In this document: positions 1 through 64,000 of the stretch, piece by piece
Layout: every line of letters starts with the position of its first letter
Position numbering within the stretch: the first letter of the stretch is position 1
DNA from: Amycolatopsis granulosa
Lineage (GTDB): Bacteria > Actinomycetota > Actinomycetes > Mycobacteriales > Pseudonocardiaceae
Direction: 5' to 3'
NCBI RefSeq assembly: GCF_011758745.1
Contig: NZ_JAANOV010000001.1
Span: 2,728,001 to 2,792,000, forward strand
Length of the DNA stretch: 64,000 nucleotides
Notes under the pieces: generated by a model
What the model saw: only the letters and a program-made list of their open reading frames with translations
The model's database searches: none
Told to the model about the DNA's origin: nothing
Program-made: the position numbers and the translations under genes

Positions 1-817
1 CGACCCCGAACAGGACCGCGGTCTGCATGCCCGGCGAGACGTACCGCGCGCCCGCCGCTTCGACGACGCCGAGCAGCCAGCCGGCGACCAGCGCACCCCG
101 GTGGTCCCCCACGCCGCCCACGATGGCCGCGAAGAACCCGCGGATGAGCAGGCCGAACCCCATGGTCACGGACGCCAGCAGCAGCGGCGCGGCGAGCACG
201 CCGGCGAGCCCGGCCAGTCCTCCCCCGATCAGGAACGAAATGCGGCCGATGCGGTCCGGCCGGATGCCCTGCAGGCGCGCGCCGTCCCGGTCCGCGGCGA
301 CGGCCCGAACGGCGCACCCGAAGCGTGTCCGGTCGCCGAACTCGAGGCCGACGACGAGCACCACGACCACCCCGATCACCACGAGCTGGTAGCTGCTGAT
401 CTGCAACCCCCACAGGTCCATCGGCCGCAGGGACAGCGGCGCGGGAGGCGCCACCGACCTGGGTTCGGCCGTCCAGATCCGGCCCGCGACCTGACTCAGG
501 ATCAGCGAGAAGGCGAGCGTGGTGATGACCCAGCCGGCGGCGTGACCGGAGCGGCGCAGCACGGGCGTGACGGCCAGCCGTTCCTCGAGCAACGCGATCA
601 AGCCGACGACCACGACGACGCAGACCAGCGCGAGCGGCCACGGCAGGCCGCCGAGACCGGTCGCGGCCATCAGCATCGCGCCCACCATCACCAGGTCGCC
701 CTGGGCGAAGTTGAGCACGTTCGTCGGGCGGTAGAGCACGTTGAGCCCGATCGCGACGAGCGCGTACAGGCTGCCGAAGGTCAGCCCGGGAACGAGGATC
801 TCGCTGACCGGATTCAC
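1..817 (-). CDS. livH: Branched-chain-type ABC transporter permease (LivH family), 3' end outside window
   Basis: Inner-membrane permease of a branched-chain amino acid or carboxylate type ABC importer. The frame opens at a GTG overlapping the TGA of the upstream substrate-binding protein gene (GTGA), so the two are translationally coupled. The N-terminus reads as a LivH protein: an early GLTFGSLYALVAIGLNV helix, then a NFAQGD motif typical of the family, and several hydrophobic helices. The frame stays open to base 1, where only the last residues appear to be missing. The ATPases (LivF/LivG) and second permease (LivM) would lie to the left, outside the window. The substrate is not readable from sequence; the neighbouring catabolic genes suggest an organic acid or hydrophobic growth substrate. 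Confidence 0.85.
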   Translation of the reverse strand, partial: MNPVSEILVPGLTFGSLYALVAIGLNVLYRPTNVLNFAQGDLVMVGAMLMAATGLGGLPWPLALVCVVVVVGLIALLEERLAVTPVLRRSGHAAGWVITTLAFSLILSQVAGRIWTAEPRSVAPPAPLSLRPMDLWGLQISSYQLVVIGVVVVLVVGLEFGDRTRFGCAVRAVAADRDGARLQGIRPDRIGRISFLIGGGLAGLAGVLAAPLLLASVTMGFGLLIRGFFAAIVGGVGDHRGALVAGWLLGVVEAAGARYVSPGMQTAVLFGV

Positions 818-2049
818 GCGGCCAGCTCCCGGAAGATGCCGCCCGCGGACGCCTCGTCCTTGGCGGAGAGCAGCGTCGCGATCGCGATGGCGTCGTCACC
901 GATTCCACAGTGGTCGGTCTCGGTGAACGAGATGGGCGCACGGACGCCCTGGTACCCGCGCACCCCGTTCATCGCCGCCCGCAGCCGGCCCGGGTCCGTC
1001 GTGCGCTCCTGCTCGACGACCACCGCGAGCAGCTTCAGGAAGTCGTAGTACGGGCTGTTGGCGGCGGAGAACGCGAGTTGGCCGGCCTGGGCGCGGATCT
1101 TGTTGGCGTAGTCCAGGGCGGGGCCGGACGGCGCGCCGCCCTTGGGGTAGGTCAGGGAGCGGTACGCGGTGCCGTAGAAGTTCCGCAGCAGCTCCACCGG
1201 GATCTCGTTGTAGGCGTCGATGTAGTTGAGGTCGTGCGCCACGATCAGCGGCGCGAAGCCGCTGTTGGCCATCGCGCGCAGGGACAGCACGGCCGCCTGC
1301 GGCTGCCCGCTGAACATGCCGAGCCCCTCGACCCCGGCGCGCGCCAGCTGGTTGAGGTAGGGCGCCATGTCCGGCGCGTTCGGTTCGAAGACCTGCACGC
1401 CGGCCAGTTCGGTGCGGTAGGTGTCCCGCAGGGTGCGGGTGAACGACTCCTGCATGGACTTGCCGAACTCGGAGTTCTCGGTGAGCAGCCCGATCCGGCG
1501 GATACCGCGGGTCTCGAAGAGGAACCTGGCGGCGGCCGCGCCCTGCCTGCTGGTGTTGAACACGAGCTGGTAGTGCGTGGGGAAGCGCCTCCCGTCGCCC
1601 AGGATGTCGGCGCCACCCCAGGCGGACTGGATCGCGTTGCCGCGCGCGAGCGCGGTGACCGACGCGACGGCCTGCGAGCTGCCGGTCGGGCCGACCACGA
1701 AGTCCGGCCGGGCGCTGAGCAGCCGCTGGGCGACCGTCGACTGCGTGGCCGGTGATCCCTCGTCGTCCTCCTCGTGCACCTGGATCGCGGCGCCGAGCAG
1801 GCCGCCCGCGGCGTTGATCTCCTGCAACGCCAGCTGCGCGCCGATGAAGGTCGGTGCGTAGGCGCTGGCGAGGCGCCCGGTCTTGGGCTGGATCCAGCCG
1901 AGCTCCGCCTGTCCGTCCGAGGAGCCCGCGCCGCGCCCGGCGCAGGCGGACAGCCCGGCGCCGAGGAGCGCGGTTCCCAGGGCCAGTGCCCCCGACAGGG
2001 TGGTCCGGCGGGACAAGCCGGGTCCACCGCGGCTCAGGTTGGTATCCAT
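814..2049 (-). CDS. livK: ABC transporter substrate-binding lipoprotein, LivK/Peripla_BP_6 type
   Basis: Extracytoplasmic binding protein that hands a ligand to the LivH permease encoded directly downstream. The start chosen is the ATG at 2049, preceded by GGAGG-like bases; an in-frame start further upstream has no such site. The N-terminus has SRR followed by a hydrophobic stretch and an LSAC lipobox near residue 36, so it should be exported, perhaps by Tat, and lipidated. The body matches type-I periplasmic binding proteins: QLALQEINAAGG near residue 90 and a GIRRIGLLTENSEFG strand-turn in the second lobe. Length (411 aa) is normal. A TetR-type operator lies 43 bp upstream, placing it in the local regulon. 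The ligand is unknown. Confidence 0.88.
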   Translation of the reverse strand: MDTNLSRGGPGLSRRTTLSGALALGTALLGAGLSACAGRGAGSSDGQAELGWIQPKTGRLASAYAPTFIGAQLALQEINAAGGLLGAAIQVHEEDDEGSPATQSTVAQRLLSARPDFVVGPTGSSQAVASVTALARGNAIQSAWGGADILGDGRRFPTHYQLVFNTSRQGAAAARFLFETRGIRRIGLLTENSEFGKSMQESFTRTLRDTYRTELAGVQVFEPNAPDMAPYLNQLARAGVEGLGMFSGQPQAAVLSLRAMANSGFAPLIVAHDLNYIDAYNEIPVELLRNFYGTAYRSLTYPKGGAPSGPALDYANKIRAQAGQLAFSAANSPYYDFLKLLAVVVEQERTTDPGRLRAAMNGVRGYQGVRAPISFTETDHCGIGDDAIAIATLLSAKDEASAGGIFRELAA

Positions 2050-2091
2050 GTGCGCCTCCGTTGGCGTCGGATCACCCGAATCGGGCACGTG

Positions 2092-2105
2092 TATGAGCGT
2101 TTATA
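2092..2105. promoter_or_regulatory. TetR-type operator copy 1
   Basis: TATGAGCGTTTATA matches 12 of 14 positions of the palindrome TATGAACGTTCATA found perfectly at 11595. It lies 43 bp upstream of the livK start in the livK/thiolase divergent promoter region. The assigned regulator is the TetR protein at 7840-8457; this is inferred from site distribution. Confidence 0.65.
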
Positions 2106-2185
2106 TACATGGCTCTTCCCGCCCGTCAAGAGACGTGACGAACAGCCCTGAGCACTTGCTACCGCCGCTGGGGAGGGTCATATTG

Positions 2186-2199
2186 CATGTACGTTCATT
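2186..2199. promoter_or_regulatory. TetR-type operator copy 2
   Basis: CATGTACGTTCATT matches 11 of 14 positions of the local palindrome and is centred about 30 bp upstream of the thiolase ATG. Together with copy 1 it would let one repressor control both divergent transcripts. Confidence 0.6.
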
Positions 2200-2221
2200 C
2201 ACCACGAGGAGGAGTGCAGCC

Positions 2222-3442
2222 ATGGCCGACGCAGTCCATGTCCTGGGCGGCGCGCAGACCGACTTCGCCGTCAACTGGTCCAAACAGAGCGACAACCCGC
2301 TCTTCGACATGCTGGAACAGGCCGTGCGGGACTGCCTCGCCGCGACCGGGCTCGAACCGTCCGACATCGCGACCGCCCACGTGGGCAACTTCGGCGGCGA
2401 GCGCTTCGCCGGGCAGTCGCACCTGGGCGCGATGATCCCGATGCTGGACCCCGCCTGGGCCACGCTGCCCACCAGCCGGCACGAAGCCGCCTGCGCGTCC
2501 AGCAGCGCCGCCGCGCTGGCCGCGATGGCGGAGATCGAGGCCGGGCGGTACGACGTCGTCCTGGTCGCCGGAGTCGAGCTGATGCGCAACGTCGCCGGTG
2601 AGGAGGCGGCGCGCAACCTCGGGTCCGCGGCGTGGACGCCCGAGGAACTGGACACCGACGAGCTGCCCTGGCCCCACCTGTTCGACCGCATCAGCCAGGA
2701 GGTGGAGCGCCGGTACGGGCTCGACCAGAACCACCTCAACCGCATCGCCGAGCTCAACCGCACCAACGCCCGCCGCAACCCGCTGGCCCAGACCCGCGGC
2801 TGGACGGCCGAACCCGGCCACTTCGAGGCCGACGACCTCGCCAACCCCATCGTCACCGGCCGCACCCGCAAGAGCGACTGCGGCCGGATCACCGACGGGG
2901 CGAGCGCCATCGTGCTGGCCGGCAGCCGGTTCACCGAGTCCTGGCTGCGCGGCTCGCCGGACCGCACGGCCAGCCGGATCAGCGGATGGGGCCACCACAC
3001 CGCGCCACTACCGCTGCGCGCCAAGTTCGCCAACGAGGGGCGCTACCTGTTCCCCAACATCCGGGAGGCGATCACCGACGCCTACGGCCGGGCCGGCGTG
3101 CGCGGGCCGGAGGACCTCGACGTGATCGAAACGCACGACTGCTTCACGATCACCGAGTACGTCGCGATCGACCACTTCGGACTGACCGCGCCCGGGGAAG
3201 CCTGGCGGGCCATCGAGAGCGGGTACATCGACTTCGACGGACGCCTGCCGGTGAACCCGTCGGGCGGCCTGATCGGCGCCGGGCACCCGGTGGGGGCCAC
3301 CGGGGTGCGGATGCTGCTGGACGCCCACCGGCAGGTCACCGGGACCGCCGGTGACTACCAGGTGCCCGGGGCCCGCACCGCCGCGACCCTCAACGTCGGC
3401 GGCAGTTGCAGCACGGCGGTGAGCTTCGTGGTCACCGCCTGA
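2222..3442 (+). CDS. SCP2-type thiolase / acetyl-CoA acetyltransferase family protein
   Basis: Thiolase-fold enzyme expected to cleave a 3-oxoacyl-CoA with CoA, or run the reverse condensation. The start follows AGGAGGAG at proper spacing. Visible active-site elements are the nucleophile Cys91 in HEAACASSSAAA, an HDCF motif (ETHDCFTITE) in place of the usual NEAF, which is the signature of the SCP2 subfamily, the GHPVGATG loop, and a late SCS cysteine region. SCP2-type thiolases usually act on branched, sterol side-chain or otherwise bulky CoA esters (family knowledge). It is the only plus-strand gene in the left cluster and has its own operator at 2186. Length is 406 aa, normal for the family. 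Confidence 0.87.
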   Translation: MADAVHVLGGAQTDFAVNWSKQSDNPLFDMLEQAVRDCLAATGLEPSDIATAHVGNFGGERFAGQSHLGAMIPMLDPAWATLPTSRHEAACASSSAAALAAMAEIEAGRYDVVLVAGVELMRNVAGEEAARNLGSAAWTPEELDTDELPWPHLFDRISQEVERRYGLDQNHLNRIAELNRTNARRNPLAQTRGWTAEPGHFEADDLANPIVTGRTRKSDCGRITDGASAIVLAGSRFTESWLRGSPDRTASRISGWGHHTAPLPLRAKFANEGRYLFPNIREAITDAYGRAGVRGPEDLDVIETHDCFTITEYVAIDHFGLTAPGEAWRAIESGYIDFDGRLPVNPSGGLIGAGHPVGATGVRMLLDAHRQVTGTAGDYQVPGARTAATLNVGGSCSTAVSFVVTA

Positions 3443-3453
3443 GCGGGACTCCA

Positions 3454-4941
3454 TCACGCGCCCACCGCCGGGACGGACTGCTCGGCCCCAGGGGTGAACG
3501 CGGGCAGTGATCGCAGGGTGGCCCAGCCGCCGCACACCCGCAGCTGGGCGCCGTCCACCATCGCGGACGCGGGGCTGATCAGGTATGTCACCGCCGCGGC
3601 GATGTCCTCCGGGTCGCACAGCCGTCCGGACGGGATCCGCCGCAGCGACGCGGTGACGAACGCGGGGTCGGCGGTGTCGGTCATCGGGGTGCGGACGATG
3701 CCCGGCAGCACCGAGTTGACCCGGATGCGGTGGCGCGCCAGCGTCACCGCCAGGTGGGAACTCAGCTGGGCGACCGCGGCCTTGCCCGAGCCGTAGCTGT
3801 ACAAGCCCGGCACCGGCGCGGTCTGCGCGCTCGTGGACGAGACCGAGACGATGTTGCCGCGGTGGCCGGAGGAGATCCACCGCGGCGCGAGCCGTTCCAC
3901 GGCGTCGGCGAAGGACAGGACGTTGATCCGGTAGGCCTCTTCGCGGTGCCGCCGCGCCTCGGGCTGGTCGTCGCGGGGCAGGATTCCCGCCGCGTGCACG
4001 AAGTCGTGCACCGCGCCGGCCTGGCGCACGGCGTCGTCGACCAGGTCGTCGGCGGCACCGGCACGGGACAGGTCGACGCGGACCGTCCAGGCCCGCCGCC
4101 CGAGGTGTTCCCGGATCGCGGCGGCCACCTCGTCCAGCTCGGGGAGCCGCCGTGCCGCGAGCACCACGTCGGCACCGCGCCGGGCCAGTTCGAGAGCGGT
4201 TTCCGCGCCGATCCCGCTGCTGGCCCCGGTGACCAGTACCGTTCGACCGTCGAGGGACCACGGTCGAGCCGGCAGCGCCGTGCTGCGGTCCACTTTGGCC
4301 GTTCCGGTGGCGCTGACCGGGACGATCCCGGTCTCCAGGCCGCCGTCGAGCGGCAGCACCTCACCGACCATCGCGTCCAGGCCACGGCTGAGCAGCAGGG
4401 TCAGGGCCGCCTGCAGGTCCGCCTCGGTCACCGGGCGTCGGACCACCTGGTGCGCGTAGAGCACCGCCTCGGCCGGCTGGGGCAGCGAATGGCCGAGGAA
4501 CGGCGCGTAGCCGATGCGGATCGCGTTCATCCGCACCCCGTGCGGCGCCACCCGGGAGGCCAGCTGCTGCCACCAGTGCAGATCCGCGCTCTGCCGGGCC
4601 GAGCGCTCGACGTGGGCCGAACCGGCCGGCCACGGCAGGGCGTCGGTGACGAGCACCATCCGGCCACCACCCGACCGGGCCATCCGGGTCGCTGCCTCCA
4701 GAACCGCGGAACGACGCAGGCAGCCACCGCTGCCGTGCACGCCGAACGCGGCGTTCTCCACCTGGACCGCGCAGAACGCTTCCGCGCCGGTGCCACCGGT
4801 GGCGGTCCGGAAACCGGCTCGCTTCAGCAACGCGTTGACCGCGCCGAGTGCGGCGGTCTTGCGCGGCGCGTCGATCTCGACCGTCGCGGAACGGGGCCGC
4901 AGCGACACCGTCCTGGACGGTGCCGTGCTGGTACTCGTCAT
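3454..4941 (-). CDS. Tandem SDR protein: degenerate N-terminal SDR domain fused to an intact SDR
   Basis: NAD(P)-dependent short-chain dehydrogenase/reductase, 495 aa, about twice the usual size. The start is the ATG after GGAGGT. The second half has a full SDR signature: TGASSGIG near residues 238-245, an NIVSVSS strand and YGSGK (YxxxK) near residues 383-387. The first half (about 1-215) looks like an SDR that lost its cofactor loop: no TGxxxGxG, but a typical C-terminal segment (VRMNAIRIGYAP, then GEVLPLDGG). It may be a pseudo-subunit that stabilises the active half. It is transcribed with the SDR genes upstream (5054-5914, 6010-6753). The substrate is presumably a hydroxyacyl-CoA or alcohol of the local pathway, an inference from context. 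Confidence 0.8.
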   Translation of the reverse strand: MTSTSTAPSRTVSLRPRSATVEIDAPRKTAALGAVNALLKRAGFRTATGGTGAEAFCAVQVENAAFGVHGSGGCLRRSAVLEAATRMARSGGGRMVLVTDALPWPAGSAHVERSARQSADLHWWQQLASRVAPHGVRMNAIRIGYAPFLGHSLPQPAEAVLYAHQVVRRPVTEADLQAALTLLLSRGLDAMVGEVLPLDGGLETGIVPVSATGTAKVDRSTALPARPWSLDGRTVLVTGASSGIGAETALELARRGADVVLAARRLPELDEVAAAIREHLGRRAWTVRVDLSRAGAADDLVDDAVRQAGAVHDFVHAAGILPRDDQPEARRHREEAYRINVLSFADAVERLAPRWISSGHRGNIVSVSSTSAQTAPVPGLYSYGSGKAAVAQLSSHLAVTLARHRIRVNSVLPGIVRTPMTDTADPAFVTASLRRIPSGRLCDPEDIAAAVTYLISPASAMVDGAQLRVCGGWATLRSLPAFTPGAEQSVPAVGA

Positions 4942-5053
4942 GGGACACCTCCGCAGTAGCGCACATCGCGAAACTACGGGCGTCCCGGCCCGCCGTCATC
5001 GCCCCGCGAGTACCCCTTGGGCACCGCGGGCCGTGACGGGAAGTACTGCCGGA

Positions 5054-5914
5054 TCAGGCCTTTCCGGTGACCTGGACGGGCACCTGTTCGTGCCGGAGGA
5101 TCCAGGACGCCTCGCCCCGCTGGCGGAAGTCGGTGCCGAACCAGCCCGGGTTGTAGGCGCTGCCACCGCCGTCGACGAGCAGCGCCGCGCCGTTGACGTA
5201 ACCGCTGTCGTCGGACACGAGGTAGGCGATCGCGTTGGCGATGTCCTCGGGCTTGCCCAGCCTGCCCAGGGGCGACTCGGCCTCGTTGTAGCTGCGTGCC
5301 CCGGTGGCCAGCAGTCCACCGGTCATCGCGGTCTCCGTCACGCCCGGCATCACCGCGTTCACGCGGATGTCGAACTGCCCCAGTTCGTAGGCCATGATCT
5401 TCACCATCATGTTCAGCGCCGCCTTGGCCGAGCAGTACGCGCTGAACAGGGCGACCGGTTCGACGGCGCCGGACGACGAGGTCACCACCATCGCTCCCCC
5501 GTTGCCCAGCTCGGCCATCCGGCGCGCCGCGGCCTGGCACATGAGGAACGTCCCGGTCACGTTGATGTCGAACGTGCGGCGCCAGGTCTTCTCCGGGATC
5601 TCCAGGAACGGCCCGAACCGTCCCCAGCCGGCGTTGGCCACGCAGATGTCGAGCCGGTCGTGCTGCTCCAGCCGGTCGAACAACGCCGCCACCTGGTCGG
5701 GGTCGGTCTGGTCGCACGGCACCGCCTCGGCCCGGCCACCGGCGTTCTGGATGTCCTTGGCGACGGCTTCGGCACCCTCGCCGTCGATGTCCGCGATGAC
5801 GACGGTCGCGCCGTCCTGGCTCAGGCGCCGTGCGGTCGCCTGCCCGATGCCGGACGCGCCGCCGGTCACCAGTGCGACCCGGCCGCCCAGCCGCGCAGCG
5901 TCAGCGTTTCCCAT
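5054..5914 (-). CDS. SDR family oxidoreductase
   Basis: Classical short-chain dehydrogenase, 286 aa. The chosen ATG at 5914 follows AAGGAA; a longer frame upstream lacks a ribosome site. Domain marks are the cofactor loop TGGASGIG near residue 18, NAG in CVANAGWG, catalytic Ser in VVTSSSG, and YCSAK as the YxxxK pair. The aspartate ending beta-2 (IADID) suggests NAD rather than NADP. A C-terminal tail of about 30 residues beyond the usual VDGGG end is somewhat long. It lies in a minus-strand run of three SDR genes with spacing of 95 and 112 bp, probably one transcript starting at the operator at 6775. Confidence 0.85.
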   Translation of the reverse strand: MGNADAARLGGRVALVTGGASGIGQATARRLSQDGATVVIADIDGEGAEAVAKDIQNAGGRAEAVPCDQTDPDQVAALFDRLEQHDRLDICVANAGWGRFGPFLEIPEKTWRRTFDINVTGTFLMCQAAARRMAELGNGGAMVVTSSSGAVEPVALFSAYCSAKAALNMMVKIMAYELGQFDIRVNAVMPGVTETAMTGGLLATGARSYNEAESPLGRLGKPEDIANAIAYLVSDDSGYVNGAALLVDGGGSAYNPGWFGTDFRQRGEASWILRHEQVPVQVTGKA

Positions 5915-6009
5915 GTTCCTTGGTTCCTTCCCGAATTCCCGTGTCTGGGTTCTGTTTCTCAAGCGGCACCGCTACCCGCACCGCCACGCAAGTCACTTCG
6001 GAACACGCA

Positions 6010-6753
6010 CTAGTTCCGGACCCAGCCGCCGTCGACGAAAAGCACCTGACCGGTGATGTACCGCGCCTCGTCCGACGCCAGCCAGACCGCGGCGCCCGCG
6101 ACCTCGTCCGGCTGCCCGGTCCGGCTCAGCGGCAGGGTCGCGACGGTCTTCTCGCCGATCCGCCCGAGGTCGGCCGCGTGCCCGGTGTCGGTGTCGATGA
6201 AGCCGGGCGCGATCGCGTTGGCCCGGATCCCTTCCCGGCCGAGTTCGACGGCCAGCGACCGGGTCATGGTGAGCAGGCCGCCCTTGGAGGCGTCGTAGGC
6301 GATCTGGCGGAAGAACCCGATCACCGCGACCGAGCAGATGTTGACGATCGCGCCGTGCCCGGAGGCGGCGAGGTGGTCGACCGCGGCCTGGCTGAGCACG
6401 AACGGCGCCTTGAGGTTGACGTCGATGACCCGGTCCCAGTGCTGCTCGGTCTGCTCCCGCAGCGGCAGCCGGTTGACGATGCCCGCGTTGTTGACCAGGA
6501 TCGCCAGGCCGTCCAGCCGATCCGCGGCGGTGGCGACCAGCTCACGGGCGAAGGAGGTGTCCGCGATGTCGCCGGCCAGCGCCACCCCGTCCCCACCCGC
6601 CGCCTGGATGCGCTTGAGCGTGGCCTGGGCGGCCTCCGCGTCCAGATCGTTCACCGCGACCCTGGCCCCGTCCGCGGCGAGGCGTTCGGCGATCGCCGCA
6701 CCGATGCCGCGTCCGGCTCCGGTCACGAGCGCGGCACGTCCTGCGAGGTTCAT
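6010..6753 (-). CDS. SDR family oxidoreductase, FabG-like
   Basis: Short-chain dehydrogenase/reductase, 247 aa, resembling 3-oxoacyl reductases/3-hydroxyacyl dehydrogenases. The start is the ATG at 6753 with GGAG eight bases before it; a GTG 12 bases upstream is the alternative. Motifs are TGAGRGIG at about residues 11-18, NNAG, the ICSVA serine region, YDASKGG (YxxxK) and the terminal VDGGW. It is the first gene of the SDR run, and a near-perfect TetR operator copy (13 of 14) lies 22 bp upstream of its start, so repression would block initiation directly. Exact substrate unknown. Confidence 0.86.
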   Translation of the reverse strand: MNLAGRAALVTGAGRGIGAAIAERLAADGARVAVNDLDAEAAQATLKRIQAAGGDGVALAGDIADTSFARELVATAADRLDGLAILVNNAGIVNRLPLREQTEQHWDRVIDVNLKAPFVLSQAAVDHLAASGHGAIVNICSVAVIGFFRQIAYDASKGGLLTMTRSLAVELGREGIRANAIAPGFIDTDTGHAADLGRIGEKTVATLPLSRTGQPDEVAGAAVWLASDEARYITGQVLFVDGGWVRN

Positions 6754-6774
6754 GGGTTGCTCCACTTCGTTGTG

Positions 6775-6788
6775 TATGAACGTTCATT
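6775..6788. promoter_or_regulatory. TetR-type operator copy 3
   Basis: TATGAACGTTCATT differs from the perfect palindrome at one base. It sits just upstream of the first SDR gene and downstream of the amidohydrolase gene end, so it should control the three-SDR transcript. Confidence 0.72.
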
Positions 6789-6833
6789 TTTATGGCGGCG
6801 GACCACGGGGTCAAGACGCGACACCCGGTGGGA

Positions 6834-7799
6834 CTAGCTCGGGTCCAGGTTGAGCAGGCGCGCGCCGTTGCCGTGCAGCCACGCGCACTTCGTGCGCTCG
6901 TCGAGCGCCAGCGCGGAGACTTCGGCGGCGAGCGCGCCGGTGGTCATGCCGTGCACCCACTCGATCCCGCCGAAGAGGATCTTGTTGCGGACCGTGGAGG
7001 CCCCGTGCAGCAGCAACGGCTCCCAGCCGGATCCGGGCCGGGCCATGTGGCGCGGGCGGTGCGTGGAGAACTCCAGGTAGACGTTGCGGTGCCGCTGGCA
7101 CAGCGTCATCATCTCCAGCACCCACGGCCAGCCGCCGTGCCCGGCGATCACCACCAGGTCCGGGTGCCGCCGCGCGATCTCGTCCAGCTCCCGCCAGGTG
7201 CACCAGTTCATCGGCACGCGCGTGGACAGGTTGTGCCCGGTGTGCATCCACAACGGCACGCCCAGCTCGCTCACCGTCCGGTAGAACTCGTGCGCCCCCT
7301 CCGACAACGGGTCGGCGACGTCCAGGAAGTGGGTCACCGACACCCCGCGCATGCCGAGTTCGAGCACACAGCGCCGCACCTCGGCGATGGCGGCATCGGG
7401 ATCGGCGAGGTTCACGCTCCCCCACGCCTGGAGACGGTCGGGGTGGCGCGCGGCGAACTCGGCGATCCGGTCGCTCACCATCCGGCCGTCCGGCAGCGGC
7501 CGCATGCTCGAGTGCAGGACCTGGTGCCGCACGCCTTCCTCCGCCAGCCGGGCGACGTAGGCGTCCAGGTCGAAGTCGAACGCCGGGCTCGCCAGGAGCA
7601 GGTCGAGCGCGGCGGCGGGATCCTTGCTCGCCGCGGCGAAATCCCGCGGGTCGATGCCGGCGGTGATCGCGAGCCGCTGGCCGAACAGGCGGAAGTAGTC
7701 CGGCGCGTACTCGGCGAACCCGCCGAGGTAGGCGCGCCAGCAGTCGCGGTCGAGCACCATGCCCGACATGTCGACGATGGGGTGCGGGTGGACGGCCAT
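6834..7799 (-). CDS. Amidohydrolase family protein (Amidohydro_2 / decarboxylase-like)
   Basis: Metal-dependent hydrolase or non-oxidative decarboxylase of the amidohydrolase_2 family, 321 aa. The start follows GAGGT. The N-terminal HxH metal pair of classical amidohydrolases is absent (the region reads IVDMSGMV), but the conserved WMHTGHN and VIAGHGGWPW histidine motifs and a late NARLLNLD end fit the family. Such proteins often occur in ring-degradation clusters as decarboxylases or hydrolases (family knowledge). It is probably co-transcribed with the TetR gene, whose stop is 40 bp upstream. The substrate cannot be assigned. Confidence 0.82.
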   Translation of the reverse strand: MAVHPHPIVDMSGMVLDRDCWRAYLGGFAEYAPDYFRLFGQRLAITAGIDPRDFAAASKDPAAALDLLLASPAFDFDLDAYVARLAEEGVRHQVLHSSMRPLPDGRMVSDRIAEFAARHPDRLQAWGSVNLADPDAAIAEVRRCVLELGMRGVSVTHFLDVADPLSEGAHEFYRTVSELGVPLWMHTGHNLSTRVPMNWCTWRELDEIARRHPDLVVIAGHGGWPWVLEMMTLCQRHRNVYLEFSTHRPRHMARPGSGWEPLLLHGASTVRNKILFGGIEWVHGMTTGALAAEVSALALDERTKCAWLHGNGARLLNLDPS

Positions 7800-7839
7800 G
7801 CATCACCTCTCCGGTTCGCGAAGAGGCCGGGGACCGGTC

Positions 7840-8457
7840 TCAGCGAACCTTGCTGATGGAACGGAGGACGAGATCGGCGTAGAAGGTCGCGAACGCGGCG
7901 TCGGACACCGGGCCGTCCGGGCTGAACCAGCCGGCCACCCGGAAGGACATGTCGAGCGCCGCCGTGGCGGCCATCCGCACCGGGTCGCCGTTGGGCACCT
8001 TGGGCAGTTCGAAGACACCGGCCGCCGCGCCGTCGCGGATGACGTCGGAGACCCTGGCCCGGATACCGAGCCGCAGCCGGCGCACTTCGTCACGGTGCTC
8101 CTCGTCGAGCGCGCGCCACTCGTCGCCCACCACGGCTTCCTTGCGGTAGCGCGTGTGGTGCAGCACGAACGCCTCGATCAACCCGTGCAGCCGCTCCGGC
8201 GGGGGCGCATCCGCCGGCACCGCGTCGAGCCGCCGGTCGAGCGTGTTGTGCCCGTCCATGATGATCGAGTACAGCAGCTCTTCCTTGGACCCGAAGTGGT
8301 TGTAGAGGGCGCCGGGCGTGAGCCCGCAGGCCTCCGTGATGTCCCGCACCGAGGTCGCGTGAAAACCCTTGTTGTAGAACAGGCGCGTGCCGGCTTCCTG
8401 CAGCCGGACCCGCGGGTGCTGCCCGTTCCTGCTCCGCGTCCTGACCGGCGTCCCCAT
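7840..8457 (-). CDS. TetR/AcrR family transcriptional repressor, predicted regulator of the left cluster
   Basis: DNA-binding repressor, 205 aa. The chosen start is the ATG at 8457 behind GGGAAG; a longer frame starting at 8544 would begin inside the operator and adds a low-complexity tail. The N-terminal TetR helix-turn-helix is clear: AGTRLFYNKGFHATSV, then ACGLTPGALYNHFGSKEELL. The C-terminal half is the variable ligand and dimer domain. A palindromic operator at 8532-8545, 75 bp upstream, implies autoregulation, and five related sites lie at neighbouring promoters. The inducer is probably a CoA ester or substrate of the pathway (inferred). Confidence 0.87.
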   Translation of the reverse strand: MGTPVRTRSRNGQHPRVRLQEAGTRLFYNKGFHATSVRDITEACGLTPGALYNHFGSKEELLYSIIMDGHNTLDRRLDAVPADAPPPERLHGLIEAFVLHHTRYRKEAVVGDEWRALDEEHRDEVRRLRLGIRARVSDVIRDGAAAGVFELPKVPNGDPVRMAATAALDMSFRVAGWFSPDGPVSDAAFATFYADLVLRSISKVR

Positions 8458-8531
8458 CGCTTCCCACCGACTTCCGTGCGACCGAGCGGTGCGCCCGGTG
8501 GTCGCGCCCCCAGGGCACGACCACCGGGATG

Positions 8532-8545
8532 TATGATCGTTCATA
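8532..8545. promoter_or_regulatory. TetR-type operator copy 4 (autoregulatory)
   Basis: TATGATCGTTCATA lies inside a longer near-perfect dyad (8528-8549, GATGTATGA...TCATACATC). It is upstream of the tetR gene and is the most extended copy of the motif, consistent with autorepression. Confidence 0.72.
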
Positions 8546-8623
8546 CATCGACCGCGCCGCCCACCTTACCGGAACGGGCGGACAGGCCGATCTGTGACCT
8601 GTCGCACGTCCCTGCCGGTACGC

Positions 8624-9841
8624 TCAGCACCACACCTCCGTACTGTCGTCGGTGTAGCCGAGCGAGCGGTAGACGGCGTCGACCAGGCTCTGCCCCCGGT
8701 CGTTGAGCAGCGTGCCCGGCCCCATGTTGTTCATGGTGTAGCCGAAGGACATGCGGTTGTCCGGCGAGGCGAAGCCCAGGCTGCCGCCGAAACCGGGGTG
8801 CCCGAAGGCGTCCGCGGACAGGATGATGCTGTCCCGCAGGCCGTAGGGCCGGTGCCGGTTGTCGATCGACCGGAAGTAGCCGGCAGAGAACCGGCTGCCG
8901 ATCAGCAGCGTCTCGTCGTGGCCCGCGGAGATCGTCGTCATCATCCGCGCGAGGGCGCGCCGGTCCACCAGCTCCACTCCGGCGAGCCCGCCACCGCAGG
9001 CCAGCGGTGCGTACATCCCCGCCAGCCCGCGGGCGTTGCTGATCCCGCCCGCGGCGCCGATCTCGGCCGCGTGCGCGTTGCGCGAGTCGAACCCGGTCGG
9101 CCCGGGCAGCATGTACCCGCCGGAGTTGGCGAAGATCTGGCCGGGGATGGACTCCGGTTTGGTCGCCGCCATAGTCATGAACAGCGACGGCTCGTCGCCC
9201 TCACGGGGCTCGGGGAAGATCATCGGTGCGAGCCGCGGCTCGACCTCCTCCGGGCACCCGATCCAGAAGTCCAGGCCGAGCGGACCCGCGACCTCGTCCC
9301 GGAAGAACTCGCCGAGCGACTTCCCGGACACCCGGTGGACGACCTCACCGACCAGCCAGCCGAAGGTGAGGGCGTGGTAGCCGTGCCTGGTGCCCGGCTC
9401 CCACAACGGCTTCTCCACCTCGAGCGCTGCGATCATCCGGTCCCAGTCGAAGAAGGCGCTGTCCGGCAACGGGGTGCTGATCACCGGCAGTCCACTTTGG
9501 TGACTCAGCAGCATCCGGACGGTGATGTCCTCCTTGCCCGACTGGCCGAACTCCGGCCAGTAGCGCGCGACCGGCGCGGCCAGGTCCAGCTGCCCGCGGG
9601 ACGCGAGCACGTGGGCGCACAGCGCGGTCGCACCCTTGGTGCAGGAGAAGATCACGCTCGCGGTGTCCTGCTCCCACGGGCGGCCGGTCTCCCGATCGGC
9701 GACGCCACCCCACAGGTCCACCACCGGTTCGCCGTCGATCATGACGCAGACCGACGCGCCCACCTCCCCGCGGTCGGCGAAGTTCCGCTCGAACTCCTCG
9801 CGGACGCGCGAGAACTCTTCCGCACAGCTACCACCGATCAT
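8624..9841 (-). CDS. Serine hydrolase, beta-lactamase/esterase (EstB-like) family
   Basis: Penicillin-binding-protein-fold esterase, 405 aa, without a signal peptide and so probably cytosolic. The start at 9841 follows AGGAAG; an extra 36 codons upstream are rejected. Catalytic SxxK is SCTK (Ser66-Lys69), and the YxN-like tyrosine lies in HGYHALTFGW near residue 155. The C-terminal GHPGFGGSLGFASP matches the HxGxGG-type third motif. Family members hydrolyse short-chain esters or lactones and rarely beta-lactams. Its start is 43 bp below the end of an exported hydrolase of the same superfamily, suggesting sequential extracellular and intracellular ester cleavage (inference). Confidence 0.86.
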   Translation of the reverse strand: MIGGSCAEEFSRVREEFERNFADRGEVGASVCVMIDGEPVVDLWGGVADRETGRPWEQDTASVIFSCTKGATALCAHVLASRGQLDLAAPVARYWPEFGQSGKEDITVRMLLSHQSGLPVISTPLPDSAFFDWDRMIAALEVEKPLWEPGTRHGYHALTFGWLVGEVVHRVSGKSLGEFFRDEVAGPLGLDFWIGCPEEVEPRLAPMIFPEPREGDEPSLFMTMAATKPESIPGQIFANSGGYMLPGPTGFDSRNAHAAEIGAAGGISNARGLAGMYAPLACGGGLAGVELVDRRALARMMTTISAGHDETLLIGSRFSAGYFRSIDNRHRPYGLRDSIILSADAFGHPGFGGSLGFASPDNRMSFGYTMNNMGPGTLLNDRGQSLVDAVYRSLGYTDDSTEVWC

Positions 9842-9884
9842 CGGACTTCCTTTCCTCGGACGCACTCCGTCGTGCGCACCGTGT

Positions 9885-11435
9885 TCATCCCCCAACCGAC
9901 TGCTGGAGGGATGCCAGCAGCGCGGGAAGCGCCGCCGGAAGCTGCTCACCCGTGATGCGGGCCGTCTGCTGCCAGCCGTCCAGCAGGCGCGGCAACAGAT
10001 CGGGCACCTGCTGCGCCAGTTGCGCGGTCCCCGCCGGAAGCGCGGTCAGCGCCGCGAACCCGGTGCGCGGAACGTCCATCAAGGACCGGATGGTGCCGGC
10101 GGCGGCCAGCTTCCCGCCGCACCCGAAGATCGTGCAGCCCTTCGGCGCGTTCGGACCGAGCTGCGCCACGGCGAGGTTGTCGGGCACGCTGACGAACAGG
10201 CTCGGGTCGACCGCGCCCGGCTTCGGCGCGACGTACGGCGGCGCCGCCGGCTGCCGGGGCGTGACGACGGACTGCATCAGCAGGCGGAAGAACTCGTACT
10301 CGACGCGGCCGGTCTGCCCCGGCGCGACGGCGGTGAGCGGATCGCCCACGTCGACCCGGCTGGGCGGCCAGTTGAGCGTCCCGCTGGAGCGGGTCACCAC
10401 CATGTCCAGGCTGGGGATCACGAAGATGTGCTGGCCGAAGAACCCGTACGAGAAGTACATGTCGGCCGGCGCGCTGGAGATCATCGGCGCCGGGTTGCGG
10501 GTGGCGGCGAAGGCGGACGGGGTGATCCAGTACGGGCCGGCGTTGAGCCAGGTCAGGTAACCGTAGCCGGGGTTGTTCGGGCTCGGCGTGCGCAGATCAC
10601 GCAGGTAGCTCTCGGAGATCAGCCGCTTGCCGTGGAAGGTTCCGCCGTCGGCCAGCAGCTGACCGATCCGCCCGAAGTCGTCACCGGGCAGGAACAGGTT
10701 CGACCAGCCGTCGGTGTTGCCGTCGCGGTCGCGCAGCCAGAACCAGTGGTCCCGGGCGATGCCGACCGGACCGAAGAGCTCGCGCTGCGCGAAGTCCTGG
10801 AGGTCCTCGCCGACCGCGCGCTGCACCACGTAGGCCACCACGGACGGCCCGGTCTGCGAGTAGCGGTAGAAGGTCCCGGGCTGGTGGTCGAACGGCAGGG
10901 ACAGGAACTCGCGGATGCGGTCGGGCATGGCGAGGTTCAGCTCGCGCGTCCAGTTCGCCCGGACGCCGCTGGTCTGGGTCAGCAGCTGGCGGACGGTGAC
11001 GGCGCGGTGGGCCGCGTCGCCGAGGCCCGGTGGCAGGTACTTCCCGATCGGATCGTCGACGGAGAGGCGGCCGAGGGTGACGGCCCGGCCGGCGAGCAGG
11101 GCGGTGATCGTCTTGGTCTGGCTCCAGTTGTTGCCCGGGATGTGACCGAGCAGCGGGTCGAAGATCCCTGTCCCGACGAGACAGTCGTGCCGGTAGACCT
11201 GCACCGTCTCCGACCCGTTCACCGAGAGGAGGTTGAGCGCGTGGCCGAGGGTGACGGGATCGAGACCGACCTGCTCGGGGCGTGCGGTCTGGTACCGGTC
11301 ACCGGCGTCCGCGCACCCGGTTCCGCCCGCGGCCGTGGCGCGCTCCGGTGCGACCGCCCCGAGGGTGGTTGCGACCAGCGCCGCGGCCAGCACGCCGGCG
11401 AGCGCGGCCCACCGGCGCGAGAGTGACAGCTTCAT
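9885..11435 (-). CDS. Secreted serine hydrolase, beta-lactamase family
   Basis: Exported PBP-fold hydrolase, 516 aa. The N-terminus (MKLSLSRRWAALAG followed by a hydrophobic run and ATA-A) is a Sec-type signal peptide. Catalytic SxxK is SQTK (Ser105-Lys108) and a tyrosine motif YSQTG occurs near residue 190. A cysteine-containing insert (GCTIFGCGG) and an alanine/leucine/glutamine-rich tail of about 90 residues follow the catalytic domain, which is unusual. The promoter region carries two operator copies (11504 and 11595), the strongest control point of the cluster. The likely role is first hydrolysis of an ester or lactone substrate outside the cell (inferred). Confidence 0.84.
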   Translation of the reverse strand: MKLSLSRRWAALAGVLAAALVATTLGAVAPERATAAGGTGCADAGDRYQTARPEQVGLDPVTLGHALNLLSVNGSETVQVYRHDCLVGTGIFDPLLGHIPGNNWSQTKTITALLAGRAVTLGRLSVDDPIGKYLPPGLGDAAHRAVTVRQLLTQTSGVRANWTRELNLAMPDRIREFLSLPFDHQPGTFYRYSQTGPSVVAYVVQRAVGEDLQDFAQRELFGPVGIARDHWFWLRDRDGNTDGWSNLFLPGDDFGRIGQLLADGGTFHGKRLISESYLRDLRTPSPNNPGYGYLTWLNAGPYWITPSAFAATRNPAPMISSAPADMYFSYGFFGQHIFVIPSLDMVVTRSSGTLNWPPSRVDVGDPLTAVAPGQTGRVEYEFFRLLMQSVVTPRQPAAPPYVAPKPGAVDPSLFVSVPDNLAVAQLGPNAPKGCTIFGCGGKLAAAGTIRSLMDVPRTGFAALTALPAGTAQLAQQVPDLLPRLLDGWQQTARITGEQLPAALPALLASLQQSVGG

Positions 11436-11503
11436 CGATGCCTCTCCGGTTCCTGACAGGTCGGCCTGGCCGGGTACTCAACCCGACCAGACCGACCGTT
11501 GTC

Positions 11504-11517
11504 AATGATCGTTCATA
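11504..11517. promoter_or_regulatory. TetR-type operator copy 5
   Basis: AATGATCGTTCATA, 12 of 14 matches, about 70 bp upstream of the exported serine hydrolase start. It pairs with copy 6 at 11595, 91 bp away centre to centre. Confidence 0.66.
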
Positions 11518-11594
11518 TACGGCTGTTCAGACGAAGACCCGCGCGTGAAGTGGCGCGCTCAGGGTGCGCCGATGGACGCAACAGGTCCTAGCTG

Positions 11595-11608
11595 TATGAA
11601 CGTTCATA
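11595..11608. promoter_or_regulatory. TetR-type operator copy 6 (perfect palindrome)
   Basis: TATGAACGTTCATA is a perfect 14-bp inverted repeat and serves as the reference copy. It lies between the end of the CaiB-type gene and the promoter of the exported hydrolase; no plus-strand gene is supported to its right. Confidence 0.7.
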
Positions 11609-11679
11609 ATGGAACCGGCAGACGGCGGCAATGGCGTCCGCTCGAACAGGTGACGGCGCTCGTCCGTCTCAGAAAGGTT

Positions 11680-12792
11680 TCACCCAGCTGGGTGACGCAC
11701 GCCCCAGGCACGCAACACGGCCTCGGTGTCGGAACCAGGCTCTCGTGGTGCGGCCGGCAGATCGGGCGCGCTGCGGGAGAACCGCGGCGCCGGAGCGGCC
11801 TGGCGGACCCCGCCCAGCTCGACGATCGTGTCGCGACCGGCGAGCTGTGGTTCGTCGACGGCTTCCGCGAAGTCGAGCACCGGGGTGACGCACGCGTCGG
11901 TGCCGGCGAACCGGTCGGCCCACTCGTCCCGGGTCCGGGTCTCGAACGCCCGCTGGAAGGCTTGCCGCACATGCGGCCACCCGGAGCGGTCGAGCTGCTC
12001 CGGGAGATCGGCATCGCCCAGGCCGAGGCCGTCGACGAGCTGGGCGTAGAACTGCGGTTCGATCGCGCCGACCGCGACGTACCGGCCGTCGCGGCAGCGG
12101 TAGGTGTCGTAGAAGGGGGCGCCGCTGTCGACGAGGTTCGACGCCGGCTCGTCCCGCCACTGGCCGACGCCGCGCAGCGCCCACACGCCCTGGGCCAGGG
12201 ACGTCACGCCGTCCACGATCGCGGCGTCCACCACCTGCCCGAGTCCCGAGCGCGCGCGTTCCCACAGCGCCGACAGCACACCCAGGACGAGGTACAGCGA
12301 TCCGCCGCCGAAGTCCCCGACCAGGTTCAGCGGCGGCGTGGGGCGCGCACCGGCCGTGCCGATGGCGTGCAACACGCCCGTGACGGCGAGGTAGTTGATG
12401 TCGTGCCCTGCCTGGGTGGCGCGCGGGCCGTCCTGGCCCCAGCCGGTCATGCGCCCGTAGACCAGGCCCGGGTTGCGGTCCAGGCACTCCTTCGGGCCGA
12501 TGCCCAGCCGCTCGGTGACCCCGGGCCGGAACCCCTCGATCAGCACGTCGGCCTTCTCGACCAGCGCGAGCACCAGGTCGCGCCCCTCCGGCTGCTTCAG
12601 ATCGGCCGAGATCGAGCGCCGGCCGCGCATCAGCCAGTCAGCGGCGTCCTCGGGCACCACCCGCAGGCCGCCCCTGGGCCGCTCGACGCGCACCACCTCG
12701 GCGCCCAGATCGGCCAGGAGCATGGCCGCATGAGGCCCCGGGCCGATCCCGCCCAGCTCCAGAACGCGCAACCCGTACAACGGTCCCGCCAC
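11680..12792 (-). CDS. CaiB/BaiF family CoA protein, alpha-methylacyl-CoA racemase-like
   Basis: Family III CoA-transferase fold, 370 aa, most like alpha-methylacyl-CoA racemases (MCR/AMACR). The GTG start follows GGAGGA. Typical marks are [20 protein letters not shown] at the N-terminus, [30 protein letters not shown], and [11 protein letters not shown], the loop carrying the conserved catalytic His-Asp region of racemases. A racemase would invert 2-methyl-branched acyl-CoA so that beta-oxidation can continue, consistent with an SCP2-type thiolase nearby. It lies 41 bp downstream of the KAS II-like gene and is probably read on that transcript. CoA-transferase activity is the alternative. Confidence 0.82.
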
Positions 12793-12833
12793 GGCGGTCC
12801 TCCTCCTCGGTACGGCCGGCGGGAGCGCGCACC

Positions 12834-14111
12834 TCAGGCGAGCCGCAGCAGCAGCGACGTCGTGTCGCCACCGCCGGAAAGGCCCACCGTCATCGCCGTC
12901 CGCCGGCCACTGTCGGCAATCCGCTCGGGACTACCAGTCAGAGCGCGCGCGGGCAAGCGGGGATAGGGGTTCACCAGGTTCGCCGTGGGGGCCACCCGGT
13001 TCTCGGTCAGCATCACCAGACTCGCGAGCACCTTGAGCAGACCGGCCGCCCCCGGCAGGTGCCCGTAGCACGCTTCCTGCGAGGTCAGCGTGAGCGGCGC
13101 GTCGTCGCCGAGGTTCGCACGCAGGGTGGCCAGCGTCTCGCACAGGAAGTCCTCGAGCTGGCGGTTGCCCTCCGCGAAGTCGCAGAAGAAGGCCAGCTCG
13201 CCGAGGCTCACCCCACCGGCCGCGAGCAGCCGCTGGATGTCGGTCGCGCACCCGGTCGCATCGCCGAGGCCCATCGGGTTGCCGCCACCGTTGCGGGACG
13301 AGAACCCGATGAACTCGATGCCGGTGTCCACCCCGCCGCCGGGGTGCCGCGTGGAGCTCAGCACGGCGGCGGCCGCCCCTTCGGCCGGCGCGTTGCCGGT
13401 CTGCACCGCGTCGTGCGGCCGGATGTCCGCCGGATCGTCCGAAATGGACGAAGCGCGGTGGCCGGACCGGCCGGCGTACCCCGTCGCGGACAGGTACAGC
13501 GGCTCCAGGATCGTGTCGACCCCGACGACGACCGCGTGCTCGACCTCGCCGCGCGCGACCATGCTCGCGGCGAGCTCGAACCCCCGCAACGAGGTGCTGC
13601 ACCCGCCGGTCACAGTCAGGGTGGGGATGTCGAGGCCGAGGTTGGTGCACAACCCGGACGCGATGCTGCCCGGCGCCACCTTGGACCAGTAGTCGAAGGC
13701 GACACCCGCCGGACCGGCGTCGGCGAACCGGTCCAGCAGCGCGGCCGTCTCCTGCAGGGCGAACTGGAACGACGTCACGATCAGCACCGCGTCCCCGCGG
13801 CTGATCTCGGCGGCCGTCAGCTCCGCGTGGTCCAGGGCACCGGCCACCGCGGTGTGCGCCAGCCTGCTCGCCCGCGGCAGCCTGGACAGCAGGCGATCGG
13901 GCAGGTCCAGGGTCTCCGCACCGGTCCCCGGCACCTGACCGGCGACCCGGATGGGCGTGCCCGGCAACTCGAACGGCGTGATGGCGCAGGTTCCGGCCAT
14001 TACCGCGTCGGCGAACTCCTTGTAGTCGTGGCAGGGGCGGTCCGCGCCGGGCAACGCGAAACCGGCGCCCCGGACCGTGACGGGCTTCCAGGCGGCTTGG
14101 GCAGGCAACAT
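12834..14111 (-). CDS. Atypical beta-ketoacyl synthase (KAS II-like) lacking the first active-site histidine
   Basis: Condensing-enzyme fold, 425 aa. The start at 14111 follows GGAG; the open frame continues far upstream but only as antisense of the next gene. The nucleophile motif is present (GGCSTSL, Cys171) and so is a GH-AAG motif ([11 protein letters not shown], His350). The usual HGTxTxxND segment is replaced by [12 protein letters not shown] near residue 309, so the first histidine is missing, and the lysine before the second histidine is not evident. Claisen condensation may be altered, or the protein may act as a partner subunit, acyltransferase or chain-length factor. It is last but one in a coupled minus-strand operon. 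Confidence 0.8.
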
Positions 14112-14140
14112 CGGGACTCCAGTTCGTGAGTGCTCGCGGG

Positions 14141-14992
14141 TCAGGGCAGGCCACCGTCGATGGAGTACGACTGGCCGGTGATCGATCGGGCGTGGTCGCT
14201 GAGCAGGAAGGCCGTCATCTCGGCCACCTCCTCCGCGTCGATGAGGCGACGGAGGGCGGTGCTCTTCACCGTGCTGCGCCAGTAGCGTTCCCAGGTCAGG
14301 TCCGGCGGGCCGGCGTGCCGGCGAACGCTGTCCATGAAGTCCCCGCCGAACTGGCTTTCGTCGCGCACCATCTCGGTGTCGGTGAAGCCCGGGCACACGG
14401 CGTTGACCCGCACCTGCGCGGGCCCCACCTCCAGGGCCAGCGACCGGACCAGGCCGTTGATCCCCCACTTCGAGGCCGAGTACGAGGTGTTCGCGGGAAC
14501 TCCGCGTTTGCCGGCCGCGCTCGAGATGAGGACGATCGAACCGCGCCGGCGGTGCATCATCCCCGGCACCACGGCCCGGCAGAACCGGAACGACCCGGCG
14601 AGGTTGGTGTCGATCGTGCGCAGCCACGACTCCTCGTCCTGGTCGCACAGGTACTTCTGCCCCTTCGCGGTCCCCGCCGCGTTGACCGCGAAGGTGACCG
14701 GCCCGTACCGCTCCTCCACCTCGGCGACGGCGGACTGCACCGAATCCAGGTCACGCACGTCACCGGGGCAGGCGAACGCCTCGCCACCGGCCGCGACGAT
14801 CTTCTTCTCCGCCGTGCGCAGGCGCTCCAGGTTCCGGCCGAGCAACCCGACGGCCGCGCCGCCGGCCGCCAGCACCTCGGCGACCGCGAGGCCGATACCG
14901 CTGCCACCACCGGTGACGAACGCCACCTGCCCGTCGAAGCGCGCGCCGGCGCCGGGTTCTTCACGCGATGCGGCCGGGAAAGCCACCGCCAT
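14141..14992 (-). CDS. SDR family oxidoreductase
   Basis: Short-chain dehydrogenase, 283 aa. The start follows GGAGGT and lies inside the 3' end of the next upstream SDR gene (32-bp overlap), so the pair is translationally linked. Marks are TGGGSGIG near residue 27, NAAG, LISSAAG with catalytic Ser, YSASK (YxxxK) and SIDGG at the end. A roughly 20-residue N-terminal extension precedes the Rossmann domain. An insert with DLTWERYWRS before the C-terminus suggests a large substrate. In context it would reduce or oxidise a 3-oxo/3-hydroxyacyl product of the condensing enzymes (inferred). Confidence 0.85.
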   Translation of the reverse strand: MAVAFPAASREEPGAGARFDGQVAFVTGGGSGIGLAVAEVLAAGGAAVGLLGRNLERLRTAEKKIVAAGGEAFACPGDVRDLDSVQSAVAEVEERYGPVTFAVNAAGTAKGQKYLCDQDEESWLRTIDTNLAGSFRFCRAVVPGMMHRRRGSIVLISSAAGKRGVPANTSYSASKWGINGLVRSLALEVGPAQVRVNAVCPGFTDTEMVRDESQFGGDFMDSVRRHAGPPDLTWERYWRSTVKSTALRRLIDAEEVAEMTAFLLSDHARSITGQSYSIDGGLP

Positions 14993-15776
14993 CCACCTCC
15001 AGGACGTTGCCGGTCAGGTACTCGTTGTCGATCGCGTGCACGATGGTCCGCGCGACCTCGGACTCCGTCGCGAACCGCCGCAACGGGATGTGCTCGCGCA
15101 GCCGCGCCATGTGGGCGGCGTGCGCGGGCTTGCGGGCGCACTTGTCCCGCAGCGCGGCACCGTCGATCACGCCCGGCGCCACGCACACCACCCGGATCCC
15201 GTGGTCGGCCAGTTCCAGGGCCAGGCTCCGGGTCAGGGACACGACCCCGGCCTTCGCGGCCGCGTACGCGGGCTGCCCCCAGGAGCCGCGCCAGGTCGAG
15301 CTGGCGATCGTGACGATGACGCCACCCCGCTGCTGCCTCGCGAACAGCAACGCCGCCGCCCGCGCCACCCGGAACGTGCCGGTCAGGTTGAGGTCGAGCG
15401 TGTCCTGCCAGTCCCGTTCCGAGTGGGCCAGCCACTGCCCGCCGTCGTCCCCGGGCGGGACGAGCAGCCTGCGGGACAGGTTGCGCCCGGCCGTGTTGAC
15501 GCACGCGGTGACCGGCTCGCCGGCCTCGTCGAGCGCGGCGAAGAGCGCGTCCACGCTCCGCTCGCTCCGCACATCGGCGACCCGGGTCTCCAGGGGCAGC
15601 TTCTTGCGTTCGGCGATCTCCGCGACCTCGGCCAGGCGCTCGCCGCCCCGGGCCGCCACGAGCACGCGACGTCCCGCCTCGGCGAGCAGGAGCGCGGTCG
15701 CGAGACCGATCCCGCTGCTGCCGCCGACCACCAGCACGCTGCCGCTGGTGCCCGGCGGCACCGGAACGCCCGTCAT
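14961..15776 (-). CDS. SDR family oxidoreductase
   Basis: Short-chain dehydrogenase, 271 aa. The cofactor loop is VGGSSGIG near residue 18 (V in place of the usual T), with NTAG, the TIASST serine region, YAAAK (YxxxK) and a VDGGG end. Its ATG overlaps the TGA of the upstream KAS III gene by one base (TGATG), and its 3' end overlaps the next SDR gene, so three genes are chained. ARG at the end of beta-2 (VAARGG) suggests NADP preference. It probably works on the product of the adjacent KAS III-like enzymes. Confidence 0.85.
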   Translation of the reverse strand: MTGVPVPPGTSGSVLVVGGSSGIGLATALLLAEAGRRVLVAARGGERLAEVAEIAERKKLPLETRVADVRSERSVDALFAALDEAGEPVTACVNTAGRNLSRRLLVPPGDDGGQWLAHSERDWQDTLDLNLTGTFRVARAAALLFARQQRGGVIVTIASSTWRGSWGQPAYAAAKAGVVSLTRSLALELADHGIRVVCVAPGVIDGAALRDKCARKPAHAAHMARLREHIPLRRFATESEVARTIVHAIDNEYLTGNVLEVDGGGFPGRIA

Positions 15777-16756
15777 CAGTAGATCCGGTAGAGCATGGCG
15801 CCGGAGTACCAGCCGGCGCCGATCGCGGGGCTGAGCACCAGATCACCCGGGCGGAAGCGGCCCGCCGCGATCTCCTCCGCCAGCACGATCGGGATGGACG
15901 CGCTGGAGGTGTTCCCCCTGGTCTCGAAGTTCACGATGAACTTCTCCTCCGGGACCTCCAGGGCGGCGCGGACCCGCCGGTGCACGACATCGGTTCCCGG
16001 GTGCGGAACCACCCAGTCGATCTCGTCCATGGTCACGCCGGTGCGCCGGAGGATCTCCGCGCAGGACTCGACGATGCTCGTGACCGCGTGGTCCGGCAGG
16101 CTGGACTGGCTGCGGATCCAGCCGCGGGGCGCCGCCACCCTGATCACGTCGGCACGCGAACCGTCGCTGTGCAGCACCACGTCGATCAGGCCGCCGCGGT
16201 CCGACTTGCTCAGCACCACCGCCCCCGCGGCATCGGAGGTCACCAGCTCGCCCTTGCTGCCCGGGCGGACCCGTCGGCTGAACTGCTCGCTGCACACGAC
16301 CAGCGCGTGCCGCGCCTCCGGAACGCAATGCAGGTAGGCGGCCGCGGTCTGCACGCCGTGCAGGAAACCGACGCAGGCACCCGAGATGTCGAACGCCAGC
16401 GTCCGCGGACTGCCGATCAGTGCCGCCACCTCCGGCCCGTACTCCGGGGTGAACGGCGGTGTGGTCCAGTTCGACAGGACCAGCAGATCCAGCTCGGTCG
16501 GTTCCAGGCCCGCGTCCTTCACCGCGGCCTTGCCCGCCTCGGCCGCCATGAACTGGACCGTCTCGGTCTCGCTGCTGCGATGGCGGGAACGCACGGACAC
16601 CGTGCCCAGCACCGAGGCGTCGATCGCGTTGCCGGGCACCGCTGCCACGTCCGAGTTGACGATCTGTTCTTCCGGGTAGTACAGACCGAAGCCCCGGAGC
16701 ACCAGGCCGGCGGCCTCCCACCGGGGGCCGGCCGCACCGCCCTGTTCGTACGACAT
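15776..16756 (-). CDS. KAS III-type condensing enzyme (FabH-like) 1
   Basis: 3-oxoacyl-ACP synthase III-family protein, 326 aa. The start at 16756 follows GAAAGG. A complete Cys-His-Asn triad is visible: Cys128 in DISGACVGFLHG, His252 in WVVPHPGTDV and Asn282 in ETRGNTSSAS. It should load an acyl group from a CoA thioester and condense it with a second thioester. It lacks obvious FabH ACP-binding landmarks and no ACP gene is nearby, so a CoA-linked partner is likely. The adjacent gene is a second, divergent KAS III, a pairing seen in some ketone, quinolone and beta-lactone type pathways (family knowledge, not proof here). Confidence 0.86.
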   Translation of the reverse strand: MSYEQGGAAGPRWEAAGLVLRGFGLYYPEEQIVNSDVAAVPGNAIDASVLGTVSVRSRHRSSETETVQFMAAEAGKAAVKDAGLEPTELDLLVLSNWTTPPFTPEYGPEVAALIGSPRTLAFDISGACVGFLHGVQTAAAYLHCVPEARHALVVCSEQFSRRVRPGSKGELVTSDAAGAVVLSKSDRGGLIDVVLHSDGSRADVIRVAAPRGWIRSQSSLPDHAVTSIVESCAEILRRTGVTMDEIDWVVPHPGTDVVHRRVRAALEVPEEKFIVNFETRGNTSSASIPIVLAEEIAAGRFRPGDLVLSPAIGAGWYSGAMLYRIY

Positions 16757-16790
16757 CGCTGACAGCACCTTTCCTTCGTGGCTTGTCCGA

Positions 16791-17804
16791 TCAGGCACGC
16801 GACGGTTCCCCGTAGCGGAAGACCATGGCTCCCCAGCTGAACCCGCGGCCCACACTCATCGCGAGCACCCGCTGTCCTCTTCGGATGGTCCCGTCGTGCA
16901 CGTGCTCGGAGAGGCAGCTGGGGACGCTCACGCTGGAGGTGTTGCCGCGGCGGTCGATGTTGACGAGCACCCGTTCCGGCGGCAGTCCGAGGATCTCGCC
17001 GACCTCGTCGATGATGTGGATGTTGCCCTGGTGCGGGATGATCCAGTCGATGTCGTCGAGCGTCAGCGAGCACTGGGCGAGCACGTCACGCGCGGCCTCC
17101 GACAGGAACCGGGACGCTACACCGTTGACGACCTTCCCCTTCATGATCATCTTGTCCTGGTCGTCGATGTCGAAGGCGTCGTAGAACTCCGCGTCCGATC
17201 GGAGCACGGCGCCCTCCAGCCCGCCCGGCGCGTCCGAGGCGCGCCACACACCGGCAGCCGCCCCGCCGCCGAACAACGCCGCGTTGCGGAACCCGAAGTT
17301 GAGGATGGGTCGCGGGTTCTCCGCCGCCACGACCAGCACCGTCCGGACCGCCGGGTTCGCGAGCAGGCCCTGCGCCACGACACTGCCGTGCAGGAACCCG
17401 GCGCACGCGACACCGGTGATGTCGAACGCGAACGCGTGGTCGGCCCCGATGCGTTTCTGCAGCGGCAGAGCCAGGTCCATGTACCGGTTCCCGCTGGTCG
17501 TCGGGTTGGTCCTCGGCCGCGCGGTCGCGGTCGTGCCGATGACGACGTCCACGTCCGCGGCGTCGACACCCGCGTCCTTGAGCGCCATCGCCACCGCGCG
17601 TTCCGCCATGTCGGCGTGGTGCTCGCCGGGGGGCGGCCAGTGCCGCGCGCCGACCCCGGTGTGCTCGCGGATCCACGCGTCGTCGATGCCCAGGCCGGGG
17701 TGCTCGGACTCGAAGTACTCGTTCGTGACCGGGGCGCCGGGGAAGTCGTGTCCCACCCCGGCCAGTTCGATCGGACGGCCGCCGGGCGGTTCGTGTGTGG
17801 TCAT
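16791..17804 (-). CDS. KAS III-type condensing enzyme (FabH-like) 2
   Basis: Second KAS III-fold protein, 337 aa. Its ATG overlaps the stop of the CoA-transferase gene (ATGA), which fixes the start. The triad is complete: Cys134 in ITGVACAGFLHG, His258 in WIIPHQGNIH and Asn288 in DRRGNTSSVS. Inserts such as GNRYMDLALPLQKRIG and RNAALFGGGAAAG differ from the first KAS III, so the two are not recent duplicates. Tandem KAS III genes may form a heterodimer or act on different acyl chains. It is placed directly after a CoA-transferase that could supply its CoA ester. Confidence 0.86.
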   Translation of the reverse strand: MTTHEPPGGRPIELAGVGHDFPGAPVTNEYFESEHPGLGIDDAWIREHTGVGARHWPPPGEHHADMAERAVAMALKDAGVDAADVDVVIGTTATARPRTNPTTSGNRYMDLALPLQKRIGADHAFAFDITGVACAGFLHGSVVAQGLLANPAVRTVLVVAAENPRPILNFGFRNAALFGGGAAAGVWRASDAPGGLEGAVLRSDAEFYDAFDIDDQDKMIMKGKVVNGVASRFLSEAARDVLAQCSLTLDDIDWIIPHQGNIHIIDEVGEILGLPPERVLVNIDRRGNTSSVSVPSCLSEHVHDGTIRRGQRVLAMSVGRGFSWGAMVFRYGEPSRA

Positions 17805-19453
17805 CGGTAGAAGCCCTCCGGGTCGAGAGTGCGGAGTGTGGACAGTTCCTCGTCCGTGATCGGCTTTTCCCACTCGGGAGAGCTGTCCGGAACGGGCCAC
17901 GACGTGCGGTCGCGCAGCGTGGCAACCGGGTCCGCGCCGGTGTCGTCGTCCGGCGCCATCCACGTGGCGAGGTGGAACGGTGCCGCGGCGGACTCCCGCG
18001 CGAGGCGCCCGTACTGGGTCGCCACGGTCAGCACGTTCTGGCCGGGGCAGGTCACGAAATGCACCCGCGGCACCAGTTTGCGCGGAGACGCCGGTGCGAC
18101 CACGAGCGTCTCCAGGTGGGTCGCGAAGTCGTTCGCCCCGCCCGACCCCACCAGGTACCGGCCGTCCGCGGTCCGGCTGCTGTTGATGCGGCCCGCCGGA
18201 TCGATCTCACCGGCCGAGAGCACCGCCAGCGCCCGGCCGTACCCACCCGCGGTGAGTGCACCGAGGACGTCGAGGCTGTCGCCGTGCGCGCGGGACCGGG
18301 CCACGTGGGACTGGGCGAACAGGAACGCGTCACCGGCCGCCGGGCTCATGTCGATCAGTCCCAGCTCGGCGTGCACCTGCAGGGCGTGCCCGTCCCTGGC
18401 CAGCTGCGCCGCCGCCAGCCAGGACGCGATGTGCGCGGTACCGATGCCGGCCAGGAGCGTGCGGTAGCCGGCGGACCGCACGCGGTCCGCGATCGCCCGG
18501 GACGCCACCACGATGTGCCGTTCCCGCCAGGACGGCGCTACCCGCGCGACCGGCCGGCGGATCGGGTCCAGCCGCCGCAGCGCGGCCAGCCGGTCGGGGC
18601 CGAGCTCGGTGAGGTAGTCCAGGTGCCCGGCCGGGGCGAGCACCCAGCGGTCGAACCAGCTGTCCGGCCCGCCCGGCCGCGCGAAGGTGCCGGCGAGTTC
18701 GGCGAGGAAAGCGTAGTCGTCCCGGTAACCGGCGAAACCGCACTCCGGCCACGCGGGAAGCCCCTGCGGGTGCGCACCGAACTCGCAGCGCGCGATACCG
18801 AGCACCCGGTCGGCCGGGATGGACACCCCGCCGCGGGGCGGGGTGTCCACCACTCGCTCGACGGTGGCCAGGACACCGCGGCGCGCCGCCATCGCACCCC
18901 ACCAGCCCTCGCCGCGCGGACCGTTGAGGTAGAGGTTTCCCCGCCGGTCCGCGCACGTGGCGTGCAGCAACGTGACGTCCGGGCGCAGGGCCGGAACGGT
19001 GAGACAGTCCCGGGCATCCGGCATCTCGGCGGGAAGCCGCGTGCCCCGGCTCTCCAGATCGGAACCGGCGAGCGACGTCGTGACCGCGACCGGGTTCCCG
19101 CACGCACCGGCGATCAACCGCTGGAGGAGCGCGAGCAGGCTCCACTCCTCCACGGTGAACGGCTTTCCCTCGGGCAGGTGCGCGTACAGCGGGTTCGGCC
19201 GCGGCGACGGATAGGTGTCCCCGGCGAAACAGGTGATCGCGTGCCGCACGACACCGGCGATCGCCAGCGCGTGCATGTTGGCGTGGAAGGCGTTGCTGCT
19301 GACGTCGAAGACCGCCCGGCCGCGGAACACCCGCGCCACGGCGAGCAGCAGAGCGTTGGGCCGCGACATGGTGGACGCCACGTGCACGTGCATTCCCGGC
19401 ACCAGGTGGCGCCGGCACAGCGCGTCCGGGTCCTCGATGATCTGCGGTGTCAT
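17801..19453 (-). CDS. Family I CoA-transferase, alpha and beta halves fused
   Basis: CoA-transferase of the glutaconate/3-oxoacid type, 550 aa. In most family members (GctAB, IpdAB) the two halves are separate polypeptides of 250-300 residues; here they are one chain. The start is the ATG at 19453, overlapping the TGA of the KAS II gene. The first half carries RPNALLLAVARVF and the LHATCADRRGNLYL motif; the second half has AIADRVRSAGYRTLLAGIGTAHIASWLAA and AELGLID, the likely catalytic-glutamate loop. It should move CoA between carboxylic acids or act as a CoA-dependent hydrolase on a ring fragment, as IpdAB does. It may prime the flanking condensing enzymes. Confidence 0.83.
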   Translation of the reverse strand: MTPQIIEDPDALCRRHLVPGMHVHVASTMSRPNALLLAVARVFRGRAVFDVSSNAFHANMHALAIAGVVRHAITCFAGDTYPSPRPNPLYAHLPEGKPFTVEEWSLLALLQRLIAGACGNPVAVTTSLAGSDLESRGTRLPAEMPDARDCLTVPALRPDVTLLHATCADRRGNLYLNGPRGEGWWGAMAARRGVLATVERVVDTPPRGGVSIPADRVLGIARCEFGAHPQGLPAWPECGFAGYRDDYAFLAELAGTFARPGGPDSWFDRWVLAPAGHLDYLTELGPDRLAALRRLDPIRRPVARVAPSWRERHIVVASRAIADRVRSAGYRTLLAGIGTAHIASWLAAAQLARDGHALQVHAELGLIDMSPAAGDAFLFAQSHVARSRAHGDSLDVLGALTAGGYGRALAVLSAGEIDPAGRINSSRTADGRYLVGSGGANDFATHLETLVVAPASPRKLVPRVHFVTCPGQNVLTVATQYGRLARESAAAPFHLATWMAPDDDTGADPVATLRDRTSWPVPDSSPEWEKPITDEELSTLRTLDPEGFYR

Positions 19454-20745
19454 GCCACCTTCTCCAGCGCCACCGCCGAACTCTGGCTGCCGATGGCGAA
19501 CGACAACGACAACGCCCGGCGCACGAGGGCCGGTCGCGCCCCCTCCTGCACGTGGTCGTGGTCGCACTCCGGATCGACCTCGACGCAGTTGATCGTCGGG
19601 ACCAGGCACTGGTTGCGCAGCACCAGGGCGACGGCCGCGCAGTTCAGCAGCCCGGAGGCCCCCAGCAGGTGGCCGAAAACCGGCTTGATCGACCCGAGCG
19701 GCGGCCACCCGGCGCGGTCGTCGCCGTACACCAGCCGCAGGGCCCGGCTCTCCGCCACGTCGTTGTACCGGGTGGCGGTGCCGTGACCGCAGATGTAGTC
19801 CAGCTCCTCGGCGGGATGACCGGCGGCGGCCGTCGCCTTGCCGATGAGCTCGGCCGTGAACCGCCCGCTCAGGTCCATCCGCGTCGCGTGGCCGGCCTCG
19901 CTCAGGCTGACGGCGGACCCGACCGCGGCGTAGGGCTCCCGCTGCCGGCGCTCGGCGTGCGCCCGGGTCTCCAGGACCATGGCCACCGCGCCCTCGCCGA
20001 ACGCGAACCCGTCCCGGCGGCGGTCGTAGGGCTTGATGGTCTGCCGGGGATCGCCCTGGGCGCGGGACAGCACACCGGCGCTCGGCGAGGAGTACAGCCG
20101 GAGCATCTCCGGCACGAACGGCGTCTCGTGGCCGACGAGGATCATCACGTCCGCCTGCCCGGCGCGCAGCGACTGGATGGCGAAGGCGATCGACTGATGA
20201 CCGGCGACGCACGCGTTGCTGAGGGTCGTGACGGTGCCCTGCGCGCCGAGCCGGATCGCGCTGAGGGTCGCCGGGCTCCCCGGGAGCGAGGCGAAGATCG
20301 CCTGGTCGACGTCGATCGGCGGGTTCTCCGGATCGAGCGCGCGACCGCGGGCGGTCTGCGACCACCATTCGATCGGCCCGCGGGAACTCGATCCGATCAC
20401 GCCCACGCGCTCGGGTTGGGTGACGGAGTCCCCGATGGTCAGATCCGCGTCGCGCCTGGCCTGCTCGACCGCGGAGAGGACCATCAGGATTTCCCGGCTG
20501 TACCGCTTCGTGAACGCGTCCGGCAGGTCCGGCACGTGCTTGGTGTGGTCGAAGTCGCGGACCCTGGCACCGACGCGGCTCACGCTCCCGGCGGGCGCCC
20601 CACCGGTGATCGTCTCCGGGAGGACGTCGATCTGGGAGACCCCGTCGCGCAGCGTCCGCCACACGTCGTCCCGGCTTTCCGCGCCGGGCAGCACGAATCC
20701 CAGTCCGGTGATGACAACTTGCTGGTCGTCGTTCGTCTGCTGCAT
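19450..20745 (-). CDS. Beta-ketoacyl synthase, KAS II (FabF-like)
   Basis: Condensing enzyme of 431 aa with an intact active site: Cys179 in LSNACVAGH, His321 in ICGHGTATRYND, Lys354 in GSIKPVFGH and His359. The start follows GGAG. Unlike the KS at 12834, it should be catalytically competent. It is first or second gene of the coupled operon (next upstream is the enoyl-CoA hydratase homologue, 63 bp away) and overlaps the CoA-transferase start. A free-standing KAS II without ACP or malonyl transferase genes nearby must borrow primary-metabolism ACP or use CoA esters (inference). Confidence 0.87.
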   Translation of the reverse strand: MQQTNDDQQVVITGLGFVLPGAESRDDVWRTLRDGVSQIDVLPETITGGAPAGSVSRVGARVRDFDHTKHVPDLPDAFTKRYSREILMVLSAVEQARRDADLTIGDSVTQPERVGVIGSSSRGPIEWWSQTARGRALDPENPPIDVDQAIFASLPGSPATLSAIRLGAQGTVTTLSNACVAGHQSIAFAIQSLRAGQADVMILVGHETPFVPEMLRLYSSPSAGVLSRAQGDPRQTIKPYDRRRDGFAFGEGAVAMVLETRAHAERRQREPYAAVGSAVSLSEAGHATRMDLSGRFTAELIGKATAAAGHPAEELDYICGHGTATRYNDVAESRALRLVYGDDRAGWPPLGSIKPVFGHLLGASGLLNCAAVALVLRNQCLVPTINCVEVDPECDHDHVQEGARPALVRRALSLSFAIGSQSSAVALEKVA

Positions 20746-20808
20746 GTCACATTTCTCCGATCACGGCGTCCGGCGCTGAACCGGAGAGCCGCGAGATGTG
20801 GGGACCGT

Positions 20809-21603
20809 TCAATGACCGGTGAAGTGCGGTTTCCTGCCTTGCAGTAGCGCGCGCAGGCCTTCGCCGCTGTCCGCGACCTCGGCGTGGCTGCGCCGGTGGA
20901 ACCGGTCCTGCATCCGCAGAGCGGACAGCACCGGCTGCTCGACCGAGCGCTCGCGCAGTTCCTTGTACAGAGCGATGGCCTTCGTCGGGCCGTGGGCGAG
21001 GTCGTGGGCGAGCCGCAGTGCCTCGTCCACGACCTGCCCGTCCTCGGGAACCAGCCGGTCCAGCAGACCGATCCGGTGTGCTTCGTCCGCGCCGACGAGG
21101 CGTCCCGAGAGGAAGATCTCGGTCGCCCGGGCCGGGCCCACCACGCGCCGCAGCATCGCGCCGATGCCGACGTGCCCCACCCGGATCAGACCGCACCCGA
21201 TCCGGCTCCCCGGGCCTCCGATGCGCAGGTCGGCGGCGCACGCGATCTCCGTGCCCGGTCCGATGGCCACGCCGGTCACCGCGGCGAGCACCGGTTTCGG
21301 TGCGAGCACGATTTCCTCGCAGAGCCGCACGTAGAACGCGTCCGCGGTGTCGGCGGACGCGGGCGCCGCCGCGACGTCACCGTCGGCGTACTTCCGCAAC
21401 GAGTCCAGATCGTCGCCGGAACAGAAAAAGCCGCCGCTGCCCCGCAGCACCATCGCGCGGACCCGTTGATCGGCAGCACCGTCCGCCACCGCGGCGAGCA
21501 ATGCCTTTCCCGTTTCGAAATCGAGCCCGTTACCACTTTCCGGCCGGTTCAGCGTGACGGTCAGCACCCCGTCCTGGCAGTCCAGCTGAACTGGTGCCGG
21601 CAT
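20809..21603 (-). CDS. Enoyl-CoA hydratase/isomerase family protein with one catalytic Glu replaced
   Basis: Crotonase-fold protein, 264 aa. The oxyanion-hole segment FFCSGDDLDSL (residues 59-69) and the IGPGTEIACAADLRI helix are clear, so CoA thioester binding is expected. In hydratases two glutamates act together: the first is kept (Glu119 in GTEI), but the second, normally in a PE dipeptide about 20 residues later, is replaced (GCGLIRVGH near residue 139). Hydration is therefore doubtful; an isomerase, hydrolase, decarboxylase or ring-opening activity is possible. It is probably the first gene of the condensing-enzyme operon; the 119-bp gap to the regulator upstream likely holds the promoter. 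Confidence 0.83.
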   Translation of the reverse strand: MPAPVQLDCQDGVLTVTLNRPESGNGLDFETGKALLAAVADGAADQRVRAMVLRGSGGFFCSGDDLDSLRKYADGDVAAAPASADTADAFYVRLCEEIVLAPKPVLAAVTGVAIGPGTEIACAADLRIGGPGSRIGCGLIRVGHVGIGAMLRRVVGPARATEIFLSGRLVGADEAHRIGLLDRLVPEDGQVVDEALRLAHDLAHGPTKAIALYKELRERSVEQPVLSALRMQDRFHRRSHAEVADSGEGLRALLQGRKPHFTGH

Positions 21604-21722
21604 TTGTGATCCCTTCTCCCGGCAGGTGGCGGCGACAATTCAAGGAAACCGTCTCACCGGCATCGGCGGCAGACCTTCCGAGTACCAATTCCCGGAGCAC
21701 GGAAGGACCGCCGGTACCACCG

Positions 21723-22418
21723 TCAGGATGCGAGGGATGACGGACGGGCCGCTGGGAAGTCAGTCGACCGCGTCCGCGGGCGGGGAACCCGGTCGACGCG
21801 TGCTTCCACCGACCGGAAGAGCTCCTTCCTGCTGCCGAAGCCCAGCTTCTGCAGGACCTTGCTCACGTAGTTCTTGACCGTCTGCTGGGCGAGGCACAGT
21901 TCGTCGGCGATCTCCTCGTTCGACCGCCGCTTCAGCAGCAGGGAGAGCACCTCCTGCTCCCGGTTGGTCAGGTCGGTGCCGGGCAGCCGGGTGGACTCCG
22001 CGCTCCGCGGCGCGGTCTCGCCGAGCACCCACGCGCGGCGGCCCGAGCAGGTCGCTTCCACCACTTCCAGCACCTCGGCGCAGCTGGCGAACTTGTGGAG
22101 GAAGCTGTCCGCTCCGGCGTTGAGCGCCGCGGCGATGGCCGCCGGCGCGGCATCGCCGCTGATCACGATGGCCGGCACGTCCGGCCGCCGGTCCTTGACG
22201 AACCGGCACACCCGCAGCCCGGTTCCGCCGCCGGGCAGCGTGAGGTCGGTGATGACCAGGCCGGGGAGCTCCTCGGCGCAGTATCGCAGTGCCTCCTGCT
22301 CCGTGGCCGCCTCCACGACCTCGCCGACCGCGTCGAGTTGCTCGATCAGACTGCGCAGGCCGAACCTGAGCAGGGGCTGCTGCAGCACGACCAGAACCCT
22401 GAGTCGAGGTGCCATCAT
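21723..22418 (-). CDS. Orphan LuxR/NarL-type response regulator with altered receiver pocket
   Basis: Two-domain regulator. The receiver domain comes first: the usual acidic DD pair is replaced (LVVLQQPLLRFGL), while the phosphoacceptor Asp in VITDLTLPGG and the Lys in SFLHKFAS remain. The C-terminal GerE/LuxR helix-turn-helix reads LTNREQEVLSLLLKRRSNEEIADEL...TVKNYVSKVLQKLG. Loss of the metal-binding acidic pair suggests phosphorylation-independent or weakly phosphorylated control. No histidine kinase gene is adjacent. The start at 22418 (ATGATG behind GGGGGA) is preferred over an ATG 12 bases upstream. It probably controls the condensing-enzyme operon downstream on the same strand. Confidence 0.84.
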   Translation of the reverse strand: MMAPRLRVLVVLQQPLLRFGLRSLIEQLDAVGEVVEAATEQEALRYCAEELPGLVITDLTLPGGGTGLRVCRFVKDRRPDVPAIVISGDAAPAAIAAALNAGADSFLHKFASCAEVLEVVEATCSGRRAWVLGETAPRSAESTRLPGTDLTNREQEVLSLLLKRRSNEEIADELCLAQQTVKNYVSKVLQKLGFGSRKELFRSVEARVDRVPRPRTRSTDFPAARPSSLAS

Positions 22419-22535
22419 TCGGTCCCCCATCGTCGATTTGCGGATACCCTAGGTACCGAAATACCGCGCGCCCGCAATATCGACAGCAAGTCAGAAATCC
22501 GCGTGATCATGCGGAGAAGCATCGAACCGGGGACG

Positions 22536-22551
22536 CCGACACCGGTGTCGG
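22536..22551. promoter_or_regulatory. Perfect 16-bp palindrome upstream of the response regulator gene
   Basis: CCGACACCGGTGTCGG is self-complementary over 16 bp and lies about 120 bp upstream of the response regulator start, in the gap below the AraC-type gene. It may be an operator for the LuxR-type or AraC-type protein. It is not followed by a T-run, so a terminator is less likely. Confidence 0.5.
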
Positions 22552-22657
22552 GTACTTCAGCACACGCACTCCCATCATTGTTGCCACCGTCCCCCACGGC
22601 GGCAATACGGTAAACGTCAGGTTCTGTCCAATGGGCGCCTGGCCCCCTTTTTCGAGA

Positions 22658-23635
22658 TCATTCGCGCAAAGTCGCGGACGGGCTCTCCCCGAACCTTTGG
22701 CGATAAATAACCGAAAACCGACCCGGATGCGGGAATCCCCAACGCGACGCGATCTCACCCACCGTCGCGTGCTCCGGCCGGTGCGCCCGGAGCTCATCCC
22801 GCACCCGCTGCAGCCGGACGTCGTTGAGGTACTCGCGCGGGGTCACGCCCAGCTGCTCCCGGAACCCGCGCTGGAGCGTGCGCACCCCCACCCCGGTGAC
22901 CCTCGCCAGGCTGCCGGTGGTGTGCTCCCACTCCGGGTGGTTCTGCATGATGTCGACCGCGAGCCGCACCGGGCGCGAGGGCGCCGGCCGGGTGTTGCGG
23001 TCGAGGAGCTGGTGCTGGAACGGGTGCGGCTGAGCCAGCAGCAGCCCCGTCAGCAACCCGGACTCGAACTCCGCCGCGGCGAGCGGGTGCTCGATCATGC
23101 TGTCCGGCTGGTCCAGCAGGGTGACCAGGGTCCGGAAGCCGGCCGCCCAGGACCGGCCCGGTCCGGCATCGAGGGGCATGGTGGGCGCGAACCGCAGCGG
23201 CTGGTGCAGCGTACTGCCCAGAAGTTTTCCCAGATGCGCTTCCAATGCCACCCGCTCGATCCGGTACACGAGGTGCGCGCAATCCGCGGACCAGTTCATG
23301 ACGAGCGAACGGTCCGGTGGCAGAACCGCCGCTGCCCCGGGATGCGTGCGGACCTGCTCGCCGGCGTATTCGATCCGGCATTCCCCGGCGAGGGGGAGGA
23401 GCACGGCGAAATACGTGCGTTCTTCCGGTTCGATGAGCACGTCCCCGCCGTAGGCCAGGTAGGAGACGCTGGTGCCGTTGCCGACCCGCTTGGTGTGCAG
23501 CCGGGCGTCGATACCGTTCGCGAGGTCGAGCGGCTCGAGGTTGTGCGCGCAGAAGGCGCGCGCGGTCATGTCACGGGTGTAGTCGACGTCTCTCGACTGG
23601 AACAACTCGAACCGGTGAAGTGGTAGCAGCGCCAT
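22658..23635 (-). CDS. AraC/XylS family transcriptional regulator
   Basis: Transcription activator, 325 aa. The N-terminal part (about 1-210) resembles the AraC-binding-like domain found in actinobacterial catabolic regulators (PF14525 type), with YFAVLLPLAGECRIEYAG and an AAVLPPDRSLVMNW strand-turn. The C-terminal double helix-turn-helix is typical: LARVTGVGVRTLQRGFREQL, TPREYLNDVRLQRVRDEL and IASRWGFPHPGRFSVIYRQRFG. No strong ribosome site precedes the ATG. It lies upstream of the orphan response regulator on the same strand, so the two may form a regulatory relay for region B. Confidence 0.86.
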   Translation of the reverse strand: MALLPLHRFELFQSRDVDYTRDMTARAFCAHNLEPLDLANGIDARLHTKRVGNGTSVSYLAYGGDVLIEPEERTYFAVLLPLAGECRIEYAGEQVRTHPGAAAVLPPDRSLVMNWSADCAHLVYRIERVALEAHLGKLLGSTLHQPLRFAPTMPLDAGPGRSWAAGFRTLVTLLDQPDSMIEHPLAAAEFESGLLTGLLLAQPHPFQHQLLDRNTRPAPSRPVRLAVDIMQNHPEWEHTTGSLARVTGVGVRTLQRGFREQLGVTPREYLNDVRLQRVRDELRAHRPEHATVGEIASRWGFPHPGRFSVIYRQRFGESPSATLRE

Positions 23636-23912
23636 CCCGTCAGTACCCGTTCCTCGTAGCCGGGCGGGGTGCGCGCCGCTGCGACACGTTCACTCCAGCG
23701 GATCCGGCCCGCGGGTCGCTGTTCGACCGGATGTCCCTGACTGCACATTGCTCACCCGAGGACTCGCGCCGAGCCCGATACCCACTGGACGCTAATGGCG
23801 CCGCGGCCGTGCGGGTAGCCGATACGCGAACCGTTTCAGCCGATTCGCGCAGGGCCGGCGCCGTGAGCTACCGGGCCACCGCCTGCCGGCACTCCACGCC
23901 GGGCCCGCGGAG

Positions 23913-24425
23913 CTACCGCCGGTCCAGCTCCGCGAGGAACCGGTCGACCGAGCCGCGCCGCCGGGCCTCGTCCGCCAGGGGCTCACCCACGATGCGCTCG
24001 GCCAGCTCCACCGCCAGCCGGCCGAGTTCGGGCCGCATCTCCGCCGCGATGCGGCTCCGCTGCCCGGCCAGCTCGGCCTCGCCCTGGGCGATCATCCGCC
24101 GGCTCTCCGCCTGGGCTTCCGCACGCAGCTCCGCACGCACGCGCTCACCCTCGGCGCGCGCCTCCTCGCGGATGCGCGCGGCCTCCGCACGGGCGTCGGC
24201 GAGCTGGGCGCGGAAGCGCTCGAGCGCCTCGGCAGCGGCGGCCTGAGCCTGCTCCGCCTTCTCGATCCCGCCCTCGATCTTGTCCGCCCGGGCCGCGAAC
24301 AGCGCCTCGAACCGCGGCACCACGAACCTCGCGAGCACGTACAAGAGCAGGAGGAACGCCACGAGGCCCAGCGCGAGCTCGGCAAGATGCGGCTTGACGG
24401 GATTCTCCGCCGCCAGAACGATCAT
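23913..24425 (-). CDS. Orphan F0F1 ATP synthase subunit b-like protein
   Basis: Membrane-anchored stalk protein, 170 aa, with the architecture of ATP synthase subunit b (AtpF): a short polar N-terminus, one transmembrane helix (about residues 14-33), then the characteristic FVVPRFEALFAARADKIEGGI transition and a long Ala/Glu/Arg-rich coiled coil, with a C-terminal VELAERIVGEPL helix like the delta-contact end. The start at 24425 follows a G-rich site. Subunit b normally sits inside the atpIBEFHAGDC operon; here none of those genes is present and the neighbours are an AraC regulator and a tRNA-Tyr site. It may be a second b subunit or a repurposed scaffold. Confidence 0.75.
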   Translation of the reverse strand: MIVLAAENPVKPHLAELALGLVAFLLLLYVLARFVVPRFEALFAARADKIEGGIEKAEQAQAAAAEALERFRAQLADARAEAARIREEARAEGERVRAELRAEAQAESRRMIAQGEAELAGQRSRIAAEMRPELGRLAVELAERIVGEPLADEARRRGSVDRFLAELDRR

Positions 24426-24532
24426 CTCCACCCCCAGGAGCGCAAGATCGATGCCACACCGTAGCGGAGGACCGGCCGCGACGGGAAGCCACCAGGCACC
24501 GCACTCGGGCGAGACCGCCCGGCGGAACGGGA

Positions 24533-24571
24533 AAAGCCCCGCGACCTGTTCGCGCAAGTCGGCGGGGCTTT
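24533..24571 (-). terminator. Hairpin downstream of the displaced tRNA-Tyr 3' end
   Basis: Arms AAAGCCCCGC and GCGGGGCTTT (10 bp, perfect) enclose a 19-base loop. Located just beyond the attL remnant on the side where the original tRNA-Tyr transcript would have ended, it is probably the ancestral tRNA terminator. Confidence 0.65.
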
Positions 24572-24582
24572 CCCAGTGCTGG

Positions 24583-24634
24583 TGTGGCGGGTAGAGGATT
24601 CGAACCTCTGAAGGCAGTGCCGTCTGATTTACAG
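24583..24634 (-). repeat. attL: 52-bp displaced 3' part of tRNA-Tyr
   Basis: Identical over 52 bp to 40321-40372. It contains the anticodon-stem side, variable arm, T arm (GGTTCGAATCC on the minus strand) and acceptor 3' strand of tRNA-Tyr, but the 5' half is absent, so it is not a functional tRNA. It is the left boundary of the integrated element; beyond it the sequence diverges (AGCGGTGAGC versus TCAGATCCCT). Confidence 0.92.
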
Positions 24635-24686
24635 AGCGGTGAGCAAACCGCCTCTGACCTCGGCATATCTGCCTACGCCACTCCCA

Positions 24687-24707
24687 CTCTGGGGCGAATT
24701 TGGGGCG
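24687..24707 (+). repeat. Left copy of a 21-bp element-end repeat
   Basis: CTCTGGGGCGAATTTGGGGCG matches 40207-40227 at 20 of 21 positions and in the same orientation. Both copies lie just inside the element ends and each contains two GGGGCG hexamers, so they are candidate arm-type integrase or excisionase sites. Confidence 0.6.
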
Positions 24708-24795
24708 TCACTACCAGCTCGTCTCAAGCAAAGGGGCCTGAAACACCGATCTGCCACACTGACATCCAAGCCAAAGGCAGAGGAGGAGCATCAGC

Positions 24796-26262
24796 GTGGC
24801 GGACACTGCGAACACCGGAAGGTGGCTACACGTGGCGCAAGCGGTTGCCGCTCCCCCAGATGGCTCCGACGCCGGCGAGGTCATCCGCTGGTACCGGCAG
24901 CACCACAACCTCACCCAGCAGGAAGCCGCTGACCTGCTCAACACCACGCAGTCCTGGGTGTCGAAGGTCGAGAAGGGCAAGCTCGTGCCCGGCCTGGCCG
25001 AGCTGCGGTCGATCGCGTCGAAGCTGCACATCCCGCCGGAGCGGCTGGGCATCCTGCCGGACCACTCGGCGGACGCCATCCCCAAGCCGGGGCAGGTGAG
25101 TGAGGCCGGCGCCCCGCACGAGAGCCAGGAGCACTGGAAGGTCGTCCGGCGCGAGCTCAACGCCAACCGCGCCCGGCTCGGCGACCTCGCCTCCGAGCTG
25201 TACCCGCACGCCCACTGCATCCCCGGCACCACCGTTCTGACCCAGCCGGGCTGGCTGCCCTCTGAGCCAGTCGAGCTGTCCGACATCGAGCTGTACTGGC
25301 TCGCCGAGGCGCTGCCCAAGCCCGCCATTACGGGCGGTATCGAGCAGACCGAGAGCGTCCGGCCGCTCGCCGCGGACGGCGAGCACTTCCGGCTCTACTC
25401 GCGTGCGCTGCGGGACCTCGCCCGGCCGAAGTTGCTGGACAACCGGGTCAGCTACCGGCTGGCTGAGGTCGACTGGACCGGCGACAAGGGTCGCCTCGGG
25501 TTCAGCTACACCACGTACTTCGACGTCCTGGACGTCTGCGAAGCCGCAGCCCACGAGTTCGCCGACGCGTGGCTCCGCGCCGGCCGGAAGCGGCCCAGCC
25601 TCGCTCACCTGCCGCTCCGCCGCCACATCACGGACCCGTTCGACCTGCTCGCCCGCCCGATGCTGCCCAGCATCAACACCCTGACCATCCGGCGCGACCC
25701 GATCGACGGGCACCGGATGTACCTGCACCGCCGCGACGCCAAGGCCACCGCGGTCGCGGGCGGCATGTTCCATGTCATCCCGGCCGGGGTGTTCCAGCCC
25801 GCGGCCCTCGCGCCGGCGCACCAGGCCAACGACTTCTCCGTGTGGCGCAACATCCAGCGCGAGTACTCCGAAGAGTTCCTCGGCAACCCTGAGCACGACG
25901 GCAACTCCCTCGACCCTATCGACTACGAGCACGACGAGCCCTTCCGTTCGTTCACCGCTGCTCGCGCGGCCGGCGACTTCCGCGTCTTCACCTGCGCGGT
26001 GGTGCTCGAACCGCTGACGCTGTGGGTGGAGCTGCTGACCGTCGCCGTGATCGAGGGACCCGTGTTCGACCAGCTCTTCGCCGACATGGTCGAGGTCAAC
26101 GAAGAGGGCGCTGCGGTCAGCACCGACGCGGCCCGGCCCACAGTCGGTATCCCCTTCAACACCGAGTCCCGCGAGCGGCTCAAGTCCGAGCCGCTCTCGC
26201 CGATCTCGCGCGCCTGCATCGAGCTGGCTTGGCAGCACCGGAACACGCTTCTGGCAGGCTGA
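24796..26262 (+). CDS. XRE-family helix-turn-helix protein with large C-terminal domain
   Basis: Element-borne regulator, 488 aa. The GTG start is seven bases after AGGAGGAG. Residues about 28-80 form a Cro/CI-type HTH (VIRWYRQHHNLTQQEAADLL...TQSWVSKVEKGKLVPGLAEL). The remaining 400 residues have no motif I can name securely. A segment near residue 355 (REYSEEFLG) recalls the RExxEE core of a Nudix box, but the rest of the box is not conserved. pSAM2 uses a Nudix-type immunity factor (Pif), so a related role is possible but unproven. It is followed after four bases by a sugar-nucleotide epimerase gene, forming a two-gene unit. Confidence 0.75.
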   Translation: MADTANTGRWLHVAQAVAAPPDGSDAGEVIRWYRQHHNLTQQEAADLLNTTQSWVSKVEKGKLVPGLAELRSIASKLHIPPERLGILPDHSADAIPKPGQVSEAGAPHESQEHWKVVRRELNANRARLGDLASELYPHAHCIPGTTVLTQPGWLPSEPVELSDIELYWLAEALPKPAITGGIEQTESVRPLAADGEHFRLYSRALRDLARPKLLDNRVSYRLAEVDWTGDKGRLGFSYTTYFDVLDVCEAAAHEFADAWLRAGRKRPSLAHLPLRRHITDPFDLLARPMLPSINTLTIRRDPIDGHRMYLHRRDAKATAVAGGMFHVIPAGVFQPAALAPAHQANDFSVWRNIQREYSEEFLGNPEHDGNSLDPIDYEHDEPFRSFTAARAAGDFRVFTCAVVLEPLTLWVELLTVAVIEGPVFDQLFADMVEVNEEGAAVSTDAARPTVGIPFNTESRERLKSEPLSPISRACIELAWQHRNTLLAG

Positions 26263-26266
26263 ACAC

Positions 26267-27205
26267 GTGCGCGTTCTCGTCACCGGCGCCGCCGGGTACC
26301 TCGGATACGCCGTCGTCGCTGCCCTCGCCGAGCGGGGACACGAGCCGGTGGCGTTCGTCCGCGATGCCGCCAAGGCCCCAAGGCACTCGGCGCGCACGGC
26401 GGTAGGGGACCTCGAGGACGTCGCGAGCGTCCGCGCTGCTGTCCGCGACGTTGACGGCGTATGCCATCTCGCGGCCCGTGCGCGCGTCCGCGAATCCCTG
26501 TCGGACCCTCTCCCCTACTGGCGAACCAACGTCGGCGGCACGCTCAACCTGCTCGAAGCCCTCACCGACGGGGATGCGCCGGCCAAGCTCGTGCTTGCAT
26601 CGACGGCTGCCGTCTACGGCACGCCGGAAACCCAGCCCATCGATGAAGACTCTCCGATCGCCCCCGCCAACGCGTACGGCGCGACCAAAGCCGCAGCCGA
26701 CCTCGCCGCTGCCAACGTCGCTGCGTCTGGTCAGCTCGGAGCGATCAGCTTGCGCGCCTTCAACGTCGCCGGCGCAGTAGACGACTGCACGGATCGTGAC
26801 GTCACCCGCCTGATCCCCAAGGTGCTCGCCGTCCAAGCCGGACTCGCCGACGTGCTGGCCGTCAACGGCGACGGCACGACAGTCCGCGACTTCGTGCACG
26901 TCGCCGACATGGCACACGCCTTCGTTCTCGCCGTCGAAGCGTGCACCCCCGGGCGCTGGCGCGCCTACAACGTCGGCAGCGGCCGGGAAACGTCCATTAA
27001 CGACGTTCTCACGGCCGCCGAGCAGATCACCGGACGTCCGGTCCCGATCAAGCGGAACCCGCCCGCGAACGAGCCGCGTGTGCTGCTCGCAGACAGCCGA
27101 CGCATCCGCGATGAGCTGGGCTGGCAAGCCCCGAACTCGGATTTGTCGCAGATTCTTTCGGACGGCTGGAAGGCCCTGACCAGCGCGTATGCCGCCCCGG
27201 AATAG
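26267..27205 (+). CDS. NAD-dependent epimerase/dehydratase (UDP-glucose 4-epimerase-like)
   Basis: Extended short-chain dehydrogenase, 312 aa, acting on nucleotide sugars. It begins at GTG four bases after the HTH gene stop, so the two are co-translated. Motifs are the NAD loop TGAAGYLG (residues 7-14), catalytic Ser/Thr in LASTAAVYG, YGATK (YxxxK) near residue 145 and RDFVHVADMAHAF typical of GalE-like enzymes. It is cargo rather than a core transfer function. Possible roles are surface-sugar modification or an immunity-type change in the recipient, both speculative. Function beyond nucleotide-sugar epimerisation or dehydration is not decided. Confidence 0.85.
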   Translation: MRVLVTGAAGYLGYAVVAALAERGHEPVAFVRDAAKAPRHSARTAVGDLEDVASVRAAVRDVDGVCHLAARARVRESLSDPLPYWRTNVGGTLNLLEALTDGDAPAKLVLASTAAVYGTPETQPIDEDSPIAPANAYGATKAAADLAAANVAASGQLGAISLRAFNVAGAVDDCTDRDVTRLIPKVLAVQAGLADVLAVNGDGTTVRDFVHVADMAHAFVLAVEACTPGRWRAYNVGSGRETSINDVLTAAEQITGRPVPIKRNPPANEPRVLLADSRRIRDELGWQAPNSDLSQILSDGWKALTSAYAAPE

Positions 27206-27302
27206 TCCTTTCCGGAATAGCGCGGACGCGACTGCGGATCGCCTACCAGCGCGGCCGTTCCTGCGGTGTTCTTAGGTCATGACAGCGAACACGAACACCG
27301 GG

Positions 27303-27641
27303 TCAGCGCGACCGGCGCTCCTTCTCCAGGGCCTCGACTCGCTCCCGGAGGTCCGCGACCTCAGCTCGGAGGGCTTCCATGGCGTCGGCGTTCGAGGCTG
27401 CCTCGTCCGGCAGAGCACGGACGAAAGTGCCGCGGCCCGTGGAGGACTCCAGAACGCCCGCGTGCTGAAGCTCCCGAATCGCGCCGTGCACCGTCAGCTC
27501 GGCAACGCCGTAGTCCGTGGCGAGCGCCCGAAGCGACGGAATCTTCTCCCCCACGTTGAACTCCCCCGCGCGGATGCGGCGGGCGAGGTCGTCCCTGATC
27601 TGAGTGCTTAGCGGCTGAGCGCCGTGCTGATCGATAGGCAC
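27303..27641 (-). CDS. GntR-family repressor (KorSA-like) of the AICE
   Basis: Small winged-helix regulator, 112 aa. The GntR domain covers about residues 10-80: LSTQIRDDLARRIRAGEF, EKIPSLRALATDYGVAELTV and LQHAGVLESSTGRGTFV. A coiled C-terminal segment (ALRAEVADLRERVEALEKE) likely dimerises; there is no full effector domain. Location and orientation match korSA of pSAM2-type elements, where it silences replication and transfer genes. I chose the GTG at 27641 because a perfect inverted repeat (27645-27659) lies immediately upstream; an ATG at 27668 is the alternative. A second palindrome lies at 27718-27731 at the divergent promoter. Confidence 0.82.
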   Translation of the reverse strand: MPIDQHGAQPLSTQIRDDLARRIRAGEFNVGEKIPSLRALATDYGVAELTVHGAIRELQHAGVLESSTGRGTFVRALPDEAASNADAMEALRAEVADLRERVEALEKERRSR

Positions 27642-27644
27642 TGA

Positions 27645-27659
27645 CCGAGGGTACCTCGG
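27645..27659. promoter_or_regulatory. Inverted repeat at the GntR gene start
   Basis: CCGAGG-GTA-CCTCGG has perfect 6-bp arms and a 3-bp spacer, three bases before the GTG start of the GntR gene. It is a candidate autoregulatory operator. Confidence 0.5.
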
Positions 27660-27717
27660 AACAAACATCACCCTAAAGCACCACATGTACGACCTTGACG
27701 CACCTCAGCACCATGTA

Positions 27718-27731
27718 GTGCACTAGTGCAC
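27718..27731. promoter_or_regulatory. Palindromic operator candidate upstream of the transfer operon
   Basis: GTGCACTAGTGCAC is a perfect 14-bp palindrome 30 bp before the first gene of the long plus-strand operon and within the divergent gntR/operon promoter region. It is the expected place for a KorSA-type repressor to block the spread and transfer genes. Confidence 0.6.
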
Positions 27732-27761
27732 ATTAAGGCATTGACTCGGAAGGGAGACCCG

Positions 27762-28079
27762 ATGAGGTCCGCACACATCAGTCGTCGGCAAGCCGAGGCC
27801 AAGTTCGACGTTCTGGACATCGACTACGACGAGGTGTTCGCGGTGCAGGCGCAGGCTGCTTGCGCGGCGGATGCCGACGAGTTGGCCGGCGCGCTGGACC
27901 TGCTCGACGAGATCGACCCCGAGTTGGAGGCCGCCGCGCTCGCGGCGCTGGCTCGGGTGCCGCGGTTCACCGATCCGCGCCGGGCGGGGCGGGAGCTGCG
28001 CCGGGCGGAGGCGACCGTGATGCGGTCGCTGCCGGCCCGGCTGGACGTGGCCGACCTGATCGAGGGGGAGGCCGCCTGA
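27762..28079 (+). CDS. Hypothetical AICE protein, first gene of transfer operon
   Basis: Acidic, Ala-rich protein of 105 aa that I do not recognise. The start at 27762 follows GGAAGGGA; an upstream in-frame ATG has no ribosome site and lies on the palindrome. The sequence is helical in appearance (QAQAACAADADELAGALDLL, ELEAAALAALARV), with no signal peptide or membrane segment. Its TGA overlaps the ATG of the PycTM-like gene (TGATG), so the two proteins are probably made in similar amounts and may interact. Confidence 0.65.
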   Translation: MRSAHISRRQAEAKFDVLDIDYDEVFAVQAQAACAADADELAGALDLLDEIDPELEAAALAALARVPRFTDPRRAGRELRRAEATVMRSLPARLDVADLIEGEAA

Positions 28080-28546
28080 TGGACGCCTTCGGAATGGACG
28101 CGCCGCCGTTGGTGCTGCGGGCGCACGAGCAGGTTCGGGACGAGTTGCGCCGAGCGGACGCGAAGGCCACGACGTTGTTGTCGGTGGTTGGGGTGGCGCT
28201 GGCTGGGGTGGTGGCGCTGGCCAAGACCGGGATGCCGGTGCCGGCGCTGGCGGCGTTGTGGTTGTCCGCGCTGCCGATCTTCGGTGCGGTGCTGGTGCTG
28301 CTGGCCACGATCCGGCCGAAGCTCTCGCAGTTCCCGACGCCGGGTTCGTGGCTGGACGCTACGTTGCACGGTCCGAGTGTGCTGCTGGAGGCCGGGAGCT
28401 ACGCCGCCGAGGCCGCCGCGCACGACGTGTGCGTGCTGGGGCACCTCGCCGTGGACAAGCACACCCGCGTCAAGCACGCGGTGAACCTGCTCATCATCGG
28501 CGCCGGCGCGCTCGCAGTCGCGCTCGTCCTGTCCGTCCTCGCCTGA
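28079..28546 (+). CDS. PycTM-like (DUF5706) small membrane protein
   Basis: Integral membrane protein of 155 aa. The start overlaps the preceding stop. The layout is an N-terminal cytosolic helix (LRAHEQVRDELRRADAKATT), a first hydrophobic pair (LLSVVGVALAGVVALA and ALWLSALPIFGAVLVLLATI), then IRPKL, a soluble loop and a last transmembrane helix (LLIIGAGALAVALVLSVLA). The RADAKA-TLL...RPKL pattern resembles the transmembrane effector family of Pycsar anti-phage systems. No cyclase or cNMP sensor gene is adjacent, so a role in mating or spread, or exclusion, is equally possible. Assignment rests on pattern recognition only. Confidence 0.55.
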   Translation: MDAFGMDAPPLVLRAHEQVRDELRRADAKATTLLSVVGVALAGVVALAKTGMPVPALAALWLSALPIFGAVLVLLATIRPKLSQFPTPGSWLDATLHGPSVLLEAGSYAAEAAAHDVCVLGHLAVDKHTRVKHAVNLLIIGAGALAVALVLSVLA

Positions 28547-28556
28547 GGGGGTCGGG

Positions 28557-29429
28557 GTGTTCCGGTTGGACGCGGACTTCGAGGGCTCGGTGGACCTCTA
28601 CATCCCCGGTGGCACGAGCGCAGGCTCGGAGAGGCTGACGCTCACCGCAGGGCAGATCGGCCCGCAGGAGGAGGAGTTCTTCGGGCAGAGCCAGTGTCAC
28701 TGGCTGGCGGCGGCGATGAGCTGCATGACCGGCTGGGACCTGGTGGGCGTCAAGCTTCGCTACCCCGACCGGGGATGGACCGCCGTGCACACCGCGGTAA
28801 TCACACCGGATGGGGCAGTGCTGGACATCTACGGCCGCCACCACTCGCTGGACGCCTTCGCCGAGTGGTACCGGAAGTTGACCGTGCTCGATGTGGCGGT
28901 GCGTCGGATGCCCCGTGAGGAGCTGTTCCACGGCCACCTCACCAGCACCGATCCGAGCCTGATCGACGACCCGTTGTGGTGGACCCGCACCAGCTCCGAC
29001 CGCGGGATGACCGCCGTGTACCAGCACTACGCCCGGCTGGTGCTCACCAAGGCCGGACACCAGGTGCCCGAACACTGCCGCCCCGCCGCAAAACCGGCCG
29101 CCAACGAGAAGCGCACACCCCCACCGACGAGCAGCACGACAACCACCACCACAGGAGGAACACCCGCCATGTCCAGCATCGATGAGATCCGCGCAGTCCT
29201 GGCCAGCAGCAACGAGCAGGCCGAGGGCGTGCTCGCCGCGCTCGCGCAGGCATCCCAGACCACGACCGAGATTCAGGGCCGCCTGCACCAGGTTGCAGCG
29301 GCCAGCAGCCAAGCGCCCGTCCACGAAGCGATGGGTCTCTACGCCCAGATCACCGAGAACGTCTCGCAGCTCATGGGCCTGGTGTCCGCCGCTCGCTCGG
29401 CCGTCGAGAGCTACGCCGCGAACTTGTAG
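28557..29429 (+). CDS. Putative papain-like Cys/His/Asp protein joined to a DUF6244-like C-terminal segment
   Basis: Open frame of 290 aa from a GTG. The N-terminal part (about 1-165) has a pattern suggestive of a papain-like fold: Gln44/Cys47 in GQSQCHWLAAAM, His78 in WTAVHTAVITPDG and Asp90 in VLDIYG. A Pro/Thr-rich linker (PPPTSSTTTTTTGGTPA) follows. The last 87 residues (from MSSIDEIRAVLASSNEQAEG) resemble the small helical DUF6244-type proteins common on AICEs. AGGAGG precedes the internal ATG at 29169, so the C-terminal part is probably also made alone. Function is unknown; a peptidase-like or toxin-like activity is only inferred. Confidence 0.6.
   Translation: MFRLDADFEGSVDLYIPGGTSAGSERLTLTAGQIGPQEEEFFGQSQCHWLAAAMSCMTGWDLVGVKLRYPDRGWTAVHTAVITPDGAVLDIYGRHHSLDAFAEWYRKLTVLDVAVRRMPREELFHGHLTSTDPSLIDDPLWWTRTSSDRGMTAVYQHYARLVLTKAGHQVPEHCRPAAKPAANEKRTPPPTSSTTTTTTGGTPAMSSIDEIRAVLASSNEQAEGVLAALAQASQTTTEIQGRLHQVAAASSQAPVHEAMGLYAQITENVSQLMGLVSAARSAVESYAANL
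29169..29429 (+). CDS. Internal start: DUF6244-like small helical protein
   Basis: In-frame ATG at 29169 inside the larger frame, with AGGAGG ten bases upstream, giving an 86-residue protein. The sequence is Ala/Gln-rich and helical (AEGVLAALAQASQTTTEIQ, SQLMGLVSAARSAVESYA) and resembles stand-alone AICE proteins of the DUF6244 type. Whether it is translated separately, as part of the fusion, or both cannot be decided from sequence. Confidence 0.55.
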   Translation: MSSIDEIRAVLASSNEQAEGVLAALAQASQTTTEIQGRLHQVAAASSQAPVHEAMGLYAQITENVSQLMGLVSAARSAVESYAANL

Positions 29430-29441
29430 GAGGTCGTTCCG

Positions 29442-29936
29442 ATGACCCGCTTTGTGATCACGGACCCCGGCACGGCGGCCCACTCCGCCAAGAACGTGCA
29501 CGCCGCGCCGGGACTCCCCAACCAGTCGCGAAACCACTCGGGAAGGAACCCCATGGTAGGCACCAACCGCACCCCGGAGGAGTCCGGCGGCATGCTGGCA
29601 CAGCGGCAGGCCGAAGGCTTGCGAGCGCTGGCCACGCTGATCGAGCAGAACCCCGCCCTAGCCGACAAGCTGAGCTACGCGCTGAACATGCTCGCGCCGC
29701 TGGTCAACCACGAGCCGGACCCGCGCGTCACGTTGACCGCGTTCCACGCGGCTGCCGTCACGCACGGCACCGAGGTGAGCGTCATCAACGAACCGCACGG
29801 CTGCATCGTCGCTGCCAAATTCGGCCCGGTCGTTGTCCGGATGCACGCCCGTGCCGACCTGATGGCGGGCGGGCGCACGCGCTACCCGCACTACGAGCCC
29901 CTGGTCATCGACGACGCGGACGGGGGTGCGCGCTGA
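29442..29936 (+). CDS. Hypothetical AICE protein
   Basis: Protein of 164 aa that I do not recognise. The first ATG follows AGGAGG at good spacing; another ATG at 29553 also has a site (GGAAGGA) and would remove a disordered N-terminal 37 residues. The rest contains a helical segment (GLRALATLIEQNPALADKLSYALNMLAPL) and then beta-like strands (CIVAAKFGPVVVRMHARA). Its stop overlaps the start of the SsgA-like gene (TGATG). It belongs to the coupled spread and transfer operon. Confidence 0.62.
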   Translation: MTRFVITDPGTAAHSAKNVHAAPGLPNQSRNHSGRNPMVGTNRTPEESGGMLAQRQAEGLRALATLIEQNPALADKLSYALNMLAPLVNHEPDPRVTLTAFHAAAVTHGTEVSVINEPHGCIVAAKFGPVVVRMHARADLMAGGRTRYPHYEPLVIDDADGGAR

Positions 29937-30379
29937 TGCTGCCGAAGAGCCTGAACCTGCCGATGTGGGCCGAGCTGGAGGACCGCTCCGGCGAGGTGAT
30001 CGAGCTGGTGCCGCTGAAGGTGAAGTTCCGCTACCGCATCGATGACCCGCTCGCGGTGGTACTGGACTTCGCGGTCGGCGCCGAGCAGTGGGTGCGCTGG
30101 CACATCGCCCGGGACCTGCTCGCCGAGGGCCTGGCGCTGCCGCCGCGCACGCCCACCAGAGTCGGTGAGGGAGACGTGGCAGTCGCCCCGGACCTGGACG
30201 TGCCGTGGCGGGTGTGGGTCACCCTGTCCTCTCCGACTGGGGTGGCGGACTTCGCGTTCAAACGCGCCAGCCTGATCGACGCGCTGGCCAAGACCGAGGC
30301 CCTGGTGCCGATCGGCAGCGAGTCCGACCGGATCGACTGGGACCGCGAGTTCGCGGCGCTGGGTGGTGAGGCCGCGTGA
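29936..30379 (+). CDS. SsgA-like (SALP) protein on the mobile element
   Basis: Protein of 147 aa matching the SsgA/SsgB family of sporulation and septum-site regulators: VPLKVKFRYRIDDPLAV, then AEQWVRWHIARDLLAEGL, GEGDVAVAPD and WRVWVTLSSPTGVADFAF fit the family core order. Chromosomal SALPs recruit FtsZ and control septation and peptidoglycan remodelling. An element-encoded copy in the transfer operon may alter hyphal septa to help intramycelial spread (inference). Start and stop overlap with neighbours (TGATG and GTGA), confirming the reading frame. Confidence 0.78.
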   Translation: MLPKSLNLPMWAELEDRSGEVIELVPLKVKFRYRIDDPLAVVLDFAVGAEQWVRWHIARDLLAEGLALPPRTPTRVGEGDVAVAPDLDVPWRVWVTLSSPTGVADFAFKRASLIDALAKTEALVPIGSESDRIDWDREFAALGGEAA

Positions 30380-30939
30380 GCCGCCGTCAGTACCCGTGGA
30401 CCCTGACGGAGGTCCCGTGGTCGACGGATCGGGAGTTCACCCGCGGCCGGCTGGACGGGCTACACCTGCTCTCCTACGGCATCGCGCCGCGGGACAAGCT
30501 CGCGACGCGCCGCCAGCTGCGGGCGATGGGGTTGCGTCCGGGCGGGCAGGACCCGGTGGCGGTGCTGTACTTCCGCTGCCGCAAGGCCGGCAAGCAGGTC
30601 CAGGCCAACCTTTACCTCATTGACCGGGCCAAGCCGGTCCGTCCGATGACCCCGGCCCGCGCCGCCGCCCTGGCGAAGGCCATGCGGGCGCGGCGTACGT
30701 GCCGCCAGTGCGGGGAGACGGGCTACGCCGAACTCCCCAAGCCCTACCGGGTGTGCGAGCCGTGCCGCTACCGCTTGGGGTTGCCGGCGGATGACTACCT
30801 GCACGACTACCTCACCGGCACCCCGACCCTGACCGCCGACGAGCACGCAGCGCTGGACGCGCGGCCCGACAACGTGATCCCGCTGCACCGCCGCTCCCGC
30901 GTGGACGGTGCCTCGAACGCCCGGAAGGGGGTGGCCTGA
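30376..30939 (+). CDS. RRQRL-motif zinc-binding protein
   Basis: AICE-typical protein, 187 aa. The GTG start overlaps the previous stop (GTGA). It contains TRRQLRAMGLRPGGQ (residues 44-58), the landmark of the RRQRL family, and two CxxC pairs (Cys109/Cys112 and Cys127/Cys130) forming a zinc ribbon. Family members are found almost only on actinobacterial integrative elements and lack a known biochemical role; nucleic-acid binding is likely. The stop overlaps the start of the next gene (TGATG). Confidence 0.78.
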   Translation: MSRRQYPWTLTEVPWSTDREFTRGRLDGLHLLSYGIAPRDKLATRRQLRAMGLRPGGQDPVAVLYFRCRKAGKQVQANLYLIDRAKPVRPMTPARAAALAKAMRARRTCRQCGETGYAELPKPYRVCEPCRYRLGLPADDYLHDYLTGTPTLTADEHAALDARPDNVIPLHRRSRVDGASNARKGVA

Positions 30940-31256
30940 TGAACTCCACCGTCATCTACGTCCTCGGCGCGTTGGCGCTGATCGGGTTGTTCGCGACCTG
31001 GCGGTCCGGCCGCAAGTCCGCGCTCAAGGCCCGCAAGGGCGTGCGGGAGGTGACCCGGCTGGCCGGAAGCACCGTCCGCACGCTGGTCACCGCCGCCGTG
31101 ATCGTCGGCGCCCAGTGGCTGGTGATCCGGTTCTGGCACAACACCACGGCCCTGGCCGTCGCGCTGATCGTGCCCGCCCTGTTCGCGGGTGCGGCCGTGG
31201 CGCGGCTGCTCGCCGTCACCGAGATCGTCACCACCACCCGAGGAGGCCACCGATGA
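30939..31256 (+). CDS. Small membrane protein of the transfer operon
   Basis: Protein of 105 aa with an N-terminal transmembrane helix (VIYVLGALALIGLFATW), a short basic stretch (RSGRKSALKARKG) and two more hydrophobic helices (TLVTAAVIVGAQWLVI and ALAVALIVPALFAGAAV). Size, topology and position just before the DUF2637 gene and traB suggest a spread (Spd) protein that works with TraB in plasmid passage through hyphal septa. Overlaps with both neighbours fix start and stop. Confidence 0.68.
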   Translation: MNSTVIYVLGALALIGLFATWRSGRKSALKARKGVREVTRLAGSTVRTLVTAAVIVGAQWLVIRFWHNTTALAVALIVPALFAGAAVARLLAVTEIVTTTRGGHR

Positions 31257-32182
31257 GCACGGATCTCGCGACCAAGCAGGACGCTCGCGTGATGCCTCTG
31301 TCCACTGCGGACAAGCTGCGTCAGGACGCGGAGACCGCTGCTGAGGTGCGGGCGCTGTCCAACCACCCGGACGTGATCGCGCTGCGGGTGGAGAAGGTCC
31401 GCAGCTTCGTGGACACGCTGGTGTGGATCGGCATCTTCCTCGGGCTGGCCTTCACGATGGTCAACGTCCAGACCTTCGCCGCTGCCGGCGCCACGATGTG
31501 GTCGCTGCCGTGGCTGGCCGCGTGGCTGCTGGACCCGATGGTGTCGCTGGTGCTGGTGGCGGTGCTGCGCGCCGAGCAGATCACCGCCCGCTACCAGGTG
31601 CGCGATGGAATGGTGTGGGCACACCGGACGAAGTGGTTCGCGTTCCTGGCCACCTACGTGATGAACACGTGGCAGTCCTGGACCGAGCTGCACGTCGCCG
31701 GAGTCGTGCTGCACTCGGTGCCGCCGGTGCTGGTGTTCCTCGCCGCGGAGACCGCACCGGTGCTGCGTGACCGGCTCACCGAGGCCGTCACCAAGGCCGC
31801 CGCCCCGGCGTTCACCGGCCAGCCCGCCCAGCCTGCCGAGGAGTCCGTTCCACAGTCCGCCCCGGAGACCGTTCACGAGACGGCTCCCGAGCCGGTCACG
31901 CCGCCTGCTCGCCGCGCGCCACGCAAGCCCAAGGTGGCGACCAAGCCCGCACGGAAGCTGCGTGCGGACTACCTCGCCGAGGCGCGGGCGGCGTGGGCGC
32001 CGGGAATCGAGATCACCCCGGCGTGGGTCCGGACCGTGTGCCCAGACATCTCGCGGGGGACCAGCAAGAACGTTGCCGATGACCTCACCGTGGAGGTCAC
32101 CTCGGCCACCGGGGCGAGCACCGCGCCGACCCCGTTCCCGTCCGAGCAGTCCAGCGCCGAGCGTCGTGAGGAGGCCGCCTGA
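31253..32182 (+). CDS. DUF2637/SpdB-like membrane protein with C-terminal DNA-binding-like tail
   Basis: Protein of 309 aa. The ATG overlaps the previous stop and follows AGGAGG. The middle holds the DUF2637-type membrane core: TLVWIGIFLGLAFTMVNVQT, MWSLPWLAAWLLDPMVSL, VLVAVLRAEQ and a further helix LHSVPPVLVFLAAET. A Pro/Ala/Glu linker and a basic segment (RRAPRKPKVATKPARKL) lead to a small domain (ITPAWVRTVCPDISRGTSKNVADDL) resembling a winged helix. SpdB-type proteins spread element DNA along the mycelium in partnership with TraB. The stop overlaps the traB start. Confidence 0.76.
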   Translation: MSTDLATKQDARVMPLSTADKLRQDAETAAEVRALSNHPDVIALRVEKVRSFVDTLVWIGIFLGLAFTMVNVQTFAAAGATMWSLPWLAAWLLDPMVSLVLVAVLRAEQITARYQVRDGMVWAHRTKWFAFLATYVMNTWQSWTELHVAGVVLHSVPPVLVFLAAETAPVLRDRLTEAVTKAAAPAFTGQPAQPAEESVPQSAPETVHETAPEPVTPPARRAPRKPKVATKPARKLRADYLAEARAAWAPGIEITPAWVRTVCPDISRGTSKNVADDLTVEVTSATGASTAPTPFPSEQSSAERREEAA

Positions 32183-34488
32183 TGTCCGTCCCGACCCAGC
32201 CCCGCCCCGGTGACGACGCCAACCGTGAGGAGCCCGTGAACACCCCCGAGCAGGAGCCCGTGAACACCCCGGCAACCCCGGACGTGAACGCCTCCGACAC
32301 CCCGGCCGTGAACACCGAGCAGACCGACACCGTGAACGGCAAGGTGCTGCCGTTCGCGCCGCGACCCGACAGCGCCGCGAATGTCGAGGCGATCCCCGTT
32401 CAGGACCGCCGCGACCTCGCCCGGTCCGAGGTGATCGACGCCGAGATCGTGGACGACGACGCCGCCGCGGCTGCGGCGCCGGTGCTGGTCGATCCGCCCG
32501 AGGCGCCGCGGACCTGGTGGGAGACCATTGGGGACGCCACCGCCCGCCCGCTGGTGGCCAAGTGGCTGACCTCGTGGGAGGAGTTCACGGCCCGCGCCAA
32601 GTACCTCGCCCGGTACGCAGCCCACGCGTTCGCCTTCCACGCCCTGCGGGTGCCGGTGTACGTGCCCACGGCATTCCTGCGCTCGTTCGGCGCCATCGGC
32701 CGGCTGGTCGCCCGGCTGTACCGGTGGGTGTACGACGCGGAGTCCAAGCCGGTGCGCATGGCTGCCCGTGACCGGGCGGACGTGAACGAGTACATGAAGC
32801 TGCGTGAAGCCCGTAACGAGACCGTGCGCAAGCGCATGCTGCCGGTTTGGCTCGGGCTGCTGTGCCTGATCGGCGTGGGGTACGTGTGCCTGTCCACGCT
32901 GTCGGCGTTCTGGAACTGGACGCTGCTGCTGTCGGTCATGACCATGATCGGGTGGTGGGGTGCCCCGGCCGACAAGCCGGTCGCCGGTCGCGCCGTGGAC
33001 AGCGTGAAGACGCCGAAGATCACGTCCCAGATGGTCGAGGACGCCCTGTGTTCGCTGGGCATCGGGGCGCTCAACCAGGCTTACACCAAGGGCAAGCGCA
33101 TCAGCTTCCCCTCACCGATCCAGCGCGACGGCGATGGGTGGCGCGCGGAGGTCGACCTGCCGTTGGGCGTGCCCGCGGGGGACGTGATCGCCAAGCGGCA
33201 GGAGCTTTCCTCGGCGCTGCGTCGTCAAATCGGCTGCGTGTGGCCGGAAGGTGATGCGAAGGTCCATGAGGGACGGTTGGTGCTGTGGGTGGGTGACCAG
33301 GACCTGTCCAAGTCGCGTCAGCCGGCGTGGCCGCTGGCCAAGCCGGGTGCGGTGGTGGACCTGTTCAAGCCCCAGCCCTTCGGCACCGACCAGCGCGGCC
33401 GGTGGGTGAACGTGACCCTGATGTTCGTGTCCATGGTCATCGGCGCGGTTCCGCGGATGGGCAAGACGGTCACCCTGCGGGAACTGCTGCTCATCGCGAT
33501 CCTGGACCCGCGCGCCATCGTCTACGCCTACGACCTCAAGGGCACCGGTGACCTGGCCGCGATCGCCCCGTGCGCGCACGCCTACGGTGTCGGCGACGAC
33601 CCGGAGGACATCGAGGTCATGGTGGCCGAGATGCGCAAGCTCCGGGAGGAAATGCGCCGACGTACCAAGGTGATCCGCTCGCTTCCGGAGTCGATCTGCC
33701 CGGACAACAAGGTCACTCCCGAGCTTGCCGCGCGCAAGGACCTCGGCCTGGCGCCGATCGTCGTGGGTGTGGATGAGTGCCAGGTGTGGTTCGAGCACGA
33801 GAAGTACGGCAAGGAGTTCGAAGAGATCTGCACCGACCTGGCCAAGCGCGGCCCGGCGCTGGGCATCCTGCTGATCCTGGCCACCCAACGGCCGGACGCC
33901 AAGTCCCTGCCCACCGGCATCAGCGCGAACGCGATCCTGCGCTACTGCCTCAAGGTCCAGGGCCACACCGAAAACGACATGGTGTTGGGCACCAGCATGC
34001 ACAAGAACGGCGTCCGGGCCACGATGTTCGCCCGCACCGACCGCGGTATCGGCTACCTGGTCGGTGAGGGCGAAGAAGCCAAGATCGTGCGGTCGGTCTA
34101 CAAGGACGCCACCGACGCCAAGAAAATCGCCGCCGGTGCCCGCCGTCGCCGGGAAGAGGCCGGGAACATCACCGGCTACGCCGCCGGCGAGTCCGTCGAC
34201 ATCGAGGCAGCCCGCCTGGACCCGCTGGCCGATGCCCTCGCGATGTTCCAGCGTGGCGAGGACAAGCTCTGGTCCGAGGTCATCGTCACCCGCCTCGCCG
34301 AGCTGCGCCCCAACCAGTACGGCAACTGGACCCCCGCCAACCTCGCCACCGCCCTCAAGCCCTACGGCGTCAAGCCCAAGCAGGTGTGGGCCACCGACCC
34401 GACGACCGGCAAGGGCAGCAACCGCAACGGCTACACCCGCGACGCCCTCCACGCAGCACGCGACACCGCGAAAAGCAACGGAGCGTAA
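32182..34488 (+). CDS. traB: FtsK/SpoIIIE-type conjugative DNA translocase (TraB/TraSA)
   Basis: Motor protein of 768 aa that moves double-stranded element DNA between cells. A long polar N-terminus with repeated VNTPE-type segments precedes two transmembrane helices (about residues 221-255). The motor domain shows Walker A GAVPRMGKT near residue 420 and Walker B PIVVGVDECQVWF near residue 530, then the sensor LLILATQRPDAKSLP. The C-terminal 120 residues include a winged-helix-like region (LWSEVIVTRLAELRPNQYG), which in pSVH1 TraB binds 8-bp clt repeats. Short repeated motifs lie directly downstream. It is the last gene of the coupled operon. Confidence 0.9.
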   Translation: MSVPTQPRPGDDANREEPVNTPEQEPVNTPATPDVNASDTPAVNTEQTDTVNGKVLPFAPRPDSAANVEAIPVQDRRDLARSEVIDAEIVDDDAAAAAAPVLVDPPEAPRTWWETIGDATARPLVAKWLTSWEEFTARAKYLARYAAHAFAFHALRVPVYVPTAFLRSFGAIGRLVARLYRWVYDAESKPVRMAARDRADVNEYMKLREARNETVRKRMLPVWLGLLCLIGVGYVCLSTLSAFWNWTLLLSVMTMIGWWGAPADKPVAGRAVDSVKTPKITSQMVEDALCSLGIGALNQAYTKGKRISFPSPIQRDGDGWRAEVDLPLGVPAGDVIAKRQELSSALRRQIGCVWPEGDAKVHEGRLVLWVGDQDLSKSRQPAWPLAKPGAVVDLFKPQPFGTDQRGRWVNVTLMFVSMVIGAVPRMGKTVTLRELLLIAILDPRAIVYAYDLKGTGDLAAIAPCAHAYGVGDDPEDIEVMVAEMRKLREEMRRRTKVIRSLPESICPDNKVTPELAARKDLGLAPIVVGVDECQVWFEHEKYGKEFEEICTDLAKRGPALGILLILATQRPDAKSLPTGISANAILRYCLKVQGHTENDMVLGTSMHKNGVRATMFARTDRGIGYLVGEGEEAKIVRSVYKDATDAKKIAAGARRRREEAGNITGYAAGESVDIEAARLDPLADALAMFQRGEDKLWSEVIVTRLAELRPNQYGNWTPANLATALKPYGVKPKQVWATDPTTGKGSNRNGYTRDALHAARDTAKSNGA

Positions 34489-34500
34489 TCGCCACTCGGG

Positions 34501-34664
34501 CTAGGGGCGGCCCGCGCTCTAGACCGGACCGCCCCTAGACCTAGACCCCACCCCTAGACACCAAAACCACCGCTGACCAGCGCACTAGCGACCTAGACAG
34601 CCGGAGCGCTGACCAGCGGAAATCCCGCCAAGGCCCGGCTCACGGGCACTCGCCCGCCCCTAGC
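34501..34664. repeat. Repeat-rich region after traB, candidate clt locus
   Basis: Heptamer CCTAGAC occurs at 34534, 34540, 34553 and 34592, with close variants at 34518 (TCTAGAC) and 34659. CGCTGACCAGCG, itself a short dyad, occurs exactly at 34571-34582 and 34607-34618, 36 bp apart. Position next to traB and the multiplicity of short repeats fit a cis-acting locus of transfer recognised by the TraB winged helix. No gene is supported in 34489-34740. Confidence 0.5.
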
Positions 34665-34740
34665 CCTACCTCCGCGCACTCAGCTGCAATCACAAAGAGT
34701 AATTGACCGTTGGGGACGTGACCCCGGAAGAGGAACCGAC

Positions 34741-35382
34741 ATGTGCCGCTCGTCCAAGCACGGAGGCCGCCGCTGCCCCGGCAGCAACACGACCCGCACC
34801 CGCGCCCTCAACACCGCGCGCAAGCAGGTCGAACGCGCCAACCGACGCCTCGACGCCGCCCGCGCCACCGGAGATTCCACTGCCATTCAGGCCGCCGAAA
34901 CCCGCCTCATCGAGGCCCGGCAGCGACTGGCCGACACCTACGCCGCCCACCCCCGCACCTCACAGGAGCGCCCCATGACTGAAAAGCCTGCTGAGCACAG
35001 GGACATGACGGCACCCAACGGCCAGCCGCAGCCCGAACCGGCCGCGCGAACGGAGAACACCACCGTGATCCACCACGCCGAAGGCCCGATCAGCACCGGC
35101 ACCGAAACCCAGATCAACGTCTACGACGGCAACCGCCAGGTCACCAGCACCACCATCGGCTCGACCGGCCCCATCGACCAGGCGGCATACGAGGCGCGCA
35201 GGCAGGCACGCGCCACCGAGCGGGCGGCCCGCGCCGAAGCGCGCGCTGCCCGCAAGGCCGCCAAGGCGCAAGGCCACTGGCGGCAGACCAGCAACCAGCC
35301 GCCGGCCGGCACGACCATCCACCACCTCCACGGACCGGCCCACTTCGGCAGCGGCAACACCTACACCAGCGAGCCCGAGTGA
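34741..35382 (+). CDS. Hypothetical protein with two HHxxGPxxxG-type motifs
   Basis: Protein of 213 aa that I do not recognise as a whole. The ATG follows GGAAGAGGAA. The N-terminal 75 residues are basic with a short coiled coil (VERANRRLDAARATGDST, AAETRLIEARQRLADTY). The remainder contains two similar short motifs, VIHHAEGPISTGTETQINVY near residue 110 and IHHLHGPAHFGSGNTY near the C-terminus, separated by an Arg/Ala-rich helix. Such GP-x3-G-x-(G)N-type motifs resemble amyloid-like or effector-associated signalling segments of actinobacterial defence proteins; this is a speculative comparison. Confidence 0.6.
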   Translation: MCRSSKHGGRRCPGSNTTRTRALNTARKQVERANRRLDAARATGDSTAIQAAETRLIEARQRLADTYAAHPRTSQERPMTEKPAEHRDMTAPNGQPQPEPAARTENTTVIHHAEGPISTGTETQINVYDGNRQVTSTTIGSTGPIDQAAYEARRQARATERAARAEARAARKAAKAQGHWRQTSNQPPAGTTIHHLHGPAHFGSGNTYTSEPE

Positions 35383-35432
35383 TGAAACCCGCCGCTCACC
35401 ACAGGGACACGACACCTCACCGAAGGAACCCC

Positions 35433-36077
35433 ATGCACACCCGCACCAGCCTCAGTCTCGCGCTGCTCGCCACCCTCGCCCTGACCGCCGGATGTGACCC
35501 CCTCACCGACGCCGGCGCCACCACGGCCGACTCGACCGAGGCCACCGCCGCCCTCGCCGCGCTACCCGTCGCCCCCGAGGACACAGGCTTCCACTACGAC
35601 CGCGACGACTGGCCGCACTGGAAGACCGTGCACGGCACCTGCAACGCCCGCGAACAAGCCCTGCTCGACCAGGGCCAAGGTGTGCACGTCGACGACCAGT
35701 GCCGCCCGGTCGCCGGGACGTGGGTCAGCCCCTACGACGGGGTGACCGTCACGGATGCGTCCAAACTGGACATTGACCACCTCGTGCCGCTGGCCGAGGT
35801 CGCCCGCTCCGGCCGCATCGAGAACGGCCGGCGCGTCGGCCCTCGCACGTGGTCTCGGGCGGAGCGGGAGCGCTACGCCAACGACCCCGACGTCCTGGTC
35901 GTCGCGACCGCCCGCGCGAACCGGTCCAAAGGGGACCAGGACCCCGCGCACTGGCTCCCCGAGCGGGACCGCTGCGGCTACGCCACCCGCTGGATCGAAA
36001 CCAAGACCCGCTACCGCCTCTCGATCGATCAGGCCGAACACGACGCCCTGGCCGCCGTCCTCGCGCACTGCGACTGA
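35433..36077 (+). CDS. Secreted HNH-type (DUF1524/GmrSD C-terminal-like) nuclease lipoprotein
   Basis: Protein of 214 aa. The start at 35433 follows GAAGGAA. The signal peptide ends in a lipobox (LTAGC, Cys near residue 23), so the mature protein is anchored outside the membrane. The catalytic region has the DIDHLVPLAE motif (conserved Asp-His) near residue 113, then RERYANDPDVLVVATARANRSKGDQDPAHWLP, in which Asn-Arg-Lys residues match the H-N-H pattern of DUF1524 proteins. Secreted proteins of this kind are common in actinobacteria and are presumed DNases. On this element it could degrade competing DNA or act on recipient cells (inference). Confidence 0.8.
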   Translation: MHTRTSLSLALLATLALTAGCDPLTDAGATTADSTEATAALAALPVAPEDTGFHYDRDDWPHWKTVHGTCNAREQALLDQGQGVHVDDQCRPVAGTWVSPYDGVTVTDASKLDIDHLVPLAEVARSGRIENGRRVGPRTWSRAERERYANDPDVLVVATARANRSKGDQDPAHWLPERDRCGYATRWIETKTRYRLSIDQAEHDALAAVLAHCD

Positions 36078-36093
36078 CACCGAAGGGACCACC

Positions 36094-36600
36094 ATGGCTA
36101 CCGCCACCGATGCCCTGACCAACCCGGAGCGCCAGTTCCTCGGCTGCCTCATGCAGATGCACGCCCGCGCGGCGCGGCATGTGCTGGCCGGGATGCGTGC
36201 CACCGACTTCGCCGGCGGCATGGCCGCCCACGTCCTCCAACTCGCCATCGAGGTCGTGGCCGCCGACCAGACCCCCGCCCCGGTCGCCCTCTACGCCCAC
36301 GCCGTCGCCACCGGGCAGGCACCGGGCGAGAAGCGCCGCGAGTGGCTGTCCGGCTGGCTCATCGACACCTACCGCGACGCCCCGATGCCCGAGCTGGCCG
36401 ACCACCTCAAAGCCGTCCTGCTGGAGACCGCATGGCGACGCGCCCTGCTCGCACACGCCCGCCGGATCGAGCAGGCCGTGTCCGGTTCCCCCACCGAGGT
36501 GCTGCGCGAGCTACCCGACGACACCGCCGCGATCGACGAACTGTGGACCCGCTACCAGGCCGCCGTGACCGGCCGCCCGAGTCTGGAGGTGGCCGCCTGA
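36094..36600 (+). CDS. DnaB N-terminal-domain-like protein
   Basis: Protein of 168 aa. The start follows GAAGGGA. It resembles the helical N-terminal domain of replicative helicase DnaB (NPERQFLGCLMQMHARAARHV, FAGGMAAHVLQLAIEVVAADQTPAPVALYAHAVATG) but lacks the ATPase domain. Such stand-alone proteins on AICEs probably recruit or load the host helicase at the element origin together with the Rep protein encoded two genes downstream. Its TGA overlaps the WhiB-like start. Confidence 0.75.
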   Translation: MATATDALTNPERQFLGCLMQMHARAARHVLAGMRATDFAGGMAAHVLQLAIEVVAADQTPAPVALYAHAVATGQAPGEKRREWLSGWLIDTYRDAPMPELADHLKAVLLETAWRRALLAHARRIEQAVSGSPTEVLRELPDDTAAIDELWTRYQAAVTGRPSLEVAA

Positions 36601-37058
36601 TGCCCCAGCTTCGCCAGCCGCGCCGCATCACCGGCACCACCACACCCGGCCGCGCCCCAGCCGTCCCGCCGACGTGGGCCGTCCTCGGCGTGACCGCCGC
36701 CGAGCTTGCCTGGCACGAGCAGGCCGCCTGCCGCGGCACCGACCCGGACGCGTTCTTCCCCGAACCCGGCCCCGGGGCCGCCGAGCTGACCGCCGCGGCC
36801 AAGCGGGTCTGTGCCCGCTGCACCGTCCGCGCTGCCTGCGCGGAGTGGGCTCGGAGCCACGACGAGGAGTTCGGCATCTGGGGCGGACAGACCGAGCAGG
36901 AACGCCCGCACCGCCGGCACCGCCCGCAGAACCCGCGGGACCGGGAGGTCGCCCGCCTCACCCGCGCCGGCAAGACCGCCCGCGAGATCGCCTGCACCCT
37001 GCGCACGACCCCGCGCACCGTCGTCCGTGTCCGGGCTCGGCTGCGCGACGCCGCCTGA
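36600..37058 (+). CDS. WhiB-family iron-sulfur regulator with fused C-terminal helix-turn-helix
   Basis: Protein of 152 aa. The four cluster ligands are Cys44, Cys71, Cys74 and Cys80 in the order C-x26-CxxC-x5-C, followed by the GIWGG turn (residues 92-96), all WhiB hallmarks. Unlike most Wbl proteins, about 40 extra C-terminal residues form an HTH-like segment (REVARLTRAGKTAREIACTL, TPRTVVRVRARL). It could link redox or NO sensing to replication or transfer control. The ATG overlaps the previous stop (TGATG). Confidence 0.84.
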   Translation: MPQLRQPRRITGTTTPGRAPAVPPTWAVLGVTAAELAWHEQAACRGTDPDAFFPEPGPGAAELTAAAKRVCARCTVRAACAEWARSHDEEFGIWGGQTEQERPHRRHRPQNPRDREVARLTRAGKTAREIACTLRTTPRTVVRVRARLRDAA

Positions 37059-37092
37059 CCACCCGCTCTCTGGAGGAAGGAGGGCCCCAGCC

Positions 37093-38421
37093 ATGACCTA
37101 CCCCGTCCGGCTGGTGCACCCGGCGCCGATCCCGGCCGGCGCCGACGAGTTCGAGGCCAAGGCCGCCGCCGCGGTCGCCCGCGCCCGCGCATGGTTGCCG
37201 ACCTTGGACGAGACCGTGTTCGACTGCTACCTCGGACACCTCGTCCGGCAGATCGAGCCGACCAGCGAGGCCGACCCGGTGGCGATCCTCGCGTCGCTGC
37301 TGTGCTTCGCCGGGGTGCACCTCGGACGGCACCCGCACGTCCGTGCCGGTGACGACCCGCACCCGCTGTTGGTGTGGCCGCTGGTCATCGGCCACACCAA
37401 CACCGGTAAGAAGGGCTCGTCCTGGTCGGCCGCCAAGCGGGTCATCACCGACACCGACGCCGAGTTCGTGCCCGCCAACATCAAAGCCGGTCTCGCCTCC
37501 GGCGAAGGGCTCGCCCAGCGCTTCGCCATCAACGAAGACGACGACACGGGACCGCGGGACCTGCGCCTGCTGGTGATGGAACCGGAGTGGGGCGGGGTCA
37601 TGGCCAAAATGAAGCGCGAGGGCAACAGCCTCTCCCAAGTGCTGCGCGCCGCCTGGGAAGGCGGCGACCTGTCCACCCTCACCGTGAACGCCCGCATCGC
37701 CCCGGAGTCCCACGTCGGGATCGTCGCCCACATCACCCCGGACGAGTTCCGCGCCAAGCTCTCCGACGCCGACATGGCCGGCGGCACCTACAACCGCTTC
37801 CTCCCGCTCGCCGTCGCCTGGTCCAAAGCCCTGCCCGACAGCGTCGGCGCCGCCCCGAACCTCGTGCGCTCACTCGCCGCCGGGCTCGCCGACCGGCTCG
37901 CCGCCGGCGCCCGGCTCGGCGCCTTGGACCTCGCCGAGGACGCCCGCCCCCTGTGGCGCCAGCTCTACCTGGAGTTCAACACCGACACCCACCACCCCAA
38001 GGTTGCCCAGTTCGTCTCACGCGCCCTGCCGTACTGCAAACGGATCGCCGGAATCCACGCCGCCCTGGACGGAGAACCCGCCATCCACGCCGCCCACCTC
38101 CACGCCGCCGCCGCACTCGTGCGCTACTCCATCGACTCCGCCCGCGCCCTGTTCGTCGACACCACCACCCCCGCCAAACTCGCCGCCTGGATCGCCGAAG
38201 CCGGCGAGACCGGCCGCACACGCAAGGACATCACTCGCGAGTTCTTCGGCGGGAACGCCGACCGCGCCACCATCGACGGCATCCTCACCCAGCTGATCCA
38301 CGCCGCGATGATCAACCGCAGTAGCCGCCGACCGGACAGCGGCAAGGGCCGACCGATCGAGGTCTACACCGCCCGCGCGCCCGACCCACGAACTAAACGA
38401 ACTAACGAACAAGCTCCCTGA
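37093..38421 (+). CDS. AICE replication initiator-like protein (DUF3987 family)
   Basis: Protein of 442 aa. The start follows GGAGGAAGGAGG. A DUF3987-type core has a P-loop-like segment, VIGHTNTGKKGSSWSAAKRV near residues 97-116, an acidic LLVMEPEWGGVMAKM strand, and VGIVAHITPDEFRAKL. These proteins replace the classical Rep/primase in many AICEs and are believed to start rolling-circle or theta replication of the excised circle. The C-terminal part contains a helical winged domain (GRTRKDITREFFGGNADRAT). Copies of an 8-bp iteron begin inside its last codons and continue downstream, so the origin is probably adjacent. Confidence 0.78.
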   Translation: MTYPVRLVHPAPIPAGADEFEAKAAAAVARARAWLPTLDETVFDCYLGHLVRQIEPTSEADPVAILASLLCFAGVHLGRHPHVRAGDDPHPLLVWPLVIGHTNTGKKGSSWSAAKRVITDTDAEFVPANIKAGLASGEGLAQRFAINEDDDTGPRDLRLLVMEPEWGGVMAKMKREGNSLSQVLRAAWEGGDLSTLTVNARIAPESHVGIVAHITPDEFRAKLSDADMAGGTYNRFLPLAVAWSKALPDSVGAAPNLVRSLAAGLADRLAAGARLGALDLAEDARPLWRQLYLEFNTDTHHPKVAQFVSRALPYCKRIAGIHAALDGEPAIHAAHLHAAAALVRYSIDSARALFVDTTTPAKLAAWIAEAGETGRTRKDITREFFGGNADRATIDGILTQLIHAAMINRSSRRPDSGKGRPIEVYTARAPDPRTKRTNEQAP

Positions 38422-38531
38422 CCAGCACAAACGCAGAACAGAGGTCCGGCATTAGTTCGTACCGAACGAACTAATACCCACCCCGCCAACACCAAACCCG
38501 CAGGTCAACGCGTTAGTTCGTTAGTTCGTTT
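38389..38531. repeat. Iteron-like repeats, candidate origin of element replication
   Basis: Octamer CGAACTAA or its complement TTAGTTCG occurs six times: 38389, 38398, 38452 (inverted), 38467, 38513 (inverted) and 38521 (inverted). The 38451-38475 pair forms a 9-bp inverted repeat (ATTAGTTCG/CGAACTAAT) around 7 bases. Location immediately after the Rep-like gene and before xis fits a Rep-binding origin. The gap 38422-38636 has no gene. Confidence 0.6.
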
Positions 38532-38636
38532 CCTTCGTCGCCTCGCAACCCAAGTCGCCAACGAAAGCACTGCGGAGTCGCCATGCCTCATACCAGCCGT
38601 CGCCGACCGTCACCACTCCTCGGAGGACACCTCGTC

Positions 38637-38825
38637 ATGGGCGCCACGTCCCGATTCCTCACCTTGAAAGCGTTCTGCGAAGAGCTTCAGGTCGCCAAGT
38701 CGACCTTCTACGACTGGTGCGCAAAGGGCCGCGCGCCGCGCCACATCAAGCTGCCGAACGGCGAGATTCGTATTCGCCGCTCGGACCTCGACGCGTGGCT
38801 CGAATCCCGAGAGGTGGCAGCCTAA
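38637..38825 (+). CDS. xis: Excisionase-like small helix-turn-helix protein (AlpA/MerR-type)
   Basis: DNA-binding protein of 62 aa from the ATG at 38637 behind GGAGG; an in-frame ATG at 38583 would add 18 residues. The sequence LTLKAFCEELQVAKSTFYDW...KLPNGEIRIRRSDLDAWLES is the standard excisionase winged-HTH. It should direct the integrase to excise the element. The stop overlaps the integrase start by one base (TAATG), the usual xis-int coupling in AICEs. Confidence 0.86.
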   Translation: MGATSRFLTLKAFCEELQVAKSTFYDWCAKGRAPRHIKLPNGEIRIRRSDLDAWLESREVAA

Positions 38826-40204
38826 TGCAGACCAGCCACGACGTCCGTATCTGGGCCGTAGAGAAGATCAAGGGCAAGCGGAAGACCAGCTACCGCGTGC
38901 GCTGGCTCGTGGCGAAACAGAGGTTCGGCGAGTCCTTCGCGACGGTCGGTCTCGCCGATAGCTTCCGCTCGGATCTCGTCACCGCAGCGCGTAAGGGCGA
39001 AGCGTTCGACACCGAGACCGGCCTGCCGGTCTCGATGATGCGGAAGCTCGCGACAATGCCATGGTTCGAGTTCGCGTGCGAGTACGCCGACATGAAGTGG
39101 CCGAACTCCTCGCCTCGATACCGGAAGTCCACTGCGGAATCGCTCGCACGAATCACCTTGGCCATGACCGAGAGCCGCGCTTCGTTGCCTGATGCAGGCA
39201 GCCCCGAGGGACGGGAGTTGCGGCAAGCCCTGATGGCTGCGTTCAATCCGACGACGCGCAAGGCAGCCCTGTCCGGCCGGATGGCCGGCGAGCTGAGCAC
39301 GATCGCCCGGAACAACCGGAACGTGAACGACCTGGAGAAGCCCGAGGTACTCCGGTCCGTGCTGGCCGACCTCGAAACCAACCTGGACGGGAAGCGAGGA
39401 TCGGCGAACACCGTGCGCATCCGCAAGGCCGCGCTCACCAACTCCATCGACTACGCCATTGAGAAGAAGCTGCTCGCGGGAAACCCACTCGCCGAGCTGA
39501 AGACGAAGCGGCGCAACTACGCACTCAAGGAGGTCGACCCCGCATCGGTCGTGAACCCGATGCAGGCGCGGATGTTGTTGGAGGCAGTCGGAAACGTGGG
39601 GAAACCGGGACCACCACTCGTTGCCTTCTTCGCCACGATGTACTACGCAGGTTTGCGCCCCGAGGAGGCCGCGAACCTGAACAAGACTGATCTGGCGATT
39701 CCCGAGGAAGGTTGGGGTGACCTCAACCTGAGTGGCGCGCGCCCAGAGATCGGGAAGGAGTGGACCGACTCGGGTGAGGCGAGCGAAGTGGGTCCGCTGA
39801 AGCACCGCGAGGAGAACATCGGCCGGACCGTTCCGTGCGCGCCGGCGTTGACGGAGATCCTGCACAACCACCTCACCCGGTTCGGCACCGCGCCGGACGG
39901 TCGCCTCTTCCGCGGCGCCCGGGACGGCGGTCGGGTGTCGAGCAGCGTCTACGGACGCGTGTGGGCTGCCGCGCGCGAGCTGGTGTTCACCGAAGCGGTG
40001 CAGGCCGGTCCGCTCGGCAAGCGGCCGTACGACCTCCGTCACGCGTGCGTCTCAACGTGGCTGAGCGGCGGCGTAGAGCCCACCCGGGTAGCGAAGTGGG
40101 CAGGCCACAGCCTCTCGGTGCTGCTGAAGGTCTACGCGAAGTGCCTGGACGGCGGCGAGAAGGCCGCTCGTGACCGCGCTGAGCGCGCCATGCGTGGCTG
40201 GTAG
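38825..40204 (+). CDS. int: Tyrosine site-specific integrase of the AICE
   Basis: Recombinase of 459 aa that integrates the element into tRNA-Tyr. The N-terminal arm-binding and SAM-like core-binding regions are followed by a catalytic domain with Arg278 (AGLRPEEA), Arg405 in the box RPYDLRHAC (Tyr replaces the first His, as in many actinobacterial integrases), His428 (AGHS) and nucleophile Tyr437 (VYAKC). Overlap with xis fixes the start. It lies 117 bp from attR, the standard arrangement. Confidence 0.93.
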   Translation: MQTSHDVRIWAVEKIKGKRKTSYRVRWLVAKQRFGESFATVGLADSFRSDLVTAARKGEAFDTETGLPVSMMRKLATMPWFEFACEYADMKWPNSSPRYRKSTAESLARITLAMTESRASLPDAGSPEGRELRQALMAAFNPTTRKAALSGRMAGELSTIARNNRNVNDLEKPEVLRSVLADLETNLDGKRGSANTVRIRKAALTNSIDYAIEKKLLAGNPLAELKTKRRNYALKEVDPASVVNPMQARMLLEAVGNVGKPGPPLVAFFATMYYAGLRPEEAANLNKTDLAIPEEGWGDLNLSGARPEIGKEWTDSGEASEVGPLKHREENIGRTVPCAPALTEILHNHLTRFGTAPDGRLFRGARDGGRVSSSVYGRVWAAARELVFTEAVQAGPLGKRPYDLRHACVSTWLSGGVEPTRVAKWAGHSLSVLLKVYAKCLDGGEKAARDRAERAMRGW

Positions 40205-40206
40205 GG

Positions 40207-40227
40207 CTCTGGGGCGTATTTGGGGCG
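40207..40227 (+). repeat. Right copy of the 21-bp element-end repeat
   Basis: CTCTGGGGCGTATTTGGGGCG, 20 of 21 identical to 24687-24707 and directly repeated. It is followed at 40232-40269 by several CCGGAC/GTCCGG hexamers, including the inverted pair GGTCCG-TGC-CGGACC. The cluster is a likely integrase arm-site region of attP. Confidence 0.58.
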
Positions 40228-40275
40228 GGATGCCGGTCCGTGCCGGACCGAGTCGGACACAGCCGGACATACGAG

Positions 40276-40315
40276 AACACCCCCGCGTCCTGTTCGTGCA
40301 GGTCACGGGGGTGTT
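40276..40315 (-). terminator. Hairpin between int and tRNA-Tyr
   Basis: Arms AACACCCCCG and CGGGGGTGTT (10 bp, perfect) enclose 20 bases. On the minus strand it follows the tRNA-Tyr 3' end by eight bases and can end its transcript; on the plus strand it can end the xis-int transcript. It is element-borne, replacing the ancestral hairpin left at 24533-24571. Confidence 0.68.
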
Positions 40316-40320
40316 TGCCC

Positions 40321-40372
40321 TGTGTGGCGGGTAGAGGATTCGAACCTCTGAAGGCAGTGCCGTCTGATTTAC
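40321..40372 (-). repeat. attR: 52-bp core carried by the element, part of the intact tRNA-Tyr
   Basis: Identical to 24583-24634. Here it joins the chromosomal 5' half of tRNA-Tyr and regenerates a whole gene. The right end of the repeat lies in the anticodon loop/stem, a usual crossover zone for tRNA-targeting integrases. Confidence 0.92.
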
Positions 40373-40406
40373 AGTCAGATCCCTTTGGCCGCTCGGGCAA
40401 CCCGCC
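40323..40406 (-). tRNA. tRNA-Tyr (GTA anticodon)
   Basis: An 84-nt gene on the minus strand. The acceptor arms GGCGGGT and ACCCGCC pair fully, the discriminator is A, and CCA is not encoded. The anticodon arm reads CTGACTGTAAATCAG with GTA in the loop; a long variable arm, as expected for bacterial tRNA-Tyr, and the T arm GGTTCGAATCC are present. The 3' 50 or so bases are supplied by the AICE core repeat. Confidence 0.95.
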
Positions 40407-40522
40407 ATGGCCGGGCGTCCCGGCCGGGTACTAGCTTACCAACCCCCGCGGGCGCGTCCGCCGGGGGGCGGGGCGGCGCTATGGTGTGGTCAGCCGACAA
40501 GCGAAAAGACGAGGTAGGACAC

Positions 40523-41014
40523 GTGGCGGATCCGTCATTCGACGTGGTGAGCAAGGTCGACCGGCAGGAGGTCGACAACGCGCTGAACCAGGCGGCCAAG
40601 GAGCTTTCCACCCGCTTCGACTTCCGCGGCGTCAACGCCAAGGTCTCCTGGGCCGGCGAAGAGGCCGTGACGATCGAAGCCGACACCGAGGAGCGCGCCA
40701 AGGCCGCGGTCGAGGTGTTCAAGGAGAAGCTGATCAAGCGCGGCATCTCGCTGAAGGCGTTCGAGGCCGACGAGCCCGCGGTGTCCGGCAAGATCTACAA
40801 GGTCAACGGCAAGATCGTCCAGGGCATCGCCACCGACAAGGCCAAGCAGATCGCCAAGGCGATCCGCGACGAGGGTCCCAAGGGGGTCCAGGCGCAGATC
40901 CAGGGTGACCAGCTCCGCGTCTCCGGCAAGAAGAAGGACCACCTGCAGGACGTCATCGCCCTGCTGAAGGACAAGGACTTCGGCATCGCGTTGCAGTTCA
41001 CCAACTATCGCTGA
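40523..41014 (+). CDS. yajQ: YajQ family nucleotide-binding protein
   Basis: Protein of 163 aa, full length for the family. The GTG start follows GAGGTAGGA. The sequence is typical: [35 protein letters not shown], and a C-terminal [10 protein letters not shown]-like segment ([20 protein letters not shown]). YajQ proteins bind nucleotides, with cyclic-di-GMP binding shown in some species, and fold as two RNA-binding-like ferredoxin domains. It is a chromosomal housekeeping gene next to the tRNA-Tyr integration site and convergent with lanC (3-bp gap). Confidence 0.93.
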
Positions 41015-41017
41015 CCC

Positions 41018-42190
41018 TCAGGACAGCAACAGCGCCACGTCCCACGGCGCGGGGTTGCCGGCGTAGGTCGCCAGTGCCAGTGCCGCCCCGGCCGCGCCCT
41101 GGAGCAGGCCGGGCTCGTCCGCCCGCTCGCCGGTGTGGCGGAGGTGCCGGAACCCGAACGGCGCCGCCGGGTCGAACGCCGCCAGCACCCGCTCGGCGAC
41201 GGTGTCCCCCGCCACCCCCATCCGTGTGGTGATCTGCAGCAACCCGGCGTCGCCGTGGCAGAAGGTCGGGCCCTCCGCCGGGCCCGGCCTGCGCACCGCG
41301 GCCGAGGCCAGCCCGGCGACCCCGGCGTCGCGCAGCTCGGCTGCGGCCAGGTGCAGCGCGTACGCCACGCCGGCCGTGCCGTAGCACCAGGCCGAGCGCG
41401 ACGCCGGCACCGCCGAGCCCCGCACCTGCGCGTCGAACCCGACACGCGACGGCCAGCTCACCCCGGTCTCGTCGGTCCACGCCCACCGCAGCAACCAGTC
41501 CGTGATCACCCGCATCGCATCGGTCATCCCGTCCACCCGGTGGCCGTGCCGGTGGGCCAGCGCCAGCAACGCGAGGGGACCACTGATGCCGTGCGCCAGG
41601 CCGAGGTTGAAATCGCCGCGCGGGTAGCGCTCGCGGTCGACCGGCACCGCGTACCGCTCGGGCGAACACCACCAGCCGGGCACCTCGTAGCCGTCCACAA
41701 CGACCGGCCGGGTCAGCCCGACGAGATACGACAGCACCCCGTCCAGCGCGGCCGCGCACCGGTCACCGCCCACGGCGAGCAGCAGCCGGCCCTTGCCGGT
41801 GAGACCGCTGATCACGTCGTAATCCGGCACGCCGAGCGGGCCGCGCGCCGGCCACGACTCACACACCCCGGCGAGCGCCGCACCGGCCTTGCGCAGCAAG
41901 CCGTCGTAGCCGCCGCCGTGCACCGCGCGGTGCACCAGCACGGCGGGAATCAGCGCGTCCGGGGCCGCCCCCTCCGCATCCGCGAGCTGGGCGTGCGTCA
42001 CCGGCGCCCAGGCCGGGTCCCAGGCGGACAGCGCCGCGTGCAGGAGCGCGATCCCGGGGTGCCCGTCCAGCAGCCCCGGCCCGCGGCCACGCACCGCGCG
42101 CAGGCGATCACCCACCTCGAACGCGACCGCCGCCGCCGTCACCGGCCGGCCTCCCCGCGCGGGAACACCCACGCCGTCGAGCGGCCTCAC
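41018..42190 (-). CDS. lanC: LanC-type lanthipeptide cyclase
   Basis: Zinc-dependent cyclase of 390 aa that adds cysteine thiols to dehydroamino acids to form (methyl)lanthionine rings. The GTG at 42190 overlaps the lanB stop (GTGA); a GTG at 42142 is an alternative. Zinc ligands are visible as Cys in AWCYGTAGVAYAL and Cys-His in TFCHGDAGLLQI, and GLAHGISGPLALL is the usual inner-helix GxxG repeat. It follows LanB in the same transcript, as in class I systems. No protease or ABC exporter gene follows. Confidence 0.9.
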   Translation of the reverse strand: MRPLDGVGVPARGGRPVTAAAVAFEVGDRLRAVRGRGPGLLDGHPGIALLHAALSAWDPAWAPVTHAQLADAEGAAPDALIPAVLVHRAVHGGGYDGLLRKAGAALAGVCESWPARGPLGVPDYDVISGLTGKGRLLLAVGGDRCAAALDGVLSYLVGLTRPVVVDGYEVPGWWCSPERYAVPVDRERYPRGDFNLGLAHGISGPLALLALAHRHGHRVDGMTDAMRVITDWLLRWAWTDETGVSWPSRVGFDAQVRGSAVPASRSAWCYGTAGVAYALHLAAAELRDAGVAGLASAAVRRPGPAEGPTFCHGDAGLLQITTRMGVAGDTVAERVLAAFDPAAPFGFRHLRHTGERADEPGLLQGAAGAALALATYAGNPAPWDVALLLS

Positions 42191-45036
42191 CGGCCGTGCC
42201 CCGCCCGGTCCAGGCGCAGCGACAGTCCACCGTGGACCACCGCGTACACCTCCTGCTCCCGCGTCCGGTCCAGGCCGAGCACGCGGTTGCAGTGCATGTG
42301 CGCCAGACTCAGCGCCACCCGCCCGTGCTGCTCCGGCGACAGCGTCTTCAGGTAGTCCGCGAGCACCTCGCTCCGCCGCCGCCACGGTTGGCCCAGTGAC
42401 GGCCGGCCGGTGGTATCCAGGGCCGCGGCCAGCGCTTCCCGGCTCTCCCGCCGTGCGGCGCGCCGCTGGTCGAGGGGGACGGCCGCGGCGAGCCAGCCGA
42501 GTACCCGCGGACCGGATCCGAAGTGCCGGACGAGATCGAGCACGCTCAGGGCCAGCAGTTCCGCCGTGTCCCGCTCCAGCACGGCGAGCGCGACCACGGA
42601 ATCGGCGTGGAACACCCGCTCCGCCTCGGCGATCGCATCCGGGCCGCCGTACCGTTCGACCTCGGGGTCGTAGCTGTCCAGCACCAGCCGGGACAGCAGT
42701 CCGGCGTCGCGGAGCGCGCCCGCCCAGGTGTGCAGGCGCGGCAGCAGCGTCGTCCACAGGACGTCGGGCTTGCCGGCGAAGCGGATCCGCAGGTGCGGAT
42801 CGGGATCGGCGTAGCGGACGAAGTGCCAGTCGTCCACCCCGCCGACCAGCTCGGGCAGCCGCGTCCGGAGGATCTCGCGCTGCGCGGTGTCCGCGGCGTA
42901 CAGCTTGGCGTACAACCAGTCACCGCCGGGCAGCCGCAGCGCGTCGGAGCGCGTCCGGACAGCCGGCGCCGGCCGCTCGGCGGGGCGTTCGCCGAGCAGC
43001 GGGAAGACGACCTCGCACGCGTGCCCGCCGAGCCAGCCGTCGCCGTGGGCGAGGACCTCCTGGACGACCAGCCGTGGCGTCTTCCGCAGCTCCGCGTCGA
43101 ACAGCCGCAGGTGACCGGGGTCGTCGAGGTCGATGCGGATCCGGTTGTCCGAGCTGGTCAGCTGCACCCATCGCGGCACCTCCCAGCGCTGCCGCCAGGC
43201 CCGGACCGCCTCCGGCCAGCTGGAGGTGCGCTCCAGCATCTCGTGACTGGGCCGCCACCGCGCGGGCGCGAGCACGGTCCGGCCGTACCGGACCCGCGGC
43301 AGGTACGGGGCCGGCGCGAGCGCGCCCCACCGCCACGGCAGGCACGACGGGTTCGCCTGCTCCCCCAGTTCGAGCAGGAACCGCGCGACCGGCGGGACGT
43401 GGCCGCTGCGCGGGTTGAGCATCGAACCGGACACCGGCACGATCCGCCGCCCGGTTTCCCGGTCCACCAGGTACAGCTCGTCCTGCGTCGCGCCCACGGC
43501 CAGCCGGTCCAGCCGCACGTCGGCGACCCGCGCGACGGCCGGCCCGCACCCGACGGGAAGGCGCACCGGAAGCCGCTGCGGCACCGCGGCGACGTTGGCG
43601 GAGCGGATCGTCCGCGGCCGGAACGCGACCTGCGCGGCGCCGGCCGGGGCGCCGTTGCGGACCAGCGCGGTCAGCTCGGCGTCGACCTCCGGCATCAGGT
43701 GCGCGAACCGCGCGCTCGTCGACCCGGCCTGGGGCGACCCCAGGTTCTCCCCGACGACCAGCCGGAAGTCCCCGGCGCACAGGGCCTCCCAGTGGGGCGC
43801 CAGCACTTCCGCGCACAGCTCCATCGACACCGGGCGGCGCGCGGGCGGATCCTCGGCGAGGCGGTCGATCAGCTCGTCGTCGAGTTCGATCTCGTCGCGG
43901 CCCGCCCGCACCGCCGCCAGCAGGTGCGTCACGAGGTCCTCGTGGCCGTGCGGGTCGGGCCGCTGCCCGAACTCGGGCAGGCCCAGGCCACGGGTATCGT
44001 CGAGCAGCTCCAGCACCGGCACCGCCCGGTCACTGCCGTACCGTTCGAGGAAGCGCTGCCGATAACCGTCCAACCAGGACGGAGCGGACACGCTTCCCAG
44101 CCGCCACAGCACGTCGGCGGCGCGCGCGGCCTCCGCGCCCACCTCGGCCGGCAACGTGGCCGTGAGGTCGAGCCGCAGGTCGGTCTGGATCACGTCGTTC
44201 GCGTCGTGCAGCGCGCGCATCCGCGCCACGACCGTCCGCCGCCGTGACCGGCGGTCCTCGGCGGCGACGTCCGCGGCACGGAGACCGGCCTGGATCGCGC
44301 GCAGCTCCGAGTGCACCGGGTGCGCGGGCGGAATCCGGTCGAGGACGTGGGCGAGCGGGTCCACGCAGTCCGGCGGCGGGTCGAGGTCGGTGAGCAGGAC
44401 ACCGGCCTCGACGAGCTGCCGCAGCACCGTCTCGAACCCGGTGCGCCGGAAGCGGCGGCACAGCGCCTCGACCAGGTCCGGCCACGCCACCGGTGTGCGA
44501 GCGATCTCCCGGACGGCGCGCACGAGCGGGGTGAACCGGACCGACGCTTCGCGGCGATGCGCCGCCTCGTACCGCTCCGGCAGCACGAGCCGGTCCCCGC
44601 GGACGAAGACGATGTCGTTCGCCACGAGGACCGCTCGATCGAGGACGAGCGGATCGGTGCGCAGCCGGTGCAGCAGCCCGTCCAGCCACTCGGCGTCCGG
44701 TCGCGTGGCCGGACGATGCCGGTCGCCGAACCGCAGCTCGGGCCGCTCGCCCAGCCGGACGGGCGCGACGCCCGCGAACAGCCCGAACGGCGTGGCCCGG
44801 CTGGTCATGCGCAGGTGGTACTTGCCGAGGGCAAGGGCGGCGCGCCTGCGGACCTTGTCCTTGACCGGTTCGCCGCGCACCACACGGTGAACGTCGGCGG
44901 CCAGGCTCGGGCTGGCCGTCTCCACCGCTTCCATCAGGACCCGGTCCGCCGCGAGCGCCTCCAGCGGCGGGAGCGGCCCCGTGGCGCGCGGACGCACCGC
45001 GGCCCGCAGCAGGGCCGGGCTCGCACAGCTGAACAT
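42187..45036 (-). CDS. lanB: Full-length LanB lanthipeptide dehydratase
   Basis: Class I dehydratase of 949 aa. It contains both parts in one chain: the large glutamylation domain (from about residue 40, with RTIRSANVAAVPQRLP and SGSMLNPRSGHVPPVARFLLE; family members use glutamyl-tRNA-Glu to activate Ser/Thr) and the C-terminal elimination domain (SpaB_C-like, with WLYAKLYAADTAQREILRTRLP, WHFVRYADPDPHLRIRF and HMHCNRVLG). The substrate is expected to be the 44-residue precursor encoded 61 bp upstream. Its stop overlaps lanC. The start is the ATG near 45036; the promoter is shared with the precursor gene. Confidence 0.9.
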   Translation of the reverse strand: MFSCASPALLRAAVRPRATGPLPPLEALAADRVLMEAVETASPSLAADVHRVVRGEPVKDKVRRRAALALGKYHLRMTSRATPFGLFAGVAPVRLGERPELRFGDRHRPATRPDAEWLDGLLHRLRTDPLVLDRAVLVANDIVFVRGDRLVLPERYEAAHRREASVRFTPLVRAVREIARTPVAWPDLVEALCRRFRRTGFETVLRQLVEAGVLLTDLDPPPDCVDPLAHVLDRIPPAHPVHSELRAIQAGLRAADVAAEDRRSRRRTVVARMRALHDANDVIQTDLRLDLTATLPAEVGAEAARAADVLWRLGSVSAPSWLDGYRQRFLERYGSDRAVPVLELLDDTRGLGLPEFGQRPDPHGHEDLVTHLLAAVRAGRDEIELDDELIDRLAEDPPARRPVSMELCAEVLAPHWEALCAGDFRLVVGENLGSPQAGSTSARFAHLMPEVDAELTALVRNGAPAGAAQVAFRPRTIRSANVAAVPQRLPVRLPVGCGPAVARVADVRLDRLAVGATQDELYLVDRETGRRIVPVSGSMLNPRSGHVPPVARFLLELGEQANPSCLPWRWGALAPAPYLPRVRYGRTVLAPARWRPSHEMLERTSSWPEAVRAWRQRWEVPRWVQLTSSDNRIRIDLDDPGHLRLFDAELRKTPRLVVQEVLAHGDGWLGGHACEVVFPLLGERPAERPAPAVRTRSDALRLPGGDWLYAKLYAADTAQREILRTRLPELVGGVDDWHFVRYADPDPHLRIRFAGKPDVLWTTLLPRLHTWAGALRDAGLLSRLVLDSYDPEVERYGGPDAIAEAERVFHADSVVALAVLERDTAELLALSVLDLVRHFGSGPRVLGWLAAAVPLDQRRAARRESREALAAALDTTGRPSLGQPWRRRSEVLADYLKTLSPEQHGRVALSLAHMHCNRVLGLDRTREQEVYAVVHGGLSLRLDRAGHGR

Positions 45037-45097
45037 CGGTTCCCCTCCCGGCTGGAACGGGTGGCGGGCCCCCGCAGACCCGCCACCCGGGATCAGG

Positions 45098-45232
45098 TCA
45101 GCAGGACGGCCACAACGTGGCGCAGATGTCGCTGAAGCCGGACTTGGTGGTCAGCACTTCGCCGTCCTGCGTGGGCGTGCTGATGCGGAGGTCCAGGTCG
45201 AAGTCTTCGGGAGCCAGGTTTTCCATCGGCAT
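45098..45232 (-). CDS. lanA: Class I lanthipeptide precursor (LanA), FDLD-type leader
   Basis: A 44-residue peptide from the ATG at 45232, seven bases after AAGGAG. The leader carries the recognition box FDLDLRI (residues 11-17), the counterpart of FNLD in nisin and of FxLD leaders in actinobacteria. The C-terminal region from about residue 28 holds Thr28, Thr29, Ser31, Ser34, Cys37, Thr39, Ser43 and Cys44. Two cysteines allow two thioether rings, for example Ser34-Cys37 and Thr39-Cys44 (inferred). The last residue is Cys but no LanD decarboxylase is nearby. No cleavage site or dedicated protease can be assigned. The product appears short and Trp-containing (ATLWPSC). Confidence 0.85.
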   Translation of the reverse strand: MPMENLAPEDFDLDLRISTPTQDGEVLTTKSGFSDICATLWPSC

Positions 45233-45278
45233 GCGAACTCTCCTTCGTCGTGAACGGTGGCTTGTGCCACCGCCTCCG

Positions 45279-45307
45279 AACGTAGGGATCGTTGAACAAT
45301 CCATCAA
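45279..45307 (-). promoter_or_regulatory. Candidate lanA promoter
   Basis: On the minus strand TTGATG (complement of 45302-45307) is separated by exactly 17 bases from TACGTT (complement of 45279-45284), a good fit to a housekeeping -35/-10 pair (TTGACN-17-TANNNT). It would give a leader of roughly 40 bases before lanA. Confidence 0.5.
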
Positions 45308-45421
45308 GGGGTTGATTTACACGTAGTACTGCGCTACAAAGTGGCCGTTTGTCAGCCTGGCGGCGCGGCCCCGGACGATCACGCTGTGGTCTAATTCCGC
45401 TGCTGACAGTGAGGGGGACGA

Positions 45422-46558
45422 ATGCGCCGGATTGCCGCGCTGATGCTGACAACGCTGGTCATGACGGCCGCGCTGACAGTTCCGGCACAGGCCGCGCAAC
45501 GCACCGAACTCGGGGTCGGCGCCTACCCACGGGCCATCCGGTTGGAGCACACGCAGTTCCGGCGCGGACGGATCATCGCCTCCGTCAACAGCTGGGACGG
45601 CGGCGGGGCGTTCGCGCGCATCTTCGAGAGCACCGACGAAGGCGCGTCGTTCCACCCCATCGCCGAGATCCGCGATCCGGAGGGCGCCCGGGGCGAGTGC
45701 TGCGGCAGTCTCTACGAGCTGCCGCAACGCGTCGGACGGCTGCGTGCCGGCACCCTGCTGTGGGCGGCGTCCTACGGGCAGAACGACGGCGCGGACCGGC
45801 GCATGTCGATCCGGATCTGGTCCAGTTCGGACGGTGGACGGAACTGGAGCTTCCTGTCCGAAGCCGTCCGCTCGCACACCGGCGACGGCGTGTTCGAGCC
45901 GGAGTTCACTGTGGACTCCGGCGGGACGCTGTGGATGCACTACGCGGACGAGACCGAGGCGCCCCGGCACAGCCAGGTGCTCAACCGGGTCCCCTCCACC
46001 GACGGCGTCACCTGGGGAACCAGGCAGACCACGGTCGCGATCTCGCCGGACCGCGTCCGGCCCGGCATGCCGATCGTGCGCAAGCTGCCCGACGGGCGCT
46101 ACTACTTCGCCTACGAGATCTGCAACTACGGCAGCCGCTACTGCGATCCGTACTTCAAGATCTCACCGGACGGCGCGGACTACGGCGACCCCGCCGACCC
46201 GGGCACCCGGGTCGGGACGGCGAGCGGCAACTACTTCCAGCACGCCCACACCGTCGCCGTGTTCCCCGGCGGACCGAACGGCGTCCGGCTGGTGATGGTC
46301 GGCCAGATTTACACCGACGGCACCGGTCGCCCACTCCCCTCGAACGGGCGGGTGCTGCTCGCCAACGACAACTTCGGCGCCGGGAACTGGTACGAGCTGC
46401 CGGCCCCGGTGCCCGTTCCCGGTGCCTACAACAACTTCTGCCCGAACTACAGCTCGTCGCTGCTGCCGGTGGACGACTCCCGGAACGTGCTGGAACTGGC
46501 CGCCGACTACGACGGCGGCGTGTGCAAGGTCTACTTCGGCAAGGGGCCGGTGTCCTGA
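45422..46558 (+). CDS. Secreted sialidase-fold (BNR/Asp-box) protein
   Basis: Exported protein of 378 aa. The signal peptide is MRRIAALMLTTLVMTAAL...AQAAQ. The body is a beta-propeller of the sialidase superfamily with Asp-box motifs STDEGASF near residue 64 and SSDGGRNW near residue 139; four or more cysteines (ECCGS, ICNYGSRYCD, FCPN) suggest disulfides. Family members are exo-glycosidases or glycan-binding lectin-like proteins. Glycan specificity cannot be told. The last 28 bases overlap the 3' end of the convergent DsbA-like gene. Confidence 0.8.
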   Translation: MRRIAALMLTTLVMTAALTVPAQAAQRTELGVGAYPRAIRLEHTQFRRGRIIASVNSWDGGGAFARIFESTDEGASFHPIAEIRDPEGARGECCGSLYELPQRVGRLRAGTLLWAASYGQNDGADRRMSIRIWSSSDGGRNWSFLSEAVRSHTGDGVFEPEFTVDSGGTLWMHYADETEAPRHSQVLNRVPSTDGVTWGTRQTTVAISPDRVRPGMPIVRKLPDGRYYFAYEICNYGSRYCDPYFKISPDGADYGDPADPGTRVGTASGNYFQHAHTVAVFPGGPNGVRLVMVGQIYTDGTGRPLPSNGRVLLANDNFGAGNWYELPAPVPVPGAYNNFCPNYSSSLLPVDDSRNVLELAADYDGGVCKVYFGKGPVS

Positions 46559-47178
46559 TAGGTCTTGTCCAGCACGGTGGCGAACGTTTCGGTGGGCTGG
46601 GCCCCGGAGACCGCGTAGCGGCGGTCGAAGACGAAGAACGGCACCCCGTTCGCGCCGAGCGCGCGGGCCTGGTCGATGTCCGCGCGCACCTCGTCGGCGT
46701 AGCCGCCCTCGGCCAGCACGCGGCGGACCTCGGCACCGTCCAATCCGGCCTCCGCGGCCAGCCCGGCGAGGGACTCCGCGTCGAACACCGAACGGTGCTC
46801 GGTGAAGTAGGCCCGGAACAACCGCTCGGCGACCGCCTCCTGCAGACCGCGCTCGCGGGCGAGGTGCAGCACGCGGTGGGCGTCGAAGGTGTTGCCGATC
46901 AGGCCACCGTCCAAGTGGTACTCCAGGCCGTCGGCCGCGGCGAGCCGCGTCAGGCGCTCCTCGTTCGCGGCGAACTCCGCCTCGCTGATCCCGTACTTCG
47001 CGGCGAGCAGCGGGGCCTTCGGCTGCGGCTCCCGCGGCGCGCCCGGATCCAGCTCGAACGGCCGGAACACCACCTCGACCTGGTCGCGGTGCTCGAACGC
47101 GGCGAGCGCACGCTCGAAGCGCCGCTTGCCGAGGTAGCACCACGGGCACACCACGTCGGACCAGATCTCGACCTGCAC
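46531..47178 (-). CDS. DsbA-family (FrnE-like) dithiol oxidoreductase
   Basis: Thioredoxin-fold protein of 215 aa without signal peptide, so cytosolic. The active-site CPWC is at Cys11-Cys14 (IWSDVVCPWCYLGKRRFE), followed by the helical insertion of DsbA proteins and the cis-Pro loop GVPFFVFDRRYAVSGAQP near residue 180. FrnE-type proteins act as thiol isomerases or oxidative-stress factors. It lies 29 bp downstream of the tetR gene and may be read on the same transcript. The 3' end overlaps the convergent sialidase-fold gene by 28 bp. Confidence 0.88.
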   Translation of the reverse strand: MQVEIWSDVVCPWCYLGKRRFERALAAFEHRDQVEVVFRPFELDPGAPREPQPKAPLLAAKYGISEAEFAANEERLTRLAAADGLEYHLDGGLIGNTFDAHRVLHLARERGLQEAVAERLFRAYFTEHRSVFDAESLAGLAAEAGLDGAEVRRVLAEGGYADEVRADIDQARALGANGVPFFVFDRRYAVSGAQPTETFATVLDKTYQDTGPLPK

Positions 47179-47207
47179 GAAACGGACAAACGTCGCCGGC
47201 CCCGGAA

Positions 47208-47798
47208 TTATTCCGCGAGCAGGCCCAGCAGCCAGGTGGCGAGCACCTGCTCGGCGTCCGAGCGGGCCTGGGCGGGGTTGTCGGCGTGCGTGATCATCAG
47301 CGCCGCCTCGTTCACGGCGCTCAGCACGAGCTGCGCGAGCACCTCGACCGGGAGCGGTTTGACCAGGCCCCGCTCGACGGCCTGCCGCAGCACGGTGGTG
47401 ATCAGTCCCAGGCCGTGCCCGGCCTCGATCTCGCGCCAGGCGGCCCAGCCCAGCACGGCCGGGGCGTCGACCAGCGAGATCCGCCGGACCTCCGCGCGCT
47501 CACACGCGTCGAGGAACGCCTTGAGCGCGAGCAACAGGCCTGTCGCCAGGTCCGGCGCGTCCGTCATGGCGGCCTCGACCTCCGCCGTGACCTCCAGCTC
47601 GACCTGCTCGAACACCGCGCGGAACAGGCCCTGCTTGTCGCCGTAGTGGTGGTAGAGCGCGCCGCGGGTCACCCCGGCCGCGCGCACGATCTCATCCGCG
47701 GGCACGGCCTGGTAGCCGCGCTCGGCGAACAGCTCGCGGGCGGCCGCCACCAACGCGGCCCGGGTGTTCTGCGATCGCTCTTCCTGTGTCCGGCGCAC
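47208..47798 (-). CDS. TetR/AcrR family repressor of the hydrolase operon
   Basis: Repressor of 196 aa. N-terminal HTH: ALVAAARELFAERGYQAVPADEIVRAAGVTRGALYHHYGDKQGLF. The ligand domain is helical and variable. It lies five bases after the alpha/beta hydrolase gene on the same strand, and a perfect 25-bp palindrome at 48678-48702 covers the hydrolase promoter. Autorepression of a hydrolase-tetR operon with release by a hydrolase substrate is the simplest model (inference). Confidence 0.87.
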   Translation of the reverse strand: MRRTQEERSQNTRAALVAAARELFAERGYQAVPADEIVRAAGVTRGALYHHYGDKQGLFRAVFEQVELEVTAEVEAAMTDAPDLATGLLLALKAFLDACERAEVRRISLVDAPAVLGWAAWREIEAGHGLGLITTVLRQAVERGLVKPLPVEVLAQLVLSAVNEAALMITHADNPAQARSDAEQVLATWLLGLLAE

Positions 47799-47803
47799 GG
47801 CCC

Positions 47804-48670
47804 CTAATCTGCCATGACGCCGGCGAACGCCAGGATGTGCCGCACCAGCTCGGCCGGCTGGTCCTCGGGGACGAAGGCGGAGGAGTCGGCGATTTCGACC
47901 AGGCGCGCGCGGGGCAGGATCTCGGCGAGCCGCCGGGCCAGGCGGAGCGGGAACATCCGGTCGTCGTCACCCCAGGCGAGGAGGACCGGCTTGTCGAAGG
48001 CGCGCAGCTGCTCCGCGGCCGCGAGCGTGTAGCGCGGGTGTACCGCCCGGACAACCTTGCGCACGTCGCGGCGGATCGCGGCGGAACGGTGCGCCGGCCG
48101 CACGTAGGACTCGGTGATCGGCGCGGGAAACGGCCGCTTGGCCACCCAGCCGAACACGAGCGGAGTCCGGTGCAGGGCCTTGACCTGGAGCAACGCCGCA
48201 ACCAGGCGCATCGAACCCGGGATGCGGGCGAGCTGGGTGAGCGGTTTGTACAGCGGCGGGAAGAAGTGACCGAAGCTGTCCGACGGGGTCAGCACGACAC
48301 GGCCGACCCGTTCGGGGCGCCGCGACAGCATGATCTGGGTGAGCGCACCACCGGTGTCGCTCGCGACGAGGATGACGTCCCGCAGGTCGAGAGCGTCGAG
48401 GAAGTCCGCGATGAGATCGGCCAGGCCGGGCGGGGTGAGGTCGGCGTCCGGGCGGACCGGGATCTCGTGCGCCCCCAGTGGCATGTCGACCGTGAGGCAG
48501 TGGAAGCCGGCGGCGGCGACGTCCGGCACGACCTTGCGCCAGAGGTCGGCGTTGACGAAGGCGCCGTGGACGAACACGACCGGTCGGCCGGTGCCGCGGT
48601 CGAAGTAGCGGACCTCACCCTGCGGGAGGGTCACGTGCCGGGGCTGGCCGAGTGCTGGTGAGCGAGTCAT
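47804..48670 (-). CDS. Alpha/beta hydrolase with Asp nucleophile but no canonical C-terminal His
   Basis: Alpha/beta-hydrolase-fold protein of 288 aa. The oxyanion motif VFVHGAFVN (residues 33-40) and the nucleophile elbow VASDTGGAL are clear; the nucleophile position is Asp105, as in epoxide hydrolases and haloalkane dehalogenases, rather than Ser. The usual late His segment (DxxHFxxxxxP) reads DSSAFVPEDQP, so the base is missing or supplied elsewhere. The ATG at 48670 sits directly after CGGAGG; an in-frame ATG at 48685 lies next to the operator, so the true start is uncertain. It is the first gene of an operon with tetR. Confidence 0.8.
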   Translation of the reverse strand: MTRSPALGQPRHVTLPQGEVRYFDRGTGRPVVFVHGAFVNADLWRKVVPDVAAAGFHCLTVDMPLGAHEIPVRPDADLTPPGLADLIADFLDALDLRDVILVASDTGGALTQIMLSRRPERVGRVVLTPSDSFGHFFPPLYKPLTQLARIPGSMRLVAALLQVKALHRTPLVFGWVAKRPFPAPITESYVRPAHRSAAIRRDVRKVVRAVHPRYTLAAAEQLRAFDKPVLLAWGDDDRMFPLRLARRLAEILPRARLVEIADSSAFVPEDQPAELVRHILAFAGVMAD

Positions 48671-48677
48671 CCTCCGA

Positions 48678-48702
48678 ACATACATACAGACTGTATGTAT
48701 GT
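48678..48702. promoter_or_regulatory. Perfect 25-bp inverted repeat, TetR operator
   Basis: Arms of 12 bp (ACATACATACAG and CTGTATGTATGT) around a single A. It immediately precedes the hydrolase gene and almost certainly binds the TetR protein encoded at the end of that operon. rmlA begins 55 bp to the right, so the site may also touch its promoter. Confidence 0.8.
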
Positions 48703-48756
48703 GAAGCGATTCGGCACGCTAGGGTGGTTCCGGATCGATCCGGGAGGAGCTGAGGC

Positions 48757-49638
48757 ATGAAGGGCATCGTGCTGGCGGGCGGCAGCGGGACGCGTCTGCA
48801 CCCGATCACCCAGGCGGTGTCGAAACAACTGCTGCCGGTGTACGACAAGCCGATGATCTACTACCCGCTCTCGGTGCTGATGCTCGCCGGGATCCGGGAG
48901 ATCCTGATCATCTCCACACCCGCCGACCTGCCGAACTTCCGGCGGCTCCTCGGATCCGGCGACCAGTTCGGGTTGCAGCTGGCCTACGCCGAGCAGCCCA
49001 GCCCGAACGGCCTGGCCGAGGCGTTCCTCATCGGTGCGGACTTCCTCGGCGACGACGACGTGGCGCTGATCCTCGGCGACAACATCTTCTACGGCCAGGG
49101 GTTCTCCGGGCGGATGCAACAGGAGGTCGCCACGCTCGACGGGTGCGTGCTGTTCGGGTACCCGGTGAAGGACCCGCAGCGCTACGGCGTGGGCGAGCTC
49201 GACCGCGACGGCAGGCTGGTGTCGATCGAGGAGAAGCCGGACCGGCCGAAGTCCAACCAGGCGATCACCGGGCTGTACTTCTACGACAACCAGGTCGTGG
49301 AGATCGCGCGCGGGCTCACCCCTTCGCAGCGCGGCGAGCTGGAGATCACCGACGTCAACCTGGCGTACCTGCGGCAGGGCCGCGCGAAGCTGGTCGAGCT
49401 GGGGCGCGGATTCGCGTGGCTGGACACCGGCACGCACGACTCGCTGCTGGAAGCCGCGCAGTTCGTGCAGGTGCTCGAGCACCGCACCGGGGTGCGCATC
49501 GCGTGCCTGGAGGAGGTGGCGCTGCGGATGGGCTACATCGATCCGGACCAGTGCCTGGCGCTCGGGCTCAAGCTGTCGAAGTCCGGGTACGGCGACTACG
49601 TGATCGCGTGCGCGCGGGCGGCCGGGGCGACCGGATAG
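48757..49638 (+). CDS. rmlA: Glucose-1-phosphate thymidylyltransferase
   Basis: Enzyme of 293 aa forming dTDP-glucose from dTTP and glucose-1-phosphate, the first step of dTDP-rhamnose and other deoxysugars. The start follows GGAGG at 48742-48746. The signature [17 protein letters not shown] opens the protein, followed by [49 protein letters not shown] and [13 protein letters not shown]; length and order equal RmlA. Other rml genes are not in the window. It may supply the exopolysaccharide cluster to the right, though housekeeping cell-wall rhamnose supply is equally likely. Confidence 0.94.
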
Positions 49639-49639
49639 G

Positions 49640-50506
49640 TCAGAACGGGCCGCGGCGGGCCATGTCCTCCAGGCGCCGGATCCGGTCCTCGATCGGCGGG
49701 TGCGTGGAGAACATGCGGGAGAACGACTCGCCGGGGCGGAACGGGTTCGCGATCATCAGGTGCGACTGCGACACCAGCTGCGGCTCCGGCACGAGCGGGG
49801 CGCGGCGCGTGCCGTCCTCCAGCTTCCGCAACGCCGAGGCCAGCGCGAGCGGATCACCGGTCAGCTCGGCGCCCGACGCGTCCGCCTGGTACTCCCGCGA
49901 GCGGCTGACGCCCATCCGGATGATGCCCGCGGCGATCGGGCCGACCAGGATGATCAGCAGCGTGACCAGCGGGTTGTTGCCCTCGCGGTCGTCCCCGCCG
50001 AACACGCCGGCGAACATCGCCACGTTCGCCAGCACGCTGACCATGCTCGCGAGCGCCCCGGCGACGCACGAGATGAGGATGTCGCGGTTGTAGACGTGGG
50101 ACAGCTCGTGGCCGAGCACCGCCCGAAGCTCGCGCTCGTCCAGCAGTTCCAGGATGCCCGTCGTGCAGCACACAGCGGCGTGCCGCGGGTTGCGGCCGGT
50201 GGCGAACGCGTTCGGCGCCTTGGTCGGGCTCACGTACAGCCGCGGCATCGGCTGGCGGGCCGAGGTGGCCAGCTCCCGCACGATGCGGTGCATGACGGGC
50301 TGCTCGGGCTCGGACACCGGACGCGCGCGCATCGCCCGCAGCGCGATCGTGTCGGACTTGAAATAGGCGTAGGCGTTCATGCCCAAGGCGAGGGCCAGCC
50401 CGATGAACAACGCGCCACGCCCGAACAATGAACTGATCGCGATGATGATGGCACTCAGCAATCCGAGCAACAACGCCGTTTTCAGCCCGTTCTGGTGCCT
50501 GTGCAC
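49640..50506 (-). CDS. htpX: HtpX-type membrane zinc metalloprotease
   Basis: Membrane protease of 288 aa (M48B) that degrades damaged membrane proteins. I chose the GTG at 50506 ([10 protein letters not shown]), with GGAGG ten bases upstream. Two N-terminal transmembrane helices are followed by the zinc motif HELSH (residues 133-137), more membrane helices ([37 protein letters not shown]) and the third ligand region [17 protein letters not shown]. It ends one base after the rmlA stop, convergent. Confidence 0.93.
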
Positions 50507-50731
50507 GTCCCCTGCGCCTCCTTCCACTTCCGCAACGCGCGAACGGGAAGCGGAGTTCCGCAGCAACTCTCGCGTGCGCGCGGGCGGGCACGCCAGGTTG
50601 CGGCTGGATCCGGGTGCCCCACCCATTGTGGAAAACGGCTGGCGCGTCGCGGACGGGCACTGGCGCCACCGCCTCGGGGAATGCCGTTCGCGCTGGTCAG
50701 GGCAGCACTGTCGGAGACTCGCGGCCGGTGC

Positions 50732-51148
50732 CTAGCGGTCGTCGCAGGCGGCCCTGGCCCGGGTCATCGCCGCGTCGAACTCCGGCCCCTTCGCGGCGAA
50801 GTTCTGCATCACGATGTCGACCGGGGCCTTCAGGGCGTCGGCGAGCGACTGGTAGCGCGGCTCCTGCTCGGCGGCCGCGGCCGCGAGCTGCGCCGCCGCG
50901 CCCCAGCGCTGGAACCCGGCGTGCTTGTCCACCGGATCGAGTGACGTGGTGCGCGCCACCGCGGCGCATGCGGCGTCGACGTCGGCGGCGGCGTCGGATC
51001 CCGCAGCGCCCGGACCGGACCCGATCCAGACGAGCCCCACGACTCCCGCGCCGACGACGAGCCCCACGACCAGGGCGACCACGGCGAGCGGCCACCGGTG
51101 GCGCGGAGACGGAACGGGGTGCGGCTGGGCCATGTACGGCTGGGCCAT
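50732..51148 (-). CDS. Small single-pass membrane protein, Ala-rich, unknown
   Basis: Protein of 138 aa. The start at 51148 follows GGAAGG. A short Pro/Gln-rich cytosolic N-terminus (AQPYMAQPHPVPSPRHRW) precedes one transmembrane helix (PLAVVALVVGLVVGAGVVGLV); the exported part is alanine-rich with two Cys (DAACAAVA and RAACDDR) that may pair. I do not recognise a family; similar small proteins are common in actinobacteria. Between it and the htpX start are 225 bp in which I see no gene. Confidence 0.7.
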   Translation of the reverse strand: MAQPYMAQPHPVPSPRHRWPLAVVALVVGLVVGAGVVGLVWIGSGPGAAGSDAAADVDAACAAVARTTSLDPVDKHAGFQRWGAAAQLAAAAAEQEPRYQSLADALKAPVDIVMQNFAAKGPEFDAAMTRARAACDDR

Positions 51149-51245
51149 CGGAGATCCTTCCAGCGTGAGCGGTCCTCCCATGGACGCACCCCCGCCGCGT
51201 CCGGTTCCGGGGCGTTGTGCCGCCCACAGCGAGCCCCGGAGGGAA

Positions 51246-52166
51246 TCAACGCAGGCCGGGGACGAGACCCTCGATGAGGACGTCCAGTGCCTGCTCGACG
51301 TGCACGTCCTCCGCCACCTGGACGGCGGGCCGCCCGCCGCGCCCGCTGCTGCTGTCCGCGCGGGTGCGTCCCCGTGCGGCGCCCTCGGCCAGCTCGACCC
51401 GCACCGGTGTGGAGCGGCAGCTCACCAGGTCGGGGCGGGCCAGGACGGCCGCCGCGAGCGGGTCGTGCAGCGGCATCGGCGGCCGCTGATCCGGTGGTGC
51501 GGCGGCGAGCAGCGCCGCGAAGCCGCCCCAGGGCAGCGGGTCCTGCGCCAAGGCGGTGAGCCACCCGGTCGTGGGCTGGACCTGGCGGGTCACGTCGAGC
51601 CCGACCAGCGTCAGGTCGAACCCCGCCGTGAGAACCATGTCGGCGGCCTCCGGGTCGCACCAGATGTTGGTCTCGGCCACCGCGGAGACGCTGCCGTCAC
51701 CACTGAACACCCCGCCCATCACCACGACCCGGCCGGCCAGCTCGGGCAGCCGGGGTTCCTGCCGCAACGCCAGGGCGAGGTTGGTCAACGGGCCGAGCGT
51801 GAGCAGGGACAGCGCGCCCGGGCGTGCCCGCACGTGCCGGACCAGCTGGGCGGCGGCCGGCTCGCCGACGGGACCGGCCGCGGGCGCGCCGAGCAGGCGG
51901 CCCACCGGGTCCTCGGGATGGCGGTAGTGCACCTCGCGGGTCAACGGCCCGGTAGCTCCTTGCGCGACCGGCACCTCGGCCCCGAGCAGCTCCAGCACGC
52001 GCAGCGTGTTGCGCGCGGCGGCCTCGGCGGGCACGTTGCCGTGGACCGAGCCGATCGCGACGACGTCGACAGCGGGGCTGCGGGTGAGGAACACCAGTGC
52101 CAGCGCGTCGTCGAGGCCGCCGTCGGTGTCGACGAGGACGGGGACGGGTGCTGCCTGCGGGGTCAT
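51246..52166 (-). CDS. Inosine/uridine-preferring nucleoside hydrolase family protein
   Basis: Nucleoside N-ribohydrolase of 306 aa. The calcium-binding N-terminal motif is present as VLVDTDGGLDDALAL (Asp13, Asp15, Asp19, Asp20), together with IGSVHGN, the TLGPLTNLALAL loop, AETNIWCDPEAADMVL and the late HDPLAAAVL motif. It should release a base from a nucleoside for salvage. It is divergent from the LLM oxidoreductase gene across 152 bp. Substrate preference cannot be read. Confidence 0.9.
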   Translation of the reverse strand: MTPQAAPVPVLVDTDGGLDDALALVFLTRSPAVDVVAIGSVHGNVPAEAAARNTLRVLELLGAEVPVAQGATGPLTREVHYRHPEDPVGRLLGAPAAGPVGEPAAAQLVRHVRARPGALSLLTLGPLTNLALALRQEPRLPELAGRVVVMGGVFSGDGSVSAVAETNIWCDPEAADMVLTAGFDLTLVGLDVTRQVQPTTGWLTALAQDPLPWGGFAALLAAAPPDQRPPMPLHDPLAAAVLARPDLVSCRSTPVRVELAEGAARGRTRADSSSGRGGRPAVQVAEDVHVEQALDVLIEGLVPGLR

Positions 52167-52318
52167 GGGAGATGACTGTGCCGTAACGCGTGAACCTCGC
52201 GCCGCCCGCCCGGTTCACGTCGCCAATTCGGGTACCCCACCACCCGTCAGCGCCCGCGGCACCACCCGCTGGTCGTCAGCACCGGAGCCTGAAGTTCGAA
52301 ACCACGCAGAGGACACCC

Positions 52319-53191
52319 ATGAAACTCGGACTGCAAATCCCCGACTTCACCTGGCCCGGCGGCCCCGCCACGCTCGGCCGCGACCTCGCCGACGTCGCCC
52401 GCGCCGCCGACGACGCCGGATTCGGCTACCTCGCCGTGATGGACCACTTCTTCCAGATCCGCGCCGTCGGACCCAGCGAACACGACATGCTCGAGGCGTA
52501 CACCACGCTCGGCTACCTCGCCGCCCACACCGAGCGCGTCAAACTCCTCACCGTCATCACCGGCGTCCTCTACCGCCAGCCCGGCGTGCTCGCCAAAGCC
52601 GTGACCACCCTCGACGTCCTCTCCGGCGGCCGCGCCATGCTCGGTATCGGCGCCGGCTGGAACGAAGAGGAGAGCCGCGGCCTCGGCTTCCCGTTCCCGC
52701 CCACCGCGGAACGCTTCCAGATGCTCGAAGAGACCCTGCAGTACGTGCTGCGCATGTGGTCCGACGACGACGGGCCCTTCAGCAGCCCGCACATCGAGGC
52801 CGAACGGCTCCTGAACGTCCCGCAGGCGCTCACGAAACCACACCCGCCGATCATGATCGGCGGCAGCGGCGAGCGGAAAACCCTGCGGTTCGTGGCGCGG
52901 TACGGCGACGCCTGCAACATCTTCGACGGGCCCGACCTCGAACACAAGCTGGACGTCCTGCGCGGGCACTGCGAAACCGAGGGCCGCGACTACGCCGACA
53001 TCACCAAAACCGTCTACCACCCCCTCGACGTCGGGGCGCACGGCGACAAGGCCGACGAGCTCAAGGGTGAACTGCGCCGCCTGCACGAGCTCGGCGTGGA
53101 CGCCGTGATCGGCTCCATCCCGGGGCTTCCGGACCCGGGCCTGATCGAAACCTTCGCCGACGACGTCATCCCGTTCGCCGAAGCGCTCTGA
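52319..53191 (+). CDS. LLM-class F420-dependent oxidoreductase
   Basis: Luciferase-like TIM-barrel oxidoreductase of 290 aa, probably F420-dependent. The start follows AGAGGA. Motifs are MKLGLQIPDFTWPGG, AGFGYLAVMDHFFQ, VITGVLYRQPGVLAKAVTTLDVLSGGRAMLGIGAGWN (conserved in the family across several strands) and HPPIMIGGSGERKTL. F420 dependence is inferred because most actinobacterial LLM proteins of this type use F420. Function in the cell is unknown. Confidence 0.88.
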   Translation: MKLGLQIPDFTWPGGPATLGRDLADVARAADDAGFGYLAVMDHFFQIRAVGPSEHDMLEAYTTLGYLAAHTERVKLLTVITGVLYRQPGVLAKAVTTLDVLSGGRAMLGIGAGWNEEESRGLGFPFPPTAERFQMLEETLQYVLRMWSDDDGPFSSPHIEAERLLNVPQALTKPHPPIMIGGSGERKTLRFVARYGDACNIFDGPDLEHKLDVLRGHCETEGRDYADITKTVYHPLDVGAHGDKADELKGELRRLHELGVDAVIGSIPGLPDPGLIETFADDVIPFAEAL

Positions 53192-53328
53192 CCGCCGGTT
53201 CCCGCCCCAGGAGGTTTCTTCCTCGCGGAAACCCGACCAGGACAACGGTTTTCCGCGACCGCGGCCCGTAACGATGTCCTCCCGTCCCCCGACCTCTGGG
53301 TCAAGCCGGTGGCGGCGGGAGGATTTCC

Positions 53329-54645
53329 ATGAAGATCAGCGTCTTCGGGCTCGGCTACGTCGGATGCGTTTCGGCCGCGTGCCTCGCCGGTGAAGGACAC
53401 CGGGTGATCGGCGTCGACATCAATCCCGGCAAGATCGATCTCATCCGCCGGGGCAAAGCACCCGTGGTGGAAGAACGCATCGGCGAACTGACCGCACGGG
53501 TCGTCGCGAACGGCGCGCTCACCGCCACCACCAGCGTCGCCGACGCGATCGCCGGCAGCGACATCTCCCTGGTCTGCGTCGGCACGCCGTCGGCCCCCAA
53601 CGGCAGCCTGTCCACCGCATTCCTGGAACGGGTCACCGAGGAGATCGGTGGCGCACTCGCCGGGAAGACCGGCCGGCACACGGTCGTGTTCCGCAGCACG
53701 ATGCTGCCCGGCACGTGTCTGGACCTGCTGGTGCCGATCCTGGAAAAGACCTCCGGACTCACCGCCGGTGTCCACTTCGGCGTCGCCGTGAACCCCGAGT
53801 TCCTGCGGGAAGGCAGCAGCGTCAGGGACTTCTTCGACCCGCCGAAGACGGTCATCGGGGAACTCGACCCGGCCAGCGGCGACGCGGTCGCGGACCTCTA
53901 CGCGGACCTGCCCGGCGACGTGTTCCGCGTGCCGATCCCGGTCGCGGAGATGACCAAGTACGCCGACAACGCCTTCCACGGCCTCAAGATCGGCTTCGCC
54001 AACGAGCTGGGCGCGATCTGCCGCGCCCTCGGCCTCGACTCGCACCGCGTGATGGACGTGTTCCTCGCCGACCGCAAGCTCAACGTCAGCCCCGCCTACC
54101 TGCGGCCCGGCTTCGCCTTCGGCGGCTCCTGCCTGCCCAAGGACCTGCGCGGGCTGGTCTACGCCGCGCACCGCGCCGACGTGTCGGTGCCGCTGCTCGC
54201 ACACGTGCTGCCCTCCAACGAAGAACACCTCCGCCGCGCGTTCGACCTGGTCGCGCGCACCGGCAAACGGCGCGTCGGCCTGTTCGGGCTGTCGTTCAAA
54301 CCGGGCACCGACGACCTGCGCGAGAGCCCGCTCGTCGAACTCGCCGAACGCCTGCTCGGCAAGGGCTACGACCTGAAGATCTACGACGCGAACGTGAGCC
54401 TGTCCCGGCTGGTGGGCGCCAACCGCGAGTACATCGAAAGCCGCCTGCCGCATCTGGGCCAGCTGCTCGCCGGCTCGCCCGGCGAGGTGCTGGACCACGC
54501 CGAGGTGTGCCTGGTGGGCAGCACCGACCCGGCCGTGCTCGCCGTGCTGCCGCACGCCGGCGGCCGGACCCTGATCGACCTCGTCCGCCTGCCCGACGCC
54601 GCCGTGCGCCGTGCCGAAGAAGGATACGTCGGCCTTGCCTGGTAA
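53329..54645 (+). CDS. UDP-glucose/GDP-mannose dehydrogenase family protein (AlgD-like)
   Basis: NAD-dependent four-electron dehydrogenase of 438 aa making a nucleotide-uronic acid. The start follows GGGAGGATTTCC. The N-terminal Rossmann loop is VFGLGYVGCVSAACLA; catalytic Cys lies in FGGSCLPKDLR near residue 268, after Lys in GLKIGFANE; the C-terminal nucleotide-binding part has GLSFKPGTDDLRESP. The organisation is closer to GDP-mannose than UDP-glucose dehydrogenases, but specificity is not certain. First gene of the exopolysaccharide cluster; overlaps the next gene by 35 bp. Confidence 0.88.
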   Translation: MKISVFGLGYVGCVSAACLAGEGHRVIGVDINPGKIDLIRRGKAPVVEERIGELTARVVANGALTATTSVADAIAGSDISLVCVGTPSAPNGSLSTAFLERVTEEIGGALAGKTGRHTVVFRSTMLPGTCLDLLVPILEKTSGLTAGVHFGVAVNPEFLREGSSVRDFFDPPKTVIGELDPASGDAVADLYADLPGDVFRVPIPVAEMTKYADNAFHGLKIGFANELGAICRALGLDSHRVMDVFLADRKLNVSPAYLRPGFAFGGSCLPKDLRGLVYAAHRADVSVPLLAHVLPSNEEHLRRAFDLVARTGKRRVGLFGLSFKPGTDDLRESPLVELAERLLGKGYDLKIYDANVSLSRLVGANREYIESRLPHLGQLLAGSPGEVLDHAEVCLVGSTDPAVLAVLPHAGGRTLIDLVRLPDAAVRRAEEGYVGLAW

Positions 54646-55813
54646 CGCCCTGATCCTCGTCGAGAACCTGTCCGTGCCGTTCGACCGGCGGGTCTGGCAG
54701 GAGTGCACCACCCTGCGCGACGCCGGGTGGACCGTGCACGTGATCTGTCCACAGGGGACAAAACGGGACAGCGAACCGGAGGTCGTGCTCGACGGCGTGC
54801 ACATCCTGCGGTACCCGCTCACCGCGGCCACCGGTGGCCCCGCGGGTTACCTGCGGGAGTACGGTGCCGCGCTGTGGCACACGGCCAGGCTGGCCCGCAC
54901 GGTCGGCCCGGTCGACGTCGTGCACGCCTGCAATCCGCCCGACCTGCTGTTCCTCGTCGCGCTCCGGCTCAAGCGCCGTGGCGCGAAGTTCGTCTTCGAC
55001 CACCACGACCTGGTCCCCGAGCTGTACCTGTCGCGGTTCGGCCGTGGCCGGGACCTGCTCTACCGCGGCGTGTGCGCGCTGGAACGCGCCACGTTCCGCG
55101 CCGCGGACGTGGTCATCTCGACCAACGAAAGCTACCGCGACGTGGCGCTGACCCGCGGGGGCAAGCGGCCGGCGGAGGTGTTCGTGGTCCGCAGCGCCCC
55201 GGTCGTGGAGCGGTTCCACCAGGTGCCGCCGGAGCCGGAACTCAAGCGCGGCAAGCCGCACCTGCTGTGCTACCTGGGTGTGATGGGGCCGCAGGACGGC
55301 GTCGACCACGCCCTGCGCGCGCTCGCGAAACTACGGGACGACCTGGGCCGCACCGACTGGCACGCGGTGTTCGTGGGATCCGGCGACGCGTTCGACGCGA
55401 TGGTCGTGCTGTGCCGGGAACTGGGCCTGGACGACCAGGTGGAGTTCACCGGCCGCATCCCGGACGCCGACCTGGTCCGTTTTCTGTCCACAGCGGACGT
55501 CTGCCTGTCCCCGGACCCGCGGAATCCGCTCAACGACGTGTCCACCATGAACAAGATCATGGAATACATGGCGATGAGCCGGCCGATCGTGTCGTTCGAC
55601 CTGCACGAAGCGCGGGTTTCCGCCGGCGACGCGGCGGTGTACGCGCCGGCCAACGACGAACTCGAGTTCGCCAAGCTCACCGCGCGGTTGCTGGACGATC
55701 CCGCGGAACGGCGGCGCATGGGTGACATCGGCGCGGCGCGCGTCACGGGAGCGCTGTCGTGGGCCAACTCGGCGAAATCCCTGCTCGCCGCATACGCCGC
55801 CGCGAGTCGGTGA
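54611..55813 (+). CDS. Glycosyltransferase family 4 protein
   Basis: GT-B glycosyltransferase of about 400 aa that adds a sugar to a lipid-linked or nascent glycan at the membrane. The N-terminal domain has LVENLSVPFDRRVWQECTTL, DVVHACNPPDLLFL and FVFDHHDLVPELYL; the C-terminal domain has LCYLGVMGPQDGVDHALRAL, VFVGSGDAFDAM and the GT4 acceptor motif near NKIMEYMAMSRPIVSFDLHEAR. The GTG at 54611 overlaps the dehydrogenase gene; a TTG at 54635 behind AAGGA is an alternative. It works within the exopolysaccharide pathway. Confidence 0.88.
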   Translation: MPKKDTSALPGNALILVENLSVPFDRRVWQECTTLRDAGWTVHVICPQGTKRDSEPEVVLDGVHILRYPLTAATGGPAGYLREYGAALWHTARLARTVGPVDVVHACNPPDLLFLVALRLKRRGAKFVFDHHDLVPELYLSRFGRGRDLLYRGVCALERATFRAADVVISTNESYRDVALTRGGKRPAEVFVVRSAPVVERFHQVPPEPELKRGKPHLLCYLGVMGPQDGVDHALRALAKLRDDLGRTDWHAVFVGSGDAFDAMVVLCRELGLDDQVEFTGRIPDADLVRFLSTADVCLSPDPRNPLNDVSTMNKIMEYMAMSRPIVSFDLHEARVSAGDAAVYAPANDELEFAKLTARLLDDPAERRRMGDIGAARVTGALSWANSAKSLLAAYAAASR

Positions 55814-55959
55814 TTCGCTGACCGGTACCGGGAAAACCCCGTCGAGAAACTTTTTGCACAAGGCCGGTAACCAATTCAGGAATTGCCGCGACCTGGTTCG
55901 TGAAAGCCCATCCAACCGGACGCCGGTGGCGTCCCGCGGATCGATCGAGGGGGCAACAA

Positions 55960-57309
55960 TTGGGTGACGACACCGTGCGCCTGTCCACGATCGGACGGAT
56001 CCTGCGCAACCGCTGGCGCGTGCTGGCGGCGCTCGCGGTGCTCGGCGCGCTCGTCGGGGCGGGCGCGTCGCTGCTGTTCTCCCCCGGTTACCGGACCTCG
56101 ACGAGCGTGCTGCTCCAGGGTTCGCGCGACGCGGGCGAACTCCTCACCGAAGCCCAGGTCGCGACCAGCACCGTGGTGCTCGACCGGGCCGCGCAGGCAC
56201 TGGGCTGGGGGGTGAGCGGGACGGCGCTGAGCGGCAACGTCAAGGCCGGTGCGAGCCAGGCCAACATCATCGACATCACCGCGACCGCGGACACACCGGA
56301 CAAGGCGCAGAAACTGGCCGACCAGGTGGCCAACGCCTACGTGGCCTACACCGCGCAGCTCTTCGGCGCGAATTCCGACGCCGCGAGCCAGGTGGCGCAG
56401 GAACAGGCGAACGCGTTGCGCCACCAGGTCCAGGAAACCAACGACCGCATCACCGAACTGTCCCAGTCCGCGCAGAAGCTGTCCGTGGAAACGGTCGACG
56501 TGCGCACGCAGCTGGAACAACTGCGCAGCGACCTGGCCGACGCGATGCTCAAGCTGGACCAGTCCGACCAGACGATCAGCCAGACCAGGACCGTCGTGAT
56601 GGGTTCGGCGCAGCTGCCGACCAGCCCGGCGTCCCCGACGCTGATCCAGTTCACCGGTGGTGGCGCGGTGGCGTTCTTCCTGCTCGGCGTGCTCGGCCAC
56701 CTGATCGGCGCGCGAGCGGACCGGCGGCTGCGCGACGAGCAGGAGATCGGGTCCGCGGTCGGCGGCCCGGTACTCGGCAGCGTCGACGTGCCGGTGGACC
56801 GGCACACGCACCAGGCGACCGGCAAGGCGCGGCACGCCTGGTCCCGCTGGCTCGGCCTGGACCGGGCGTGGAACGAACCCGAGCTCCTGCCGTCGGTGGA
56901 CCGGGCGAGCCGGGAGGTGCGCTACCGCCGGGTGCTGTCCCGCCTGGGTGACGACCGGGGGACGTTCGGGCTCGTCGTGCTGCTGGTCGCCGACGACGAC
57001 CCGGCCGGGCGGGGCGCCGCCGCCCAGCTGGTCGCGGCCTCGGCCGGCCGGCCCGAACTGCGGATCGTGGTGACCAGCGCCGCCCGGCCCACCGTCGGCG
57101 AGGTCGAGGGCGCGGACGGTGTCGTGGTCGTGCAGGGCAGCGGCACCCGGACCGGCTGGGAGCTGGTGGACCTCGCAACCGCGTGCGGGGACGCCGGGCT
57201 GCGGGTGCTCGGCACCGTCGTGGCCCACCCGGCCCGCACGTCCCCGCGCTCCGCGGACGAGCCGGCCGGGGCGCCGCGAACGGACGAGGCATTGGCGGGT
57301 TCGGCATGA
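55960..57309 (+). CDS. Wzz-like polysaccharide co-polymerase 1
   Basis: Membrane protein of about 449 aa from a TTG at 55960 behind GAGGGGG (a GTG at 55975 is possible). It has two transmembrane helices (LAALAVLGALVGAGASLLF near residue 20 and GGAVAFFLLGVLGHLIGA near residue 230) flanking an extracytoplasmic coiled-coil region (QEQANALRHQVQETNDRITE). A C-terminal cytosolic domain resembles the nucleotide-binding fold of BY-kinases but without a clear Walker A. It likely sets chain length of the exported polymer. It ends in an ATGA overlap with a second similar protein. Confidence 0.82.
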   Translation: MGDDTVRLSTIGRILRNRWRVLAALAVLGALVGAGASLLFSPGYRTSTSVLLQGSRDAGELLTEAQVATSTVVLDRAAQALGWGVSGTALSGNVKAGASQANIIDITATADTPDKAQKLADQVANAYVAYTAQLFGANSDAASQVAQEQANALRHQVQETNDRITELSQSAQKLSVETVDVRTQLEQLRSDLADAMLKLDQSDQTISQTRTVVMGSAQLPTSPASPTLIQFTGGGAVAFFLLGVLGHLIGARADRRLRDEQEIGSAVGGPVLGSVDVPVDRHTHQATGKARHAWSRWLGLDRAWNEPELLPSVDRASREVRYRRVLSRLGDDRGTFGLVVLLVADDDPAGRGAAAQLVAASAGRPELRIVVTSAARPTVGEVEGADGVVVVQGSGTRTGWELVDLATACGDAGLRVLGTVVAHPARTSPRSADEPAGAPRTDEALAGSA

Positions 57310-58931
57310 CCAGACCCGACCGCGCACCCGCGGACCAGCCGCTCATCGACCTCCACCGGCTGCTGACCTCGATCCGCCGCAGGCGGCGGATGTGGCTCGC
57401 CACCGCGGCCATCGGCCTGCTCGGCGGCGCGGCGTTCGCGTTCCTGACCCCGGCGAAACCGACCGCGGTGACGTCCCTGCTCGTGCTGCACACGGCCGAC
57501 CAGCCCAACGACAGCAAGAGCCTGATCCAGACCGACGTGGCGGTGCTGCAGAGCACCCGCATCGCGGGCGCCGCGGTCAAGACGCTGAACCTGCCGGCCA
57601 CGCCCGAGCAGTTCCGCACCACCTACACCGGTGCCGGGCTGACGAACAACATCATGCAGGTCACGGTCACCGGGCCGACGCTCCCGGACGCGCTCACCCG
57701 GGCCAAGGCGGTCGCCGACGCGTTCATCACCGACCACCGGCAGCGGTTGCAGGCGGCCGCCGACGCCGAGGCGCAGGCGCTGCTCAACCAGCGCGACCAG
57801 CTGCAGGGCGAGCTGAACCAGGTGGACGTGCAGATCGCACAGGCGTCGGGCCGCAACAGCCAGATCGGCCCCGCCGAGCTGCAATCGCTGTACGCGCGCC
57901 GGGCCGACCTCGCCTCGCGCGTCTCGGACTACACCGGCCGCGCCACCGAGGCCCGGGTCGGGCAGCCCCAGCTGGGTGCGGGCAGCCAGATCGTCGACGG
58001 GCCCCGCCCGGTCGCCTCGTCCACGCTCGGCTCGGCCGTGACCACCGGCGGGATCGGCGGTGGCTTCGGCCTGTTCGCCGGGCTGGCGATCGCCGCGGTG
58101 CTCAGCGTGGTGCGGGACCGCCCGGTGCTGCGCCGCGACATCGCCGCCGAGCTGGGCGCCTCCGTGATCGGTGAGCTGCCCCAGCCCCGCCGGGTGCGGC
58201 GGTCGCGGGCCGCCGCCCAGCACAACCGGGTGGCCGCCACGATCGCCCGCACCGTCGCCCCGGACGGCGGGTCGGTGTCGGTCCTCGAACTGGGCTGCCC
58301 GCGGATCGCGGCCACGCTCGCCCTGGACGTGGCCAAGCACGTGGCCGGCGAACTCGACGGCCCGGAGCACACCGTTGTGCTCGTCGACGACCTGCCCGGA
58401 CGCGAACTCAGCGCGGTAGCCGGTGACCCGCCGGAGATCCCGGTGGTCGACGGCGAGCGACCCCTGGGCGCGGGCCTGCGGATCGGCGTCGGCTCGGTGG
58501 CGCCGGGCACGGCGTGGACCGACCTGAGCCGTCTCGGCGCGGAAACCGTGCTGGTGGTGCGCGCAGGGAAGGCGACCACCCAGTGGCTGCACACCGTGGC
58601 GCGGCAGCTGGCCGACCTGGGCATCCCGGTCATCGGGATCGTGCTGGTCGCGCCGGACCCGAAGGACCGCACCGACGGCACCCTGTGGGACGGCCTGCAC
58701 ACCGCGCTGCGCGGCCGCGCCACGTTCGCCGCCACCGCACGCCCGGAGGGCGGCAGCGGCCACCCCGCCCGGTGGTACGCGCCGCTCCCGGGCCGCAACG
58801 GCGAACGGACGGTGACGCTCGAACCGGTGCACGCCGACCTGCCGGCGAAGCAGTTCGCCCCGGTCACCGGCCCGGCCGGGCCCGCCGGGTCGTGCACCAA
58901 CGGCAAGCCGCCCCTCGAACGCGAAGGCTGA
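57306..58931 (+). CDS. Wzz-like polysaccharide co-polymerase 2
   Basis: Membrane protein of 541 aa. The start overlaps the previous stop. N-terminal cytosolic RRRRR, first transmembrane helix (TAAIGLLGGAAFAFLTP), extracytoplasmic part with Wzz features (TSLLVLHTADQPND, STRIAGAAVKTLNL) and coiled coil, then a second helix (GFGLFAGLAIAAVLSVV). The C-terminal cytosolic half has a Rossmann-like domain (VLELGCPRIAATLALDVAKHVA, VVLVDDLPGREL) that resembles BY-kinase domains but lacks the usual P-loop. It probably forms a hetero-oligomer with the first Wzz-like protein. Confidence 0.8.
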   Translation: MTRPDRAPADQPLIDLHRLLTSIRRRRRMWLATAAIGLLGGAAFAFLTPAKPTAVTSLLVLHTADQPNDSKSLIQTDVAVLQSTRIAGAAVKTLNLPATPEQFRTTYTGAGLTNNIMQVTVTGPTLPDALTRAKAVADAFITDHRQRLQAAADAEAQALLNQRDQLQGELNQVDVQIAQASGRNSQIGPAELQSLYARRADLASRVSDYTGRATEARVGQPQLGAGSQIVDGPRPVASSTLGSAVTTGGIGGGFGLFAGLAIAAVLSVVRDRPVLRRDIAAELGASVIGELPQPRRVRRSRAAAQHNRVAATIARTVAPDGGSVSVLELGCPRIAATLALDVAKHVAGELDGPEHTVVLVDDLPGRELSAVAGDPPEIPVVDGERPLGAGLRIGVGSVAPGTAWTDLSRLGAETVLVVRAGKATTQWLHTVARQLADLGIPVIGIVLVAPDPKDRTDGTLWDGLHTALRGRATFAATARPEGGSGHPARWYAPLPGRNGERTVTLEPVHADLPAKQFAPVTGPAGPAGSCTNGKPPLEREG

Positions 58932-58938
58932 CCAGCGC

Positions 58939-60843
58939 ATGTGCGGTATCGCAGGAACCCATCACCTCCCGGACGGCGGCCCGCTCACCGACCGGCTCAC
59001 CCGGCGGCTGGCCCACCGTGGCCCGGACGGCGAAGGCCGCTACGACCACGGTGACGTCCATCTCGGGCACCGGCGGCTGTCCATCATCGACCTGTCCGGG
59101 ACCGGCGCGCAGCCGATGGTTTCCGGCGGGCTCGCGCTCACCTACAACGGCGAGCTGTACAACGCGCCGGAGCTGCGCGCCGAACTGCGGGGCAAGGGTG
59201 TGCGGTTCCGCGGCACGTCCGACACCGAGGTCCTGCTGGAGGCGTGGCGGCGGTGGGGCGTGGAGTGCCTGCCGCGGTTGCGGGGCATGTTCGCGTTCGC
59301 GGTCTTCGACGAGCGCACCGGCGAGCTGTTCCTGGCGCGCGACCAGCTCGGCATCAAACCGCTGTTCTACGTGCGCCGCGGCGACGGACTCGTGTTCGCC
59401 TCGGAGCTGAAGGCGCTCGCCGGCGAGCTGGGCGGCGGGCTGCACGTGGACGAAACCGCGCTGGTCGCCTCGCTGCTCTACTACTGGGTGCCGGACAGCC
59501 GCTGCGCGTTCCGCGAGGTGCGCAAGCTGCCGCCGGGCAGCTGGTTGCGGTCCCGCCCGGACGGGCGGGTGGACACCGGCCGGTACTGGAACCTGCGGGA
59601 CGTGGCCACCGAGGCGCAGGCCGGGCCGCCGGCTGATCTCGCCGCCGTGGTCGAGGACTCTACGCGGGCGCACCTGCTCGCCGACGTGCCCGTGGGGACG
59701 TTCCTGTCCGGCGGGCTGGACTCCAGCTACCTGACCGCCCTCGCCGCCCGGCACCGGCCCGGGATTTCCGCCTACACCATCGGGTTCCGCGCCGCGGACG
59801 CGAAGTTCGAGGCGATGCCGGACGACCTGCGCTACGCCCGGATCGTCGCGCGGCGCTTCGGCGTCGACCTGCACGAGATCGAGATCGCGCCGGACGTGCA
59901 GGAACTGCTGCCGCACATCACGCATCACCTGGACGAGCCGATCGGCGATCCAGCGGCGATCAACAGCTACCTCATCTGCACGGCCGCGCGCGAGGCCGGG
60001 GTCAAGGTGATGCTGTCCGGCATGGGCGCCGACGAGTTGTTCGCCGGGTACCGCAAGCACCTGGCGAACCTGATCGCGCTGCGCTACCAGAAGATCCCGC
60101 CTGGCCTCCGCCACCCGATCGAGTCCGTTGTGGACCGTCTGCCGGTGGCGAACGGGAAGCGCGGCTTCCGGTCCGTGCGGTTCGCCAAGCGGTTCCTGTC
60201 CTTCGCCGAGCTGCCGGAGGAAACCGCGTTCCGGCGCAGCTACACGATGTACGACCGGGACGAGCTGACCGGCCTGGTCCACCCGGACCTCGCCGCCGCC
60301 GTGGACGACGTGCTCACCGAGCACGCCGACACCTACCACGACAACCAGTTGCACGACTTCGTCAACCGCATGTGCCTGGCCGACGCGCGGATGTTCCTGC
60401 CCGGGCTGAACCTCACCTACACCGACCGCGCCAGCATGGCGGCCTCCACCGAGGTGCGAGTGCCGTTCGTGGACGTCGAGGTCGTCCGGGCCGCGTTCAG
60501 CCTGCCCGGCAACCGCAAGATCGCCGGGCGGCAGGGCAAGGCGGCGTTGAAGGAAGCCGCGTCGCCGATCCTGCCGAGGGAGATCGTGTACCGGCCCAAG
60601 GGCCTGTTCAGCGCTCCCCTGCGGGCGTGGATGAGCCGGGACCTGGCGCCGCTGGTGCGGGAGGTCGTGCACGACGGCGAGCTGGTGCGGTCCGGGCTGC
60701 TGCGGCGGGAGGCGTTGCAGCGCCTGGCCGACGAGGACGCCGCCGGCCGCGAGGACCGGTCCAAGCACCTCTGGCACGTCCTGACCCTCGAGTACTGGTA
60801 CCGCGGCGCGACCGAAGCCGGTGCGGCCGAGCGAGCAGCGTGA
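58939..60843 (+). CDS. asnB: Glutamine-hydrolysing asparagine synthase family protein (AsnB-like)
   Basis: Amidotransferase of 634 aa. Cys2 is the class II glutaminase nucleophile (MCGIAG), followed by AHRGPDG, YNGELYN and SDTEVLLEAW. The synthetase half has the ATP PP-loop FLSGGLDSS near residue 257 and SGMGADELFAGYRKH. AsnB homologues inside polysaccharide clusters amidate sugar carboxylates such as uronic acids, which fits the sugar dehydrogenase upstream (family knowledge and inference). Ordinary asparagine synthesis remains possible. The next gene begins 10 bases later. Confidence 0.88.
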   Translation: MCGIAGTHHLPDGGPLTDRLTRRLAHRGPDGEGRYDHGDVHLGHRRLSIIDLSGTGAQPMVSGGLALTYNGELYNAPELRAELRGKGVRFRGTSDTEVLLEAWRRWGVECLPRLRGMFAFAVFDERTGELFLARDQLGIKPLFYVRRGDGLVFASELKALAGELGGGLHVDETALVASLLYYWVPDSRCAFREVRKLPPGSWLRSRPDGRVDTGRYWNLRDVATEAQAGPPADLAAVVEDSTRAHLLADVPVGTFLSGGLDSSYLTALAARHRPGISAYTIGFRAADAKFEAMPDDLRYARIVARRFGVDLHEIEIAPDVQELLPHITHHLDEPIGDPAAINSYLICTAAREAGVKVMLSGMGADELFAGYRKHLANLIALRYQKIPPGLRHPIESVVDRLPVANGKRGFRSVRFAKRFLSFAELPEETAFRRSYTMYDRDELTGLVHPDLAAAVDDVLTEHADTYHDNQLHDFVNRMCLADARMFLPGLNLTYTDRASMAASTEVRVPFVDVEVVRAAFSLPGNRKIAGRQGKAALKEAASPILPREIVYRPKGLFSAPLRAWMSRDLAPLVREVVHDGELVRSGLLRREALQRLADEDAAGREDRSKHLWHVLTLEYWYRGATEAGAAERAA

Positions 60844-60853
60844 AGGAGCCCTG

Positions 60854-63028
60854 GTGAAGCAGGTCGTGCAGAACTACAAGAGCGGCGAGCTGGCGCTGCT
60901 GGACGTCGAGGCGCCCGCGTGCAAGCCGGGCGGGGTGCTCGTGCGGACCGCGTACTCGCTGATCTCCACCGGCACCGAGATGATGAAGGTGTCCGAGGCG
61001 AGCATGTCGATGCTGGGCAAGGCGCGCTCGCGGCCGGACCAGGTCGCCAAGGTCGTGCAGAGCGTCGCGGCCAACGGCGTCGGCCCCACCTACCGCAAGG
61101 TGATGAACCGCCTCGACTCGTACACGCCGCTGGGCTATTCGCTGTGCGGGGTGGTCGAGGAGGTCGGTACCGGGCTGGCGGGCACCGTCGAGGTCGGCGA
61201 TCTGGTGGCGTGCGCGGGCAACGAGCACGCGCTGCACTCCGAGCTGAACTGGGTGCCGAAGAACCTGTTCACCCGCGTGCCGGCCGGGGTGCGGCCGCGG
61301 CACGCCGCGTTCGGCACCGTCGGCGCGATCGCCCTGCAGGGCGTCCGCCGCGGTGAGCCGCAGCTCGGCGACACCGCGCTGGTGATCGGGCTCGGCCTGA
61401 TCGGGCAGCTCGTCGTGCAGCTGCTGGTGGCGTCCGGGGTGCGCGTGGTCGGGGCCGACCCGGACACCGGGCGGTGCCGGCTGGCCGAGCGGCTCGGCGC
61501 GTCGGTGTGCGGTCACCCCGGTTCCGGTGAGGTGGCGGTCGCGGTCGGCGAACTGACCGGCGGGCACGGCGTCGACCAGGTGTACCTGGTGGCCGGCGGC
61601 GGCACCAACGAGCCGGTCGAGCTGGCCGCGAAACTCGCGCGGGACCGCGGGCGGGTGGTCGACATCGGCAAGTGCCGGCTCGACCTGCCGTGGAACGCCT
61701 ACTACGAAAAGGAACTCGACGTCCGGTTCTCCCGCTCGTACGGACCGGGCCGCTACGACCCGGAGTACGAACTGGACGGCCGGGACTACCCGATCGGCTA
61801 CGTGCGCTGGACCGAACGCCGCAATCTGGCGTGCTTCCTCGACCTGATCGCCCGCGGCCGGGCCGACGTCGAACCGCTGGTCTCGCACGTCGCGGACTTC
61901 GCCACCGCCGTGGAGACCTACCGCAGGCTCGACGAGGGCGAGCTGGCGGCCGTCGCCGTGTTGTTCCGCTACCCGGGCGCGGAGCACGAGCCCACCGAGC
62001 CGGAGCTGAGCGCCGCGGTGCCGCACCGGGAGCCGGTCCGCACCTCGCGGCGCACCGGCCGGATGCGGACCGCGTTCCTCGGCGCCGGCAACTACGCGTC
62101 CTCGATGCTGTTGCCGCACCTGGCGGAGCGGGCGGACGTCGAGCTGCGCCGCGTGGTCACCACGTCCGCGCTGTCCGCGGCGAACGCCAAGCGCAAGTTC
62201 GGGTTCGCCGAGGCCGCCACCGACGTGGCCACGGCACTGGCCGATCCGGACATCGACGCGGTGTTCGTGGTGACCCGCCACAGCTCGCACGCCGAGCTGA
62301 CCCGGCGCGCGCTGCTGGCCGGCAAGGCGGTGTTCGTGGAGAAGCCGCTGGCGCTGACCGAGGCCGAGCTGGGCAAGGTGCTCGGCGCGATCGAGGAATC
62401 CGGCAACGACCGGCTGCAGGTCGGGTTCAACCGCCGGTTCGCGCCGCTGCTGCGGGACAGCGCCGGGCGCTTCGGCAGGCGGATCGGCCCGGCGTCGGTG
62501 CGGTACCTGGTCAACGCGGGCCGCCTGGAGCACGGCAGCTGGTACGACCGGGCCGCCTCGGAGGGCACCCGGTTCACCGGTGAGGGCGGGCATTTCATCG
62601 ACACGGTGAGCTGGCTGCTCGGCGAGGACCCGGTGTCGGTGTACGCGGCTGCCACGCCGGACCAGCAGGACCTGCAGATCCTGCTGCGGTACCCGGGTGG
62701 CTCAACGGCGACGATCAGCTACACCACCAGCGGCGCGGCGGGCTTTCCGAAGGAGACGCTGGACGTCGCCGCGGACGGCAAGGTGCTCGCGTTCGACGAC
62801 TTCGCCCGCGCTTCGGTGTACGCGCGCAAGCGCTGGACCAGCTCGCGCATCCCGCAGGGCCGGGACAAGGGTCAGCGCGCCGAGCTGGACGCGTTCGTCG
62901 CGGCGGTCACCTCCGGCGGCCCGATGCCGGTGCCGCTGGAGTCGCTGGTCGCGACCACGCTGGCCACGCTCGCCGTGCAGACCAGTCTCGCCACCGGCGC
63001 GCCGGTCAAGATCGGGGCCCGCCCATGA
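60854..63028 (+). CDS. Bi-domain oxidoreductase: zinc-type alcohol dehydrogenase (MDR) fused to Gfo/Idh/MocA
   Basis: Fusion of 724 aa from a GTG behind AAGGAG. Residues 1-380 are an MDR-type domain (SLISTGTEMMKVS, GYSLCGVVEEVGTG, AALVIGLGLIGQLVVQLL-like nucleotide loop, KELDVRFSRSYGPGRYDP). Residues about 405-720 are a Gfo/Idh/MocA domain (AFLGAGNYASSMLLPHL, VFVEKPLALTEAEL with the EKP motif, QVGFNRRFAPL, GEGGHFIDTVSWLLGE). Fused forms of this kind occur in exopolysaccharide clusters next to AsnB and heparinase genes and are thought to oxidise and re-reduce nucleotide sugars. It overlaps the next gene by 4 bases (ATGA). Confidence 0.88.
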   Translation: MKQVVQNYKSGELALLDVEAPACKPGGVLVRTAYSLISTGTEMMKVSEASMSMLGKARSRPDQVAKVVQSVAANGVGPTYRKVMNRLDSYTPLGYSLCGVVEEVGTGLAGTVEVGDLVACAGNEHALHSELNWVPKNLFTRVPAGVRPRHAAFGTVGAIALQGVRRGEPQLGDTALVIGLGLIGQLVVQLLVASGVRVVGADPDTGRCRLAERLGASVCGHPGSGEVAVAVGELTGGHGVDQVYLVAGGGTNEPVELAAKLARDRGRVVDIGKCRLDLPWNAYYEKELDVRFSRSYGPGRYDPEYELDGRDYPIGYVRWTERRNLACFLDLIARGRADVEPLVSHVADFATAVETYRRLDEGELAAVAVLFRYPGAEHEPTEPELSAAVPHREPVRTSRRTGRMRTAFLGAGNYASSMLLPHLAERADVELRRVVTTSALSAANAKRKFGFAEAATDVATALADPDIDAVFVVTRHSSHAELTRRALLAGKAVFVEKPLALTEAELGKVLGAIEESGNDRLQVGFNRRFAPLLRDSAGRFGRRIGPASVRYLVNAGRLEHGSWYDRAASEGTRFTGEGGHFIDTVSWLLGEDPVSVYAAATPDQQDLQILLRYPGGSTATISYTTSGAAGFPKETLDVAADGKVLAFDDFARASVYARKRWTSSRIPQGRDKGQRAELDAFVAAVTSGGPMPVPLESLVATTLATLAVQTSLATGAPVKIGARP

Positions 63029-64000
63029 CAGACCTGGGCTGGTACCTGCGGCGGCTTTCGCGGATGGGGCCGCGGGAAGCCGCCGGGCGCGCCGCGGACG
63101 TGCTGAACCGGCGCAGGCTGAGGCGGGCGCTGCCCGAGCCGTCCGCTCCCCTGCCCGGCCGCCGGTTCACCGCCGTGCTGCCTGCGGGCGTGCCGGTCCC
63201 GCCGGCCGCGCGGGTGCGGGTGCTGGCCACCGCGGACCGGCTGCTCGACGGCCACGCCGAGTACTTCGGCGTGCCGCGCGACGATCTGATCAACCCGGAC
63301 TGGTCGCTCGACCCGAAGACCGGCCGGCGCGCCCCGACGGACACCGTCGCGTTCGACATCCCCTACCGGGACGAGGACGTGGTCGGCGACATCAAGCAGA
63401 TCTGGGAGCCGTCCCGCCACCAGCACCTCACCGTGCTCGCCACCGCCTACGCGCTGACCGGCGAGGACCGGTACGCCGAGCGGGTCGCCGACCACCTGAA
63501 GTCGTGGTGGGCGGCCAACGCGCCGATGACGAGCGTGCACTGGGTCAGCGGGATCGAGCTGGGCATCCGGTTGCTGTCCTGGGTGTGGGTGCGGCGCCTG
63601 CTCGCCGCCTGGCCCGGCGCGGCCGGGCTGTTCGAGGACAACCCCGAGGCGCTGCACCAGATCTGGCACCACCAGCGCTGGCTGGCGACCTTCCCCAGCC
63701 GCGGGTCGTCGGCGAACAACCACGTCATCGCCGAGGCGGCCGGGCAACTGGCCGCGGCGCACGCGTTCCCGTGGTTCCCCGAGTCGGCGGCCTGGCGCTC
63801 GGCGGCGCTGCGGTCGCTGGCCGACCACCTGGACGCCAACACCTTCGGATCCGGGCTGAACCGCGAACTGGCCACCGAATACCACGGCCTGGTCCTGGAA
63901 CTGGGCCTGGCCGCGGCGGCGGAGGCGGGGCCCGCCGCACCGGACTCGCTGTGGCGGACGCTGCTGCGGATGACCGACGCGCTCGCGGCGGTGGTGGACG
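63025..64000 (+). CDS. Heparinase II/III family protein, truncated by window end
   Basis: The frame opens at ATG 63025 (overlapping the previous stop) and stays open to the end of the window, 325 residues visible. The N-terminus matches alpha-toroid proteins of the heparinase II/III (alginate-lyase-like) superfamily: YLRRLSRMGPREAAGRAADVL, KQIWEPSRHQHLTVLATAYALTG, WVSGIELGIRLLSWVW, the catalytic-region motif SANNHVIAEAAG and LATEYHGLVLELGL. In synthesis clusters such proteins usually trim or edit the nascent polysaccharide. The C-terminal beta-sandwich lies outside the window. Confidence 0.87.
   Translation, partial: MTDLGWYLRRLSRMGPREAAGRAADVLNRRRLRRALPEPSAPLPGRRFTAVLPAGVPVPPAARVRVLATADRLLDGHAEYFGVPRDDLINPDWSLDPKTGRRAPTDTVAFDIPYRDEDVVGDIKQIWEPSRHQHLTVLATAYALTGEDRYAERVADHLKSWWAANAPMTSVHWVSGIELGIRLLSWVWVRRLLAAWPGAAGLFEDNPEALHQIWHHQRWLATFPSRGSSANNHVIAEAAGQLAAAHAFPWFPESAAWRSAALRSLADHLDANTFGSGLNRELATEYHGLVLELGLAAAAEAGPAAPDSLWRTLLRMTDALAAVVD

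Follow-up and report, generated by a model that had tools for sequence, protein, structure and literature searches.

To our knowledge, carrier-free condensation on CoA esters is known from very few antibiotics. In the parts of the literature cited here, non-iterative type II polyketide synthases (PKSs) are described as using several type II and type III ketosynthases (KSs; PMC9582728). The nonactin (macrotetrolide) cluster of Streptomyces griseus is reported there with five KSs, four KRs and no ACP (PMC10817512), and its pathway as running through intermediates bound to CoA and including NonS, a homologue of crotonases (PMC4979870). Pamamycin is likewise linked to succinyl-, malonyl-, methylmalonyl- and ethylmalonyl-CoA esters and to a NonS homologue (PMC10731712, PMC4979870), and the KS homologues NonJ, NonK and CerJ are said to form C-O bonds (PMC10006239). 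An earlier note on the DNA studied here had held that its mix of condensing enzymes matches no type II PKS layout, a view that finds no support, given that non-iterative type II PKSs with several type II and III KSs have been described and, for nonactin, without an ACP (PMC9582728, PMC4979870, PMC10817512).

Here we analyse a 64,000-nucleotide stretch of the Amycolatopsis granulosa genome, called the window below, in which eight packed minus-strand genes, A to H, run from position 21603 down to 12834 (genome position 2.741-2.750 Mb). We refer to them as the cassette:

A, 20809..21603, minus strand: crotonase-fold enzyme (PF00378, ECH_1, and an alignment of 7 orthologues)
B, 19450..20745, minus strand: KAS II-type condensing enzyme (Pfam ketoacyl-synt N and C), with Cys179, His321, Lys354 and His359 complete
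C, 17801..19453, minus strand: fused (alpha+beta) family I CoA-transferase (Pfam CoA_trans), with Glu363
D, 16791..17804, minus strand: KAS III (Pfam ACP_syn_III N and C), Cys-His-Asn intact, His at the FabH Arg249 equivalent
E, 15776..16756, minus strand: KAS III (Pfam ACP_syn_III N and C), Cys-His-Asn intact, Val at the FabH Arg249 equivalent
F, 14961..15776, minus strand: SDR, putative ketoreductase (Pfam adh_short)
G, 14141..14992, minus strand: SDR, putative ketoreductase (Pfam adh_short)
H, 12834..14111, minus strand: KS-fold protein, putative acyltransferase (Pfam ketoacyl-synt N, 6e-17, and C, 1e-5)

Adjacent genes overlap by 4 bases (B/C and C/D), 1 base (E/F) and 32 bases (F/G), or are separated by 63 (A-B), 34 (D-E) and 29 bases (G-H). 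Frame-wise GC over 12800-21800 backs every frame, including that of C, whose reading frame is open far upstream of the gene. No cassette protein matched NCBIfam at cut-off (for A, F and G, among the best 25 matches; for C, none at 1e-10). The eight coupled genes of these types that the earlier note had read from the sequence are thus confirmed by coordinates, junctions, frame-wise GC and Pfam. Its pair of KAS II-like enzymes holds in part: B is a complete condensing enzyme, whereas H, having lost the His of the HGT motif and the Lys, is no normal one. At other loci H usually has as its partner one more KS, X, which is absent from the window.

At this locus several type II KSs (B and H, of KAS II type) stand together with type III KSs (D and E, of KAS III type), and there is no ACP. 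It differs from a classical type II PKS (KSalpha/CLF/ACP) in this absence and in that the gene after B is C rather than a CLF; we place it in the NaPDoS2 class 'noniterative type II KS' by architecture. With the nonactin cluster, as far as the cited passages describe it, it shares several KSs and the lack of an ACP, and its SDRs (putative KRs) and crotonase resemble the several KRs and the crotonase homologue there (PMC10817512, PMC4979870). The SDRs and the crotonase of the cassette are Pfam assignments, and the comparison with NonS is one of type only. CoA thioesters and KS-like enzymes forming C-O bonds, described for nonactin (PMC4979870, PMC10006239), are what we propose for the cassette as well. 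However, these descriptions, in the parts cited, do not mention a CoA-transferase (PMC10817512, PMC4979870, PMC10006239), whereas the cassette has one beside a KS at 26/26 loci. H and X lack the HGT His and the Lys, a trait in which they may differ from NonJ/NonK, and the likeness to nonactin is one of architecture. That to pamamycin would lie in the use of CoA esters, as proposed here, and in a crotonase comparable to its NonS homologue. When nonactin and pamamycin clusters were sought with B and X profiles in 323 genomes of genus g64, which we take to be Streptomyces, none of the matches viewed was recognized as nonactin; the scans returned the cassette, loci resembling classical type II PKSs, and regions in which X accompanies large type I PKS genes. 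Among the papers listed by searches of an open-access library for a characterized cluster with a KS, a CoA-transferase and no ACP, we recognized none as the cassette.

The constant core is the pair formed by B and C, which are neighbours at 26/26 loci found through either gene; at the 13 g64 loci found with B alone, C adjoins B every time (13/13), split over two ORFs in L118. Cys179, His321 of the HGT motif, Lys354 and His359 are all kept in B, and the same Cys, HGT His, Lys and GH His are present at 26/26 loci (24 of 25 by pattern together with the window, the 25th by alignment). The structure model of C (pLDDT 88) has a family I CoA-transferase fold over its length, and Glu363, invariant in 22/22 rows, aligns with the catalytic Glu of glutaconate CoA-transferase, a residue that we take to be Glu54beta (chain position 52 by count). 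C therefore has both fold and catalytic Glu in common with glutaconate CoA-transferase and SCOT, from which it differs in being a fused alpha-beta protein tied to a KS gene; its identity to the 50 matching structures listed is 14-18%. Because Glu363 is also kept in the relatives without a KS that we aligned (17/17 rows in all), it marks the CoA-transferase family rather than the cassette. Three loci (L057, L059 and L122) carry B-C without D-H, so the 'four KS' set is not the minimal unit. It is this fixed KS/CoA-transferase pair, together with the active-site states, that looks new.

The KAS III enzymes D and E of the window keep Cys-His-Asn. They depart from the norm at the position of FabH Arg249, presumably the ACP-docking residue, which is Arg in two controls (the FAS FabH of the same genome and one more KAS III). 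Alignments that cover all but a few loci have His or Asn there in D, with Arg lost in 17/17 rows, and a residue other than Arg in 19 of 21 rows of E; where E does show Arg, in two rows, the catalytic Asn is replaced by Gln. In A, the Glu of the first motif, GTEIA, is kept and the second motif has no Glu (7/7 rows), with positions that we take to be the canonical ones of crotonases. Since this second Glu is missing, A is unlikely to be an ordinary hydratase.

In H, Cys171 and His351 are kept and the HGT His and the Lys are lost in 11/11 rows, so that the Cys-His-His with Lys of a decarboxylating KAS I/II is found in none of the 11. With columns set against B, (F/Y)A(E/D)G replaces HGT, and QEA stands where B has its Lys motif, the Lys having become Glu. 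X follows the same pattern, with Cys and last His kept and HGT His and Lys lost, in 11/11 rows from nine loci. A simple pattern search marked 'HGT' in several X and in a single H, and the Cys of two X escaped it. In the aligned sample, which included the X of L054, L118, L120, L121, L153 and L154 and the H of L153, the active-site column is free of HGT and the Cys is in place; for the X of L119 and L123, the altered motif is evident in the sequences despite the flag. The structure model of H (pLDDT 77) matches KAS II and KS/CLF structures, so the KS fold is kept. By the KS mechanism, an enzyme that has lost the HGT His would be expected to retain acyl transfer but not decarboxylative condensation. 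With Cys and last His kept but HGT His and Lys lost, H and X are probably acyltransferases, judging by sequence.

X also occurs in other settings. X (at least 435 bits) is present without the cassette B in 22 of the 323 g64 genomes, and at L155-L170 (also g64; for example L160:3363-11023) an X-type KS lies beside a large protein of 2046-2347 aa in 16/16 regions viewed. One such large protein was scanned and is a type I PKS (KS-AT-DH-ER-KR-ACP). The pair of X and large protein is found on named Streptomyces plasmids too, and two X from such regions, when aligned, likewise miss the HGT His. L154:1263-15481 (G906) is a hybrid locus that adjoins the L124 cassette genes; one X-type KS there is fused to the tandem-SDR protein, and a second X stands beside a 2411-aa protein.

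A carrier protein was sought in the window's genome by Pfam and by motif. PF00550 (PP-binding) exceeds its cut-off at three places in the 5.62-Mb genome, one of which is acpP beside fabH at ~4.79 Mb, and the nearest lies ~1.7 Mb from the operon; two partial matches below cut-off lie ~0.32 Mb (17.3 bits) and ~1.06 Mb (13 bits) away. When small ORFs were scanned for the motif under a codon-GC filter, which the genome's own acpP passed as positive control, none in window 1-26000 got through; across the full window the filter admitted a single 79-codon fragment (38127-38363, minus strand), to which PF00550 gives no support. By both measures the cluster is ACP-less, as is found in non-iterative type II PKSs of this kind, and the earlier note was right to describe the operon so. 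Its remark that no adenylation gene is visible is true of the operon itself, though an AMP-binding CoA ligase is encoded outside the window, ~2.6-4.2 kb beyond its left edge.

The cassette is patchily distributed among actinobacteria. C-type proteins at E <= 1e-60 occur at 30 places in 28 of 390 family genomes; at the 10 places with at least 45% identity, window included, B is the next gene (10/10), and of the 20 at 37-42% identity seven were viewed, none with a KS of these kinds alongside. Across a class sample of 394 genomes, C at E <= 1e-30 is found in two, its own included; an H profile built partly from those two genomes gave 776.8 and 733 bits in them and 115 at the next place. The B profile reaches at least 589 bits in 13 of the 323 g64 genomes (the next match has 287), and the cassette or its core is thus present in about 4% of that genus. 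The 26 loci, all found through B or C, comprise 10 of the family (window included), 13 of g64, G240, Allosalinactinospora lopnorensis (L018) and a linear Streptomyces plasmid (L019), the last being the sole cassette relative among the matches listed in plasmid scans with C, H, B and E. The order B-C-D-E-F-G-X-H is collinear at seven loci of g64 (L116-L121 and L123). In a table of 25 loci, where L022, a 98% relative, takes the place of the window, at least 20 have D, at least 14 H and at least 15 X, counts that are minima because the regions were cut at about 20 kb. The distance matrices of B, C and D agree over 18 loci (Mantel r 0.967, 0.956 and 0.942, with 0/2000 permutations as high), which points to a shared history, although common species descent alone could give the same. 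The neighbourhood check suggested at the outset thus finds a co-conserved set, with B-C together at all 26 loci and the cassette recurring in other genera.

On its left the cassette adjoins a catabolic-type block, and on its right two regulators:

I, 11680..12792, minus strand: CaiB-type (family III) CoA-transferase, going with the flanking block
21723..22430, minus strand: response regulator (receiver and LuxR HTH), with homologues of 38-98% identity beside many cassettes
22658..23635, minus strand: AraC-family regulator, beside the cassette also in G012, G017 and G004
2219..11435, no strand given: flanking catabolic-type block, left of the cassette
within the block, plus strand, start estimated: thiolase
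3454-4941, 5054-5962 and 6010-6765: three SDR proteins of the block
6834-7799: amidohydrolase of the block
7840-8544: TetR of the block

The block also holds two beta-lactamase-family hydrolases, and beyond the thiolase come a substrate-binding protein, ABC transporter parts and, past the window edge, the CoA ligase. Among 61 relatives, the block adjoins the cassette in all five cassette genomes, from two genera, and the amidohydrolase is found in nine, five of five with the cassette and four without. In two genus-mates, G010 and G001, the block survives at 90-97% identity, with I at one end and the transporter and ligase genes at the other (the 3454 SDR protein of G010 has no gene call), but of the cassette only scraps are left upstream of I: in G001, 31 codons from G and 37 from H, and in G010, 26 from H. 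An ancestor thus carried the cassette, which was lost at least once, and the block outlived it; that the remnants differ between the two suggests separate or continued deletion. We considered I as a cassette member and rejected it, as it stays with the block in both of these genus-mates that lost the cassette. I also adjoins the cassette in G012, G017 and G032, and a 55% relative occurs in the L153 part of the L115 cluster.

Several further observations concern these surroundings. The 3454-4941 gene encodes a 495-aa protein whose N-terminal half is SDR-like by eye, without recognition by Pfam, and its relatives occur at several cassettes, often directly after H or X. Acyl-CoA carboxylase genes adjoin B-C at L057 and lie ~7 kb away in L019, ABC transporter homologues are present at 5 of 13 g64 loci (one Pfam-confirmed), and CoA ligases recur at L018, L115 and L124. 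The linear plasmid L019 carries, with its cassette relative, ScbA/ScbR-type genes, an AfsA-like protein, an acyl-CoA carboxylase and anthranilate synthase-like genes. Elsewhere in the window, 24796-40406 holds HTH/GntR-type genes (by eye) and two large genes with no Pfam match at 1e-8, and ends at a tRNA-Tyr gene (40324-40406); it is possibly an integrated mobile element.

We consider it fairly probable that the cassette encodes a specialized-metabolite pathway, namely a non-iterative type II PKS-like system that works on CoA esters and has no carrier protein. B, D and E, with their intact active sites, would each carry out decarboxylative condensation on CoA thioesters; F, G and associated SDRs would reduce the beta-keto groups; and A may act on an enoyl- or hydroxyacyl-CoA. 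H, usually paired with X elsewhere, would transfer an acyl group onto a nucleophile to give an ester, amide or lactone rather than form a C-C bond, as NonJ/NonK do in nonactin. C, whose fold and catalytic Glu are observed, may pass CoA from acyl-CoAs to free carboxylates and back; acids could then be loaded, or CoA recovered, with neither ACP nor thioesterase. The order of reactions and the class of product are what we infer. In favour of this reading we count the missing ACP, the complete active site of B, the altered sites of H, X, D and most E, the Glu of C, the B-C pairing, the acyl-CoA carboxylase and ABC transporter genes at some loci, the accessory distribution and the systems described for nonactin; the catabolic-type block beside the cassette and the loci with B-C alone count against it. 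The initial suggestion of a condensed product from a CoA-based pathway with no dedicated ACP is to that extent supported.

Biosynthesis might instead depend on an ACP, with the KSs borrowing that of fatty-acid synthesis (acpP) and C supplying or removing CoA only at the start or end. KAS II and KAS III families normally use ACP, the genome has its housekeeping acpP, B could still use it, and two of the 21 E-type rows keep Arg at the 249 position; yet the window has no dedicated ACP, and D and most E are without the Arg249 equivalent that the FAS FabH of the same genome retains, which leaves this reading unlikely in our view. Less probable still is that C is an IpdAB-like ring-opening C-C hydrolase and not a CoA-transferase. 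The fused C is distantly similar to a family that includes IpdAB and AibAB, but IpdAB of RHA1, in the part of the report cited, has Gly57beta in place of the catalytic Glu (PMC5380842). C keeps that Glu in every row of its alignment, and we rejected this candidate as very improbable.

In the catabolic alternative, the operon would serve degradation in one regulon with its neighbours (thiolase, SDRs, amidohydrolase, esterases, CoA ligase and an ABC uptake system), and its condensing enzymes would run in reverse or act as hydrolases. This reading draws on the company that the cassette keeps: the block stands beside it in every cassette genome among the 61 relatives, across both genera, and members of the CoA-transferase family of C are also found in catabolic-looking clusters that have no KS. 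We judge it quite unlikely all the same. The genus-mates that keep the block with only scraps of the cassette argue against it, G015 and G036 possess the amidohydrolase but not the CoA-transferase of the cassette, and other versions of the cassette lie with ABC transporter genes or on the linear plasmid with ScbA/ScbR-type genes. B, moreover, keeps its decarboxylation residues. These residues, the acyl-CoA carboxylase genes near B-C at L057 and L019, and the block without cassette in G010 and G001 also speak against the suggestion of the earlier note that condensing enzymes are reversed within a catabolic regulon.

A broader proposal may be put forward tentatively, as a possibility in which we have limited confidence: the cassette could represent a distinct class of carrier-free polyketide assembly, defined by an obligate B-C couple and a KS-derived acyltransferase pair, X-H (QEAxxGH, no HGT His), whose role is to close the product by forming an ester or amide. 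Certain lineages would have, next to the cassette, a catabolic counterpart of it (esterases, CoA ligase, SDRs and thiolase). Relatives that have lost the biosynthetic genes still carry this counterpart and could use it to consume the product. If the CoA-based reading of the cassette holds, CoA-only condensation would be commoner than the named compounds suggest, with the whole cassette or its core in 13 of 323 genomes of one sampled genus, and the B-C pair and QEAxxGH KSs would offer a searchable signature for new molecules as well as simple soluble enzymes for CoA-only polyketide engineering.
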